Source: Thermothielavioides terrestris NRRL 8126
Taxonomy: Eukaryota > Ascomycota > Sordariomycetes > Sordariales > Chaetomiaceae
DNA length: 64,000 nt
Reading direction: 5' to 3'
Assembly (NCBI RefSeq): GCF_000226115.1
Contig: NC_016458.1
Coordinates: forward strand, 5,056,001 to 5,120,000
Shown here: positions 1-64,000 of the stretch, piece by piece
Numbering within the stretch: the stretch's first letter is position 1
Layout of the letters: every line of letters starts with the position of its first letter
Program-made: the position numbers and the translations under genes
Notes under the pieces: model-generated
Told to the model about the DNA's origin: nothing
Databases searched by the model: none
What the model saw: the letters and a program-made list of their open reading frames with translations, nothing else

Positions 1-652
1 CATCCTGTCTACTCCAGTAGGTACAGTACGATAAACCAAAATACCGTATTTGGACACCCTGGTCTGTTCTCTTTCCCCCCTGCTTTTTTGAGAGAGAGCC
101 GAATATTCTGCGCACATCACTCCGGAACTAGACACCTCCATACGCTCACTTCCCCGGCGTAGCACGCCACCGATACAGCACCGCCTCCCGCCCCGTCAAC
201 ATGACTGTCGCCGTCGCCAGCGCGGGTTTGTCTGGCATCAGCGTGTGCATGCCCAGGTACAGCACCATCGCGTTCCCCCCCCCCCCCCCCCCCCCCCAAC
301 CGCGTGTAGTGTTCGCCGTCAGTGTTACGGCGCGGACCCTGCGCCCTTGGTCGCCCCGAACGCGAACGCGAGAGCCACGTGGTCGGACATGATCTGGCCG
401 CCGGTGCTGAGCTAACTCTTGATTAGCGCTGGTAGGGCGCCAGGTGCTTGGTAGCGCTTGCTGTGGTTGAGAAGGTCGTGGACCGAGAGCGGTGGTGCTG
501 GTGGGGGGTTGGTGAAGGTCGGCTGAGAAGCCGTGTAACGCAGGCCGCTGCCGAAGGCTTGCACCGGGTTGGGGAACCAGCAATACGTGCGGCCAGGGAT
601 CGAGCTGCTCGGCTTGAGGCAGGTACAGCATCTCAGCAAACCTGCTGCTCCT
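1..652. other. Intergenic left edge with a 23-bp poly-C tract
   Basis: No reading frame here has recognisable domain content. The main feature is an uninterrupted run of 23 C residues at 275-297. Such homopolymers are prone to length errors in both replication and sequencing. The segment lies downstream of the 3' end of the minus-strand ankyrin-type gene. Confidence 0.5.
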
Positions 653-3013
653 TCAAATGCGCACCGGGATAATACCAAGATGGTTGAAAAACTTATGTTT
701 AGCGAATTGTTCCTCCGAGCCGTCGCCGTCGTCTTCGACCCACGCGCCAGGAAGAGCCAGAGGTGTTTCTTCGATGCACGCCCCGAACTCCCCGGCAAGC
801 TCCTCGACAAGTGGATCCCATTCCCATATGAGATCCCAATCCGCCGGCCGTGGTCCGTACTTGAACCCTTTCCAGCGGTATCCGCCTTCGGCTGAGCCCT
901 TTACTCCATTGGCTCTCGGGGGCCAGGTTAGACGACTTGCCACATGTTCCCGACGGCGGAAAGCCGCCGCCTCGGCTTCTCCATACTCCTCTAGGTTTTG
1001 ACCGCTCTCTTTCAAATCCTCCAGCCAGTATCTGAGGACGCTGCGCATCAGATATTTCCAGCGTCGGCGGCGGCAATAGCGCTGGTATCTGCACTGCAGC
1101 TTCTCTCTCCACAACAAGATCCCATCCATCAGCACCGTATTCCCGGACTTGGAAGAAGGCGTGCTGAGGTCGCTGGGATCCAAGGCGGCAACCATTTCGC
1201 GAACAACGAGGCGGGCTGGATTCGGGCGTCCCCAGTATCGTTTGTAGCCGTCGGGCTGGAAGGGCCCCGGTGGGGAGATAGAGTCGCGGCGGCCCTCGTC
1301 GAATTCCACCATGAAGTACGTGACGGCGTAGAACTGGAACACGGTCCGCCCCCTGAGGCAGAGCGGGTATCGCAGGTCTTCGGCGCGGAAACGACCGTCG
1401 GGGTGGAACAGGCGCGCGACGGCCTTGGGGTCGACGAACGGCCGGTAGTAGAAGGAGAACAGCTGCGCCCGGGCAATCAGCGGCCAGCGGTACAGGTCCG
1501 GAAAGACGTTCGTGTGGAACAAGTCGAAGAGCTCGCAGCTCCGGAGCATCAGGACCGCAGCCTTCAGGGCCATTTTAGAGTCCCAGGGGTTCTTGTGGCA
1601 CTCGCAGGCTTCGTCGTACACGCCTTTGGCGAGCATGAGCCTCTGCAGAGCCACCTCGCCGGCCGCCCCGGCACGCTTCGCCATGCCGGTGAACAAGAAG
1701 TCGCATGGCCGAGAACGTTTGAAGTTCTCGGCGAACAAGTCTAGCCCCGCTCGCATGAGTGGTTCGACGAAGTCCCAGTTATACACCATCGCGTACTGAT
1801 GTCGCCGCCCAGTCAGTAATGAATTGGTGCACCCAAAAAAGCCCCGGCGACGCGTCACTTACATGGAGAGGACTCCACCCGTCGGGATTTATGCAAAAGG
1901 GTGATGCGAGCCCCTGACTGAACAGCTCCAAGAGCCTTTCTACCGTCCCGGTCTTAATGGTAACAAAGATCTCCGAATCTTTCGGAATAATTGCGTACTG
2001 TCTAAGGTGGGCGGTCCACCCGGCGCATGCCAAGGAGACCTGCAAGTCCCAGGCCTTGCGCAATAGCCACGGCGGAGGCGAAATCCGAAGCCAGTACGCT
2101 GAATTTCAAACAATCGAACTTGATTAGCGAAGGATGGACAGAGACGCAACGACAGAGCAAATGCCGACCGGCGATAACTTACAGCTGGTCTTGGGCCCGT
2201 CTGTCTCTGAGTACTCGAAGCTCCAGTACCCTAAAAGCGGGCTCCGATATCGCTTCCGACTGCGTCGCGAGCTGGATTGCTTACTGGACATCTCAGGACG
2301 CAGGCAAACGTCAACTCCGTTATCAGCCTTGAGCGTTTTCTCTTCGTCTTCCAATAACTCCTTTACGCGTGCCTGTGCGATCTGCGGGAGAGCCACGGAG
2401 TTCTGGGCGGCCATGATGCCAGCAATCCCGGCAGTTATCAGCTCAGGCTGCCGTTTGATCGTGGATCTAGATAGATCGGGTAGGGGCCGGTCCCAGGTGA
2501 GCAGACGCATCGTGAAGCCAGCAAGGGGATCTGAAGCAAGGTAGTTACTCACGCCAGATGCAGCTGAACGGCCGAGTCGAGGAAGCGCAGCGCCTTCTGA
2601 AGGCGCTTCTCGTAGTTGCCAAGTGCGTCCTTCTTCAAGACTGCTTTGCCCTTCGCCAGGAGACTCTTCCTCCTCCTGGACGAGGCGATGTCCGCGGCCA
2701 GATCTTCGACGATGTCCCTCAGATGTTTGTGGACTTGGCGGCAGCGGTGGATGGCGAGGGATTGCAGGCCGGTCAGCGAGGCGTCTCCTTGCGGGACAGC
2801 AGCAGCAGCTGCCCCGGCAATGCCCAGCTCGGTTTCTGTCGCATCCACGAGCTTGCCCGCCAGTTCCAGCTCCTCCAGAAGGTCGCGTATGGTGTCTGGA
2901 ACGTCTTTGACCTCGTTCCATAGGCGGGAGAGAGACAGTACGACCCCACCCACGGTCTGCGCTGCTTGAGCGACTGCGATGCCGCTGGCCACGACGCCCA
3001 GCACCTCAGCCAT
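653..3013 (-). CDS. Ankyrin-type protein with fungal NACHT-associated N-terminal domain
   Basis: Four exons on the minus strand join in frame: 3013-2553, 2466-2183, 2098-1863 and 1795-653, giving 707 residues. Introns begin GTGAGT, GTAAGT and GTAAGT and end in AG. The first ~150 residues start MAEVLGVVASGIAVAQAAQ and form a helical segment like the Fungal_N/SesA-type domains found at the N-terminus of NACHT/STAND proteins. About residue 320 the third splice joins DGWSPLH to YAMVYNW, recreating an ankyrin-repeat signature (GWSPLHYA) that neither exon shows alone; this supports the splice. The remaining ~380 residues are rich in W, Y and R, and I do not recognise a domain there. No P-loop NTPase is visible, so this is not a full STAND receptor. 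A role in non-self recognition or signalling is only inferred from the N-terminal domain. The exact C-terminus is less certain than the exon joins. Confidence 0.75.
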
Positions 3014-3298
3014 GGCGATGGCCCGGGATCAGTGGAATGGCAAGAGTGTAAAACGATGTACACGTATGGAGCGGAGATGAGACTGCCAGAGGAATGAATT
3101 CAAGAGTTCTTGATTTATCGACCAGCTCCAACGCAACGCGAGATCGATTGAGGCAGCTGCAACAGCGGCTCGGGCGGACATGCAGACATGGCGGTGGCGC
3201 AAGATGGCAGTGCTGAGGACAAGAGCGCAAGCCATTGGCGGAACCAACCCCCTGCTCTCACCCCTCTCAGCCTGCAAGGCTCCCTACCAACTAACTAC

Positions 3299-4744
3299 CT
3301 AGGCATCCCAAAGCCTGAGCCAGCTGTTCGAGATGACCTTGAAACTCCCGCTGCCATCGAGCGCTCTGAACACCAAGCCCTCCCGCACACCGCCAAATCG
3401 GCCTCTTCCCTCAGCCTTCTCCAGCAACTCCTTCGTGTCCCTGGCATAGCCCCCGAGGGCCACGTAGCCCACCACCGGAACGTGCTTGATGCCGAGCTTG
3501 TCGCAGAGCTCCACCGTCTCGCGAGGACCGAGATACCGGGCCTTGTCGATGTCCCAGATGGCGAAGACGACGAACTCGTGCTCGCCATCGGGATACTGCA
3601 TGCTGTTGCGCAGAACGGAGGAGCCGCAGAACTCGCCCTGCACGGCGACGTTGGGCATGTCGATTTTCTGGATCCCGTCCAGCGCGCCGGACTGCCTGGC
3701 CGCTTGCCTGCCAACGGGGGGTCAGCTGGACCGCTGATCTCCGGGGGCATTCGGCCGCGGGAGCAACTCGAGAAATGCCGGCGTGGTTTTGACCTACCAG
3801 TACAGGTTGTCGTCTCGATCAACGAAGTCCCGCTGGCGAATGCAGACGCCATATCGGCTCTGTTCCTTTTGCATCGTCGGCGGGCAGTCGGCAGGCAGAT
3901 CCGGGAGGGACCGGGCCCATTTCGAGTTTCGGGATATTTTGTAGACCGTCATCGTGACGCCGTCGAGCTTCTCGGTGATTTGCCTAGGGCAGATAGCGAT
4001 CAACCGTGTCAGACACGGCACCAAAGCTGTGCGGAATTCAAGCCCGGGAGCCCAGGCGATGATTAGTACCGACTTACCATTCCTTCTGCAGGTTCTTATT
4101 GCAGAAGACAGTTTCCTCAACGTCCTGGATCCGCCGCCACCCAGGCATGCGGATGAACCCTGGGGCGGGTCCCAAGTCCTCAAGATCCTTCGCCGATTCC
4201 GGGTACTCCCACTTGACGACGCCGAACAGATCGGCAAACGACTTGTCGCGGAGCTCATCGAAGGCAGCTTGCTCGCCGACAACCTTCGCGCGGGCTTCGA
4301 ACGGGAGGTAGATTTCGTCAAATTCACGCAGAGGCCAAATGAGCCCCTGGGAAAGATGGTTTTTGAACCATCTGGACTTGACCCTGAACCCCTCCTTGCC
4401 TCTGAAGACTTCCGTGGCAGTGGGCTGTGCGAAAAGCTCCCAGAAGCGGGCGTCTTTGGGGATGAAGCAATCGATCTCGAAGTAGACTACGAGATCACCG
4501 ACCTGTTTCGATCACGCAGCAGGCATGAGTTAGCGAAGACCCTCCCCAGCTGGATTAGAGGTTGGCGTACTAGGTAGGGTGGACGTCTTCTGGGAACGAC
4601 AACTTTCCATCCGTCGACTTGGACAACGACTTTTCCGTACGCTGGAAGCTGCTGGATGCGGGAGATTCGGCGGACCGAGACCAGCTTTCGTATCGGGGAA
4701 GGCTGGTCTTGCATGGCTGACGGAGGATCCTGCGAAGGTGCCAT
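3299..4744 (-). CDS. RNA ligase, Rnl5/DRB0094-like
   Basis: Four exons (4744-4571, 4502-4078, 3983-3798, 3707-3299) encode 397 residues. The protein would join 3'-OH and 5'-phosphate ends through a covalent lysine-AMP intermediate. The N-terminal ~130 residues (RKLVSVRRI, then VGDLVVYFEID) match the OB-like domain that precedes the catalytic domain in the Deinococcus DRB0094 family. Nucleotidyltransferase motifs follow: motif I KLDG with catalytic Lys205, a YGVCIRQRDF segment, VQGEFCG with Glu287, EFVVFAIWDI, motif IV EGLVFR with Glu371, and motif V FKVISN with Lys385. Three motifs are completed only across splice junctions (LVGD, EWQITEK, YWQAARQSG), which strongly supports the model. I chose the ATG at 4744 because it gives a compact N-terminus just before the OB domain; the frame stays open upstream to 4903. 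The RNA substrate in fungi is unknown to me. Confidence 0.87.
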
Positions 4745-5502
4745 TGCAAACAGCGCCCAGGAAGCGGCATACAGTTTGTTGTGTATTGGCGCAAAGGGCT
4801 GGCTGTTGATTTTACTGTTGGATTTGATTTGATAAACAAGAGGGACCCTTGGGCAATGGAACCACCAGGCAGAAACGGGAGACCTGGCCACCCCCTCGCC
4901 CAACTTCCGGGATGGTGCGGCGGTGTGCTGTTACTTATCACTGAGTCCGGGTTTGCCAAAGCGCGTGGGTGCGGTAACGACCGGTAGAGATACCGCTGTC
5001 TCATCATCGTGACGGCAGGCACAGAAGGCAGGGCCCGTGGTAGATGACATTCACATGCCGAGGCCAGATTTTCATATTGATCCGTTCTGTTTGAACTCAC
5101 AGAAGAGAAGAAGCGAATGTGAACTGGATGGAGGAAATTGGGCCTGAACACCACAAAAGAATTCAACGAAAGACCGGTGGATGGATGTACAGCAAACTGG
5201 TAACTACAATGGACTATCTGAATCGAGGCGTGTTCCGCTCATCGCCACGGCGCTGCCCGGCGTAAACGAGAGACAAGATAAAGTAGTTCGCTCTTTCATC
5301 GAGAGAGAAACGAGGCAGGTATTGCCTAGTAAGTGTGAAATACGCCATACTGATCGATGTATGGGGTCGTACCGGCCAAACAGAGGACGCTGCATCGGAT
5401 CAGTACGCCAAACGTCAAACTTACGTCTCGGAGCCGCATGGTTGCGAGTCCTGGCAGAGAGCAACGGGACCGGATCCAAACAGGCAGGAAGGAAGCAGCA
5501 AC
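4745..5502. other. Intergenic spacer
   Basis: This spacer separates the start of the RNA ligase gene from the 3' end of the DUF7726-like gene; both are on the minus strand. It should carry the RNA ligase promoter. It may also hold the last exon of the upstream gene, since a GTAAGT donor at 5506-5501 is followed by a possible acceptor at 5452-5451. I see no independent gene. Confidence 0.4.
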
Positions 5503-6458
5503 TTACGGCTGACGCCCGTCGTGGTCTCGACTCAACCCGCCTTCGGGGCCCCAGATGTCCTCCATTGCTAAGCGGTGCTTGCTCTTGGGCCTGCGCTCCT
5601 TGATGCGCAGCTTCTCGAAGAAGACGTACGCGGCGTAGAAGATGGGCGATTTGGCGCCGGTGAGCGGGCCCTTGGCGCTCCGGAACCTGGTGAGCTGGGA
5701 GCTCTGGAACACGGTGGCCGGGCGATCGGGACCCTTGAGCTGCGCGTAGAGGTCGCGGCAGAACTGCGCCTGCGTGACGCCGGGCTTTTTGAGGTAGGCA
5801 GAGATCTTCTTGCGGATCTCGTCGCAAGTTTCAAACACCGGCACGGCGTCGTCTTCCTCGCCGGGGAGGACGATGTCGCTGAGGTCGACGGCGGCTGCCG
5901 CGGGGTTGCTTCCGGCCGTCTTCTGCTTCTTCTTGTCGGGCAGCTTGACGCCTGCGATCTCGTGCTTCTTGAAGAACTCCCACGCGGCGCCGTAGGTGGC
6001 AGACCCGGCGCCCTTGTATGGGCCACTCACGCCGAGGAAGCCGTTCAGTGAGTGCATGCTCACTCCGATCGCGCGGGCAAACGCCGTCTTGGTCATCTCG
6101 CCCGAGTCGAGGAGGCGGTTGATCTTGCGCCGGACCTGGTCGCAGTTCTGGTCGATTGGCTAGCCCTCGAGGTCGATGGAGTCCAGGTCGACTGGCGCCG
6201 CCACTGGCGCGTCGTGCTCCTCGGTGGACTTGCGCTTCTTGCTCGCTGGCTTCTTGCTGCCGAAACCCAGCGCGGCCAGCGCGTTCTCCTTGCCCTCGGC
6301 CGCGAAAAAATTGGCGAGAAGTCTTTGGACAATCTGATCCTGTGTGTTGCTACCGCTTGGCAAGGGTGCCAGCGCGGTGCGCGAGTGCTGCGTGCCTGGT
6401 CAGTTGCATTCAAACTCGGCTTGTCGACGGAGCAGTGCTGATTTACCGAGGAAGCCAT
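5503..6458 (-). pseudogene. DUF7726-like gene interrupted by one in-frame TAG
   Basis: Reading right to left, ATG at 6458 begins a four-codon exon (MASS) with a GTAAAT donor. A CTGAC branch-like site and a CAG acceptor at 6390-6388 lead into a long frame. That frame continues through a lysine-rich linker and two related ~80-residue modules. The first contains CDQVRRKINRLLDSGEMTK, the second CDEIRKKISAYLKKPGVTQ. Both look like the helical, HTH-like modules of the fungal DUF7726 family, and each ends in an aromatic stretch (AAWEFFKKH, AAYVFFEKL). One TAG at 6162-6160 interrupts the frame just before the first module, while the sequence on both sides stays in the same frame and is otherwise intact. 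It could be a recent nonsense mutation, a base-call error or a readthrough site. The C-terminus probably splices on at 5506 and is not resolved. Function unknown. Confidence 0.6.
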
Positions 6459-7850
6459 CCTGATTGGCGTTGGGATTGGTGTTGCCGTGGTGTAAGTGCT
6501 GGATGTCCTTCACAGTAAGCACCGTTACATTACGTTACCTCCTCTTTGGATATGATCCCAATGAAAACAATGGACACACGCGTCCGCGTCTCGAAAACAA
6601 ACCAGATAGCAGTTTGTCTCCACTCGCTGGGGGCAGGGATGGGCCCGCTGTGGCGTCCCAGCGATTGCTCCAACTGGACATCAACCCCTGAGTGGCCTGT
6701 TCTGGGCTTTGAGACCAGGAACCGCGGATCCAAATTCAAGAACAGTAACCTGGAAAGATCCAGCGCGTGCACAATTAGGGCCCGAACTGGATCTTCAACA
6801 CGCAAGACAAGGTTCGATCCCTGCACCAGAAGCAAAGAGCATACACAGTATTCTTGACATCTGTGAGTTTCTCCACTAAAGCATTCCGTACATGCTTGAT
6901 TCGCTACGCCGCTGGGCCGAAGTCGGTTGTTTGATTTCGGACCAAGACTGTGTGTGAACTGTGAACTAAGATAAGCGCAACCTGATCAGGTAAAAGTCCA
7001 AAGACAATTCTGCGATCGTCAGAACCATATGGAAGCTTCAACATCTCGAAACCGTGAAAGAGCCCCATAGCCTCCAAGTCCTCCTCCCCTCCACCCTCGT
7101 CCAGAAAGAGCGAAGCACGGGGTCCACGAAGGACGAGAAGCCACGAAGCGAGCCAGGGATAAATATACTAAAGCATGGCAAGCTCTGGGCGTTTCCACTT
7201 CGATGGAACCCAATCTTTGGGCTTTCAGTGCTAGATTTCAGCTTGGAGTGTATCTTCGTTTGTGATAAGCTTTTTGGTTACAAAGCTTGATCGTCTCGCC
7301 GAATGTGCTAGTTGGGCGAAATGTGTGAAATTTCGACTTTGCGGTTGCACCGATGTAACCTCTATGCGGTGATAGCTGCTGTGCACTTCGCTGTTTCGAG
7401 GCGCGCCACCAATAAGGCAGTGCGCATCAGGGAATCCCGTAATTCCATCTGATTGCCGAGTAACACCTGCCAGATCTGTCCTGGAAGCCGAAGAAGTTGC
7501 GGCATAATGCAGGTCATGATCAGCAGAATCTACACTACTGTGGTAGGTACAAACTGCAGAAACATGTCATGTCACCTTGCTGCATTGAAGCTTGTCTTCC
7601 TGGAGTGTGGGGGCTTGCTTCACCGAGCACAGTTTGGGCATGGTTGTTCACTGCCAGTGAACGTGGGTGCGACGATTGGACAGGGTGTGCCTCCTTGGCA
7701 GGTTGCTCCCGTCCTCTTCAGAGCTTACTTACACAGCAAAGTGGTGGCTGTACATCCGGCGATCGCGGATGGAAATGTTCTATCTACGAATACTTGGAGG
7801 CGGGTTGAGCAACGGTACCTAGGTACCCTTTCTAAGGACTCTGGAGCAGG
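6459..7850. other. Intergenic region upstream of the nuclease gene
   Basis: About 1.4 kb with no frame showing recognisable protein features. The longest plus-strand frame (7453-7857, 134 codons) has no domain, repeat or membrane pattern and runs into the nuclease promoter, so I do not call it. A perfect 14-bp palindrome, GGTACCTAGGTACC, lies at 7814-7827. Confidence 0.45.
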
Positions 7851-7858
7851 TATATAAT
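7851..7858 (+). promoter_or_regulatory. TATA box of the S1/P1 nuclease gene
   Basis: TATATAAT lies 126 bases upstream of the nuclease ATG, preceded by GGAGCAGG. The position suits a fungal TATA element with a short leader. Two GGTACC-containing sites flank it (7814-7827 and about 7893) and could be factor-binding sites. Confidence 0.55.
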
Positions 7859-7976
7859 GGCTGGCCCCTGAACTGCCCACCGGCTGAGTCGAAGGTACCT
7901 TATCTAACCCCAACAGAGCCGAGGCAGGCATTGGTGAGAACCAACGTCAAATCAAGTTTTCCGCTCTGATACCGCA

Positions 7977-8972
7977 ATGACCCGACTGCTTGCGCTGGCC
8001 ACGCTGGCTGTGGCTATCCCCCAGGCCATGGCATGGGGCGCTCTAGGGCATTACGCCGTTGCCTACGTTGCCACGAACTTTGTGACTTCCAGCACCAAGT
8101 CGTACATGCAGGACCTCCTCGGCGACACCACAACGGACTACCTCGCTAGTGTCGCGGCATGGGCGGACTCCTACAGATACACCAGCGCCGGCAAGTTCAG
8201 CGAGCCGTTTCACTTCATCGATGCCCATGATAGCCCGCCTTCGAGCTGTGGTGTCAGCTACTCCAGGGACTGCGGGAGCAGCGGCTGCATCGTCAGCGCC
8301 ATTTCCAACTACACCAGCCGACTTCTAACAACGTCATTGAGCAAGTCGGAACGACAGATTGCGGCCAAGATGCTGATTCACTTCCTCGGTGACATCGGGC
8401 AGCCGCTGCACTGCGAGAACCTGGACGTGGGCGGCAACGACATTTCCGTGACATACAGCGGCTCGTCCACCAACCTCCACAGCGTCTGGGACACCGCAAT
8501 TCCCGAGGAGATCGCCGGCGGCTCAACCATGTCGGTTGCCAAGACGTGGGCGGCAGACCTTACTGAAGGCAAGTGCAAATAGCTCTCTCCCTTCCGGGAC
8601 ATCTGCAGGCACACTGACATGTCAAACCAGAGATCAAGTCGGGGAGCTACAAGTCGTCCGCCGCCCAGTGGATCAGCGGCTTAAGCATTACCAACGGTCA
8701 AAGCTCCGCTCTGACCTGGGCTTCTGAGAGCAACGCCCAGGTTTGCACCGTTGTGATGCCGGATGGAGTCGACGCTCTTCAAAGCGAGGATCTTTCTGGC
8801 AGTTACACCACCGCTGCCACGCCTACGGTGAACCTACAGATTGCTAAGCAGGGATACCGGTAAGTCTTCCATTTTGCCTCGTTGGAATTAACGTTTGGGG
8901 GCCAGCTGACTAACCCGGGGGTTACTATACAGTCTTGCTAAGTGGCTGGATGCGATTGTGGCTGCTCTTTAG
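7977..8972 (+). CDS. Secreted S1/P1-type zinc nuclease
   Basis: Three exons (7977-8568, 8631-8859, 8933-8972) encode 286 residues. The enzyme is an extracellular phosphodiesterase that cleaves single-stranded DNA and RNA and removes 3'-phosphates, using three zinc ions. Residues 1-19 are a signal peptide ending in AMA; the mature protein starts at Trp20, whose N-terminal amine is itself a zinc ligand in this family. All nine ligands are present: Trp20, His25, Asp64, His79, His135, Asp139, His145, His168 and Asp172. After removing the signal peptide these become 1, 6, 45, 60, 116, 120, 126, 149 and 153, the nuclease P1 numbering. Cysteines suited to disulphides are present. Intron 1 (8569-8630) starts with GC rather than GT (AG|GCAAGT) and is the only choice I found that keeps frame into EIKSGSYKS. 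Intron 2 (8860-8932) is GTAAGT...CAG. The length is normal for the family. Confidence 0.95.
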
Positions 8973-9529
8973 GGTTGGCAGCTTCCTGCGCTCCCGATGT
9001 GCGGCCAACTCCTTAGCTCCTGCATGCTGAAAGTTGTTGTCGGTGCCAGAATCACACATCTGTGTCCCGGTGATAGGGGAACACACGTCAAGCAAGGCTT
9101 CATACTTTAAGGTGCTTTCTTAGCTGTCTGGTGGATAAGAACTTGCAATAGGGACAGGAGTCCACCAGCGGCCGCACAAGCAAACAAGCATCGGTCACTC
9201 AGGCATGGATGGACTATGATGGCGCTTCCAGATCCTTACCTGGATTGTGTGTAGGTCAGGGCTTGAAGGACCTATGTTTCGTCACGTCTCTCCACAGTCG
9301 GCTGTCAGTTAGCTATGCTAGAGCTCTCGTACACAAGCCAGGGTAAAAGCATATTAACTGCGAATGGCCGACCCCCATATTCCCCTACCCAGTCCTCCTA
9401 ACGTCATGGGTCCACGCCGTTCCGTCTAGGGTGGCTCCCAGATCTGCCAAGTCAACAGTTCCCAACTACTAGTACCAGATGAGTCTGAAGCTAGCAATTC
9501 CCTCACCAGTAAACTCGATGATTCTCAGC
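8973..9529. other. Convergent intergenic region
   Basis: This sits between the 3' ends of the nuclease gene (plus) and the metallopeptidase-like gene (minus). I see only 3'-UTR-like sequence, with no supported coding frame or repeat. Confidence 0.4.
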
Positions 9530-10603
9530 TCAGTTGGTCAAGTCCCGATAGAAGACCATTTCCCCCTTGAGCGCCCCATTCCCAGGCCAGTTCGGGTCCC
9601 ACTTTTTGGTTTGCTTCCGCTTCTTCTCCTTCTCATCGTCATCCTCGAACACCTCCTCGTCGTCCCAGCCGCCCGGGATCTGATCCCAGCGCCGATCGAC
9701 CGAGAACCCGCCCTTCGGCTCCCCCGCGGGTCGCAGGTCCGCCAGCGCGGCCCACAGCCCCAGCATGGCGAGCGACTCGGCGCAGGAGGCGGCCCTGCCC
9801 TTTTTGCGGCGCATGCAATATGCCCAGCCCGAGGTCCCCTCCGGGTCCGTCAGGTGGTCGTCCAGCATGTAGCAGGAGGCGTGCATGAACTCGTGAAAAA
9901 GCAGGCGCGAGAGCAGCCAGGGCGAGAACAGGCCGACGGCGGCGAGCTTGCCCTTTGAATCGCCGGTGGTCATGCGCTTCACGAGGGCCGGGTCAAGCCG
10001 GTCGAGCGAGAGCACCATGCTGCCGACCCCCTTGCCCGTGCCGGCCTTCTAGGCCAGCGGGCAGATGTCGATGGAGATCCGGTTCGGGTTCTCGTCGGCG
10101 CACCCCGCCGGGAGGCGCGCGGGCCGCTTGTTCGAGACGAAGGCCTGGCAGGTGTGGAACACGTCCGCCCCGTTGTGGTACCAGACGTGGTTGATCGGGT
10201 CGTAGAGGTGCTTGTGCTCGAGGTCGGGCTTCCAGCGGCTGAAGCCGCCCGGGGCGGAGTAGATGCGCACGTCGGCTTTCTCGCGGTGCGATGTGCGGGC
10301 CCAGTTGAAGGCGAAGTCGTGCAGCACGCTCATGACGTTCTCGTAGGAGGATTTCCACTCGCTTTCCGGCTGCAGGCCGTGGGCTTGCTGCCAGCGGAAC
10401 GACTTCGAGCAGGGCGTCTTGTCGGTCGTGGGGGTCTTGAAAATCAGGTTGAACACGCGGGCGAAGTCGGTGTCCTTCGGGTTGCGCAGCCGCTCATAGG
10501 CGCGCCTGGCCCAGCGCCGGGCCTCGATGACGTATTCGTCGAAGTTGCTGCCTGCTGCATCGTGGCAGGATTGGTCGATCCAGTAGACCTTGAGGGACTG
10601 CAT
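9530..10603 (-). pseudogene. HExxH metallopeptidase-like gene interrupted by one in-frame TAG
   Basis: One continuous minus-strand frame of 358 codons is broken only by TAG at 10051-10049. Upstream it reads MQSLKVYWIDQSC and onward to ISIDICPLA; downstream it continues with KAGTGKGVGSM and a zinc-protease motif HEFMH in the run LLFHEFMHASCYMLDD, then a Ser/Ala-rich helix ending CAESLAMLGLWAAL. A Cys-containing ICP strand followed by HExxH is the layout of fungal lysine-specific metallo-endopeptidase-like (deuterolysin-related) domains. No signal peptide is seen at this start, unlike the secreted members, so an upstream exon may be missing. The C-terminal ~50 residues are acidic then lysine-rich. 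With the stop respected, the N-terminal fragment lacks the catalytic site, so the gene is dead unless the TAG is misread or a sequencing error. Confidence 0.65.
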
Positions 10604-11156
10604 TGGATGAGGCCACTAGGTTGGGTGAGATGTTGATGTTCAAGAGGTTCGGAAGAAGGGTGACTCGGTGAGGTGGCGCAGTGAGTTAGGTGGCCCAGCG
10701 TGTTGCTGTGGATTGTATGCGTCCAAAAGTTTCGGGATGAAGAGATATGACAGAACTATATAGGAATTTCAGCGTGAAGATGGTGCGGAAACATCGACAC
10801 TTTTCTCCCTACTGGCCGGCTGTTCCAACACATCTCACCGTGCATGTTCTCCCTATAGGGCACCTTTGGCAGGAATACGGCATATTCTAGGTTTTCCAGG
10901 AAAAAATGCCTGAGTAGGGCTGGACGCGGTTGTTCTATTTGAGGTTGGGTAGCCATGGACTTGTTGGACAAAGGATCCACTACCGCTCAACAAACACCTG
11001 AATCAGCAAGCACAAGCTGGAGCCGAGTAAGATTGAGAGAGCACAAGAGAGTAACACAATTACATTCACCCTCAGTGGAAGCGAGGCCGACAAGGTGCGG
11101 GGGGCATAGCAGCCGGGTACCTATTATACATTATATCCCAGATTTACACTCCGTTG
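10604..11156. other. Intergenic region with probable minus-strand promoter
   Basis: CTATATAG occurs about 155 bases upstream of the metallopeptidase-like ATG on the minus strand (plus 10757-10764) and may be its TATA element. A minus-strand frame at 10756-10980 has no recognisable features and I do not call it. Confidence 0.35.
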
Positions 11157-11575
11157 CAAGATGAGGTCACCCTCTCTTGGCCGGCACATTCGGCTCACTA
11201 GCAATACTGCAGAGACACGGCATCGAGCCAGCAGCTTTCTTGCAGAGTGCCAACATCCCCTCGTCCTGGATCTGCCAGGCGTCGGTTCGAACCTGCATGA
11301 CCTGAACTGTGAGTATTTGCTCCATCGAGGCCCCCTGCTGTCCAAACAGTCAGCTGGGTCTCCGAAGACACCAAGCCACTTCCTTTTTCGCCGCTCCCGT
11401 CGGATATGCTCAGCGCGACCTTCGCTGCCGAGGCCACAATAGCCTTCAACGATTCCCCCGCGCAGGGCCCGTTCACCCTCACCATGTCCACAGCTCCATC
11501 GGGTTGCCGCTGCCCAAAATCAGCAGGGACGAGCTGTTTTGCGCCGTTGAGCTGACATGGCGTGACTTATTATTG
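11157..11575 (+). pseudogene. GMC oxidoreductase relic
   Basis: A plus-strand stretch contains VLDLPGVGSNLHD (about 11263-11307), the hallmark of the FAD-dependent glucose-methanol-choline oxidoreductase family, just after a segment resembling the preceding helix. About 150 bases later another frame reads AQGPFTLTMSTA, and a third reads GLPLPKIS; together they resemble the following part of the same fold. The three pieces lie in different frames with no ATG, FAD-binding GxGxxG or catalytic His, so this is a short, frameshifted remnant. It lies next to a Zn2Cys6 regulator, so it could be the residue of a small metabolic cluster. Confidence 0.45.
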
Positions 11576-11938
11576 TTATGCCGTGGATATCATCGTGCAG
11601 CACTTAGAATGATGATTGATGGGAAGGAGTTCAAGGTTGGAGGGGGAAGTGAAACCGATGGACTCGCCCGCCTTTTTTGCAGCAACTTGGCGATTTCTTT
11701 TGTTGAGATAGGTACCTTCGTCCTACTGTGTAGGCAGTCGGTGCCCTGCCCACACAGTGCGATCTTCGTGGAGTTCGCACGGGGAACTGCCCAAGCTTTA
11801 CTCCGGAGGTTCGTTCCCAAATGGCCAGTTCCAAATTCAAGAACCCGCTGTTGTACACTTACGGATACCTCGAACCTTGAACCTGTTACATCCGCTCGGA
11901 CACACTGCGTACAACTCGCTGTACGCCGAGTCTGCGAA

Positions 11939-13414
11939 ATGCTCCGGAGGAGCCACAAGAAATCGCGGGCTGGATGCCTCGAATGCAAGCGTCGCCATGT
12001 CAAGGTAGGTAGGTTTTGTTGGTTCCCTTTCGAGACTCCCGCTGTCTGCCATTTGCAATTGACTTTTCCGATTTCAAACTGCGTTGTGTGTGCCGGTGCT
12101 AACAGCGCGAGGTGTCGTCGTGACGCCCTTTGTTGACTACTCCGTAGTGTGACGAGCAACGCCCCAAATGCATCATTTGCACACTCTCAGGAAGGGACTG
12201 CGGCTATCCTCCAGCCCAACCTGCCGGCGCCCCTCGCGGCCCCAGTGCTGCGGCAGCTCCCGCCAGCCCTGCCGAGCCCGCGGCATCCTTTGCAGCCCCC
12301 ACCGGCACGGGCAACGCGGCTCCTGTAGCCGGTGTTCCCCTTCCAGACATTGCCCGCCGCGGGCCGCCGTTGCAGCAGGACGCCGACCAGGTCCTTCCCG
12401 AGGTCAACCTGGACCACATGGAGTTACTCATCAGCTTCAAGTTCGAGGAGCACGCGCCCGAGCTGAACGTCGAGCAGCACGAGTTCTCCTCTGGCCTCCT
12501 TTTCAAGTGTGCGCTGGACGCTCCCTATCTGATGCACCAGCTCCTCGCCGTCTCTGCCCGGCGCCTGGCCGCGCAAAAGCCTGAGCGAGCCAACCACTTC
12601 CTGGAGCTAGCCATGCGCTTGCAGACCAAAGCCGTCTCTATCTACAACGAGACAGCCGCCAAGGCCCAGATCGACCAGACTAACTGCTCGGCCCTCCTCC
12701 TCTTCTGCTCCCTGCTGGGCCGACACCTATTGGCTGATCTACTAGCGAGGCGAGACGCCGACTTTGGAGACTTCCTCGCCCGCTTCCTCGAGTTTCTCTC
12801 CATCTCCCGCGGCCTGATGGCCATGTCAGTCGCCGCTTGGGACCTGTTGCTCCAATCGGACATCAGGCACCTCGTCCTCTGGGCGCTCGAGATCGCGCAG
12901 TCGGTTCCTAGAGGTCACCACTGCGACGGACTACGTCGCCTCGTAACAGAGTCGACCGATCTGGACGAGGAGTCCAAGGAGGCTTGCATGACGGCCATCG
13001 CCTATCTCCAAGTTGGCTTCGACAGCCTCCTCGGCGGTGACTCGCGAAATCAGCGGTACTTGATGGTCTTTATGTGGTATGTTTTGGAGGCTAAGAGTTC
13101 TGGTGGCCATCGCTCACCACAAGATCAGGGCTCCAGCGGTACCTCAGAAGTTTGCCGACCTGCTCGCACAGCGGCGACCCGAGGCTGTGGCCATCATGGG
13201 CTACTGGGCCCTTCTTCTCCATTACAGCCGCTCTTTATGGCACGTTGCCGACTCGGGCTCGCATCTGCTGAACAGCATCTCCCAGTACCTCGGACCGGAC
13301 TGGGACAACTGGTTGTCGTGGCCCCTCTCTGCCCTTGCTCCCTGCATGAACCACTCGGATCGCAAGGTCGACGGACCTGATCAACAACAAAGCTTCTTGT
13401 TGCGGCTCGTCTGA
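11939..13414 (+). CDS. Zn2Cys6 transcription factor, Upc2-like
   Basis: Three exons (11939-12004, 12148-13076, 13129-13414) encode 426 residues. The DNA-binding domain is complete only after splicing: Cys13, 16, 23, 30, 33 and 40, in the pattern CX2CX6CX6CX2CX6C. SHKKSRAGCLECKRRHVK precedes the first junction and CDEQRPKC follows it. This basic, early-N-terminal arrangement is typical of the Upc2/sterol-uptake-control-like and related fungal_trans_2 regulators. An Ala/Pro-rich linker (about 45-100) leads to a helical domain ending QRYLMVFMW|APAVPQKFADLL, whose phase is restored by the 52-nt second intron (GTATGT...CAG). The first intron is 143 nt. The protein should act in the nucleus, probably as a dimer. 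Its targets are unknown; sterol metabolism is only a family-based guess. The adjacent GMC oxidoreductase relic could once have been a target. Confidence 0.88.
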
Positions 13415-13603
13415 GGAGCAATAATCCGTTGATTCATGAGACTGAAAAGAGAAGAAAAAAGACAAAAAATCGGCTACATGCTTATAAAATCAAAAATTGC
13501 ATGCAACATCCACAAACGAAAACAAAGTAGAACCAAGCAATTCCTCTTCAGCCACTCAACAAACGGGGCATCCTTCACCTGCCGTCCGTGCTGCCCCTTG
13601 GCT

Positions 13604-13918
13604 TTATTTCTTGCTCGAAGTCGCTCCGACGGGGTTCCAGGCCGCCTCGAAGACAGACTCGTGGACAAATCTGTCCAGTCCCGTGCGGTTGCTGAGCGAC
13701 GCAGCGAACGGGTCGCTGCTGATGATCTTCTTGACCTTGTCGTTTCTTGAGCTCTCTTTCTTGTCTAACTTTTCCTTGCCCTTGCCCTTGCCCTTGGACG
13801 TGGAGCTGCTCGAGCTGCTTCCTTTGTCTAACCGATCAAGCGTTAGTTTCAACACGATGTTGCGGCCTTGGATGAGAGATGGCTGACAGTTTGAGGAAGA
13901 GGGGCTGGAGTTGGCCAT
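13604..13918 (-). CDS. Small hypothetical Ser/Lys-rich protein
   Basis: A single frame of 104 residues starting MANSSPSSSNCQPS. It contains a run of serines followed by alternating KGKGKGKEK and a KKIISSDPFAASLSNRTG segment. No domain is recognised. The call rests on the ATG, coding-like composition and a well-placed TATAAA on the same strand (14052-14047), about 130 bases upstream. It is convergent with the Zn2Cys6 gene, with 189 bases between stop codons. It could be a low-complexity nuclear or secreted protein, but no signal peptide is visible. Confidence 0.5.
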   Translation of the reverse strand: MANSSPSSSNCQPSLIQGRNIVLKLTLDRLDKGSSSSSSTSKGKGKGKEKLDKKESSRNDKVKKIISSDPFAASLSNRTGLDRFVHESVFEAAWNPVGATSSKK

Positions 13919-14046
13919 GGTGAGGTGAGGTGTGCCGACTATACGATGTTGCCGAATCTTGAGGCAGTTGGGCTATCAACGAGACTGTGTTCGCGGTGAG
14001 ATGAGGGCTTGCGACTGGGGAGCCACGGGCAGCGACGGCATGCCCC

Positions 14047-14052
14047 TTTATA
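14047..14052 (-). promoter_or_regulatory. TATA box for the small Ser/Lys-rich gene
   Basis: The minus strand reads TGTATAAAGGGG, a good TATA element 129 bases before the ATG at 13918. It is the main support for treating that small frame as a real gene. Confidence 0.45.
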
Positions 14053-17000
14053 CACGACTCTAGGGAGAAGGTACGTCTGCTGACTCTTTCATTCCATCCC
14101 CTCCGCAGATCGTATCGCTAGTCGCGCATCGCGTCTTCCCGACCCGAGATGTCACAGCTCAGGGACGAGGCAACCGTTTTCACATGCCACCAATCCATGC
14201 TATCAAGGGTCACATCCGGTCTGTCTCGGGTCGTTCGACTGACGGAGAGGATTGCGGGCCGGAGGTGCGGGTGGCGTACCTAGAGAGCCACGTTGTTTAC
14301 CGAAACCAGGGACTTGGGTTGTAAGAACCTGCGGCATATACAGATACACCGCCAAAAGCGAGCTGTTTCCTCGGCTAGGTCGGCCGTATTCTTGTGCAAC
14401 CATTGAGGGCCCTCCTGGGTTTAGACCGGAATCCCACTTCTCTTGAAAATCCACCACGCTGAGTCTCCTGCGCGCCACCAAGGGTTCCCTCGGTCCCGGG
14501 TTCCGTGTGACTGAACAGGCTCAGCAGGAACAAAACCTATTGCCATCGCTCCAAGAGGCCCATTCTAACGTTCACCGCCACCTCCAGCAGTGCGAGCCTC
14601 TGACACTCGTCACTCCTCTTACGCTAGTCATCGCGTCAGAAGCTTGCAAAAGGTTGCTGCGCCGACGTCGTACAAAACGATTAAACACTGCTAGCGTGGC
14701 CCCGTCGGAATCTCCGAATCGCCATGAGAAACTGCTTTTCGGTCGACTATACATCCAGTGCGTCGGAAATAATGGGGATCCTCCTCCTCAAGAAGGCAAC
14801 GAAGGAAACACGTCTACGGGTACTTGCAGTGTCTGCCACCGCCCGGCATTTGGAATGCCATTGGGGATGGGGCTTGCATGCGGTCACACCTCATCCGCGG
14901 GCCGCAAAAGTGCGGTTTTTGCCCGGCAGCAATGCCGCCAACCTCCCACACGTCGCGTGGACTTCCGAATGGCTAGATGCCGAAAAGCTCATGCTCCAGG
15001 GGTGCTGCACCGACCAACATCGAGTAAGCAAGAGCTGTTGTCACAAGATCGAGCATGCATAGGCCCGCCGGAAGGCGTTGCCGTACCTGGGATGTTGCGA
15101 CGCGGTGTTCCTTGACCCGCAGCTCTGACATCGAAAACGCCACCGCCGGTTAACGGTGCCAACTGTCTTCCCGAGTCCCTCTTCAGCCAACCTTACATCG
15201 CCGAAGAATCATTCCTGGGGCGTCATCGGGGACCCACCACACCTCTGGGCGTGGTGGGTTTGACAGCAGATGCCCCATGACCAACGCTCATGAACCGCTA
15301 TCATCTGGTGAAATTGGGGCTGCCGCGAGGTCATGCCGCGACGCCAGGATGGCAGAATCAAACCGAATTGGCATCCCTGTAACGCCACAGCGTGAGAGCT
15401 TGGTCTCGCATCATACCCAACAGCTGATCTGACATGTGATGGCATAGGCTGGGGAGAACTCGTGCATGCAGTTTACCCCTCTGCCTTGAATCACCCGCGG
15501 CCATTGTTCACAAAGTTTGACATGTTTCTCTGGGAACAGTACCCGGCCCCATCACGGAAGCTGCGACACTTCGGAAGAATCGCATGGAACGACACTAATG
15601 GGCGCTCCGAGACCGGCCGCGATGAGGATTCGGGATCAACCGCAGCCCGGCATCAGTCCAATTCGCCAATAAGGGTCCTACTGCCTGCTCAGCGAGGTTC
15701 TCGAATCGTCTGACCTCCAACTTCGGTCCCCAGTATCGGCGCCACCACGTCTCCCGGAAAACTTCCCGGGAGCGCACAGCAGGAGAGCCGTCAAGTCCGC
15801 CACGAAGCCGAGCCGAGAAGACGGCCACGATGACAACCAAACAGGGGGTATCCCGTGGTAGGACAATGCCATATGGCGATTATGGTTGAGGTTTCACGAC
15901 AGCCAGCTCGGAACTTGTCAAGTCTAAGCGCAGCTTGATGTTGCGCCGCATCTTCCCTTTCGTCGAAACCGCCCCAAGCCCAATCGTCCAGCACACCTCT
16001 GGGCCGGAAGAAGTGGGCTTCGTCGTCAGCAAGCACACCATTCGTCTCTTCTTCTCGGCCGAAGCGTTGGATCACGGGTTGTCGCCAGCGCAGGCCGTCA
16101 ATGGCTGCGGCCTGTCGTTGCCTCATCTTGGCGGTTAAGGCGACCAACTTCTGGCCGTCTCAAATCCGGCGCTGCGGTAAGGTCGCCTCGTCTCGAGTTC
16201 TCGATCGTCGGCCGCTCGGAGGATGCTGTGTACAAGTCGTCACATTGTCCACTCACCAATGGCTTGCTTGTTCTCACCGCCATTTGGTGTCGAGACTCTC
16301 GCTGACTGAGCAAGCTCACGCTCGCGCAATCTCTCACCGGGGCGGGACCCCTCGGGAATCTCCACGGGGCAAGGCGATCCGCAAGGTACACGGCTTCATG
16401 GAGGGAGAGGGCAACCAAGTAAAGGCATGCATCGGCACATCTCAACGTACGACGACGGCCCGGAGCGAAGCACCAGCCGCTGAACCGCACAACTGCCGAA
16501 ACCGCCTGCTGCCATGTGGTAAGCATTTTGCTCGTTGCTCATACGCCCGATACCGGCCGAGACTGTGCGACTGAACCTCCGGGCATTCCGCTCCGAAGCA
16601 GCTTGGTAGCTTTGCTCGTGGTCGTCTCTATGCACTCGGCAAGTCTACATTATAGACTCCGAACAGCAAGACTTCCAACGGGCCAGGGGCTCCATCCACG
16701 CTTAGTACAGCAGCAAAGATTGATATCGCAAGCACTGCCGTAGAAGGTCACCGAGGCAAGTCCCCTGAACTGACACAGCGTGACGGCCATCCCGCTGTGC
16801 GCTCATACCGGGTTGGGCGAGGATTTGGGGCACGTCAACTTACAGCATCAAGCGACTCGACAGGACATATCAGCACGGGCTCCTGGGGGCTGTGGGGTAG
16901 GCGGGGGAATCGGAGGCAGGCGTCATCAGGTCGCTGCTCTGTAGAACTACTTGATCACCCAGGTGGTCTGCTTGGGGATGGCGCTCTGATGCGGACTGGT

Positions 17001-18900
17001 ACCGTATTCAAGGAGCTTGACGGAATGGTTCGGCAAAGTAATCAGCCTTCTGTGTATGGAGTCTTAGGTGTTGTTTCTTAAGAAACGACTGCCCAGCCTT
17101 AGTTAGTAATAGTTCTCCAAGCCCACTCAGGGGTATGTCTGGTTACGGTTGCTCAAATAGTTACATTCTGATGCAATTTGCTCTCTTCTAAGATCATGCG
17201 GTCACCAATTGCAAATCCCTTAAGCTTGTCATAGGGGCTTCCTCCTACTGACGGCAAGAAGTCCAGATTCCCTGATTGTGCAGGTGATTGTCCTTAACCA
17301 CTCTGGTGGTTATAGGGACGGAATTCACAGGCGCCTGTTGACTTGTTGTTCTTCCCCAAGATCATTTATTTAAGAGATTGTCCAGTTGATCCATGGATCG
17401 ATTCCAGGAACCAAACCGCCGAGTTTTAAGGCAATAACACAGTACAGATCGGGCCTGCGTTCAAACACCCATACCATGCAGGGGCTTGGAGTCTTTTGAC
17501 TTCTCGACTCTTCTCGAATTTGCTCCTCTGAGGCTTGTAGTTCTATCAGTCTGCCAGAGGTTTGGGAACTGAGGCCCGCAGTGATTGTGACGATGCTGAA
17601 GACGCACCATTCCTGCTAACGCTCAAGACTGGACCCTTCATTGGGACTTCTGTGAACTGCATCTCCTTGCTGCTTTGCACGGTCGACGTGTAGTGGCGCT
17701 CTCAGATTCGCTCAATCAACCAAATCAGTTCCGGCGGAAGGATCTACATCAAACATCCTCAAGTTCAAATGGTTTCCCGCCCAATGACTACTTCATGGCT
17801 TCTCACAAGGGACCCTCTCTGAACCTTTGCTGCCTTGTGTGAACATACTTAAGCTTGACAATAACTAGTTCATGGAATTTCTTTTGATTGGACATTGTCG
17901 TTTGTGGTTGAGGTCTTGTTCCGCTCCGTAGTATGCTAGGTAGGCAGACGTATGACGTTACCATGCTCTTTTACCTGTATGTGTACATTACATGGCAGCA
18001 AGCTTTGTATGCAGTCTGAACTCGGTGACGAAGTGGCTGAGATCGGAGATTGCCCTGGATAAAGTAAGCAATATTGCGATTTAAAGCAAGATCTTGGCCC
18101 ACCCGAGGGTCCGAATGATTGGCGGCCTAGAACTTGTGGGTCTGATCTCGGCGGCCTCTGACCCCACCAGGAGTGGAAGGAGCAGGCGCTGGCCAACTTG
18201 TGGCTTCATTCACGTTTGAGAGCCCGAGTACTTGAAGGGGAATCGACTGGCAGCCCGAACGCTGCGGCCCAAACAGGAGTCGCAGAAGGTGCCTCCCAGT
18301 TGCTCCCAGTTTCAATCCTGCTGGCTGGCCAAACACGAGACAGGTGAAGAGCATAAAGTGCCTTTAGTTACTTTTTGGTACTTTTAATGACTCGCCTGAC
18401 AATTTACGAGTTCGGCAACCCGTTCGCCCACCAATCACAGTCGGCACTTCCGGCCGGTCCGTGCCCGCGGCCTGGCGCCTGGCCCAAAATGCCCAATCTG
18501 GTTCGGCAGCAGGCTCAATTCCTGCTGGGGACCTTCCGGTTCCTCCCAAGCCCCGGGAGGTGTCGCACACACACGCACACACGCTTGGCCTGCCTGCCCA
18601 GGGCAGATCTCCGTGGCTGCGCCCACGTTTGCTCCAGGTGACGGGGATACCGGTTTCTCACCCGCTCATCCACGCCCATTTTCTCTCGCTCGTTTCTGCT
18701 TTCCTCTCACGCCCTCGCTTCCCTTGCCAACTCGAGTTTGCGATCGATCGCATAACGACGGGAACAACGCCCACGGACCCCTTCCGCTCGTTTATGAGAA
18801 CCCGGGTTACGAATGGTGTCGGACACGCGGCGCCCCGAAAATCGAATTGACGCAGGCCTCCGGAGTACACGGCCCCTACCCCTACGACGGTGACACACCC
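14053..18900. other. Long stretch with no supportable gene
   Basis: About 4.8 kb. The longest frames (for example 14507-15115 plus, 202 codons; 16101-16574 plus, 157 codons) lack recognisable motifs, coherent hydrophobic cores or splice-joined partners, and both strands carry overlapping frames of similar length, as expected of GC-rich noncoding DNA. From about 17.1 to 18.1 kb the sequence is less GC-rich. The last ~500 bases probably belong to the promoter and leader of the membrane-protein gene that follows. I cannot exclude a decayed gene. Confidence 0.4.
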
Positions 18901-19400
18901 CCGCTGCGTCTCCAGACCTCGTGGCTTTGCCAACCGAAGAAGAGGCCTCCTTGCGAATTACCCCTTTTCTGAGCCCATCCGCGGGCGGTGACGGTTGATG
19001 CGAGTGCTGTGAGGGCCTTTCCGAACATTCCGGCGACGAAACGACCAACGCAACGAATTGCGAAACGGAAGAAAGAGAACGTTGATACCGTGATTTAGCG
19101 GCGCTGAAGGGCTTTGGGTGCTGCTTCCGGTGCCTCTTTTCTTTGTCCATATCCAGATTCCGGACCTGGTCGTGCCTCTCCTCCGAGTTGGTTCTCGGCG
19201 GTTCTGTCGTTCAAGAACCGACGCTCTCCTTGTTCTTGTGGCCTGAGGTTGGCGTGGTTGGATCATTCGTCGTGCGATACCAACACTAACGACGATCGGT
19301 GCTGGCGACGCTTGCTGGCCCCTGGACCCCGTTCGACCACTTCACTCGATATCCGCTTGCAGCTGCGTTGACAGCTGCGTAGCGTCACGTCCTCTGCAAG
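18901..19400 (+). promoter_or_regulatory. Probable promoter and long 5' leader of the membrane-protein gene
   Basis: The sequence just upstream of the ATG at 19401 is pyrimidine-rich and carries no long coding frame on the plus strand. The start codon is followed after one base by an intron donor, a common layout in fungi with leader-proximal introns. No clear TATA element was identified. Confidence 0.3.
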
Positions 19401-20276
19401 ATGGGTATGTCGAATTCCATCCCAAGCGGCGCCATCTGCTTGCGCAGTTGGCTTTCACGCCACCGACTCGACGCTAACGACTCGTTGCAGAGACTACGCT
19501 CTTTCCTGTAACAGCATTACCGACGTGTGTCACGAATTGCGGTAGTTTATACGACGTCAATGGCGCCTGCGTCCCGCCGGCCACGACGACGGCCGCTGAA
19601 AGTGTTTACGCTAGCTGCTTTTGCAACAATCCTAAACTCGCACCATTCAAGACGGGCACCACCGGAGTGTGCGATAACGCCTGTGCCGCAACCACCGACC
19701 TGGGAAGCATCCAAAGCTGGTTCACGAGTTTCTGCAACAACATCGCTGCTGTTGCGGTCGACACCACGACAGTCACATCCTCGACGTCATTGGCACAAGC
19801 GGGCTCGAGTAACAATGGGGGCGGCGGCGGGACATGGTATGAATAGCCCCTTTTTCCCAAGGACTTGCTGAAACAAGCGGACGCGGCTCGCCGTTCGGTT
19901 GATCGCCTACCGCGTCTTCCATCCCGTGTCTGTCTTGCAAGCATGACACTGACTTGGCACGTTCTGCAGGATTGATACCCACTACCAGTGGGTGATCTTT
20001 CTCGTCATCATGATCGTCGGCATCGTCGGCATCTGGGTCGGCGCCTGCATTTGGCGCCGGCGCTACCTCCGCAAGAAGGACCGCGGGTACGCCCTCGGCA
20101 CCAACCTGGCGCGCACCACGGCATTCGGCCCCGCCGTACCCAACGCCAGCAGCGCCGGGTCGGTGCACGCGTCCCAGCCGGGCGCGTTTCAACCCACCCC
20201 AGTCGGCGGCGCCGGCGTGTTTGCGGAGAAACCGCAGAAGGCGAAGAAGAAGTGGCTTGTCCGTGAGCGAACGTAG
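19401..20276 (+). CDS. Cys-rich single-pass plasma-membrane protein
   Basis: Three exons (19401-19404, 19491-19836, 19970-20276) encode 218 residues. The first exon is only ATGG, followed by GTATGT; the second intron is GTATGA...CAG. The ectodomain of ~115 residues begins METTLFPVTALPTCVTNCG and has cysteine pairs (CVTNC, GACVPP, CFCNN, GVCDNAC, FCNN) spaced as in small extracellular Cys-rich fungal domains, then a Ser/Thr/Gly-rich stalk. One membrane helix follows (about 124-146, WVIFLVIMIVGIVGIWVGAC), then RRRYLRKKDRG and a ~60-residue cytoplasmic tail ending in a basic KKKWLVRERT. No cleaved signal peptide is evident, so a type III-like topology is likely. I have seen this layout in conserved Pezizomycotina 'integral membrane proteins' of unknown function. 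A surface-sensor role is inference only. Confidence 0.8.
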
Positions 20277-20883
20277 GACAATCTACAGAAGGGGGTATGA
20301 TCTCGGACTTCACGCACTAGACCTCGTATATATCGGGCGGCCCCCTCCCTTCCTTTTTTGTTTACTGCATGCATACGTGGATGGATATACGGGCCAAGGC
20401 TTATCACCCTGCCTTCTACGGACGCAACCTGATGCGATGTACATTTGGTTTTTCCTCGTAAAATCCAGTGTAATCAGCTTGGGATATCTTTCCTTTTCAT
20501 TCTTTTATTTGTTTTCCTCTTTGAAGAAAACGGCCGGGACCAGGAGGCGATGGGAATGACATGTCTGGGTGTTGGCGTTGATCGCGGGGCCGGAGTCGGC
20601 GGTTTGCAAAGACTTTTTTCTCTTTTCCTCTCTCTTTGCCCCCTTCACTTTCACGATCTCTCAATCAGCACAGTATCTATTTTGGTTGCCGGAGGCAACG
20701 TCACGTGTCCATATCGTCGTATGCTATCTTCGTATCTATGCCATCGTGCGCTGCATCCACCTCGGGCGGTTGCGAGTTTCCCAGTTCTGATGTGCGAGGG
20801 TTCTGGAGGAAAAGACGGCGAGTGGGAACCTGAGTGGGTCTGGCTAGTTAGGAGATTTCTTGCGCCTCGGCAGTCAAACAAAT
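20277..20883. other. Intergenic region
   Basis: Holds the 3' UTR of the membrane-protein gene and spacer to the tRNA. It is pyrimidine-rich at 20480-20530 and 20610-20650. No coding frame is supported. Confidence 0.4.
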
Positions 20884-20972
20884 CCCCTTGTGGTGTAGTT
20901 GGCTATCACGTTCGGCTGTAAAGGAATTTATTGATTACCGAAAGGTCACCGGCTCGATTCCGGTCGAGGGGA
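20884..20972 (+). tRNA. tRNA-Tyr(GTA): tRNA-Tyr (GTA) with a 15-nt intron
   Basis: A full cloverleaf can be drawn. Acceptor CCCCTTG (20884-20890) pairs with CGAGGGG (20965-20971); A73 is at 20972. D arm 20893-20909, anticodon stem TTCGG/CCGAA (20911-20915 with 20938-20942), T arm ACCGG/CCGGT. The anticodon loop is CTGTAA plus A after removal of an intron at 20922-20936, placed exactly after position 37. C1-G72 is the eukaryotic tyrosine identity pair, which agrees with anticodon GTA. A-box TGGTGTAGTTGG and B-box GGCTCGATTCC are present. It is an ordinary, not a suppressor, tRNA. Confidence 0.9.
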
Positions 20973-20974
20973 CA

Positions 20975-20983
20975 TTTTTTTTT
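20975..20983 (+). terminator. RNA polymerase III terminator
   Basis: Nine consecutive T residues begin two bases after the discriminator base of tRNA-Tyr, the normal Pol III stop signal. Confidence 0.85.
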
Positions 20984-21500
20984 CCCACGTTCTCTCACCC
21001 CTGAATCCTCGGCCGCTTTTCCACTGGTTTCCCACTTCCTTCACAGCATTGTTCGCTTCCATTTGCAACATTATTACGAGTCTGTAATCTGTCTTCGCCA
21101 GGCATACAATTCATGGAGAAACAGTGTCGATTCAAGGGGAGATGGGAGGGTAAGGGTGAACCACCATCCGAGCTCAGGATGCAGCAGCACGCGCACCACA
21201 CCGCAACGTTCTATGCAAACGGCTGCTTCAAAAGACTAGCGTCTATAGAGACTAATGCCTATCGATACCAATCCTGCCATCCGCATTGCCCTATTGATAC
21301 TGTGTGTATACCCTGATGCACGTGTGTCCAACAGTAGCGGTAATCATGCTTCAACCCCCACCAATGAATGACCGATTGCCAGGCTTGCCCAGCAGAACTC
21401 AAAAGAGGAACGAGCATCAGCAACGTCAGTACGCCTGAACGCCAATGCCGCCACCTCGTATTCTGCACAAGCCATCCATCTATTGGACGCCCCCGCCGAC
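20984..21500. other. Intergenic region
   Basis: Spacer between tRNA-Tyr and the 3' end of the debranching-enzyme gene. No supported coding frame; it probably includes the 3' UTR of the minus-strand gene. Confidence 0.4.
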
Positions 21501-24500
21501 TCATCGGAGAGGCAGCTCCTGAGCCTCCAGCTTGGCCTGCTCCTCCGCCGCGTCCATGTACAAATCGATCAGACAACCAGCCGACCACGCCTGGGTAGGA
21601 CTCTGTTATTTATGACACGTCAGTCGCGGCCGAGCTCCGGGACAAATGAATGAACGACATAAAAGAGATAGAAAGCAAGAAAAGGAACGGAAGGGAAAAG
21701 AGGAGAGACAAACTCACCGAATCCGGACACTCCTCCCCATCCTTCTGCGTCAGCTCCGCGAGCCCCGCCCACGCGCTCCACTGCATCATCTCCTTGCACG
21801 CCTTGAGCCGCCTGGTGACCTGCTGGAACGCCTCGGTCCGGCTCTCCCGCGCGCCGACCCCGGCCCCCTCCCCATCCCCGTCCGTGGCCCCGCGGCGGCG
21901 CAGCAGATCAAACTTGAGCAGCGCGCGCAGGAAGAAGCCCGTGGGCCACAGCCACTCCGGTCCCTGGTGGTAGTTGCGGCCCTTGCTGGTGGCGAAGTCG
22001 TCGCTGTCCTCGCTGTTGCGGTAGTACGGCCGGTAGTTGAGGTCGGCCGGGTCGAGCGTGGCCATGCCGGATGGCCCGCGCAGGACGGCGTCGGCGACGC
22101 AGAGCGCGTGCATCGCGTGGGAGGGGTCGAAGAGGGCCGGGGCTACCGTCATGGCGATGGGGAAGTTGGGCCGCAGCTGGTAGTCCTCGTACTCCTTGCC
22201 GGAGCGGTACAGGTCTTTGTAGATGCCGCGGCGGTTGATCACTGCCGGGTTGACGTCGTACTGCGAGTCGGACGCGGCGGAGAGCGGGATGAAGTAGCAC
22301 CGCTCGAAGTTATCCTTGATGAGGTCGGCCCAGGCTCGAAAGGTGATCTCGGAGCCGTCGGCCTTGCGGACACCGGATTGCTCGTACTTGCCCTCTTCAT
22401 GCAGGGTGGCCACCCAGTTCAGAGCGCTGTACAGCAGACCGGTGATCTCGACAGCGGCGCCGTCACGCGGCGTTCCGGGGACGCCCTTGGAGCCTGCGCG
22501 CTCGCTCTCGCCCATCTTGTCCATCCAGGTGCCGCAGTTGTGCTGGTTTCCGCCAAAGACGAAGCCGTTGCTCCAGTCAACCTTGATCTCCTGGTTGAAA
22601 CCCTCATCCTTCATCTGCATGTCCAAGCCGGGCCCGGCATTCGCCTCCCGAAACTTCATGCCTTCTGCGTGGCGCTGGAAGACCTCCTGGATGATCTCAC
22701 GGATCGTGCTCTCCTTGCTATACGCTCTGGGGTCATCCGCGGGGAACCAGGTGTCATCGTATGGCAAAAATCGCCTCTTGACCTTCTCGTCTAGCAGCGA
22801 CAGGCCGTCGGGTGCTATCCGGGTGTAATCCTGGATGGACTGTAAGAAGAACCAGACCGAGTCGCGAGCGTTGTACCGCGGGGTGTTGCCGCTTCCAAGA
22901 AGATTTGGGATCATCCCGTGCTTGAGGACGCTTGCAAACGCGCGGATGTGCTCCTTCGCCTCTTCGAAGCGGCCCGTACCAAGGTATAGACCTCGAAGAG
23001 AGATAAAGACATCTCTGCCCCAGCAACGCGCCCACTCGACCGCAAAATGTGGGAGGCCCGCCGCAAGCGACGGGACCAGGCGGTTGGGGTAGAGGGACGC
23101 AGACTTGACAAGGCCGGTTTGTTGGACACTGACCATGGCCAGGCTTTGCAGGAACCACTGTCCGTTACGGATGTTGGTACTCATGAGGGAGATACCCCTC
23201 TCGATGGCCGCCATGTAAGCGGTCCGCAGGACCAAGCCGAAGTACCGGGGAAGCAGGAAGCTGGGGATGCTGCGGATGGCGTCGAAACGCTCTCTTAGCC
23301 AAGCGGCGGGCTTGGAGAGCCGGACGTACAGCGGCTGCTGCGAGGCCCGCTCCAGCCTGCCCACGATGTAGTCGAGCGCCCACTGGCCCTCGCGGAGATT
23401 CTGACAGAGGGGATGTGCGAGGTTGTTGTCCTCGATGATGTCCTTGAGGACGCTCCACCAACCTTGCAAGCCAGCGTACACAAGCTTTCCGTGGCCCGGA
23501 ATATCGTATACACCATCCCGGCCATCGCTGGCATCTCGCTCCTCCGGCTCACACTTGTACAGCAGATAATTCAAGTCGACCAGCTCGAGCTCCTCCATCG
23601 CGGCCTTGGCGCCGGACGTGACAAAGGTATCGAGGCCGCTCGAGTGCTCCGCCGCGGGGATCCAAGTCTCGAACAAGGCAATGCTGCCGGGAGGGAACCT
23701 GTCTCGGACAGTGATGATGGTGTCGTCTCCCTTGACCTCCATCCGGATCCCGGGCACGGCAATGAGCCGACTCGGAAGGCCGCGCAAGTGCCGCCTGTCG
23801 CTCAGCACTTCCTCCACAGCCTCCTTGCTCGCGTCAACCTCCAGCATCCAGCTGCCTAGATGCTTGGCCTTGGTCCCAGTCAGGCGGACGGGATTGAAGG
23901 CGCCATTCCCGTTGCCATAGCCGGGGAAGGCCGTGTGCGCGATTAGGAAGTACCCTTTCCGCGAGCCAGGGTGCACCCGGTGCACGGTTACGTACTCTTG
24001 TTCGTGGTGAATGTGCGTCTCGTCGTAGCCGTCCATGCCCATCAGCGTGTGGATCTGGTTGAGCAGCTTCTTGACCCCGGAAATGCCACCCTTGCCTTCT
24101 CCTACCGTCACGGGAAACCTGGACGCCTCAGACTCGTAGAGGCGAGTTTCTCTCACTAGGTCCACCAGTCTGGGATAAATTTCGTCGTATCCCATGACGC
24201 TCCCGATTGCCGTGGCACACATGCTTACCAGGGCTGCGTTGGGCAGGGTGTCACGGGCGTCCCGCTTCTGCGCCGGCACTTCATTGTCGTGGGTGCAATC
24301 CATGAACAGTGCTTGGATAGGGACAGGTTTGATGCGACGGATGGTCTCGCGTGTGTACTTGTACCCGTTTTCCGCATTCTCTCCATTTTCCAAGGTTGGA
24401 CTGCGCACCTCGGTGCTTGTGATTTCATCCACTTCGAAGTTTCCGATGGGGCGGCCGCCGTGGCGATGGACAAGGCGGCTCAGCTCGCCGGTGCTCCAAG

Positions 24501-26431
24501 CCTGCATCGCCTCGCGGATGAGCGAGCTCAGGCCAAGCCTCTTCACGAAGACGTAGTCCATATCTTCGGAGCCAGTGAAGAGCTCGGCGACAACATACAG
24601 GTTCGGGCGGACACGGCGGGCCTCATCGAGAATGTGCTCGGCGACGTGAAGGGGAGTCGAATGGCAGTTGTCGATTCGGAAGCCGTGAAAGTACTTGGCA
24701 AGCATGCGGGCATACTTGGTCATGTGGTCCCAGAGCCACGGGCTGTCCTTAGGGCCGTTCCCGTAACGTAGCTTGGTGCAGTCACCCCAGACAATAACCT
24801 CGCGACGGAGGTAGACTCGGGACTCGGGACCCGCATTGTCAATTAGGGCATTTCCACCCCAAACCCATCCGTTGTTCACAAGCACCAAGTCTTCATCTTT
24901 GTGCCTCGCAGTCACTTCGTTGCGTGGGAGGCGGGTGAAATATGTTTCGATCAGAGGGTTCTCGCGGTTGATGGGGCCCAGCTTCGGCCCATGCTCATCG
25001 AGCCGGACGTATTTGATGCGGTTGAAGAGCTGCTGCATGATGTCGGACAATTCCGCGTCGTATTCCCGGTAAAACGGCACGTTGACAATGTCGAGCACCG
25101 CCGCTATCCTGGCGCGAACGGCGGCTTGGTCAACGGTGCCCTCCTTACCGGCCTCGTGTTTCCCGAACAGGGCTGACAAGAGGGCGGCAGCCACGCTGGG
25201 GTCAGCTCTCCTCCGGAAGCGCTCGCCAAGACGATCAGTGCCCCTGAGGCCGTGTTTCATGAGCCACTCTGCATGCTCTTCCGCCGTTGCGGAGCAGAGC
25301 GCCTCAATACCGCCGTCGCCAATGGAGCCGTCGGGGAATATCGTCTTGCCAATGACCCATGACTCGAGCGCCGCGTCCGCATCTCGGTCAACATCGATGA
25401 CATAATACTCCCAAAGGCGGATGCTGGCGATGACCTCGGTCTTGATGGCGGCCATGATCTTGTCGAGGTCGTCGAGCGACTTGAGCTCAGTCGGAAGTCC
25501 GAGTTGTTCCAGCTTGAAGCCGAGCTCAAGCAGCTTCGAGTCGAGCAGATAGGCGGACTCGAGCCACGGGGCTGTGGTCAGGTTGTAACCGGCCTCCGGA
25601 TGCTCCTGCAGCCACTGGCTGTTGTTGGCGGTGTGGTTGAGGACAATATCTGTCAAGCTGAGCAACGAATGGTTCTTCTCTAAGCTCTGCACCATCTTCT
25701 CGACGTCTTTCTCGCCCTCGGGGAAACACACGGGGTCCCACCCGAGCTGGTCGTACAGGCTGTAGGGCGAGTTGGAAACGCCCCTGACTTGAAGTGGAGT
25801 AAAGTGCACCATGTTGTAGCCGCGGTCACTGATGCCCCTGAGGTGGCGTTCCCAGTCCTGCGGGTACTTGCCCATGAACTTGCTGATGACGGAGAACACG
25901 GACAAGGCCGGCAGAGGCAGCGGCTGCCCGTCCAGCGTCAGGCGGGGGGCCACGTCTATATAGTACCATGGCGTTTTCTTGGTCCTCGTTTCGGAATCGT
26001 GGCTGGGTTCGGCCAATTGGCATGTGAGGGCCGGCAGCTCGGCGTAGGTGGTATAGAAGGCGTAGGCACCCGCTTCGTAGATCGGGATGGATATCTCAAT
26101 CGTGCGATTGAAGTCCGGAACGAGCCTGAGCAAGGCCATCAGCATGCGACGCCACTCCTTCAACCGCCTTGGACCGTCACTTCGCGAAAAGGGGAACCTA
26201 CTTGAACTCCCGAAACCTGTCGCGGCGGAACTCAACGCCTCGCTCGGGGATGTTGACCCACAGGCTGCCCTGACGGCAGATGCTCGACGTGCCCTCGATG
26301 GCGAAACGAACGGTTATGGGCTCATTGTGCTTGGGAGCAAGGGAGATGTACCCGCCGGCCACCTGTGGCGAGCCATCGTCGTTGAGCGGCAGCAGGTAGA
26401 CCTCGTTGGAAACCATCGTTTTGGGGACCAT
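21501..26431 (-). CDS. GDB1: Glycogen debranching enzyme
   Basis: Three exons (26431-26202, 26125-21718, 21602-21501) encode 1579 residues, close to the ~1540 of yeast Gdb1. This bifunctional cytosolic enzyme moves the outer glucan of a limit-dextrin branch to a main chain (4-alpha-glucanotransferase), then hydrolyses the exposed alpha-1,6 glucose. The transferase half carries FRIDNCHSTPLHV with the expected nucleophile at Asp562, VVAELFTGSE with Glu591 as acid/base, and CTHDNEVP with Asp690. The glucosidase half has WGRDVFISLRG and CGTWMDKMGES with Asp1279 as a likely catalytic residue, and GPEWLWPTGFF near 1467. Intron 1 (GTAGGT...CAG) restores EFKLVPDFNRT; intron 2 (GTGAGT...CAG) restores DSSPTQAWSAGCL, the conserved C-terminus. 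Start chosen at the ATG before VPKTMVSNEVYLLPL; a second ATG lies five codons on. Confidence 0.96.
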
Positions 26432-27110
26432 GCCGGCGGCGGGGAGGGAGCTCTGGGGGAGCTCCAAGTTGAGGTGGGGAGCTTGGCTCCGTCGATCTTC
26501 CCCCTTGTACTGGGGTCTCCGAGGGTACTGACCACCGCGATCAGTCCCCAAGACACCAGACAAGGCAAAGGCACAGAAAAAGAGATCTAAGAAGCCTTGC
26601 CATCAGGGGGCGGAATGCGGTTTCAGAGAACTCTAAGTAATGCAAGGATAGACAAATACAGAGCTGTGGAGCGAAGGGCTGGGTTGGGACAATCCAAGAC
26701 TTCCAAGGTTCCAGGTTTTGCTGACTCGGGGAGTTGAGTGGGGGAGAGAGCGCGCGAAAGCCTGGGGGAAAAGTCAAAGAGTCGGCACCAGGCAGACGTT
26801 GCAATTTTGAAGTACAACAAGTGCAGTGAACCGGTGGAAACAAGGCAACGGGCGGCTGCCCGACGCCGCCTGCATGTCCTCCAGGATTTTTTGCCCGGCA
26901 AGGCGCCTGCACGACGAAATTGGAAGTTTTAGGTCGCTCTGCCGGGCCTGCAGGCACGTTGTGTGGCGCAAATGCTATGCAAGAGCGTGTGATACGAATG
27001 ACGGATTGATTGATTCGATGATGATGGTGGAATCTCCACCCTTACGTCTGTCTGTATGTCTAAGTACAATATCTGCGCTACTCTGGGCTATGGGGCTATA
27101 ACGGATGCCC
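26432..27110. other. Debranching-enzyme promoter and edge of the repeat island
   Basis: Upstream region of the minus-strand debranching-enzyme gene. No coding frame is supported. The base composition changes sharply at about 27.1 kb, where the AT-rich retrotransposon island begins. Confidence 0.5.
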
Positions 27111-30100
27111 CTACCCCGGTAATGATGCCTTAATGCCTTGTAGGAAGTGCTTCCTACAATCTGCCGCTATATAAAAAGATCGACGCCCTCGTCGGTATAG
27201 TAATACTAATAATGATCTCGCTATATGCGGAGGATTTGCGGCGCTATAGCTGCTAAATGGTCCTTAGTGACCTACTGGTTATACTTTCTACCTAAGCCTT
27301 GGTATATAATGAGGTATTGTAGCTTGCTATTACGCTCCTATTGCACTATAATAGCGTTGATATATAACTCGGTTATAGTGATGGGATAGATAACTAGGAG
27401 CTATCTTCTATATAAGTCGAAGGTATATAGTTTTAGATGGTCAATGTTAACCATATTGTAGATTTTCTATAATAGTAGTATCTATAGTCGGTAGGCTAAT
27501 CGTTTAACTTGCTCTAGGATAGTCAAAGGTCCTATATATTGCTAGCTGAACTTGCTGCTAATAACACTTATTGTAGGTATAGAGTAACTCTTATAGAGGC
27601 GTAACTACACCTTGTTACTAATGTTGAAGAAGCGAGCCTTATAGCGATAGTCGTAGTAATACTTAGTGGTTATAGCTACAATAGCGATAGCGTTGTAGGC
27701 GTCTAGGTGTATTTGTAATAGCGGCGTTATTGGCTTTGAGTCACAGTTGGCGATAACGTTGGCAATAGTGACTAGGTTAAAGCCTTTAGTAACTTCGTTA
27801 AGCGATATACTAGTTATAGCTATATAGGTAGTATTATATTCGAACTATAGAAGTAGAATAATTTCTAGCTATCTGTAGAAGTTATTAAAGGCCTAGATAT
27901 AGTGCTATAAAGCCAATTCGATAGTCTAGATTATCTGCTTAGTTTAGCTATTGGTAGCTAGATAGTATACTATAGTGTATAGCAACTTAGTACCCAGTGA
28001 CCGCTAAATGGTCTACTAGAGTACTACTATAAACTTTGGGTCTCTGTCGGAGAGTATAATCTTTAGGAGGCCCTAGTTCGCCATTATAAGCTAGTAGAGT
28101 AGATATTTGCCTTAGTCCTTGGAGGTCTATATAGTTTTGCCAAATATAATTTGGATTTCCTTGCTAAGCTTGTTAACGATAACTATAGCGGTGTTATAGG
28201 TCTCTATTGAAATTGAGAGGCCAACAATAAAGCCGATAATGATTATATAGTATAGGCACTTGTTGCTAATAAGTGGTTGTAGAGAGCTATATAGCTAGTA
28301 GTAATGGATGTCGTTGGCCTTGTATTTAGGGTATACGTCGATGTACTTGTAGACTATCTTTATAGGCTGACGAATAAAGAAATTACTAAGGCGTGCTCGC
28401 AATGCCTAGTATCCACGGTAGTTACTATTATAAATAGCGTTCAAGACGTTAGTTATATAAGTATATAGAATATAGAGGCGGGAAACCTAGCCGCCTATCT
28501 TCCAGAGAAGCCTATAGTGCAGTTGGAATAGCAAGGTCGCCCTGTTTTTAGGCGTAAGAGCGTTGTTCTAGTTGATAACCGAGAGGGTCTTCTTCTAGAC
28601 GGGGTCTTCGAGATAACTACGTTGTAGGCGCTTAACAAAGTCTAAGTAGATATTCAATATAACTATGCTCGAGGTTGTACTGACTATAGGAATGCCTAGA
28701 GTAATATCCTCCTTAGTAGCTAGTTTAGGAAATATATAGATAGGTAGCAGTTACAATAGCTAGCCGCTCGTAGTATACAGTGCCCAATGCTCTATGTAGT
28801 TATCTAGAAGGTTATCAAGGCCGCCTATAGCGTTTAGATCTATAGGGTTGTTGGTTGATAGTATCTATAACAACGTATTGGGTACTACGTAGTATTTGCT
28901 AGGCTTATAGAGGATATAGAGGTCGTATTGACTAAGGTACTCTATAGCTCGGATAAGGCGCTTGTTCATCAGGGCGGATGATATAATATCCTTAGTTATA
29001 TTGTTAAAGCCAAGGATAGCCTTATAATTAGTAAATACGTAGATAAGTAAGGAACATATCGCCGTTATCCACCTCTTGCATTTTGCTAGTGTCTACACCA
29101 AGCTAAGGACTTCTATCTCGGTAGGCTAGTACTTTTGCTCTATAAGAGAGAGCGTATACGAGAGGTAGGCGATAGGCTAGATAGCTATATACAGTAGATA
29201 TATAGCGATAAGACTGTCTTCGCCAAGGATCTTTCGCAATGCTATAGGCTCAATATAGTAAATCTTAGTACCGATACTATACTAGGAGATATCGATATCT
29301 ATATATAGGGGATCGCTATTGTAGAAGAAGGTGATAGCTATGTTGTAGGAGAGGGCCGCCTTAACCACTTTGAAAGACGCAAGTTCCTTAGCCATTGGCA
29401 ACAACAACTATATAGCGTATAACCACGACTTTCTCTTGCCTTTGCGGTTATAGGTTTTCAGGAGGGCTATTTTCTATTGCTATAATAGAGCGATAAGGAT
29501 AGAGTATAGTAGTATATTGTATTATATAAAGCCGGTAGCGCCAATAAAGTACTCGAGGTCCTTAAGGGTATATAGGAATTGCAAGGTAGTAATCGCTACT
29601 AGTCTTTCGGCTATAGTGGACATGCCTATGCTATTGACCATTTGGCCGAGCACTGTAGCACTGGGAAACGCGATAAATGACTTGTCAGGACTGATAGAGA
29701 TATTATACTTACGTAACGCCTCGAAGACGACGTATAGGTAGGCAAGGTGGCCGCTAGAGGTGCCGAATTTACAGCTTCCAATGATAACGTCGTCGCAATA
29801 TACGTCTATAGCGTCGATGTCCTTGAGGAGGAGGTCTATTTGCCGCTATATATATACGTTGCTATTATAGTAACTTATAACTATGTAGTTGAACGTATAT
29901 TGGCCCTTAGTAGTGTTTATTGTAAATACCTAGCGGTTGTATAGATCAACCAACCATTGGTAATAGAACGCTATAGCATCTAGGATAGTAATGTATTTTG
30001 TATTGGCTAGCTGTGCTATAATGTTATCCTAGGATTTGACGGGGTAAGCGTTAGGGAGGACTATCTTGTTGAGCAGATGGATATCAACTACTATCTAGCC

Positions 30101-32960
30101 TTTCCTTATACCATTGGGCATAGTGCGCTAGATGACGAAGATAGGGAAGGAAAAGGGGACCTAGAAACGGGTCTTGGTGGCCTTATTAATGGCCTCGAGC
30201 TTGGTGACAGTGTCTTTGACGATGGATCTGTCCTCTATATTAATAGGATAGATATAGCATTTCTTAGGGATATAAACCTCCTAACTAGGGTATAGTTTAA
30301 CTTATATCTATTGGTCTTAGTCAAGGTTAACGAAATCTTTGTCCTTAAAGACATCCTAGTATTCCGTTATAAGTGACTAGATAGGTACAAGCTCGTTGGG
30401 CGGAAGGTTGTAGATGGTGACGCTGTATAGGTGTTTGATAGTGTCGAGGCTAGCTGCCGAGATTCGTAGCTTATCTATAGGTTGTAGCTTCTTAATAGCA
30501 AGCTTGGTGGCTGTTAGGTCGTCTACTATATATGCCTAGCATCCTAGCGCGATAGAGGTGAGAGTGCTGAGCCGGTGGCCTCTAGGGACTGTGATAGGGT
30601 TGCTGGTGTCGTTCTATATAAGGATAGAAGATATATAGTAGTCGGCTACTACTACGAAGACTAAGATACGGTTGAAGATGCTTAGTTCAAAAAGAAGGGC
30701 TTGGCCGTCGTCGATATAGATGCTATAATCGATCAAGATAGTTGTAGTGGTATATAGTAGGATGATAAGATGCTTGGTAGCAACGATGTATAAGCGATAT
30801 AGTCTTCTATACCGTCTAGTAGTAACTGGTATCCGAATGCTGCTATATAAATTGATAATAACTATACCTTAAGATAGTAAGATGTCGAAGCCTTTAAGAG
30901 TTATATAGTCTATACCTAATAACATATTGGTATAAAGGTCGTCAACGATAGTTACCTCGTATATAAAGCTGGCAATAGCGGGCGTACTAGAGGGCAAGGT
31001 GCTTTGGAAATTAAGGTCGATAATAGTGTAATCGAGGCTGGAATATGTGTCTGAACCGATGCTATAGACTATTAGAGGGCTGGCGTAGTGCTTAGTAACA
31101 GCGTTAGGGTAATGGTTAGTCAACTATTGTTGGTCTACAAGCGTGGTTATACAACCTATATCTACGTAGATCTTTTGAAGGTCGTCTAGTCGGTTGGTAT
31201 CTGGTACAATGTTGATCTTTAAGTAGGTCTATAACTAGAAGCTAAAGCTAGCGCCTTGATTTAGCATAGCGTCAACCTTTGACTAAATAATAGTTATAGG
31301 TGACTGTGTAGCTATAAGCTATATTGCGCTGTCCGCTCCGCCTACTGCGAGCAGGGGCGTAGCGCGTTTTTTACATCAATGACGTTAGAGAGGTGTATTA
31401 GGTTATCCATTGCTAGCTAAGCGTCTACGTTGTTGGCGATAGCTATATTATCGTAATTAGGGACCTAGTTATAGCTACGATCTGTAAAATGGACATTTTT
31501 AGCTAGGTGTAGCCGCTTAAGGTAGTCTATATAGATATACGCTATAAGCTTGTTGTTGGAGGGGAAGGTCTTATTGCAATAGTGGCACACAGAGTTAATA
31601 GACATTGCTATGAACTATGCGACGACCTTGTCGTTAGCAAAGTCAGCTAGCTAGTCCTCTAGTACGTCAAGCCACTTAGGAGCAATAGGATATTCGCTAT
31701 CTAGGAATAGTGCGTTGCTATAAAAGGAGTCCGCTAGGCCGAATTGATCTTCTTTAGACGCGTCTTCAACGCTAGGCTATTGATATATATTGCTATAGAA
31801 AGTAGGCGTGGGTCTGCTAGGGTATTGCTGCCGGTTCTACCTTTATTGACGCTATAGCGGTGCTGAGAGACAACGATTTTCCAGAATCAGTGGCTATTAC
31901 GGTAGCTGACTATTTGGCCGTTGGTTCGGCGGTCTAGTATCCTAGTTGTACTGCTATAGTAGCGGAGTTTGCTAACGCAGTTGATATAGCGAGTAGTACG
32001 GCTATGCTCGTAGGCTATTATCTAGCTATAGCTGGCGATTACTTTGCCACTAGTAGAAGCCTCTTCCTTAGAAGGGGGGTCGATACTGTGGCTGATATAG
32101 TTGACGTGGGGTTGGCCTTCTATAGTGTTGAGCGTATCGCTAGAGGACACTCTCTTGCTCTTGGATTTAACAGAGAAAGGCGTCGACTTCGGTAGATAGT
32201 GTCGGCTTATCTAGCTCGCTCTAGATATCGCTGTCGAAGGCCTCGAATACTATAATAAGCTGGCTATAATGGCTTATATCGCAAGCTTTTGTATAGCGCA
32301 TTATAGTCTAGGTGAAGGCTATAATGTCTTTACCATTGGCAATGTCTACTAAGGTGAACTGTAACTGCTTGAGGGTATCGAAGGTGACTAAGTAGTCGAT
32401 TTTAAAGCGGCTTTTAAGGTTATTGCAGATAGCTATAATAGTTGTAGTATAGAGGAGCTTATAGTCTTTGTCAGTTAGTATATACGAGTGCTATACTAAC
32501 GTAGGACCTTGTAGGCACTATGTCTAGATACAGCGTATAGCGTCGTCGCTATAGGTTGTGGCCAAGTTGGCAAGGCGGTCGTAAAATGGGAATACGTCGA
32601 TATATTTGTTGACCTTTCTATTGGCGATGAGGCTGGCCCTAGATAGATCTATAGTAGATAGGTCGAAGTAGCCTACATTGGCTAGCTTAAAGGTGTCGTT
32701 AGCCAAAGGTAGCTGCGACTGCTGCTCTATAGCCGCTGCTAGGAGGTTGCTTATTGTTAGAGAGATAGATTATTATTATGCCGGAGGAGAGGGCTAGCAC
32801 AGGAGGGCAGGTTCGGAGGTATGCACTGGAAGTGCAGGGTAGGTCGATCAGGAGGTATTGAAAGGATCGGAGGTTCTGCAGGGTGTAGGGTAAATGGCTC
32901 GGTAGGAGAGTTCGGAGGATAGTTCGGAAGGTTGGGAGCAGGATAGCTAATCGCAAGCAT
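27111..32960 (-). mobile_element. Degenerate Ty3/gypsy retrotransposon, RIP-like
   Basis: Very AT-rich and full of stop codons, but retroelement domains can be read in order on the minus strand. Gag-like sequence includes VGYFDLSTIDLSRASLI (32706-32524). A CHYCNKTF finger-like motif lies near 31570. An aspartyl-protease-like frame (31123-30869) ends MLLGIDYITLKGFDILLS. Reverse transcriptase is seen near 30.1-29.5 kb with VYCDDVIIGS (near 29.8 kb) then HLAYLYVVFEALRKYNIS. RNase H lies near 29.4-28.9 kb, with EQKYWPTEIEVLSLV and then VFTDYKAILG. Integrase-like sequence continues towards 27.2 kb. Conserved glutamine and tryptophan codons are replaced by TAG/TAA/TGA, the expected outcome of C:G to T:A change. 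LTR borders were not identified; the ends given are where domain content and composition change. Confidence 0.75.
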
Positions 32961-33049
32961 ATAAGGTCTTTAGACCCTAGTGCTATTGTGCTTCGTCATA
33001 GAGATGGCGTAGCGCAGGTGGTGGTTGCGGCACATACAAAAATAGATCA

Positions 33050-33637
33050 AAGAAGCAGAGGCTGCGAGTTCAACTCGCAAAAGGATCTATTTAGTTCAAG
33101 GTTCTATCTTCTAAAGCTAGGAGGCACTGCGGTATTTATAGTTCTGGAGCTATAGTACGTACCTTAGCTGATTTGGCCAAGGTTCGGCTAATTGGAATAT
33201 TCTAACGGAGCTACACTAGCTATATTCGGCTAGGTTATCAAAGTATAACGTACAAAACCAATCAGAGCTGCACTGAACGTTCTAACGGAGCTACACTAGC
33301 CACATTCAGCTAAGTTATCAAAGTATAACGTTCAATATCTGTATACTCGGATCTGAACAGCTCCGATCCGACAGTTCGGATCAGATGCATCAGTTCCAAC
33401 AGCTCGGATCTAATGACTTAGATTCACTTATCTAGATTCCATCTCAGCCATTGTCAACCGTCAAGGTTAACAGCCGTTGGCAGTTGTTATCGAAAGCTAA
33501 TAGCTGTTACCAACTGTCAATAACTGCCAAGGTATAAGTTATAGTACTGTAGTAGTTATAACGTTATAGAACCTTTAGAGGGAGCTTTGCTATAAGGAAT
33601 GCTTAGTATTAGTTATTTATATTATTATATATTAACA
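33050..33637 (-). repeat. Probable 3' LTR of the first copia remnant
   Basis: On the minus strand a purine tract (ATAGGGGAG) is followed at 33637 by TGTTAATATA, the expected polypurine-tract/LTR junction downstream of the copia RNase H. A TATA-like CTATAAATACC lies further in, suited to a U3 promoter. The far end is not resolved and is given approximately. It contains a 58-bp direct repeat, listed separately. Confidence 0.45.
33195..33332. repeat. 58-bp direct repeat, two copies 80 bp apart
   Basis: Copies at 33195-33252 and 33275-33332 share TCTAACGGAGCTACACTAGC and GTTATCAAAGTATAACGT. They differ mainly where the first has T or A and the second has C or G (TATATTCGG versus CACATTCAG in part). 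They sit in the presumed U3 of the copia LTR and could be old enhancer repeats. Confidence 0.6.
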
Positions 33638-33778
33638 CTCCCCTATAATCTTAGCTCTCGCTTAAATTAGTTATTTATATTATTATTTGTTATAGCTCCC
33701 CTGTGATATGTATACTGAGAAGAGGAAAAATTGTAAAAACCTCTTTAGATTATAGGGAGAAAACTCAGTGTAAGAAAA

Positions 33779-33952
33779 CCCTTTATTAGTTATTTAGGGA
33801 AAACCTATATAGGAAAAACCCTATTATCTTATTAAGGGAAACCTTATATAGAGAAAACCCTTTTATCTTTTATATTATTAAGGGAAACCTTATTCGGAGA
33901 AAAACCCTTTTATCGTATTGAGGGAAACCGTATATAGAGAAAAACCCTCATT
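33779..33952. repeat. Tandem repeat of about 40-46 bp, four diverged units
   Basis: Units share the frame CCCTTTTAT...AAGGGAAACCTTATATAGAGAAAAA and differ by small indels and substitutions. The array lies between the copia RNase H end (about 33955) and the presumed LTR start (33637), so it is in the 3' untranslated part of that element. Within each unit AGGG/CCCT and AAGG/CCTT can pair, so a transcript could form short hairpins. Confidence 0.65.
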
Positions 33953-33954
33953 AT

Positions 33955-35971
33955 ACAAGCCGAATATTTTTCTTCCACTGTTCTAGCTATGTAATAGGTA
34001 TTGTTTTTATAAGAGAATCTACGAGATTTTCTTTTGAAGGAATATATTTTATTTGAATCTCGTTATTTTCTAGCAGTTCTCGAATAAAGTGATATCAGAT
34101 ATCAATATACTTGGTTCTCTTATAAAATTCAGGGTTATTAGCAAGTTTTATAGCGCCAGTGTTATCAACTAGTATAAGAGGAAGTTGTTTTGGAATAGGT
34201 ATAGAAAGCTCTCTTATTATATAGTTAAAACTGTTATATATATATAATGCCTCTTTGCAAGCATTAGCCAAAGCTATATATTCTGCCTCTGTGGTAGAGG
34301 TTGCAACGGTTTTCTAAAGAGTACTACTCCAACTTATAGTGTTATTAGCGAGCATTGTTATATAACCAGTTACTGATCGTCTAGTATCAGAGCAGCTTGC
34401 CCAGTCAGAGTCACAGTATATTTTTAATATCAACTCTTTTATATTAGAGCAGTTATAGAGTATTCCTTCCTCTAGGCAGTTATAAAGGTATACAAAGATA
34501 TCATCAACAGCTAGGAAGTGTTCCTTTGCTAGATTTGAAGCGTATTTAGCACACCTTTGTATAGGATAAGCAATATCAGGGCGCGTTTTAACTGCTAAGT
34601 ATAGTATTGAACCAACGTATCGTTGATATTCAACAGTCTCTTTATAGGTGGCTTGCCCATTATTTTTATACAGCTTTATATTTCGAGTTGGACTCTTTCT
34701 CAGTGGAAGTCCCTCCTTATTATATTTCTTTATTATATTTCGAGTATATTTTTCTTAGTAGAGGAGGAGGGTTTTATTTCTCTTATTTATCTTTATTTGT
34801 ATACTAAGAAAGGTATTTACTTCGCCAATGTATTTGAGCTCTATATTCGTAGAGATCTTTTCTAATATATCCTTTATCTACTTATGATTTGGGCCAGTTA
34901 TTATTAGATCATCTACGTAGCAAAGCAGTATCATCTTATAGTTATAGTTTATAAAGGCTCCTTCGTCATATGGTATTACTTTGAAGCCAAGTTTATTTAG
35001 GATATTGGAGAGGTATTTATACCAAAGCCTTGGTGATTGTTTTAGATCGTATAAGGCCTTTTTCAGTTTAAGGCACTTCTTATTTTTATCGAGGTCGTTA
35101 TAAAAGCCTTGTAGCAGAGCAACATATATATCAGTATCAATATCTGCGTGCACAAAGGCATTTTTGACATCAAATTGGTGAAGTGTCTAACCTAGGGCAG
35201 TGGCTAAGACAAAGGTTATACGATATATCTTAGGACGGCATACTGTAGAGAAAGTCTCTAAGTAATCTAGTCCTTCTATTTGTTTAAAGCCTTGTACTAC
35301 CTATCTAGCCTTGTATTTTATTATATTATTATTTTAATCTATCTTCAACCTATATACCCAATAGGCACCAAGTGGTTGTCTATCTTTAGGAATATCAACA
35401 ATATCCTAAGTATTCTTGTCGACGAGCTTAGATATCTTAAGCTTCATTGCCTTAGACTAGTTATTAGCGTGGGGACCAGTTATTGCTTGGTTATAGCTAT
35501 TCGGCTCGTTATTCTCTTCTTTTATTAGAAATATATCTAGATATTTATCTATTATCTGTGTACAGTGGTGTATTTTTTGGAATTGTTTATAATATTGGTC
35601 TTCTTTGCGAGAGATTTCAACGACAAGCTCTTTATCGTTATCTTTATTATTATTATTATCAGTATCTTGTATAGCTATAGTAGAGGAGTTTATACTTGCA
35701 GTCATTAACCTCGTTATTATTCTTAGATTTCTCTCAACTGTATTATCCTCTTGTGTTTAAGGTTGAGACTAAGCCAAAGTCTTATTTTGAGAGTTATCTA
35801 GAGTGTTATTCTAAGAGTTATCTAGTATTTCTATATCCAAGTCTGTAAGTTAGTTATCTATCTCTTTATTTTTATTATTAAGCTCTTTATTAGGGAATTG
35901 GCCTTCGAGTATTTTAATATCACAGGTCTAGAAAGCCCGTTGTTTATTTGTGTCAAAGACTTTATAGATAT
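33955..35971 (-). mobile_element. Ty1/copia remnant: integrase tail, reverse transcriptase, RNase H
   Basis: The minus strand carries an almost readable copia reverse transcriptase. Landmarks in order: NIYKVFDTNKQRAFQ (end of integrase, near 35.9 kb), a Gln/Asn-rich linker, VKNAFVHADIDTDIYV, LKKALYDLKQSPRLWYKYL, the catalytic YVDD in LLCYVDDLIITGPN (near 34.92 kb), RPDIAYPIQRCAKYASN, YCDSDWASC and ATSTTEAEYIAL of RNase H, and YIPSKENLVDSL near 34.05 kb. Only a few stops interrupt it (for example in YIDI*YHFIREL), so it is less mutated than the gypsy copy to its left. It is truncated on its 5' side by the 501-bp LTR starting at 35972. Gag, protease and most of integrase are missing here. Confidence 0.85.
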
Positions 35972-36472
35972 TGGATTAGGGTAATGGACTACCTAGATAT
36001 AGGGGACCCAGTTTTTCTGTTTTTCTATTTGTCTCAGAGCGTTGCATTCGTTGCCAGGGGAGGTCTAACCCTCTAGTCATATGTATTTAAGTGGGCTAAG
36101 CCCATCTTCTTCATCATCAAGCAAGACATTAAGCAGTTGTCAATACACGTTCGTTGACACTACGTTGGTAGTTCTCCTTCTTCTAGGAAGGCTGTTGAGC
36201 CTCTCCTTTTATTGTCCTACCTCTATCTAGACAATAGGCATCCGAGCTATTGAGCTCTAACCACATTCTTATTGTCCTTTCTTATATTTCCACTATATCC
36301 TACTAGACGTATCTAAGCTATGTATCTTCCTCTCGGAAGATAGCCTTCCTACTACTCGATACGTACTATCTTCATCCGTCTAGAGGGATACTACATTCCT
36401 TTAGAAGCTATCTTATATACCTAGTTCTAGGTGTAGTAGGGTAGGTTAGTATAGAGGTTTTATACTACTTCA
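35972..36472 (+). repeat. 501-bp LTR, 5' LTR of the plus-strand gypsy remnant
   Basis: Starts TGGATTAGGG and ends CTACTTCA (TG...CA). It is nearly the same sequence, with many C-to-T/G-to-A-type differences, as the inverted copy at 53819-54319, which has the same length. It lies immediately upstream of a plus-strand gypsy body, so it is read as that element's 5' LTR. Confidence 0.75.
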
Positions 36473-39400
36473 AATAGGGGCTCAATTAGGGAGGAGCTTA
36501 GCTCTATATCTAAATAGGACAATATAGACTACAAAGTCTTCTAAGATTATAGAACTATACAATACTATATTAATAGCTATATAACGACGATATAGCTGAC
36601 CTATTAAGGCTCTAGTACACCGATACTAGTATCTCTAGGAGACGTAGAAACCTATTGAGGCATATACGTTCTAGGGGTCTATTAAGACCTTGTCCTAGGA
36701 GACCTTCCTTTACCTAGACGGTATAGGGCATCGAAAAGATATCCTATTATCCTTAATACTTCGAAGATCTGTTGAGGCTTTGTCATTATCGATATAGCGG
36801 TCGTAAAACGTTAACCTAATCGAAAGACGACAGTTCTATCCTCCTAAGTAGAGATAAGGGTAGAATTTTCATCGATTGTCATTTTCTTCTCTAGTCTAGC
36901 TAAACTAGTTACAAAAACAATTAAGTATAGTAGCTATTTACAAGCTTCTGAGCTTAGGGCTATACCTTTACGACACTTAGCTCCTTCTAATAGTATATCT
37001 AGTACTATTTTATATTAGATACAAGGTCTTAGTATAGACGTTTACTTTTCTTCTTAAAAGCTATACTCTTATTGCTATTACACTAGTTGGGTTTAGTATA
37101 TTAGTTGCTAGGGGTATCTAAGTGATCTATAAAGAACCTATAGTTATCTTTTAGGGCCTTTAGACTATATATTCCAAAGGAACCTAGCTACTTAAGAGGT
37201 TTTCTTCCTCTAAATAGACGTTGAAGGAGTCGACATTCCTATAGAAGTATATATATCAGTCTTTTTATAGTCTATCAATATAGTTGTTGCCTTTCTTAAA
37301 GACGATAGCTAAACGCCTAATAACTAGACTCTAGCAATATATATATATATTGTCTATAGAAGCTTTAAGAATCCTATCGACCTCTATAATACTATTAATC
37401 CTAATATTAACCTCCAAAGGAGAGTCTAAGGATATATCTATCTTATAGCCTTTCTAAGGTATACTAAGCGAAGAAGACTTAGCCAAAGTAGCGTAGATAC
37501 CCCTTCCGTCTTCGCTAGATACCTCTACTCCACTTATCTATATAGAGGTACCTATAGTAACACCTTCTAGTCTCTCTAAAGCTAAAGCTCTAAAGAAGAT
37601 AACTAAGTACATTCTTACTACTATACTTAGCATAACCTTTCCGACCCTAGTAAAGGCTAGCCTTTAGGGCTACTTCTCTAATTAGAATATTATACGATAG
37701 ATTAAGACCTTCGAGAAGATATATAAGGCTTATTAGGTCACTAATGATAAGACCTATATATATTTGTTCAAGCTTTAGTGCAATACTACAATCTAGCCTA
37801 TTATCCGTTATTAGGAGAAAAAGGACTAAGAGACCTAAGCTACTTTTAAAGCTAAGTTCCTAAAGCGTTAGAAGGACAACGATCTTAAGCAATATAGTAA
37901 TAGAGGTTACCTTTGTAATCTAATCGAAGGGAGATGCTAGCTAGTTAACAAGGTTATCTACAACTACTTCAAGTTGATCGACTATATATACGCTATCACC
38001 TTTACCAAAGTTTATAAGGAGCTATAGTATATAATCGTTCTAACGATATAGTATATACTTAATTAGTAGATCTAGGTAGCTCTTAAGGACCGCTAGCGTA
38101 CCCTAAAGAAGGATAATAAGGACTCTATCTATACTACGAAGTAGGTAGACTTCCTTAAGTTTGTTTAGGATACTCTTTAGAAGGGTCTTAACGTAAAAGA
38201 CCTCTTCCTTAAGACCTATAAGCGTAAGATCGATCTATAGAAGTACTACTTACCTTTGGCCACGCCTACTGTCAAGACGACTCCTAAATCGTAGAAGTAG
38301 GAAGAGGAGGAGCTAAAGAAAGCTCTTATACCTACGCCTAACGATATCGACGATCTAGCTAATCAGCTCCAACGTCTATATATTTAGAAGTAGAAAATCG
38401 CTAAGCAGTTTAAACGGAAGATCGAGGCCCTCCGTTTATATAGAATCGATCTTATTTTTAATAAGATCGAGGTTCTCTAGATATATTTCTAGCAATAGCG
38501 GAGTCGCTTATAGGAGAGATGTATTAACTTCGTTACTAGTCTATATATTGATAGTCGTCCTTCTAGCTATAGTAGACCTATAAGTTCTAGCTATTGCTAC
38601 TATTACAGTGACTCTAACTATATAGTCCTTAAGTATATAGAAGCTATAAAAGCTATAGCTATAGGTCTAATATATCGCAAAGGTATAGACTATTGCCTTA
38701 GCGATAGGAGTAAGAAGGGCTATACACTAGCCGAGATAATCACCTTTACGAAGGTAGATATTGATAATATATAAAAGGTTAGTAAGATTAGCTAGCTTAT
38801 TCTTATATATATAGCCTATTGCCTACAATATAATAGCTACCCTATATACTAAGCTTATTACCGTAAGTATAAGTGCCTAAATAGTTGCTCGTTCAAGCTA
38901 GATATATCCCTAGTGCTAAACAAGCACTACCTCTAGTAGCCTAAGCTATATTAGGAGCCTACAACCGTCTAGACGACGATCAATCGTCTTATATACAAAG
39001 GGGAGCCTAAGCTTACCTCCACCTTCTATTATATAGCGTCTAATCAGTTGTCGTTTTATATAGTCCCGTTAAAGGGAGGTTATATCTTAACTTAGAAGGT
39101 TGTCCTACGACCTACGCTAAAGGCTAACGAATTCCGCCGACTACCTCTTCCTTTCTCTAACTAGACTAAGGGGGAAGCTAAGGAGGAAGTAGACAAGGAA
39201 ATAGAGACTATACTTCAGGGTATACCGCCTACTAAGCGTTGGTTTACTAAGGACGAAAAGGAAGACGATATCTAGATAGACGATACTCCTATACCTTTAG
39301 CGGAGCCTCCTTATATAACTATCTTTAAGAACCTAGTTATAGCGAATTATATAAAGAAAGAGGAGCTATAGTCTAAGTCGCCTATACCAAAGGTTGCTAT

Positions 39401-42400
39401 GTTACTTTTGTATATAAAGGATATAATCTATACTACAATAAAAGCGAAGACTAGTCTAACCTTTAACAACTTAGTCTATATCTCGTCTAAGTACAAAGAC
39501 GCTCTAATTATATATCTATAGAGCATTTCCACCAATGTCGAGGTTATCGACTATAAGGGGTCCAGTGTTCTTAAGCCTAATAGACTAGCTATTGTATTAA
39601 AAGATATAGGGGTCTATATATAGGCTCTATATACCAATGTAAATATATTTAGTAGCCTTTGCTCTAGCTAGACCAAGATGGTTTTAGTAATTTTTAGAGT
39701 TACTAAGGACAGTGTATAGGGCATCTGTATAGGAAGCCTCTAGGAGCACTAGATTTATAAGAGTCTACCTAGAGACGTTGACGATTGTATCTATACTCTG
39801 CTTTAGAAGTCTATCTTAACGCTTTTAGTCTCAGAGTATATAGAACTTAATATAATAATAAGAGTATAGTCGTTTCCTACTCTATATATCTAGTTTAAGA
39901 AAGATTATTATAATAAGTATCTTACTCTAATCGACTCTAGTTCAAAGTATAACTATATCTTAATAAACGTCGTCGAGAAATATACGTTACTATATTAGTC
40001 TACTAAGGTCGTTTCAAAGGGTCTTTATAGCTTAGTACTATTCCTTAGAGAGATCTAGGTCACTCTTTACCTAGGTAGAGTTAGCATTAACCTTCACTTC
40101 TTTATAACTAAGGACACCGCTAGTAAGTACAAAGTAATTCTTAGTATACTGTTTATTAAGGATATAGCTCTAACCTTCGATTACTGCAATAGCAATCTAA
40201 TTACTACTAATCTGCTTATAGAAGGAAAGATAATCTAGATATATATCATCTCTAAGAGGATTGCCTAGCGGAACTACCTACTATCTCTAATGTAACTAGC
40301 CGTTTAAGAACAATTCTAAGGATTGACAAAGAGTTTTAAAAGAATCCTTGACTAGGTAGAGATAGAGGAAGGCGAGGCTGTCCTCAGTTTCCTCGATAAT
40401 AATGTAGATAAAGCAGTTTTTCATCTTGTTTTATAGAAGTCCTATATACTGCTCTTTAGCACTCTTTTTCATATTGTACATTCTTATTTTTTATCTTCTC
40501 CGTCTAGACGGACGAAGATTGAATTATTATCTTATTTAAGAGGGAAGAGGGGGACCCTAGTTAGAAGCCCCTTTTCTAACTAGAGGTTAAGGTAGAGATT
40601 TAAATATAAGGTTAGACGTACTTTAAAAACGTTTATACTCTAGAAGAATATTATAAATAAGGTTCGACTAGTCGATTTAGCACTATTAGATAGCTCTACG
40701 CTAGAGGGAGATCTGTTATAGCGAGAAAAGCGGCTTATAAAGGCTAAGGTAAAGATATAGTTTAAAAAGGAATAGAACGATCTTATAGTCCCTTGTTTCT
40801 TAAATCTTAAGCTAGGCTCAAGGCTTACTAAGGAGTATCTTTAAGCAATACTCGCTACTATAGATAGGTTCCTCAATAAGCTAGAAAAGGAGATGTTCAC
40901 TAAGATCTTATAAAACTAGGAAGCTATACTTATATAGGATTTCACTAAGTATAGGCGTATCTATAAGGATATTGTCCTGCTCTAATACATTAAGACTATC
41001 CTATATAAGGCCTAGCAGAGTAAGTCTATTCTAATTCCAAAGCTACTAATATAGAAGGTCATTGATCTACTTAGAGAGAGGTAGATATATAGGATTATTA
41101 AGTATAGCTATATAAGCTATTATAATAACTAGTTCCTTATTCTTAAGAAGGATAGTAGATTATAGCTTATTAATAATATTTAAAAGGCCAATGCTATAAC
41201 GATCTACAACGCTTTCGTCCTACTTGCTATAGAGGAATTTAATAAGGACTTCGGTAGCTATAAGCTAATATCTCTCCTAGATCTCTTCTCTAGTTACAAC
41301 TAGGTCAATCTCAATAAGTAGAGCTACGATTTAACAACCTTTTCGACGCCAATTAGTCTCTTCTATATATATACGTTGCTAATAGAAGGTATAAATTCTA
41401 TTGCCTAGTTCTAGCAAGCTATAACAACGATCTTTAGTAACCTTATCCCAGATGTTTGTTAAGTCTACCTAGACGATATTATAGTAAAAGATCTTTAATC
41501 TAATTATAATAGCTATCTAGATAGAAGGAGATATTGCAAATTTATTGTCAAATATCTTAAGAATATCAATATAGTATTGCTAAATATAGAGCTAGTAGGT
41601 ACGACTATTACTATAGTAAAGTCGAAGTGGGTATAGCCGAAAGCGGTTTTACTTAGTTATCTTTGTATACCTAACGAGCGCCTTCCTAAGGAAGTAAAGG
41701 TGATTAAGATAAAGGAGTAGAAGACCTATTCTAACATTAAAGAGGTATATATCTTCGTTGGAATAGTCGGATACTACTAGATCTAGATCAAAGGCTTTAC
41801 AATTATTGCAATTCCTCTTTACACTCTAATAAAGAAGGATGCTAAGTAGACTTAGGGGCCTACTAAGCAGAAGGCAATAGATAAGCTAAAGGAGAAAATC
41901 ACTACTACTCTAGTCTTTACAACGCTTATCTATAGCGATCTACAATATAGTATAATCTTCCTAATTTACAACGCTAATATCCTTAGCTAGGGAGATATAC
42001 TCGAGTAGGTCGGTCCCAATAATAAGAAACACCTATATAGGTTTAAGAGCAGTATCTAGTTAAAGGCAAAGAAGCGGTATAATACTATAAAGAGAGAGCT
42101 AAGGAGGCTACTCTTCTTTCTAAAGCGTTTTCGCCACTACCTTTTTTAATATACATTTCACTATAGAGACTGATACTCTAGTTCTAGTCTATTAGCTTAA
42201 TAGTGTTATAAGCGATGTTCTAGGTACTTTTATAATACACTAGATTGCCTAGATCCATCTATTTGACTTTAAGGTTAAGTATATCCTAGGCCCTAAGAAC
42301 GTTATAGCCAACGTATTGTCCTATAAGCTACCTAGGCCCTCTAACTATATAGAGAAGGAGTTGGAGGAGGACATCGACGACTAGGTCGACGCCTAAATCT

Positions 42401-42474
42401 TTGTCAACTATATAGGCGAAGAGACTTTGTATCTAAAGAGGAAACTAGAACCTGTTCGCCTTTAAGATAGTTAC
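36473..42474 (+). mobile_element. Degenerate Ty3/gypsy retrotransposon, cut after RNase H
   Basis: Plus-strand, AT-rich and stop-riddled. Gag-like sequence is suggested near 37.6-38.5 kb and a protease-like region near 39.9-40.2 kb. Reverse transcriptase is clear near 41.13-41.5 kb: AITIYNAFVLLAIEEFNKDFG, SLLDLFSSYN, TTFSTPISLF, FSNLIPDV and the catalytic YLDDIIVKD. RNase H ends near 42.3 kb with FDFKVKYILGPKNVIANVLS, followed by EKELEEDIDD and LYLKRKLEPVRL. The element stops abruptly at 42474, where the young retrotransposon begins, and its integrase is not found on the other side. Many internal TAG/TAA codons stand where Gln or Trp would be expected, consistent with RIP. Confidence 0.8.
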
Positions 42475-43068
42475 TGTCAGGAGCGGGGGCTCCCAGAAGG
42501 AAGGGGGTATACGTTGAAGTGACGGAGTACGAGCAAGGCACAAGCAGAGCACGCGCTACAGGGTAGCTACAGGTAGGGGGGTTGCGGGTGGTTGCATTGA
42601 ACGCTGGCCTCTCCCACTGCCTGTGGGTTCCATCCTCCTTATTTCTCCCATCCTGGCCCTCGATCTTCCTCCGCATCGGCCAGCCTCCATTCCTGAGCTC
42701 GCAGATCCTTTCCTGGGCCATCCTGTGGCGCCTGCATAGCTCCCTGAGTGCGCCCAATCCGCTCTGCTGCCGACCCAATGTCTCAGTTCCCCGCACTTGC
42801 TCAGCCTGATGCCCCGCACTTCGCTCAGCTCTGTGCCCCTCCGATCGCTCCTCCGGGTGGCTCGCGTGATCTGGGCTACTGACGTGCGCCCTGGTGGCGC
42901 ACGCAGATGACCTGCGTGGTGCCCTGTGGTTGGCCAGGCTGCGCCGGGTGCCGGATGCAGGGCGAGGTGGTCGGGCCGAGGGTTGTGCCAGGTGCCGAGG
43001 CGCGTTCCGAGGGCTGTGCCGGGTGCCGAGGCGGGTCCCGCGGGTTAGGGTGGCTCCGGGGCATGACA
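42475..43068 (-). repeat. 3' LTR of the young gypsy element
   Basis: 594 bp, bounded by TGTCA...TGACA short inverted ends. By reading side by side it appears identical to the copy at 51314-51907. A full set of matching frames in both copies supports this. Confidence 0.95.
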
Positions 43069-43083
43069 GGGCCCTCCTCCTTC
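43069..43083 (-). promoter_or_regulatory. Polypurine tract of the young gypsy element
   Basis: On the sense (minus) strand the bases just before the 3' LTR read GAAGGAGGAGGGCCC, a purine-rich plus-strand primer site directly abutting TGTCATGC. A 7-bp hairpin (GTCCCTG/CAGGGAC) lies immediately upstream at 43087-43104. Confidence 0.7.
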
Positions 43084-43104
43084 AAGGTCCCTGACCCCAG
43101 GGAC

Positions 43105-44175
43105 TGCCGTGCCGTAGCCTGAGGGGCGCAGTGGTCGCGCCTCGGGGTCGTAGCCTTGCATGCCCGGCGGCGGACTGCGTAACGGTAGTTCGGGTGGCGC
43201 ATGCGCGGCTTACGATCTTGCCGCACGCGTGGTTCCTGTCAGTCGCGCTTCGGCCCGCGGCCTAGCCTGCCGGCGGCAGATCGCGTAGCGGTAGTTCGGG
43301 TGGCGCATGCGCGGCTTGCGATCTTCCTGCATGCGCGGCCTCCATCGATCCAACTGCTCCTCCGCATGCGCGATCCAGGGCGGCCCAGATGGAAGTGGCC
43401 TGTTCAGATCTGGGGCCGCCTATTCAGGGCCTATTCAGGCCCGAAACAGGAAGGCAACAATAGAGCTGAATAGAACTGAATAGAAGGTGTGCATGTTTGG
43501 GGTGACGGCAGGAAAGAAAAAGGGGTAAGGAGCGCACACTATGCGCGTCCCAAGCGCCTTCGCTGCGCACATGGAAAAGGGGAATTGAAACTTCTGCCAG
43601 AACATTGCGATGCAAGAAACACAGGATTTTGAGCCCTCCAAGCTTGGACCACCTTACCGAGTATATCTTCTGGGCTCGCGGCTCCCAGCCTTCCTTTCCT
43701 CCTTTTCTTCCTTCGCGCCATCTTCGTAAGTGCCCAGCCCACCTAAGTGCCCAGCCCACCACGACGACAATGCGATACTGGCCCGCGATTGCGATCGCGC
43801 GCGTGCCCTCTGCTTCCTCCTAACGCTCCCTCTGATCGCGCGCGCATGGCTGACTTCTTCGCTCTGCAGATGATTCGTTTTTTTTTTGGCGCTTCCGCCC
43901 TCGCCTCTCCTCGGTAGGTCGCCCCGCGATGGTTCGGTCGATTGGCAGGATGGCTCTCGATCGACAGGATGGCTCTGGCGATTCCAGCGTGCGAGGGCCG
44001 CGTGGCTGGCGAACTCGCTGCGCGGCCGGCGGGAAGAATGCAATGGTGCGCTGACAATGTGGCAGATTCAAATAACTCATTCATTTCCGGCCGCGCCTCG
44101 TGAGTGACCTTCAACGCTGAGATGTCGATGGATGGAGCAGGGCGGACGCTGCTGACACGCTGGGTAGAAGCAATC
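43105..44175. other. Leader region of the antisense gene, probably with spliced non-coding exons
   Basis: No convincing coding exon, but intron-like signals in the plus direction: GCTGACAATGTGGCAG (about 44052-44068), then 34 bases, then a GTGAGT donor at about 44101, and GCTGACACGCTGGGTAG ending at 44167. These match the branch/acceptor style of the downstream introns, so the mRNA probably starts near 43.7-43.9 kb and has short 5' exons. A short near-perfect duplication of a GTAGTTCGGGTGGCGCATGC segment occurs at about 43184-43203 and 43290-43309. Confidence 0.4.
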
Positions 44176-45511
44176 ATGTCAAAGTTGTTCTCGAGCCTGG
44201 GCTTCCGGCCCATCAACGCGGCGCCTGAAGAGCGCCCTGCTGGCGAGGCGGAGTCGCCCGCCGACGACGCGCCCGCGGCTCCCGCGGAGCGTGCGTCTGG
44301 CGCGGCGGCTGCGCCCGCCAACGACGACGAGAAGGAGGAGAAGAAGGAGGAGGACGAGGACGAAGAGATGGAGGAATCCGAGCCTCCGACTCCGCGCAAG
44401 GGCGGCTTCGGCCGCAAGAGAAGGGCGGTACGTAGAGAGGGCGCAGATGGGGAGCAACGCGATCGCTGACAGTGCGGCAGTCCAGTGACCTTGACTCGAC
44501 GCCCAAGAAGAGAGTCCCTGCGGGCGCTGCCCGCATCATTCCGTAAGTGCAGAGAGCGCAACCGAAGCGTGTCGGAGGCGCGGGCTGTGCGTGTGCTGAC
44601 AATGGTAGCTGCCGCCGTTGTGTGGCCAAGTTTTTCGACAGTGGTGGCGCCCCCGTCTGCCACCATCAAGCCGGTGCGTGTCTGCGTGTAGGTTGCGTGT
44701 TCGTTGCGTCTGACATGCTCGTAGGTTCCGGTTCGCGCTGCGTCGAGTGTGCGCAAAATAACCATACTTGCCCGGCTGTGAGTTGCCCTCCTCCTTCAAA
44801 GGCGCTGACCTCAGCGCCTTGAAGCCGAAACCTGCGTTTTCGTTGCGTGTGCGTTGCGCTGTTGCTGATCCCTCTGAAAAAATGAAGATTCATCCTACTG
44901 CCCTCGCCGCAGTTTGCGGCTTTATCGAAGCCCTCGACAAGAGGGACCACCCCGCCGCCGATGAAAAGGTAAGTTTTCAAGTGTCTCCCCTGCGTGCGCG
45001 ATGCGTGTACTGAGCGCGTTCTAGCCGGCTGCGCTTGTCCAGGGCGTCGTCGACGCGCTTGCGGTGGCCCGCGAGGCCATCAGCGGTGCCCCGGTCGCCC
45101 CCACCGCCCGCTCCGAGAACTTCTCGGAGCAGTGGGGGGAGGTGCGGAAGGCGGAGGGCGTGCTGAAGAGGCGCCTCCGGCGCTTCGTCGGCGCGCCCGC
45201 GCCGCTCCCACCTCCTCCCCCTCCTCCTAGCACTACGCTGGAGGAGGTGGTGGAGAGGCTGGCCAAGCTGGAGGAGCAGCAGAAGCGTGTGGAGGGGGTG
45301 GTGGTAAGTCTGCGAGTCCGTTGCGTCCACGAAGCGTGTGTGTGGCTAACAATCAAAGAATGAAATTTTGGTGGTGGTGAAGAGCTGGGGTCCGCCGCCG
45401 GAGGAGGGTGAGGAGGGGGAGGGGGGTAGCGAGGAGGGCGCTGATGACGCGCAGGTGGCCGAGTTCGTGACGGAGTCGATCCAGGGCTTGGAGAAGGACT
45501 TGGCGATGTAG
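44176..45511 (+). CDS. Antisense zinc-cluster-like acidic protein carried by the retrotransposon
   Basis: Seven exons join in frame: 44176-44427, 44481-44542, 44609-44673, 44725-44777, 44888-44968, 45025-45303, 45359-45511; 945 nt, 314 residues, ending in TAG. All six introns are GT...AG, and most show CTGAC/CTAAC-type branch sites close to the acceptor. The protein has an Ala/Pro/acidic N-terminus (Asp/Glu/Lys run about 48-70), a nuclear-localisation-like RKGGFGRKRR, a cysteine cluster C106, C109, C122, C132, C135, C142 (CX2C-X12-C-X9-CX2C-X6-C, a loose Zn2Cys6-like order), a helix-rich middle, a Pro run, a coiled-coil-like TLEEVVERLAKLEEQQKRV and an acidic tail. It runs opposite to gag-pol, its stop 114 bp from the pol stop. 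Introns kept in this strand would not be removed from the element's genomic RNA. Function unknown; DNA or chromatin binding is inference. The exon 5 acceptor is the least certain. Confidence 0.72.
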
Positions 45512-45625
45512 GGGGTGGCTGTTGGGTGGGTGGGTGGTTCTTGCGTTGTTTTTTTCTTTTTTCCTTTTCTTTTCTTTTTTCCTCAATTGAAGCGCCGCTT
45601 GGCGCCCTCGTTGCGTTCCCGCCGC

Positions 45626-48600
45626 TCATCGCCTGCGCCTGTGCTCATCTTGAATGCGTGCTTCGTAAGCGCGCAGTAAAGGCCCGTCATCAATATGCCT
45701 GCGCGGCTCCCAGGTGTTCTCCTCTGGCGGGTAGTTCTTCCACTTGATGAGGAAATACCTGTCGAGAGGTGGCCCTGCATGATCAAGAATGGCTTCGACC
45801 TCCCAATGCTGCTCCTGCGCAACGACCTGCACGCGATCGCGGTACGCGAGCGCTTCCTGCAGGTTGCCGTTGAACGGCTCGAGCATCGCAACAGAGAAAA
45901 CAGGGTGGAACTTGAACGCAGGCGGGAGATCCAAGCGATACGCCATCTTCTTGCTGCCCACATCAGCGATGATTTTGAACGGCCCGAGATACTTATCTGC
46001 GAGTTTGCTGCTCGGGCGCCGCTGGCGAATGTGCCTTGAATCAACCCAAACCCACTGGCCAACTCTGAAGGTCATGGGCGTGCGCTTGCGGTTGTACCAC
46101 TTCGCATAACCTTCGTTGGCTTGCACCAGGGCCTCGCGGATTCTTTCCCGATCCTTGGCGAGCTTCCTAGCACGCTCCTCCGCAGCGGGAACGTTGCTCG
46201 AGCTGTTCGCAAGCGGGTCTGCCGGATCGCGCGGGTGGTAGCCGTAAAGGAGGTATGCCGGGGTCGCCTTCGTAGCCGAATGCACTGAGGTGTTGTAAGT
46301 GTGTTCGGCCAGAGCCAACTTCTGCGCCCAGTCATGCTGCTCCCACGCGCAGTAAGTGCGCAGGTAATGCTCCAACGCCTGATTCTGCCTCTCTGTCTGG
46401 CCGTCAGTCTGAGGATGGTACGCAGTGCTCAGCTTTTGCGTGACATCCAAGAGGTCGCAGAGTGCGCGCCAAAACCCGCTTGTAAACAAGCTCCCGCGGT
46501 CGGAAACAATGGTCTGCGGCAGGCCGAAGGGTCGGTAGACGTAATCGAAGAAGAGGTGGGCAAAGGCGCCAGCCTGGAGCTGCTTGTGCGTTGCGATGTA
46601 GAGGGCGTACTTGGTAAACTTGTCGACGATGACGAGGACGGCGTCGCAGGGTTTGTGCGTGCGGGGGTCGATGGAGGTGGGCAGGCCAGTGACGAAGTCG
46701 ACCGTGATATCCTGCCACGGGCGCTCAGGAACCGGCAGCGCTGCGAGCTCGCCGTAAGGGCGGTGGGTTCTCGCTTTCGTGCGGCCGCATGTGACGCATT
46801 CCACCACATGTTGATCGATCTCCCTGCGCATGTCCGGCCAGTAGTAGTAGCGCATCAGGCGCTCGCGAGTCTTCCTGATGCCGCCATGGCCACCTGTTGC
46901 AGCGTTGTGGTAGCGCGCCAAAAGCGTGTGCCGCAGGGCCGCAGGCACATAGATCCTGCCGCTGTAACGCAGGATGCCATCGTCTCCGAGCTTCCACTGC
47001 CTGCGCATGCGAGCCGTCTTCCAAGCGCCCTCAGTCACCCAGGGATCGACTTCCTGTGCCTGGATTAGTTGCTGCTCAAAAGGCCAGCCTTCGTCCTCCA
47101 CCGGCTTCCTAGCAGCGGCAGCGACGTACGGGCGGTGATCAGGCGCACGCACGCCGCCAGCCAGACTGCTGCGGGCCGTCTGGTCCGAGGGGGGTCGCCG
47201 CCCAGGCCCCGGGTGGCCAGGTTCCCTTGCGTGTGTTTCCTGGGCCTCCGGGGAGCCACGCTCCAGCGGCGGTTTACCAGGTCCATCTGGGCCGCGGGTG
47301 GCACTTCCGTCCAAGCCGTGGTTGACCAGTGGAAAAGCGTCATCCAGGCGAGGCCTCTGCGCCGCCGCCTCTCCCTCGTCCCCAGCCGTGGGCTCACGGT
47401 GACGCTTGCCGCTACCCACGCGCTGCGAGACCTCCCGATGGCCCTCCTCGAGGCGCACATCAGGCGCAACACTCTCATCAAACTCCCGCTCACGCAGCTC
47501 ATACGCATCCTCCAACTCTCTGAGGCCCATACTGGGTCTCGGCCGCACAGCCAGAGTGACAACCCCAACCGTAGAGCGGTGCCCTGGCACATGGTCCTTT
47601 CCCGCAGCAATACGCTCCTCCAGGAGCCGTAGCAGCGGGTTCTCGGCGCCCTCGTCGCTGGGGCCTTCTGCCAGGTCTGGTCTTCGAGAGAGTCCGTCAG
47701 CAGGGTTCTGCGGGCCGGGGCGATACTTAATGACGAAGTCAAATTCTGCGAGCTCATCGCTCCAGCGCAGCTGCCGCGCAGAGGGCCGCTTCTTCGTCTT
47801 CATGTACTCGAGGTTTAGGTGGTCAGTGAGGGCGATGACGGTGGTCTGCGAGTACAGGAGGTAATGCCGCCAGGCACGAAAGGCGTCGACGAGCGCAAGC
47901 AGCTCCCCATCACCGGTGCCGTAGCGCGTTTCTTCGGGGCTGAGTTTGCGGGAGCGGAACGCAACAGGGTGCCACTGGCCCTCGAACAGTTGGGAGAGGA
48001 CCGCGCCGATGGCGAACTTCGAAGCATCTGCCTCAACGCGGGTCGGAAGGCTGGGATCGAAATGGCGCAGGACGGGCGCTTCCTGGAATCTGCGCTGTAG
48101 CTCGTGGAACGCATCGATCGCATCATGTGTCATCTCAAAGGTGCGATTGCCTCGGAGTAGGTCGGTCAGGGGGGCGCAGATCTTCGAGTAGTTGCGAATG
48201 AACCTGCGGTAGAAGCCAGTGAACCCAAGGAACACCTGGATGTCGTGAGCGCTGCGAGGTAGCGGCCACTGCGCAATGGCTTCAACGCGCGATGGTTCCA
48301 TCTTGATGCCCTCCGGGGTGACAATGAACCCGAGGAATTCGACTTCGCGCACATGGAACCGGCACTTGGGAAGGTTGACGTAGAGGTCGGCTTTTCGCAA
48401 CCGTTCCAAAACTTCGCGCACATGCCGCTCGTGCTCAGCTTCGTCGTTGCTAAAGATCAGTATGTCATCCAAATACACGATGCAGGTGACATCAACAAGG
48501 CCAGAGAGGGCATGGTTGATGTAAGTCTGGAAGGTTGCGGGTGCGTTAGCCAGGCCCATCGGCATCACAACAAACTCGAAGTGGCCGTAACGCGTGCGAA

Positions 48601-49600
48601 AGGCGGTCTTCCACTCGTCGCCCTCGCGCAGCCGGATCCGATAGTACGCATCCTTCAAATCGAGCTTGGTGTAGATCTTCGCGGAAGACAGGCGATCGAG
48701 GATCTCGCCGATCAGAGGAATGGGAGCGCGGTTCTTGCGGGTGATGTGATTGAGCGCACGATAGTCGACAACGAGGCGCAATTCGCCTCCCTTCTTCGGA
48801 ACGAACAGAATGGGCGCGCCTGCGGGACTGGTGGAAGGTCGGATCCACTGCTTCTCCAGAGCCTCCGCGAGCCACTTGCGCAGGGTTTCCAATTCCTTCT
48901 CGCTGAGAGGGTAGATCGGCCCCCATGGCGCAGTCGCACCGTCTTCGAGATCGATGCGGTGCTCAAGCGCAGTGTGGCGAGGCAGGGGAGGTCGATCCGC
49001 AGTGGAGAAGAGGTCTCGGTAGGCCTCATACACTTCCGGGAGCTCGGGAGTAGCAGGTTGCAAGCCAACGGTGGGCGAGTCTTCTTCGGCTGGGTCGTCT
49101 GGGTTGGCTGGGTCGGGCGGTTCGGCTGGGTCGGTGACTGGCACAAGCGCGGCAACAAGGAAAGCATTATCGCTCCAATCCTGCTTGGGCTCAACTTGCA
49201 AGCCAAGGTGGCGCTTCGAGTTCGGGTAAGTCCAAGTCTTTTCGTGGTAGTTGAAGAATGGCTCGGCCATCTCCATCCAAGTCTGGCCCAAGAGGATTGT
49301 GAATGGCTCGATATCTGCGACCACGAAGCGCAGCAGGCAGGTCTGGGAGTATCCAAGGTGGTCGGTGATGCGAACATGCAGGGGGCACACGCCGTACGTC
49401 AGAACAGGCACATTGCCAACAGCGGCAAATCCAGGGCACTGAATGAACTTGGTCAACTGCGAGTGCTCAGCTAGAAAGCTGCGACTGATCATGTTGTAAT
49501 CCGACCCAGTATCTAGCATTGCTACCGCAGGCTTCCAATTCTTATCCAAGCGCACGAGGACAGTGCTCTCGATCCGAGACGACCTGGGCCCCCCGAGTTC
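45626..49600 (-). CDS. pol: Pol polyprotein (protease, RT, RNase H, integrase, chromodomain)
   Basis: An open frame of 1324 residues counted from the codon after the gag stop, in the same frame as gag. Domains in order: aspartyl protease with LDTGSD (Asp30); reverse transcriptase with KLDLKDAYYRIR and catalytic YLDD (Asp378, Asp379); RNase H with VEADASKFAIG; a ~180-residue hydrophilic linker; zinc-binding HHCC integrase start (GHGGIRKTRERL... CVTCG); integrase core D968, D1034, E1070, the D-D-35-E spacing; a GPF-type module (KYLGPFKI); and a C-terminal chromodomain (WEVEAILDHAG, YFLIKWKNYPPEENTWEPR). The chromodomain places it among chromoviruses, which use it to target marked chromatin. There is no ATG close to the frame's beginning, so expression as a Gag-Pol fusion by readthrough of the gag TAG is likely. 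No internal stop. Confidence 0.95.
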   Translation of the reverse strand, partial: ELGGPRSSRIESTVLVRLDKNWKPAVAMLDTGSDYNMISRSFLAEHSQLTKFIQCPGFAAVGNVPVLTYGVCPLHVRITDHLGYSQTCLLRFVVADIEPFTILLGQTWMEMAEPFFNYHEKTWTYPNSKRHLGLQVEPKQDWSDNAFLVAALVPVTDPAEPPDPANPDDPAEEDSPTVGLQPATPELPEVYEAYRDLFSTADRPPLPRHTALEHRIDLEDGATAPWGPIYPLSEKELETLRKWLAEALEKQWIRPSTSPAGAPILFVPKKGGELRLVVDYRALNHITRKNRAPIPLIGEILDRLSSAKIYTKLDLKDAYYRIRLREGDEWKTAFRTRYGHFEFVVMPMGLANAPATFQTYINHALSGLVDVTCIVYLDDILIFSNDEAEHERHVREVLERLRKADLYVNLPKCRFHVREVEFLGFIVTPEGIKMEPSRVEAIAQWPLPRSAHDIQVFLGFTGFYRRFIRNYSKICAPLTDLLRGNRTFEMTHDAIDAFHELQRRFQEAPVLRHFDPSLPTRVEADASKFAIGAVLSQLFEGQWHPVAFRSRKLSPEETRYGTGDGELLALVDAFRAWRHYLLYSQTTVIALTDHLNLEYMKTKKRPSARQLRWSDELAEFDFVIKYRPGPQNPADGLSRRPDLAEGPSDEGAENPLLRLLEERIAAGKDHVPGHRSTVGVVTLAVRPRPSMGLRELEDAYELREREFDESVAPDVRLEEGHREVSQRVGSGKRHREPTAGDEGEAAAQRPRLDDAFPLVNHGLDGSATRGPDGPGKPPLERGSPEAQETHAREPGHPGPGRRPPSDQTARSSLAGGVRAPDHRPYVAAAARKPVEDEGWPFEQQLIQAQEVDPWVTEGAWKTARMRRQWKLGDDGILRYSGRIYVPAALRHTLLARYHNAATGGHGGIRKTRERLMRYYYWPDMRREIDQHVVECVTCGRTKARTHRPYGELAALPVPERPWQDITVDFVTGLPTSIDPRTHKPCDAVLVIVDKFTKYALYIATHKQLQAGAFAHLFFDYVYRPFGLPQTIVSDRGSLFTSGFWRALCDLLDVTQKLSTAYHPQTDGQTERQNQALEHYLRTYCAWEQHDWAQKLALAEHTYNTSVHSATKATPAYLLYGYHPRDPADPLANSSSNVPAAEERARKLAKDRERIREALVQANEGYAKWYNRKRTPMTFRVGQWVWVDSRHIRQRRPSSKLADKYLGPFKIIADVGSKKMAYRLDLPPAFKFHPVFSVAMLEPFNGNLQEALAYRDRVQVVAQEQHWEVEAILDHAGPPLDRYFLIKWKNYPPEENTWEPRRHIDDGPLLRAYEARIQDEHRRRR

Positions 49601-51262
49601 CTAGGCGGCGTTGGCGCTGCGGTCGCGCCCGAGCGGAGCAAGGTTCGGGTTATTCTGGGCGTTCGGGTTCAGAGGCTCCGGGCAACGAACAGCGGTGTGA
49701 CCTGTACGCCCGCAACGACGGCAGATGGCCTTGGGGCAGAATGTGGAGATGTGGCCAACTTCGTTGCAGGTGTAGCAAACTGGGCGCGACTTGGGCGCAG
49801 CAGCGGGTGCCGTGGCAGCATCTGGGGCGGGTTGCTGGGGTGCGGGCTGCGCAGGAGGAAGCTGGGTGGGCGCAGCCGCAGGCGGAACAGGCTGAACAGG
49901 CGGGGCAGAAGGCGGGGCAGGCTGGGCAGGAGGGCGGTTCTCGGGGCAGTTGGCGTAGCGATGGCCCTCCCTGCCGCAGGTGAAGCATCGAACGGGGCGC
50001 TGGAAGGGCGCGGGCGGGACGTTAACAGGGCGCGGCGGCTGCGGAGCCGTGGGGGCGTTGTTTGACGAGCGAGGGCGATAGCGAGAGGTGCCGGCAATGC
50101 GCTGACTATGCTCGATACGGCGGGCGAAGCTCACGAGCTGCTGGAACGTAGCGGGTAACTGGGGGGAGCAGTTGAGGATGAAGCTGATCTCTGGGCGGAA
50201 CTTCGGCAGGAGGGTGACTATGCGGGTGGGTTCATCCCACTTCGAAGGCATGTCGGCGATTACGCTGGTGAACCGTTCAACGAACTCCGGGACGGTCTCG
50301 TCTTCGCGCTGTGCGAGGCGCTCAAGCTCCGAGGCCGCACTGAAGGCGCGCGAATCGGGATCAGATAGTTCGTTTTGAAGGAACGCAACGAACTCGCCCC
50401 AGGTGATGGCCGAGAGACGAAAGTTAGGATCGGCCTCCTGCTCCTGGACATACTTCACCCAGGCGTTCTTGGGCGGGCCTCGGAGGCAGCTTGCCGCGTA
50501 CGCAACGCAGTCGCTACCATCGAGCGAGTAGCCCATGAGCTGGAAGTTGGTGCGGCAGTCGTACAGGAAGGCCCGAAGCGAAGAAGCATCCTTGCCGCTG
50601 TACGTGGGGTGGTTCAAGCCAGCGGCACGCCAGAGGGGAGCTCCCGCAGCGCTGGGAAGGATCGGCGAGGGCGCAATAGGAGCGCTGAACTCAGGATTGG
50701 CAGCGGGCGGAGGGGCATCGATGGCAACAGACGCGGCCACAGGTGCGGCCACAGGTGCGGGCGCAGGCGCAGCGGCCACGGGCGCAGCCTCAGGCGCGGC
50801 AACAGGCGCAGGAGCAGGTGCAGGAGCGGGTGCGGGCGCAGGCGCGGCAACAGATGCAGCCGGCACGGTGGTATTGGCGGTCTGGGCGGCAAGAGGGTCG
50901 GAATTCGAAGAGGTGGCGCCCTCGGCAACATGCGCAAGCTGGGCATTCTGGCGCAGGAGCTGCGCATGCTGAGCTCGCAGTTGGAGGATAGCTTGACGGC
51001 GGCGCTCGAGAGCGATCTCAGCGCTCAGACGGCGCTCTTCCTCAGCAAGGTCGCGCTCCTGGGTGGAGAGCAGGGGGTCGATAGGCGCTGCACGGGAGCC
51101 GTTCAGATCAATCTGGGCGTGCTGGGAGCTCTCGCCCATGGTGGCGTCAGGCGCAGGCGGTGCGGAGAGGGTGTACGAAGAGGTCGGATCGGTGGAAAGT
51201 GCCTGAGATTGCGAGGGTGCAGGGCTCTGCTCGAGCGCAGCGCGGGCGCGGGTCTGGGCCAT
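49601..51262 (-). CDS. gag: Gag polyprotein with three CCHC zinc knuckles
   Basis: A 553-residue frame starting MAQTRARAALEQS, ending with TAG at 49603-49601. The N-terminal third is Pro/Ala/Gln-rich with a heptad-like stretch (RRQAILQLRAQHAQLLRQ). The central part is a retrotransposon capsid-like domain (AFLYDCRTNFQLMGYS, FVAFLQNELSDPDSRAF, MPSKWDEPTRIVTLLPKF). Three CX2CX4HX4C knuckles follow at about 424 (CFTCGREGHRYANC), 497 (CYTCNEVGHISTFC) and 517 (CRRCGRTGHTAVRC), which bind the element's RNA. The start was chosen as the first ATG in the frame, 52 bases after the 5' LTR. Confidence 0.93.
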   Translation of the reverse strand: MAQTRARAALEQSPAPSQSQALSTDPTSSYTLSAPPAPDATMGESSQHAQIDLNGSRAAPIDPLLSTQERDLAEEERRLSAEIALERRRQAILQLRAQHAQLLRQNAQLAHVAEGATSSNSDPLAAQTANTTVPAASVAAPAPAPAPAPAPAPVAAPEAAPVAAAPAPAPVAAPVAASVAIDAPPPAANPEFSAPIAPSPILPSAAGAPLWRAAGLNHPTYSGKDASSLRAFLYDCRTNFQLMGYSLDGSDCVAYAASCLRGPPKNAWVKYVQEQEADPNFRLSAITWGEFVAFLQNELSDPDSRAFSAASELERLAQREDETVPEFVERFTSVIADMPSKWDEPTRIVTLLPKFRPEISFILNCSPQLPATFQQLVSFARRIEHSQRIAGTSRYRPRSSNNAPTAPQPPRPVNVPPAPFQRPVRCFTCGREGHRYANCPENRPPAQPAPPSAPPVQPVPPAAAPTQLPPAQPAPQQPAPDAATAPAAAPKSRPVCYTCNEVGHISTFCPKAICRRCGRTGHTAVRCPEPLNPNAQNNPNLAPLGRDRSANAA

Positions 51263-51302
51263 GGCTCGTCTCCGCCGGTTCAACTCCCTGAGGTGGGATA
51301 AG

Positions 51303-51313
51303 AGCGTTCAACT
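51303..51313 (-). promoter_or_regulatory. Primer-binding site, probable self-priming type
   Basis: The sense strand right after the 5' LTR reads AGTTGAACGCT. It does not begin with the TGG expected for a tRNA 3' end. Nine bases, TTGAACGCT (51311-51303), are the reverse complement of AGCGTTCAA in the LTR (sense strand 51444-51436), which could be the first bases of the transcript. This is the arrangement used by Tf1/sushi-type chromoviruses. Confidence 0.55.
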
Positions 51314-51907
51314 TGTCAGGAGCGGGGGCTCCCAGAAGGAAGGGGGTATACGTTGAAGTGACGGAGTACGAGCAAGGCACAAGCAGAGCACGCGCTACAG
51401 GGTAGCTACAGGTAGGGGGGTTGCGGGTGGTTGCATTGAACGCTGGCCTCTCCCACTGCCTGTGGGTTCCATCCTCCTTATTTCTCCCATCCTGGCCCTC
51501 GATCTTCCTCCGCATCGGCCAGCCTCCATTCCTGAGCTCGCAGATCCTTTCCTGGGCCATCCTGTGGCGCCTGCATAGCTCCCTGAGTGCGCCCAATCCG
51601 CTCTGCTGCCGACCCAATGTCTCAGTTCCCCGCACTTGCTCAGCCTGATGCCCCGCACTTCGCTCAGCTCTGTGCCCCTCCGATCGCTCCTCCGGGTGGC
51701 TCGCGTGATCTGGGCTACTGACGTGCGCCCTGGTGGCGCACGCAGATGACCTGCGTGGTGCCCTGTGGTTGGCCAGGCTGCGCCGGGTGCCGGATGCAGG
51801 GCGAGGTGGTCGGGCCGAGGGTTGTGCCAGGTGCCGAGGCGCGTTCCGAGGGCTGTGCCGGGTGCCGAGGCGGGTCCCGCGGGTTAGGGTGGCTCCGGGG
51901 CATGACA
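51314..51907 (-). repeat. 5' LTR of the young gypsy element
   Basis: 594 bp, apparently identical to 42475-43068. The promoter and transcript start for gag-pol should lie here; an AAATAAGG element sits about 40 bases upstream of the AGCGTTCAA segment at 51444. Confidence 0.95.
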
Positions 51908-53818
51908 TACTTATAGTTCTCTAAGTCTCTCTAGCTCTTTAGGAGAGGGGAGAGCTAGGTATTATAATATATCGTTGGCATTTAGCTAGTAATAATAGTA
52001 AACACTATATATAGGGTTTGAAATAGCTCTAGGAAAAGTATATCAATACCCTTCTAAGATATAGGGAAAAGCGTCTTGTTGCTATTGTAGGCTTCCTAGA
52101 GAGTAGGATCTAGGTGATTAGTCTAGAACCTTAACCCTAGGTTCTCCTACATTTCCAACGACCTAATAAAGAAAATATATATACGCTCTAGAGCTATACT
52201 CAGAGCTACATTCTTATATACTTTCGTAGAAGGCTTCTAAATCTATATACTCCTTCTTATAGGTATAAGAGGCTCCTTAGGTTTATATTGCGGTTTTAGT
52301 GCGCTTAGTGCTAATTTATTAGTCAAAGATTGCATTTACAGAGCTTTATGCCCTATAGGCTAAGCTTCCTACTCCGCTATATATTCCACTGTATTATAGA
52401 ATATATCCTCTTCCTTACTTTATAGAGCTAGGGGCTCTATAGGCGAAGATGCCTTGTACTCACTTTGCAGAGCTAGGTACTCTACTAGCGGAGAAGCCTT
52501 ATATTCGCTTCTAGGGGTAGCACCTTATAGGATAGCCTCTACTAGCCTAAGGTCCCTAGGTGCTCCACTAGTCTTTAGAAGAGTACTAGAATCCGAACCT
52601 CTATTTCTATTATTATCTTTATTTATAAGCTTTTTCTATAGCTAAGTCTATAGTTCTAGTGACATCTTAGAGGTCAAGAGTCTACTCTACGTCTACGCTT
52701 CCCCTACCCCTAAGTCTTGACCTAGTGGTATACTCTTATACTTAGGAACTGCAATAGTGATAGACTTTAGCGTTGGTCCTCTATACTCAAGCTTATAGAG
52801 TATTTAAAGAATCGACCTAGCGTCCTAAGTCTTTTTAACCCCCTTGTCTAGGTGCTCTACTACCTCTTTGACAATAGCAACTTCTTAAGCTAGAAGCTCT
52901 TCCTTATCTAGATAGTAAAAGGTCCTTTTATTAAACATTACGTTCCTTATTACAATGACCTTGTTGAGCTTAGGTACCTAAATATAGTAAATATTAGATA
53001 CTCTATACCTAACTAAGTACTTAATTCGCCTATATAGCCGCACTTTGAATTCTCTTTTCCAATGCCTAGCCTTATTCTCCTTATCTAAGGGGTATACTCT
53101 ATAGCTATATACAAAGATACTAGACTAGTTAGGGCGTAGGTCTACTATCAACGCTTAATAGAAGGTTGGCTCCTACTAGCGAGAGTAGTTTTTAAACTAG
53201 GAGTAGAGTACCTTGTTAGAGCTTCGAAGACTATAAGCATAGCTAGGCAAAATAGTATATAAGAAAGCTACTACCTTTATACCCTCTAGCCAAAGCTTTG
53301 TAGACAAATTTATATTAGTAAGTATCTTTATACTCTTTAGCTATAAGACTTGTCCTACCTACTCTAAAGCTCTATTTAGCTATAGAGTATATATTAGTAT
53401 AAGCTCCAAGTTGATACCTTCTTCGTATACCTAGAGCTAGTAAGCTGTTGGTCGGCGATCTTCTAGTACAATGACTCCTATATTGTTATCCTAGCAGATC
53501 TTATAGACGTTAAGTCCCTACTACCGTTTAACCTAATATTTAAAAGCTCTAACTATATTAAAGAGCTTGGTTTAACCCTTGTTAAAGAGTGTAAAAGCCT
53601 AGATCCTTCTATTGTACTCGTTTTTAATTGTAAGGAAGTACTAGGATTCGTTAAACCTAAAAGGGAATAAGAAAAGGTCCTAAGAGATACGCTAGAACAG
53701 GCGTAGAGTGCGATACTCTATTTTATAAAGTATATTGTACTCCCTAGCGTACAACAGAGTATATACCTCGTATTCGATCATTAGCGTTCCCTAGATCTTA
53801 ACGTTCTTAGCGCTCTAC
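51908..53818 (-). mobile_element. Second Ty1/copia remnant, integrase part
   Basis: The minus strand reads a mutated copia integrase: YNRRIQAFTLF, a segment ending in the AYQLWVYEEGI type, IYTPQLNRASE-like, TKLWLEGIKVVAFLYTILPS, LRPNWSSIFVYSYRVYPL-like and RVSNIYYI*VPKLNKVIVI, with TAG/TGA in Gln/Trp positions. It stops at 51908, where the young element begins, just as the reverse transcriptase region should start. Its upstream half continues beyond the solo LTR at 53819-54319. Confidence 0.75.
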
Positions 53819-54323
53819 TGAAATGGTGCAAAACCTCCACACCAACCTACCCCACCACACCTAGGACCAGGCGTACGAGATAGCTTCCAAAGGAATGCAG
53901 TGTCCCTCTGGACGGATGAAGATAATGCGTATCAAGTAGTAGGAAGGCTGTCTTCCAAGAGGAAGACACGTAGCTCAGGTACGTCTAGTAGGATATAGCG
54001 GAAACACAAGAAAGGACAATAAGAATATAGTTAGAGCTTAATAGCTCGGATACCTATCGTCTAGATAGAGGTAGGACAATAAAAGGAGAGGCTCAATAGC
54101 CTTCCTAGAAGAAGGAGAACCACCAACGTAGTGTCAACGAACGTATATTGACAACTGTTTGATGTCTTGCCTAATGATGAAGAAGATGGGCTCAGCCCAC
54201 TTAAATATATATGACTAGAGGGTTAGACCTCCCCTAGCAACGAATGCAACGCTCTGAGACAAACAGAAAAACAGAAAAACTGGGTCCCCTATGTCCAGGT
54301 AGTCTATCACCCCAATCCACTAC
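53815..54323 (-). repeat. Solo LTR (501 bp) with 4-bp target duplication
   Basis: On the minus strand the LTR runs TGGATTGGGG...CACCATTTCA (54319-53819). It is flanked on both sides by GTAG (54323-54320 and 53818-53815), a 4-bp target-site duplication. It interrupts the second copia element between its pre-integrase and integrase parts. It is the same family as the LTR at 35972-36472, in opposite orientation. Confidence 0.75.
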
Positions 54324-56394
54324 GCCAATGCTCAAAGAGCTCTCTAACCTAAATATCTAGATCTCTTATATTAAAGCTCTTTAGTATCCCCTCTCTCTTA
54401 AGGCGTATATAATATATATAACCTTGTATTATCCTTATAAACAACTGTATTTACTGTCACTAGGCCTATAACGCTCTATAAAGGTTAGAGAGTATAAAAG
54501 TAAAAAGAAAGGTTCTTCGATTCTAGGAAAACTACATTGAACTTATAAACCAACTGCTTAACCTTTATACTCTTCTTAAACGTTCGACGTTATAGAGAGC
54601 AGTCTAGATATAAATACTAAATGCTAGTAGCGTAGAGAGCAGTTTCTAATACAATGTTAGTATAAAAGCCCTCTACTATAGCAACGTTCTTCAAATAGAG
54701 GTCTATAGTTCCTTTCCCCTACTCTCTATCTAGTACCCCCTTTATAATATACTCTCCTCTTCCTAAAATAGAGAAAGTAGTAGTGCCTACTTCTATATAG
54801 TCACTATCTCCCGATAGTACAAAGGTACTAGGTACTAGGAGCTTCTTATCGTTAATAATATATAGAGTAGTATAGTTGTCGAAGAGAGTGCTCTAAGAGA
54901 GCTAGTAGATAATAGTGGTTAAGAAGACAAGTAGGTAGTAAGCTCCCTCGCCAAGGAGGCTTAGGTCGATGACGATATAGACGATCTTATTGGGGAGAGC
55001 TAAGCTAAAGCTCCTCTGCTCTATAGAGCTAGATCTATATCGCTTTTAGAGGCTCTCCTAGAGGGAATGCCACTTTAGTTCGTTAAAGCGCTCCCTAATC
55101 TCAGTAATCTACGCTTCTAAGAGCTTATAATAGCCTTTCTCTACTCTAGTAATTACCGTCTATAGAAACTAGTACTCTACTAGCTTCCATTTATACTTGC
55201 TATTAGCCTTATAGGGATATAGGTAGAGCTTCGAGCGATAAGAGCCTATATTATCTATAGAACTATTGCTTTAAGCTGCTCCTAAAGAGGTAAATACGCT
55301 ATAGCCAATCCCCTTAATAGAGGTATTATCGATCTAAATCCCAAGGCGAGCGCCTAGTTTACTAAGAGAGGAGATTAGGCGCTCCTAAGCCTCGAGTACT
55401 TCGATCTCAGAGAGCTAGTAGCGAGCCTAGTCTAGGGCGATTCGGTAGCCGACCACCTTAATAAGGTGCTTAGAAGCTTTAAGTCTAGTAACCTCTAGGA
55501 TATCGAAGCTCTTTATATATAAGTATACTTTATTCTAAGAATAGTACTATTTATATAGGTTGATACCTGTTCTATAAGCTTTTTACAAGACTGCTATATA
55601 CTATTAGGCGGCTATATCTTCTATAAGAGTATTGGTAGGCACGAGCTATTTATAGAGCTTATAGATAAGGGCCTAGGAGCTACTAAAGCTAGTGTTCGAG
55701 ATTACTATATATATAGCGTTAAGCAGAGGCTAGTAGACAAAGCGTATAATCTACTAGTTAATAAGCAAATACAACTTAACCCTACTCTTTTAGATAATAG
55801 AGATTATAAGGTAGTCCTTATATATAGCTTCGAGCTTAGTAGCAACCTCTTGTTTAATAGGAGTCGCAACTTGCTCTAGAGGGACGCCCAATGCCTTAGC
55901 ACACTTCTTATAAAGCTCTTCGATCGTATATTCCTCTATAGGGACTTTCAGTCGCTTATCCTAGGGCTCGTTAGGAGTATCTAGATCGTATTTATCCTAG
56001 ATGCCATTGCTTAGGGCTAAGATCTTAAGCTCTATAAACCACTTGGTCCAATCTATATAGGACTAGAATATAACAGTTAAGTTGCTCTCAGTAGTAGCTA
56101 TATCAAGGTATAAAGTATAAGAAAAGGAGAGAGAGAGAAAGAGCTTACTATAGGTTATTTGCTATATACAATTATAGAGCGCCTAGGCTTATAACTAATA
56201 CGCTATAGCGAGCTACAAGGTGTAGATACAACGGTAGGATCATAGTAGAGCATCGGAATACAAAGAGAGTGCGTTGTGCCAATACAAAAGAAAGCTAAGG
56301 ACTGAACAGAGCATAGTATATATACATCCAGGAGTGGGGAAACCATAGCCAGTACGTTCTACCAAGCTCTGAGCCCCTTACCCCTGACGTGACA
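54324..56394 (-). mobile_element. Second Ty1/copia remnant, LTR, gag and protease part
   Basis: The minus strand starts TGTCACGTCAGGGG at 56394, a likely 5' LTR start and the sharp right border of the AT-rich island. A gag-like frame follows (YTIEELYKKCAKALGVPLEQ near 55.9 kb, then LGARLGIQIDNTSIKGIGY). Next come protease/pre-integrase pieces (FDNYTTLYIINDKKLLVPS, SGDSDYIEVGTTTFSILGRG, FNIRDLDIQVRELFEHWR). Stops are frequent and of the C-to-T type. With 51908-53818 it forms one copia element interrupted by the solo LTR. Confidence 0.65.
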
Positions 56395-56576
56395 AGTATT
56401 TATTCATTCTGCTCTCTTCCGCCCTACAACTGCTCTGGGCAGCCTGTTGGACAATAAGATAGCAAATTGACCTCATTCTGTTCACTCCAAGCAAAGCATT
56501 GTTCAGTCGCCATGGAGTCCAGAGCCGCCTTCCAGCCCGCTAAAAGTGCCCAGCTTTCGAAGTGAGGGCCACACCA

Positions 56577-57626
56577 ATGCCCAAGCCCTCCAAAGGCCAG
56601 ATCGTCGTTCGCAATGCCGCTGTCGCCATCAACCCCGTCGATACTTACATCCAGTCCCACGGCAATCTCATGTTCACCCACCTCAAATACCCCTTCGTAC
56701 TCGGCTACGACCTGGCGGGGGAAGTCGTCCAAGTCGGCCCCGGCGTGACGCGCTTCAAGGTTGGCGACCGCTTGCTCGCATTCGGCCGGGGCGCCGACAA
56801 GGCCATCCAAGATCCCGCGCAAAGCGCCTTCCGGCAGCACACCGTTGTGTTCGAAAACCTGGCGGCGGAGCTGCCGGCCCACGTGGACTACGCCCGCGGC
56901 GCGACGCTCCCACTCGCCGTGGCCACGGCGGCGGCGGCGCTCTTCGACGAGTCCCGACTCGGCCTGCAGCTGCCGACAGAGCCGCGGCAGCCGCCCACGG
57001 GCAAGACGGTCGTCATCTGGGGTGGCTCGACCAGCGTGGGCTCCAACGCGATCCAGCTGGCCATCGCGGCCGGGTACGAGGTGTTCACGACGGCCGGGTC
57101 CAGGAACCACGAGACGATGCGCCGGCTGGGCGCCGCCGGGGTGTGGGACCACAAGAGCGGCACGGCGGCGGGCGAGATCGCGGCGGCGCTCAACGAGCAG
57201 GGCAAGACGCTCGCGGGCGTCGTGTCGATCGGGTTCGGCGCGGCCGAGCAGTGCATCCGCATCGTGGACAGGGTCCGCCGCGGCAACAAGTTCATCGCCA
57301 TGGCGACGTATCCGACGCCTGAGAAGATCCCGCAGAGCTTTGCCTTGCTCCGCGTGGGGGTACCGTATGTGTCCGCCCTGCTGTCGTACAGGATCCGCGG
57401 CGCGATGCGGGGGTTCAAGTCTGCGCTGGTGGTTGTCGATCCTATACTGTCCAATGGCCTTGCTCGTCGCATATTCCGGGATTTCTTGCCCAAGGCGCTG
57501 GAGGCGGGCAGTTATGTTCCGACTCCGGAGCCCGAGGTTGTCGGCCACGGGCTGGAATACATCCAGCCGGCCTTCGAGAAGCTGAGGAAGGGCGTGTCTG
57601 CGAAGAAGATTGTCGTCACTCTTTGA
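56577..57626 (+). CDS. MDR-family zinc-binding-type dehydrogenase / enoyl reductase
   Basis: A 349-residue frame from MPKPSKGQIVV. It has the medium-chain dehydrogenase/reductase layout: GroES-like N-terminal half (AINPVDTYIQSHG, LGYDLAGEVVQVGPGV, FKVGDRLLAFG), then a Rossmann half with the NADP-binding WGGSTSVGSNAIQLA. The structural Cys cluster of alcohol dehydrogenases is absent, as in quinone reductase and trans-acting enoyl reductase relatives. The family's first ~17 residues appear upstream as MESRAAFQPAKSAQLSK from ATG 56512, but in another frame: that frame ends in TGA at 56562 while VRATPMPKP begins in the frame of this gene. One missing base near 56560 would explain it. As written, translation must begin at 56577 or at a non-ATG codon, leaving the first beta strand off. 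Cytosolic; substrate unknown. Confidence 0.85.
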   Translation: MPKPSKGQIVVRNAAVAINPVDTYIQSHGNLMFTHLKYPFVLGYDLAGEVVQVGPGVTRFKVGDRLLAFGRGADKAIQDPAQSAFRQHTVVFENLAAELPAHVDYARGATLPLAVATAAAALFDESRLGLQLPTEPRQPPTGKTVVIWGGSTSVGSNAIQLAIAAGYEVFTTAGSRNHETMRRLGAAGVWDHKSGTAAGEIAAALNEQGKTLAGVVSIGFGAAEQCIRIVDRVRRGNKFIAMATYPTPEKIPQSFALLRVGVPYVSALLSYRIRGAMRGFKSALVVVDPILSNGLARRIFRDFLPKALEAGSYVPTPEPEVVGHGLEYIQPAFEKLRKGVSAKKIVVTL

Positions 57627-58086
57627 TGTCGTTCGTGGAGGGAGCTGGCTGTTTCGTTTGCGTATTTTGTGTTTCATCCTCATGAACTCGTTCCCTCGAG
57701 GGGGCTTTTGGTTGGATAGATAGTTTAATGGAATAATACCCGAGCTCATAGATGCCGGTAAGCAATTACTGCAAGCTGTCCCTGCTCCGTTGCCAGCGTG
57801 AGAGCATCCATCATTCTTGCTCATTTGCTCTGTCAGCTCTGGCTCAACCTCGACGAAACGCTGCCAAGAAGTGCATATACCGTATTCGGCAGGGCCGTGT
57901 CCCATGATTAATAAGGAAAGGTAAAAGCTGACGGACATACCACGAATGCGGCAGTCCCTCGGATCCTCGGGCGTCTGTGGTGACAGATATAAAGACGCGA
58001 GAATCCGCATAGTCTGCCTTCGTCTCGTCTGCATCGCATCTGCTCGTGGAAAAGCCACATCATCTTGCCGACAAGACAAACGCACC
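57627..58086. other. Intergenic region upstream of the SDR gene
   Basis: 460 bases between the MDR stop and the SDR start, both plus strand. It should hold the MDR 3' UTR and the SDR promoter. No clear TATA element or coding frame belongs to this stretch. Confidence 0.4.
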
Positions 58087-59206
58087 ATGGCTGGCACAGT
58101 CATCCTCACCGGAGCCAACGGCTCCCTGGCCCTTGGATTTATCCAGTCTCTCTTGGCCCAGTATCCTCACCACACATTGATCGCGGCCGTGCGAAATCCG
58201 TCCCCGGAGAAGGATTCCAACACGGCCCAACTCGTGCGCCTGACCTCGAAATATCCCCAGGCCAAAGTTCTGGTTGAGGCTCTCGACTTGGGCCGGCTGT
58301 CCAACGTGCGGTCCTTTGCGGAAAGCGTTTCTCGGCGGGTGTCGGCCGGTGAACTCCCGCCCATCTCGGCCATTGTCTGCAACGCCGCCACCCTCTCGCT
58401 CGAGTCCGGGCTCAAGTTCACGCCGGACGGATACGAAGCAAGCTTCCAGGTCTGCCACCTGTCACACTACCTTCTCGTGTTGAAGCTTCTCGGCAGTCTG
58501 GAACCGGACTCCGGACGCGTCGTCTTCATCGGCTCGGTCGTGCACTACCCCGAGAAGCCCAACCCGCTGTCTTCCCTGCGTCCCGGGCTCCCAGACAGCA
58601 TCGACGAGCTTGTCAAACCGCTCCCGGATAACCCCAAGCTCGTCCACGACAGAGGGTTCCAGCGCTACGGCACAGCCAAGCTCGCGAACGTCATGTTCGT
58701 AAACGACCTCAACAAGCGGCTGCTGGCGGTTCGTCAAACGTTTCCCCCCTCGTCCCCTTGCAGTTTGCATACCTCAGCCCTCCCCTTCCCCCTCCTCGCC
58801 GACCAGACAATTAGATACCCTCACCCCCCACTAACCGCCGTTCCAGGATCCCAAGCTGAGCAAAATAACCGCCACGGCCATGGACCCGGGCGGGCTGACC
58901 TCGTCGCGCGCCCAAGCGGCGCAGAAGAAATCGGTGCGCCGCCTCATGGCCACGCTCGACTTCTTCATGCCCGTGCTGAAGCACCTCACCAGCACGCTGC
59001 GCACGACCGAGGACGCGGGCCGGGACCTCGTCGCCGTGAGCGTCGGGGCTGCGTTCCGCGGCAAGAGGGGGTACTATGTCGGGCTGAGGGAGGAGGCGCC
59101 CGCGGCGGTCAGCAGGGACGAAGGGGAGCAGCGGAGGCTGTGGGAGGGGTGCTGGCGGTGGGCGGGGATGCGGGCTGAGGAGACGGCGCTGCAGGCGTGG
59201 AAGTGA
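58087..59206 (+). CDS. Short-chain dehydrogenase/reductase
   Basis: Two exons (58087-58728, 58847-59206) encode 333 residues. The start has a strong context (CACCATGG). The nucleotide-binding glycine motif is TGANGSLALG (residues 8-17), near the N-terminus as usual. CNAATLS stands at the NNAG position and YGTAK is the catalytic Tyr-x3-Lys, with Ser in VVFIGSVVH preceding it. The intron uses a GTTCGT donor and a CCAG acceptor and restores RLLADPKLSKITATAMDPGG, a typical post-catalytic segment. The C-terminus ends WRWAGMRAEETALQAWK. The fold resembles fungal ketoreductase-like SDRs that act on secondary metabolites or lipids; substrate unknown. It lies 460 bp downstream of the MDR gene on the same strand. 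Confidence 0.9.
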
Positions 59207-59499
59207 ACGGGACCCGAGCCAGCGGATTCGAGGGATCGCCCGATGTGGTGGGGCCCGTGGGCCCATTGGTGGGGAGGGTGATGGCCGTTGCCGGCTTGGG
59301 AAGTTGCAAGTCTTGGCGCGTCAGATCAGGGGAGGCGGATGCATTTGTCAGGCCAAGGATCCTGGGAGAGCTTACACTTCACGACACAGTATTCCGAAAT
59401 GCTACAAATTACTCGAGAGAGAGGTACATCCACTCATTCTCCCACCTTCCAACCGTTTACTGCTTCAACCTGTGTTGCAGCACTGCTCTGCATTTCGAC
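59207..59499. other. Intergenic spacer
   Basis: Spacer between the SDR stop and the start of the transcription-factor-domain gene. It presumably holds the 3' UTR and a short promoter. No supported feature. Confidence 0.35.
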
Positions 59500-60447
59500 A
59501 TGTCGCACAGCTTCCGCTTTATCGTCAACGTGTCGCATCCGGCGGACGCTGTATCAAGAAAATCACAGCGAAAGTCGGCCCGCTCGCACGCTGCCAGGCA
59601 GCAACACGCCAAAGCAAGGAGGCTTCGCACCATCCACTACCAGGCCAGCAAGGCGCGCCCAAACAGCGAAGCATCCGATGCAGCCGTCGAATCCGCGCCG
59701 TCAAGGGTGGTCTCAGAGTCTCCGACGCTCAGCCTGGAGCTGTCATCCAGCCGCCGAGACCCGTTCATGAGCTTCGCAAGCCCCCTCAAACCCCTCGAAC
59801 ACTTTCTTCTCGACCACTGTAAGCGCGAGACTCGCGTTTCCCAAACACCACTGTAGACTTGCTGTATTCACCAAGCACCAGTTGTGACCGCCGTCATCCC
59901 CGCGATGCGCTGCACAGAAGAAACAACCAGCTACGCCGAGGCCATGACGACATCCTGGGTTCCGTTTGCGCTGTCCGACAAATATCTCCTCAAGACCCTG
60001 TTTCTGACCGCTTGCCGGCATCTATGCCAGGTCTATCAGCAATCGAGCCGGCAACATGCCTTTTACCAAAGGGCGGTGCAATACAAGGTTGACTGCGTCC
60101 AGGCGGTCCGAAACGCCATCGCGGTTCAGACGCCGCCGTATAGCCAGGCGCTTGTCGCGACGGTGGTGATGCTGGCATTCGATGAGGTACGTTTATGAAT
60201 GTGGTGAGCGTGACTCGATTGAGGCTGGTTAGCTCACACTAAGTTTGATTAGCTCTTTGTCCGTGATCCGGCGAGGCTGGAACAACATGTGAACGGGGCA
60301 GTAAAGATGGTTGATGTTAATGGGGGGCTGCAGACGCTGGGCGTGAACGGGCTGTTGGAGCATCTTCTTGGGAGAATACGGGGCAAGGTCGAAGAGCAGC
60401 GTTTTAGGATTGGAACCGGCGTCGTACAGGCACAGCTGGACACTTGA
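59500..60447 (+). CDS. Fungal transcription-factor-domain protein without zinc cluster (short)
   Basis: Three exons (59500-59818, 59882-60186, 60253-60447) encode 272 residues. The N-terminus is MSHSFRFIVNVSHP followed by a very basic stretch (RKSQRKSARSHAARQQHAKARR) typical of the fungal TF-domain family sometimes labelled tachykinin-like/DUF3468. The first splice restores LEHFLLDHFVTAVIPAM, and the following MTTSWVPFALSDKYLLKTLFL is the characteristic start of the helical fungal_trans_2-like domain. The third exon begins LFVRDPARLEQHVNGAVKMV. At 272 residues it is shorter than the usual 400-600, so the C-terminal half may be lost. No Cys6 cluster is present, so any DNA contact would be through the basic region. 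Confidence 0.75.
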
Positions 60448-60578
60448 TGGCATTTATGACTATTAATATTCCGCCCAATGGTCATGTCCTAGGGCGGTGA
60501 CGGGCAAGCCAATGAGCAGCTCTATTCATATTTCTTCTTCATCACCCCATCCTTCAGTTCAGAGCCGCTGGAAAACCG

Positions 60579-62210
60579 TCACCGGCGGTAGTCGCGCACC
60601 ACGGCCCGCGAGAGACTCGTCAGCGCCGAGAGCGGCAACAGCGCAAGCAGTCCGAGCACAACCACGGCTCCGACCGCGGCGCCGCCCTCCGCGCCGATGC
60701 GCTTCGAGGTGGCGGTCAGGTTGCCCGCCGCAACCTCGCGCGGCCACGAGAAGAACTGGGCCTCCTCTCGCCACTGCCGGACGAGGCTGAAGTACGCCTG
60801 CGCCGTGTCGACCAGGACATGCTCAACCAGCCCGCTCAGCCCGGGCGTCTTCGTCCGGCCGCGGACGTAGTCCCACATCTCGAGCGAGGTCACTCCGGCG
60901 GCTGCCATCCCGGCGAGCAAGGCGCCTCCGTCGCGGCCGAGCGCGCTATCGATGGCGGACGCCGCCGGGTACAGGTCCTCCATGTCGAGCGCGTCCTTGG
61001 TGTCGATGATCTCCCCGATGGAAGTGGGCTCAAGCGGCGAGGTCATGGTCACTTGCCGGATGACGTCGACACCGCCGTACCGGCAGTCGAGGAGGATGAT
61101 TTCGGGCACGTGGTTGATCGGGCCGACGTTGGTGAAGAGGAAGATTTGGTGTACTTCCATGTTGTCCGCGTGCACGGGCTCATTGCCGACCTTCTTCAAG
61201 GCTTGCCAGGGCTTGAGGTTGAAGCCCTTGTCCCCGTCGACGTATGTGACGGTCTGTCTCGGCCCGTTGGTGCGCCAGTCTGTCTTGGGAGAGACGTGGA
61301 ACCGGTGTATGATGGTGTTGGGCTGGTCGGGTTCTTCTGCCGAGGCAAATTCGTGGACCTCATAACCCCAGGCCCGCTCCTCGGTGCTGTCGGTGCACTG
61401 GACGGTGACGTTTGTCGCGGCCACGATGGGCGCGTACGCCAGCACACGCCCCTGGTCGACCGGCACGTGGTAACCCCTCCGCTCCCAGGGCGCCGGCGCG
61501 ACGCCGACGCCGTGCGTGCAAATAGACGGGTAGACGGTCCTCCCGACCCGCACGCCCTGCTCGTCCCCGAAGTGGCGGGCGAGGTAGCTGTGGGTGGCCG
61601 CCAGGCCGTACGGCTTCTGCGCAACAGCGCGCTCGAACGCGCTGCGCAGCATCACGGACGACATGTCCCACGGCGTCGCGGCCGGCACGCGCGTGAGCTC
61701 GGCCGTGATGGCGGCCGTGGAGACCGCCCCAATGGGGCTCGTTGTCGCCCACGTGGCGGGGTGCATCCCCAGCAGGCTGGAGGAGAGCCCGGCGCCGGCA
61801 ATCATAGATACCAAGATGGTGCCGAGACTTATATTGCTGCCGAAGTCAAAGCCAAACCCGCTCCGTAGGCTGGATGTCGCCGAGTTGGGCGACCGGCGCA
61901 AGCCTGGGCCCGAAGTTGGCTGGGCCGCCCGCTGAAATTGCCCATTGCGGTGACGCTGGAAAGCAGCAAGAGTAATCGCTACGATGACTCCTCCGCCAAC
62001 TTGGACGGCATGGTTCCAGAGATCGGCATCATAGCGTGCCAGGCTGCGCGAGTGGCCAACGGTTCCTATGTCCTGGTAGGAAAGGTGGAGCGGAACGTCC
62101 CATGCTAGAAGCGGTTTCCTGTGTACTTGAACAGCAAAATAGATTCCGGTCAGTAGGCTGAGTAATGAGACGGCGTTCAGTGCGAAGGGCCATATGCGGG
62201 AGGCGGCCAT
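60579..62210 (-). CDS. Multi-pass membrane glycoprotein of unknown function
   Basis: One uninterrupted frame of 543 residues from ATG 62210 (MAASRIWPFALN). Hydrophobic segments lie near residues 8-28 (ALNAVSLLSLLTGIYFAV), 70-86 (GGGVIVAITLAAF), 128-150 (ISLGTILVSMIAGAGLSSSL) and near the C-terminus (AAVGAVVVLGLLALLPLSAL). The large region between the third and last helices is hydrophilic, contains potential N-glycosylation sites (NVT, NLT) and Cys, and is probably extracellular. The layout recalls fungal hypothetical membrane proteins often found near secondary-metabolite or TF genes. I do not recognise a catalytic motif. The frame is open further upstream to a TTG at 62309, but the ATG is preferred. 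It is convergent with the TF-domain gene, 131 bp away. Confidence 0.8.
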   Translation of the reverse strand: MAASRIWPFALNAVSLLSLLTGIYFAVQVHRKPLLAWDVPLHLSYQDIGTVGHSRSLARYDADLWNHAVQVGGGVIVAITLAAFQRHRNGQFQRAAQPTSGPGLRRSPNSATSSLRSGFGFDFGSNISLGTILVSMIAGAGLSSSLLGMHPATWATTSPIGAVSTAAITAELTRVPAATPWDMSSVMLRSAFERAVAQKPYGLAATHSYLARHFGDEQGVRVGRTVYPSICTHGVGVAPAPWERRGYHVPVDQGRVLAYAPIVAATNVTVQCTDSTEERAWGYEVHEFASAEEPDQPNTIIHRFHVSPKTDWRTNGPRQTVTYVDGDKGFNLKPWQALKKVGNEPVHADNMEVHQIFLFTNVGPINHVPEIILLDCRYGGVDVIRQVTMTSPLEPTSIGEIIDTKDALDMEDLYPAASAIDSALGRDGGALLAGMAAAGVTSLEMWDYVRGRTKTPGLSGLVEHVLVDTAQAYFSLVRQWREEAQFFSWPREVAAGNLTATSKRIGAEGGAAVGAVVVLGLLALLPLSALTSLSRAVVRDYRR

Positions 62211-63199
62211 TGTCTGCCTTTCCCTTCCCTTCCTGTCCAACACCGTTCTCGACTTTCGTCTCCTCGGCAAAAATTTCGTCCCATGACTCGGGCCTGCTTC
62301 GCCCGCCAAGGCACGTGATTCGGTTCTAGTGCCCCTACTAGCCTGTGTTCGCCTGCCCGTTTGTGATCACTGTTCACGGAGGATGAGGCGATCTCAAATT
62401 CCCAGTGGTGCCAGCCATCCCCTGGTTCTTGCGTTACAGTGGGTTGTGTTGGGAGACCGTTATGGCCACCCCGGGGCTCGCTCCAAGCCACGTTTACCCC
62501 TGAATGAGGACATATAGCGTGACTTTTGGATCAATGAGCATAGCTGCGCCGTGCCTGGTGGCCCGATGTGGTTTATTTTTTTTTTTTTTTTTTTTTTTTT
62601 CGATTGAGAGATGCGCCCTCTGGCGTTCCTGCCAGTTTACTGCCTGGCTCTGTAACCCGTGCCAGTGGGGATGTCGCCTCGTCTCCCTGATGCATAGTAT
62701 TCGCAGAGCCCTATCAATCGCGAGGGCTGGGAGTCACTGGTCGACGGGTATCCTGCTACGAGGGTCGAAGGACATGCGCGAGGACCAGCCGTTGGCGGGC
62801 TTTTCGGTTGGTGATGGTACAGTTTCGCACGAAAGGTTAACTGCATGCCAGGGATGAAAGGCAGGGATTCTCTTCGTTCCGTCGAACCTGCAGTGCGGCT
62901 GAGCATGTCCTGCAGGGTTTCTTGTGTTTGCTCTTTGTTCTCTCATCCCACAATTCGCCCAGTTTGCAAACAGCTTTGGCTCCAGAACGGGATGTGGGCG
63001 GGGCTCGACGTTTCCGGGTGTCAATGAAACAGGAGACGTCTGGGATGCAGACACACCCACCACGCAACCTGCCACGCGTCCCCTGCTTTGTTATCTTCTC
63101 ACCCGAATCCTCAATGGACTCAGCGCTTCCCTTGAGCTGAGCAAGACATTTCCTCTCAGATTTCAGGCAGGCCATTGTTGGCGCTCTACGGGTCATTGC
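62211..63199. other. Divergent intergenic region with a poly-T tract
   Basis: It separates the divergently transcribed membrane-protein gene (minus) and UstYa-like gene (plus), so it should hold both promoters. A run of 25 T residues lies at 62576-62600. Overlapping frames on both strands show no domain features. Confidence 0.45.
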
Positions 63200-64000
63200 A
63201 TGATGCAGGCTCTGCATTCGTCCAAAGACCCTGAGGCTGGTTCAGACGGAGGCGACGAGCCCACCCATGCTTCAAAGCCAGAGCAGACGCAACATCTGCT
63301 GGGGGCAGGACACGACGAACGAGAATGGAGTGATTACACGGGTGCGGACCTAACATTAGGACCAAGGAGGTTGTCGGGGAAACACCCCATATGGTCGGCG
63401 ATCATGTCGGTCCGATCACTCCTCGACACAGTGCTACTGCTGGTCATCCTGGGCTTGTTGCTGGATCGTGGCTGGCAGGGCCCGTCCAGGTTCGAGGTTG
63501 GAGGTGACATAACAGGATTTGGACCACAGAGTGAGCAATGGTTGTGTTGTGACCCTTGGTATCATCTGCTAACTATATGCCTACAGTATCCCAGCAAATC
63601 AAAACCTTTACGCCAGATCCTACGTTTGTCCCTGAAAACTACACCGAGTTCTTTACAGACGAAGTCAAAGCCCGGTGGCTGAGCATAGTTCCCAGTAAGC
63701 GTTTCCCATCCAGCTAGTCCACATCGCCGCTGCTGATGAGAAGACCCGAAACGCAGAGGGGCTAGGATACGTCAGAATCAACAATACTGGCGACTACAAC
63801 AACCTCCCCACTCCTCTGAAATACTACCCCGATATTCCACTTTCACAACCTCTGTCACGCACCAGCTGCATTGCTTGCACTCGATCGTTGGGGTCGTGGC
63901 GGCCTACGCGTCAGGCGAGCTCGAAAGGATGCCTCAAGACGGGCCGTGGCACATCAGCCACTGCTTCGAATACCTGCGGCAGAGCGTCATGTGCTGCGCC
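63200..64000 (+). CDS. UstYa-like (DUF3328) protein, partial at window edge, apparent frameshift
   Basis: Exons 63200-63530, 63587-63694 and 63757 to the window end. The N-terminal ~70 residues are polar, then one membrane helix (SVRSLLDTVLLLVILGLLLD), the usual type II anchor of UstYa-family proteins. The splice joins restore GDITGFGPQISQQIKTFTPD and LSIVPKGLGYVRINN. The two signature HxxHC motifs are present, HQLHC (63863-63877) and HISHC (63952-63966), the latter followed by FEYLRQSVMC. Family members carry out oxidations and ring closures in ribosomally made cyclic peptides and other fungal metabolites. The signature motifs lie one frame away from KYYPDIPLS, with no intron signal between, so one base appears to be missing near 63845. 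A second ATG is at 63203. The gene continues beyond the window. Confidence 0.8.

Follow-up and report, generated by a model that had tools for sequence, protein, structure and literature searches.

The element and the predicted gene on its opposite strand

The window, the whole stretch of 64,000 nucleotides that was analysed (5056001-5120000 of contig C2), contains a Ty3/gypsy chromovirus of Thermothielavioides terrestris NRRL 8126 (Sordariales, Chaetomiaceae). The element occupies 42475-51907 on the minus strand and has the LTR pair, the RT-RNaseH-integrase order, and the C-terminal chromodomain of a chromovirus. The two LTRs of this copy are 594 bp each and identical. Placed between pol and the 3' LTR, on the strand opposite to gag-pol, is a predicted gene of seven exons (44176-45511, plus strand), which stands tail to tail with pol and is referred to here as the antisense gene. 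The element is laid out as follows:

42475-43068, minus strand: 3' LTR, exact 594-bp repeat with 51314-51907; ends TGTCA...TGACA
43069-43110, minus strand: hairpin and polypurine tract adjoining the 3' LTR, seen in the sequence
43069-44175, plus strand: region presumed, from its position, to hold the promoter and 5' UTR for the antisense gene
45626-49555, minus strand: pol; Pfam matches RT, RNase H, H2C2, rve, SH3_Tf2-1, and Chromo
49601-51283, minus strand: gag; Pfam matches Retrotrans_gag and CCHC knuckles
51314-51907, minus strand: 5' LTR, exact 594-bp repeat with 42475-43068

The match to a protease in pol is weak (E 0.26), and NCBIfam, searched with gag and pol, returned for pol just IS481/IS3 integrase matches under the cut-off. 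A PPT-like sequence, GAAGGAGGAGGG, lies three bases off the 3' LTR, and a further, long polypurine run (GGAAAAAAGAAAAGAAAAGGAAAAAAG, 45549-45583, minus strand) is found on the element strand about 40 bases past the pol stop codon. No PBS of the TGG type, or of any tRNA type, was found directly after the 5' LTR (51283-51313). The LTR has, at its position 464 (element orientation), a stretch complementary to bases 3-11 past the 5' LTR, which suggests Tf1-like self-priming. A target-site duplication is not evident at the window copy (GTTAC on the left, TACTT on the right). AT-rich blocks at 26000-42000 and 52000-56000 flank the element, with 33-42% GC in all but one 2-kb step, and an 89% inverted repeat (35969-36472 and 53819-54322) lies within them. 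The window copy sits in an AT-rich repeat island that has probably been mutated by repeat-induced point mutation (RIP).

Exon-intron structure of the antisense gene

Joined, the seven exons give 945 nt that are open over 314 residues, with the stop codon at 45509-45511. This confirms the sequence-only reading that preceded our analysis, in which seven exons with GT-AG introns encode an uninterrupted 314-residue protein opposite to gag-pol. The gene model comprises:

44176-44427, plus strand: exon 1, acidic N-terminal region, then a basic segment; intron 1 sites the same in the public model THITE_117983
44481-44542, plus strand: exon 2, second basic (PKKR) segment; partly backed by THITE_117983
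44609-44673, plus strand: exon 3, first Cys pair and third Cys; partly backed by THITE_117983; codon score -2.5
44725-44777, plus strand: exon 4, last three Cys (CVECAQNNHTC); frame kept in the L058 relic (see below); codon score -4.2
44778-44887, plus strand: intron 4, holding a hairpin on the element strand and the second copy of the polypurine-tract block
44888-44968, plus strand: exon 5, from the gene model
45025-45303, plus strand: exon 6, probably helical region, proline run, and first part of the coiled coil
45359-45511, plus strand: exon 7, end of the coiled coil, acidic C-terminus, and stop

The introns measure 53, 66, 51, 110, 56, and 55 nt, and all six are GT-AG, with the donors GTACGT, GTAAGT, GTGCGT, GTGAGT, GTAAGT, and GTAAGT in that order. 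The branch sites had been described as conventional; this holds for five introns, which have sites of the CTGAC, CTAAC, or CTGAT type, and does not hold for intron 5, which has just CTGAG. Being antisense to the genomic RNA, the introns are unspliceable there and so persist through retrotransposition. THITE_117983, a public gene model named uncharacterised protein, lies on a RIP-mutated copy of the antisense gene (locus L014). Its intron 1 sites and intron 5 donor are identical to ours, its intron 2 agrees within a base, and its exon-4 part starts no later than the equivalent of 44730; the remaining boundaries differ from the seven-exon model.

An independent gene search over 43069-45625 was carried out by ad hoc dynamic programming, with hand-set donor, branch, and acceptor scores and codon log-odds from five long window ORFs (the gag and pol of the element and three ORFs assumed to be host genes). 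It chose the same ATG and stop as the seven-exon model, with five introns and a score of 52.5; the exact seven-exon model scores 45.2 in this scheme. Introns 1, 5, and 6 agree between the two. The search chose other splice sites in the middle of the gene and skipped exon 4, such that exons 3 and 4, both with negative codon scores, were not recovered as drawn. The mean score of 300 dinucleotide shuffles was 2.7 (maximum 8.5), the opposite strand scored 8.3, and six antisense-of-coding controls scored between 6.0 and 16.3, none of them with more than one intron. Fifty tiled window stretches, taken on both strands and including gene-bearing ones, had a median of 11.85 and a maximum of 116.8. The seven-exon structure exceeds chance.

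GC-rich sequence yields many long ORFs, 57 of which in the window have at least 150 aa, and splice-like motifs in such a stretch could join frames by accident, in which case the true reading would be the 340-aa minus-strand ORF at 43743-44765 or none. The shuffled and antisense controls lie far below the antisense gene. GC by codon position is.71/.51/.79 in the antisense gene and.65/.45/.71 in pol; the two minus-strand ORFs that overlap the antisense gene show a shadow-like pattern (.59/.64/.67 and.55/.74/.65), and neither has a Pfam match. Together with the conservation of exon 4 described below, this makes a chance assembly very unlikely.

Features of the predicted protein

The acidic region, NLS-like segment, six cysteines, and coiled coil named in the sequence-only reading are all present in the translation, which comprises an acidic N-terminal stretch, the basic segments RKGGFGRKRR and PKKR, a cysteine module, a proline run, a coil, and an acidic tail. 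The coil (residues 243-274) is hydrophobic at nine of ten a/d positions and keeps a continuous register over the exon 6/7 junction at residue 264; two of 1000 shuffled proteins were as good. From these features, the six-Cys module probably binds metal and the coil probably dimerises.

The cysteines are spaced C-x2-C-x12-C-x9-C-x2-C-x6-C, an order that had been called Zn2Cys6-like. Zn2Cys6 proteins have the spacing C-x2-C-x6-C-x5..16-C-x2-C-x6..8-C, which differs: the antisense protein fits its second half alone. The profile search of zinc-cluster families proposed along with that claim returned no match at E<=10. DUF3716 (PF12511), a six-Cys fungal domain of similar order, has 13 matches in the genome, 10 of them over the cut-off and none at the element, and a profile built from eight of the 13 gives the antisense protein -1.4 bits. 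Pfam holds no family above the cut-off for the protein, and the search of solved structures with the Cys region gave nothing below E 1.2. HBZ is a spliced protein with an acidic N-terminus and a C-terminal zipper, and its bZIP consists of a basic region directly before a leucine zipper. An HBZ-like bZIP factor was rejected for the antisense protein, in which a proline run precedes the coil.

Protein searches (E<=1 among the 8000 candidates with the most shared words, and E<=10 among 1006 candidates) found just THITE_117983, and no homologue outside the T. terrestris genome. Searches of IMG/VR by pol, made with the single protein and with an alignment of seven members, gave no relative. At least 4849 pol relatives were found at E<=1e-50 among 8000 scored; the four best with more than 90% coverage, which come from 5-8 kb contigs, share 58-67% identity with pol over 93-99%. 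One of the two origins first suggested for the gene, capture of a host regulator, is not supported for a known regulator: DUF3716 fails, and there is no convincing host paralogue bar the small L058 relic. Two other loci tried as host paralogues, L059 and L062 (E 5.8e-4 and 0.07), were judged from their translations to be chance matches in unrelated frames.

Copies in the genome and repeat-induced point mutation

Across the genome (36.9 Mb, six contigs), exon 1 has 29 DNA matches. In a comparison of 5525 bases, five copies proved identical, and the ten LTRs of these intact copies, together with one further LTR on C1, are also identical; from the identity of both LTRs and copies, the five intact copies are recent. 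The further LTR (C1:6717642-6718235) has no second LTR nearby, as judged from 40 of 74 candidates scored, and is probably a recent solo LTR.

The other 24 copies differ mostly by C>T/G>A changes at CpA and CpG, that is, by RIP. All 236 of 236 differences in the gene region of L014 are of this kind. RIP has struck CpA most (122/229 sites in the lightly hit L014, 200/229 in L033) and CpG second (92/378 and 226/378 sites, respectively). Exons, introns, and pol are struck alike, and each RIP-mutated pol copy has dozens of stops, mostly TAG. Since these stops stem from RIP, stops in other copies are uninformative about selection on the antisense gene. The sequence-only reading had proposed to compare dN/dS from copy to copy and to read stops at the neutral rate in other copies as evidence against the gene; the former fails, as most differences are C>T/G>A changes made by RIP, and the latter is inapplicable, as RIP makes the stops. 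Differences that are not of the RIP type number 2 to 143 per RIP-mutated copy (in up to 5524 bases), with the highest counts in L037 (143) and L036 (102).

At least 35 matches to pol were found (35 of 685 candidates scored), of which 29 include the pol C-terminus and six are truncated. Exon 6 of the antisense gene lies within 1.5 kb of each of the 29 listed pol matches that reach the C-terminus, and the gene is present beside pol of the most diverged copies, L036 and L037, too. One RIP-mutated copy, L060 (C1:7504500-7512000), has a divergent block in exons 6-7 (window equivalent 45251-45444), which holds most of its private non-RIP changes and indels of net +15, a pattern such as recombination with another subfamily would leave.

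Selection on the antisense gene

Selection was counted on just those changes that RIP cannot make, by local alignment of 31 loci (L009-L037, L060, and L061). The changes common to L036 and L037, which probably predate RIP of both copies, comprise, for the antisense gene, 12 nonsynonymous and 6 synonymous ones, where 76% and 22% would be expected, and, for the part of pol compared, 0 nonsynonymous and 16 synonymous ones (gene versus pol, Fisher P=3.7e-5). By these counts, the antisense protein evolves faster than pol. With all non-RIP changes of L037 counted, later neutral ones among them, the gene has 17 nonsynonymous and 12 synonymous changes, and pol has 15 nonsynonymous changes and 3 stops against 28 synonymous ones; this difference is not significant (P=0.15). 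At sites common to at least two copies, the ratio in the gene is 15:9, while pol has 15 nonsynonymous and 32 synonymous changes and 1 stop. Of the private sites in the gene, 33 are nonsynonymous, 18 synonymous, and 2 stops, the corresponding numbers for pol being 27, 25, and 4; the changes confined to L060 are, for the gene, 17 nonsynonymous, 3 synonymous, and 2 stops. The 12:6 count is near neutral, and substitutions alone do not show purifying selection for the antisense gene as a whole.

Exon indels occur in seven of the 31 loci, where they sum to a multiple of three in each locus, and no net exon frameshift was found in any of the 31 (L020 and L061 are partly covered); the indels sit in triplet-rich stretches, where slippage by threes requires no selection. 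No non-RIP substitution was found in the 54 donor and acceptor positions scanned.

A lone GC-rich, diverged match to the antisense gene that has escaped RIP, L058 on C1, was found via protein search. Its DNA is 82% identical to window positions 44727-44792 (E 2.6e-13) and 69% identical to 44999-45091 (E 1.3e-4), and the matches lie at its positions 3038-3103 and 3109-3206. No LTR, gag, or pol is detectable near L058 in the 6.2 kb read. At its start, the match falls two bases short of the exon 4 boundary, and exon 5 gave no match in L058. Over 17 codons of exon 4, ten bases differ, at codon positions 1/1/8, and two residues differ where random placement gives 6.4 (P=0.0008), in a locus that was found via protein similarity, a route biased to conserved residues. 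As far as these 17 codons reach, the comparison shows exon 4 to be under constraint, with its coding frame kept. The ancestor of L058 may have been either a host gene that was captured or an older element.

These data bear on whether the gene serves the element at all. A gene of the host or of an older element could have been captured into the interval that separates pol from the 3' LTR and drift there near-neutrally as a passenger. The 12:6 count is looser than that of pol (significant for the changes common to L036 and L037, and not for all L037 changes), the un-RIPped L058 stands alone on C1 with no detectable element part in the 6.2 kb read, the introns are of the ordinary fungal type, and relaxed constraint would fit the counts too. 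Against a passenger stand the gene's place beside all 29 listed pol 3' ends, those of L036 and L037 included, the absence of a net exon frameshift in the scanned loci, and the strong conservation of exon 4 relative to L058. We consider a mere passenger rather unlikely. Fast change with a conserved core is frequent in accessory proteins in conflict with a host.

The product could also be irrelevant, and the antisense transcript itself could regulate the element through dsRNA or transcriptional interference. Passages of PMC7264820 discuss antisense transcription as a regulator of such elements, and the tail-to-tail arrangement with pol is consistent with such a role. An RNA role alone predicts neither the third-position bias of change in exon 4, nor codon usage at the level of a gene, nor a coil that crosses an exon junction, and appears improbable to us.

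A second hairpin-polypurine block in intron 4

Intron 4 contains, on the element strand (44786-44825, minus), a hairpin followed by TTGAAGGAGGAGGGC, and the same block stands before the 3' LTR (43072-43107, minus). By eye, the two hairpins differ at two stem pairs, with compensating changes. Relative to shuffled sequences, the intron 4 hairpin folds with a z of -3.1 (0 of 200 as good) and the 3' hairpin with a z of 0.4 (125 of 200 as good). The intron 4 block is a possible internal second plus-strand primer site; the phrase central polypurine tract, for fungal elements, is absent among the literature matches listed, in the portions of text that they give. A fast-evolving, element-encoded antisense nuclear regulator with six introns, of a family unseen elsewhere, whose intron 4 doubles as a cis-element of reverse transcription, is a combination that we hold to be unlikely as a whole.

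A probable accessory gene of the chromovirus family

The reading that we favour, with a probability of roughly 0.6, is that the antisense exons form a genuine gene of the chromovirus family, spliced and protein-coding, whose product is an accessory regulator of the element. The multi-intron antisense gene of the sequence-only reading is supported by its gene-like score, by its place beside every listed pol 3' end, and by selection on exon 4. A promoter between the 3' LTR (43069) and 44176 would drive plus-strand transcription towards pol, the transcript would end in a T-rich stretch ahead of the pol stop, and the six introns would be spliced out. The protein would then dimerise, bind metal, enter the nucleus, and regulate the element by way of its transcription, its chromatin state, or its integration site. 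On its predicted features, the likeliest product would be a small acidic accessory protein of the nucleus that the element itself encodes, that evolves rapidly, forms dimers, and binds metal.

The layout may be compared with that of Grande/Retand-type plant elements, of Boty from Botrytis, and of HTLV with its HBZ. The sequence-only reading knew of no fungal precedent, yet the gene brtn of Boty from Botrytis cinerea occupies the same place, antisense between pol and the 3' LTR (Zhao 2011, as described in passages of PMC7264820, PMC8365987, and PMC4227169). Boty also carries a CHROMO domain (stated in part of PMC4227169), such that the Boty-like elements of B. cinerea and Sclerotinia sclerotiorum, as these sources describe them, share with our element the layout, a filamentous ascomycete host, and a CHROMO-domain LTR carrier. 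The likeness is one of layout, by description: no Botrytis protein was found at E<=1 (8000 candidates) or at E<=10 (1006 candidates). A Monilinia transcript that resembles a truncated Pol plus BRTN is mentioned in PMC5987419.

The plant aORF-3R genes (Grande gene23, RIRE2, Retand, and PvRetro13) have the same place and orientation and are kept in most copies, according to passages of PMC7264820 and PMC11963269. There, the Grande product is given as nuclear and Retand TRP28 as predicted DNA-binding. Retand belongs to a non-chromovirus lineage (as placed in PMC11963269), unlike the carrier element here, the plant proteins have no Pfam domain in common with ours, and the word intron is absent from the main texts of PMC7264820 and PMC11963269. 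Both sources, where they touch on it, call the role of antisense accessory proteins unknown. HBZ of HTLV-1 is described in part of PMC11963269 as a nuclear protein from an antisense gene; it has a bZIP, whereas the coil of the antisense protein here has no basic region next to it and is accompanied by a six-Cys module, and the resemblance is no more than an analogy.

Spliceosomal introns also interrupt homing endonuclease genes that lie antisense in rDNA group I introns, as reported in PMC9548176. These, too, are antisense protein genes of mobile elements, but their carriers are group I introns and not retrotransposons. Crapaud of Podospora, also in the Sordariales, is a RIP-exposed chromodomain LTR element that is drawn in PMC10787394 with gag and pol ORFs only, and some fungal chromodomain elements have an additional ORF of unknown function, as mentioned in PMC2864245. 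Within the accessible text of the open-licence literature searched, no second fungal LTR element with a multi-intron antisense gene was found. The kind of gene is known; the protein family, the six introns, and the retention of the gene in a RIP-active host look new.

If transcribed and translated, the antisense gene would give a clear example, from a fungus, of an LTR retrotransposon with an intron-rich antisense accessory gene, and it would show how an RNA-borne element is able to carry a normal intron-containing gene. With five identical copies, many RIP-dead ones, and a sequenced host, the family offers a compact system in which the role of antisense accessory proteins may be studied.
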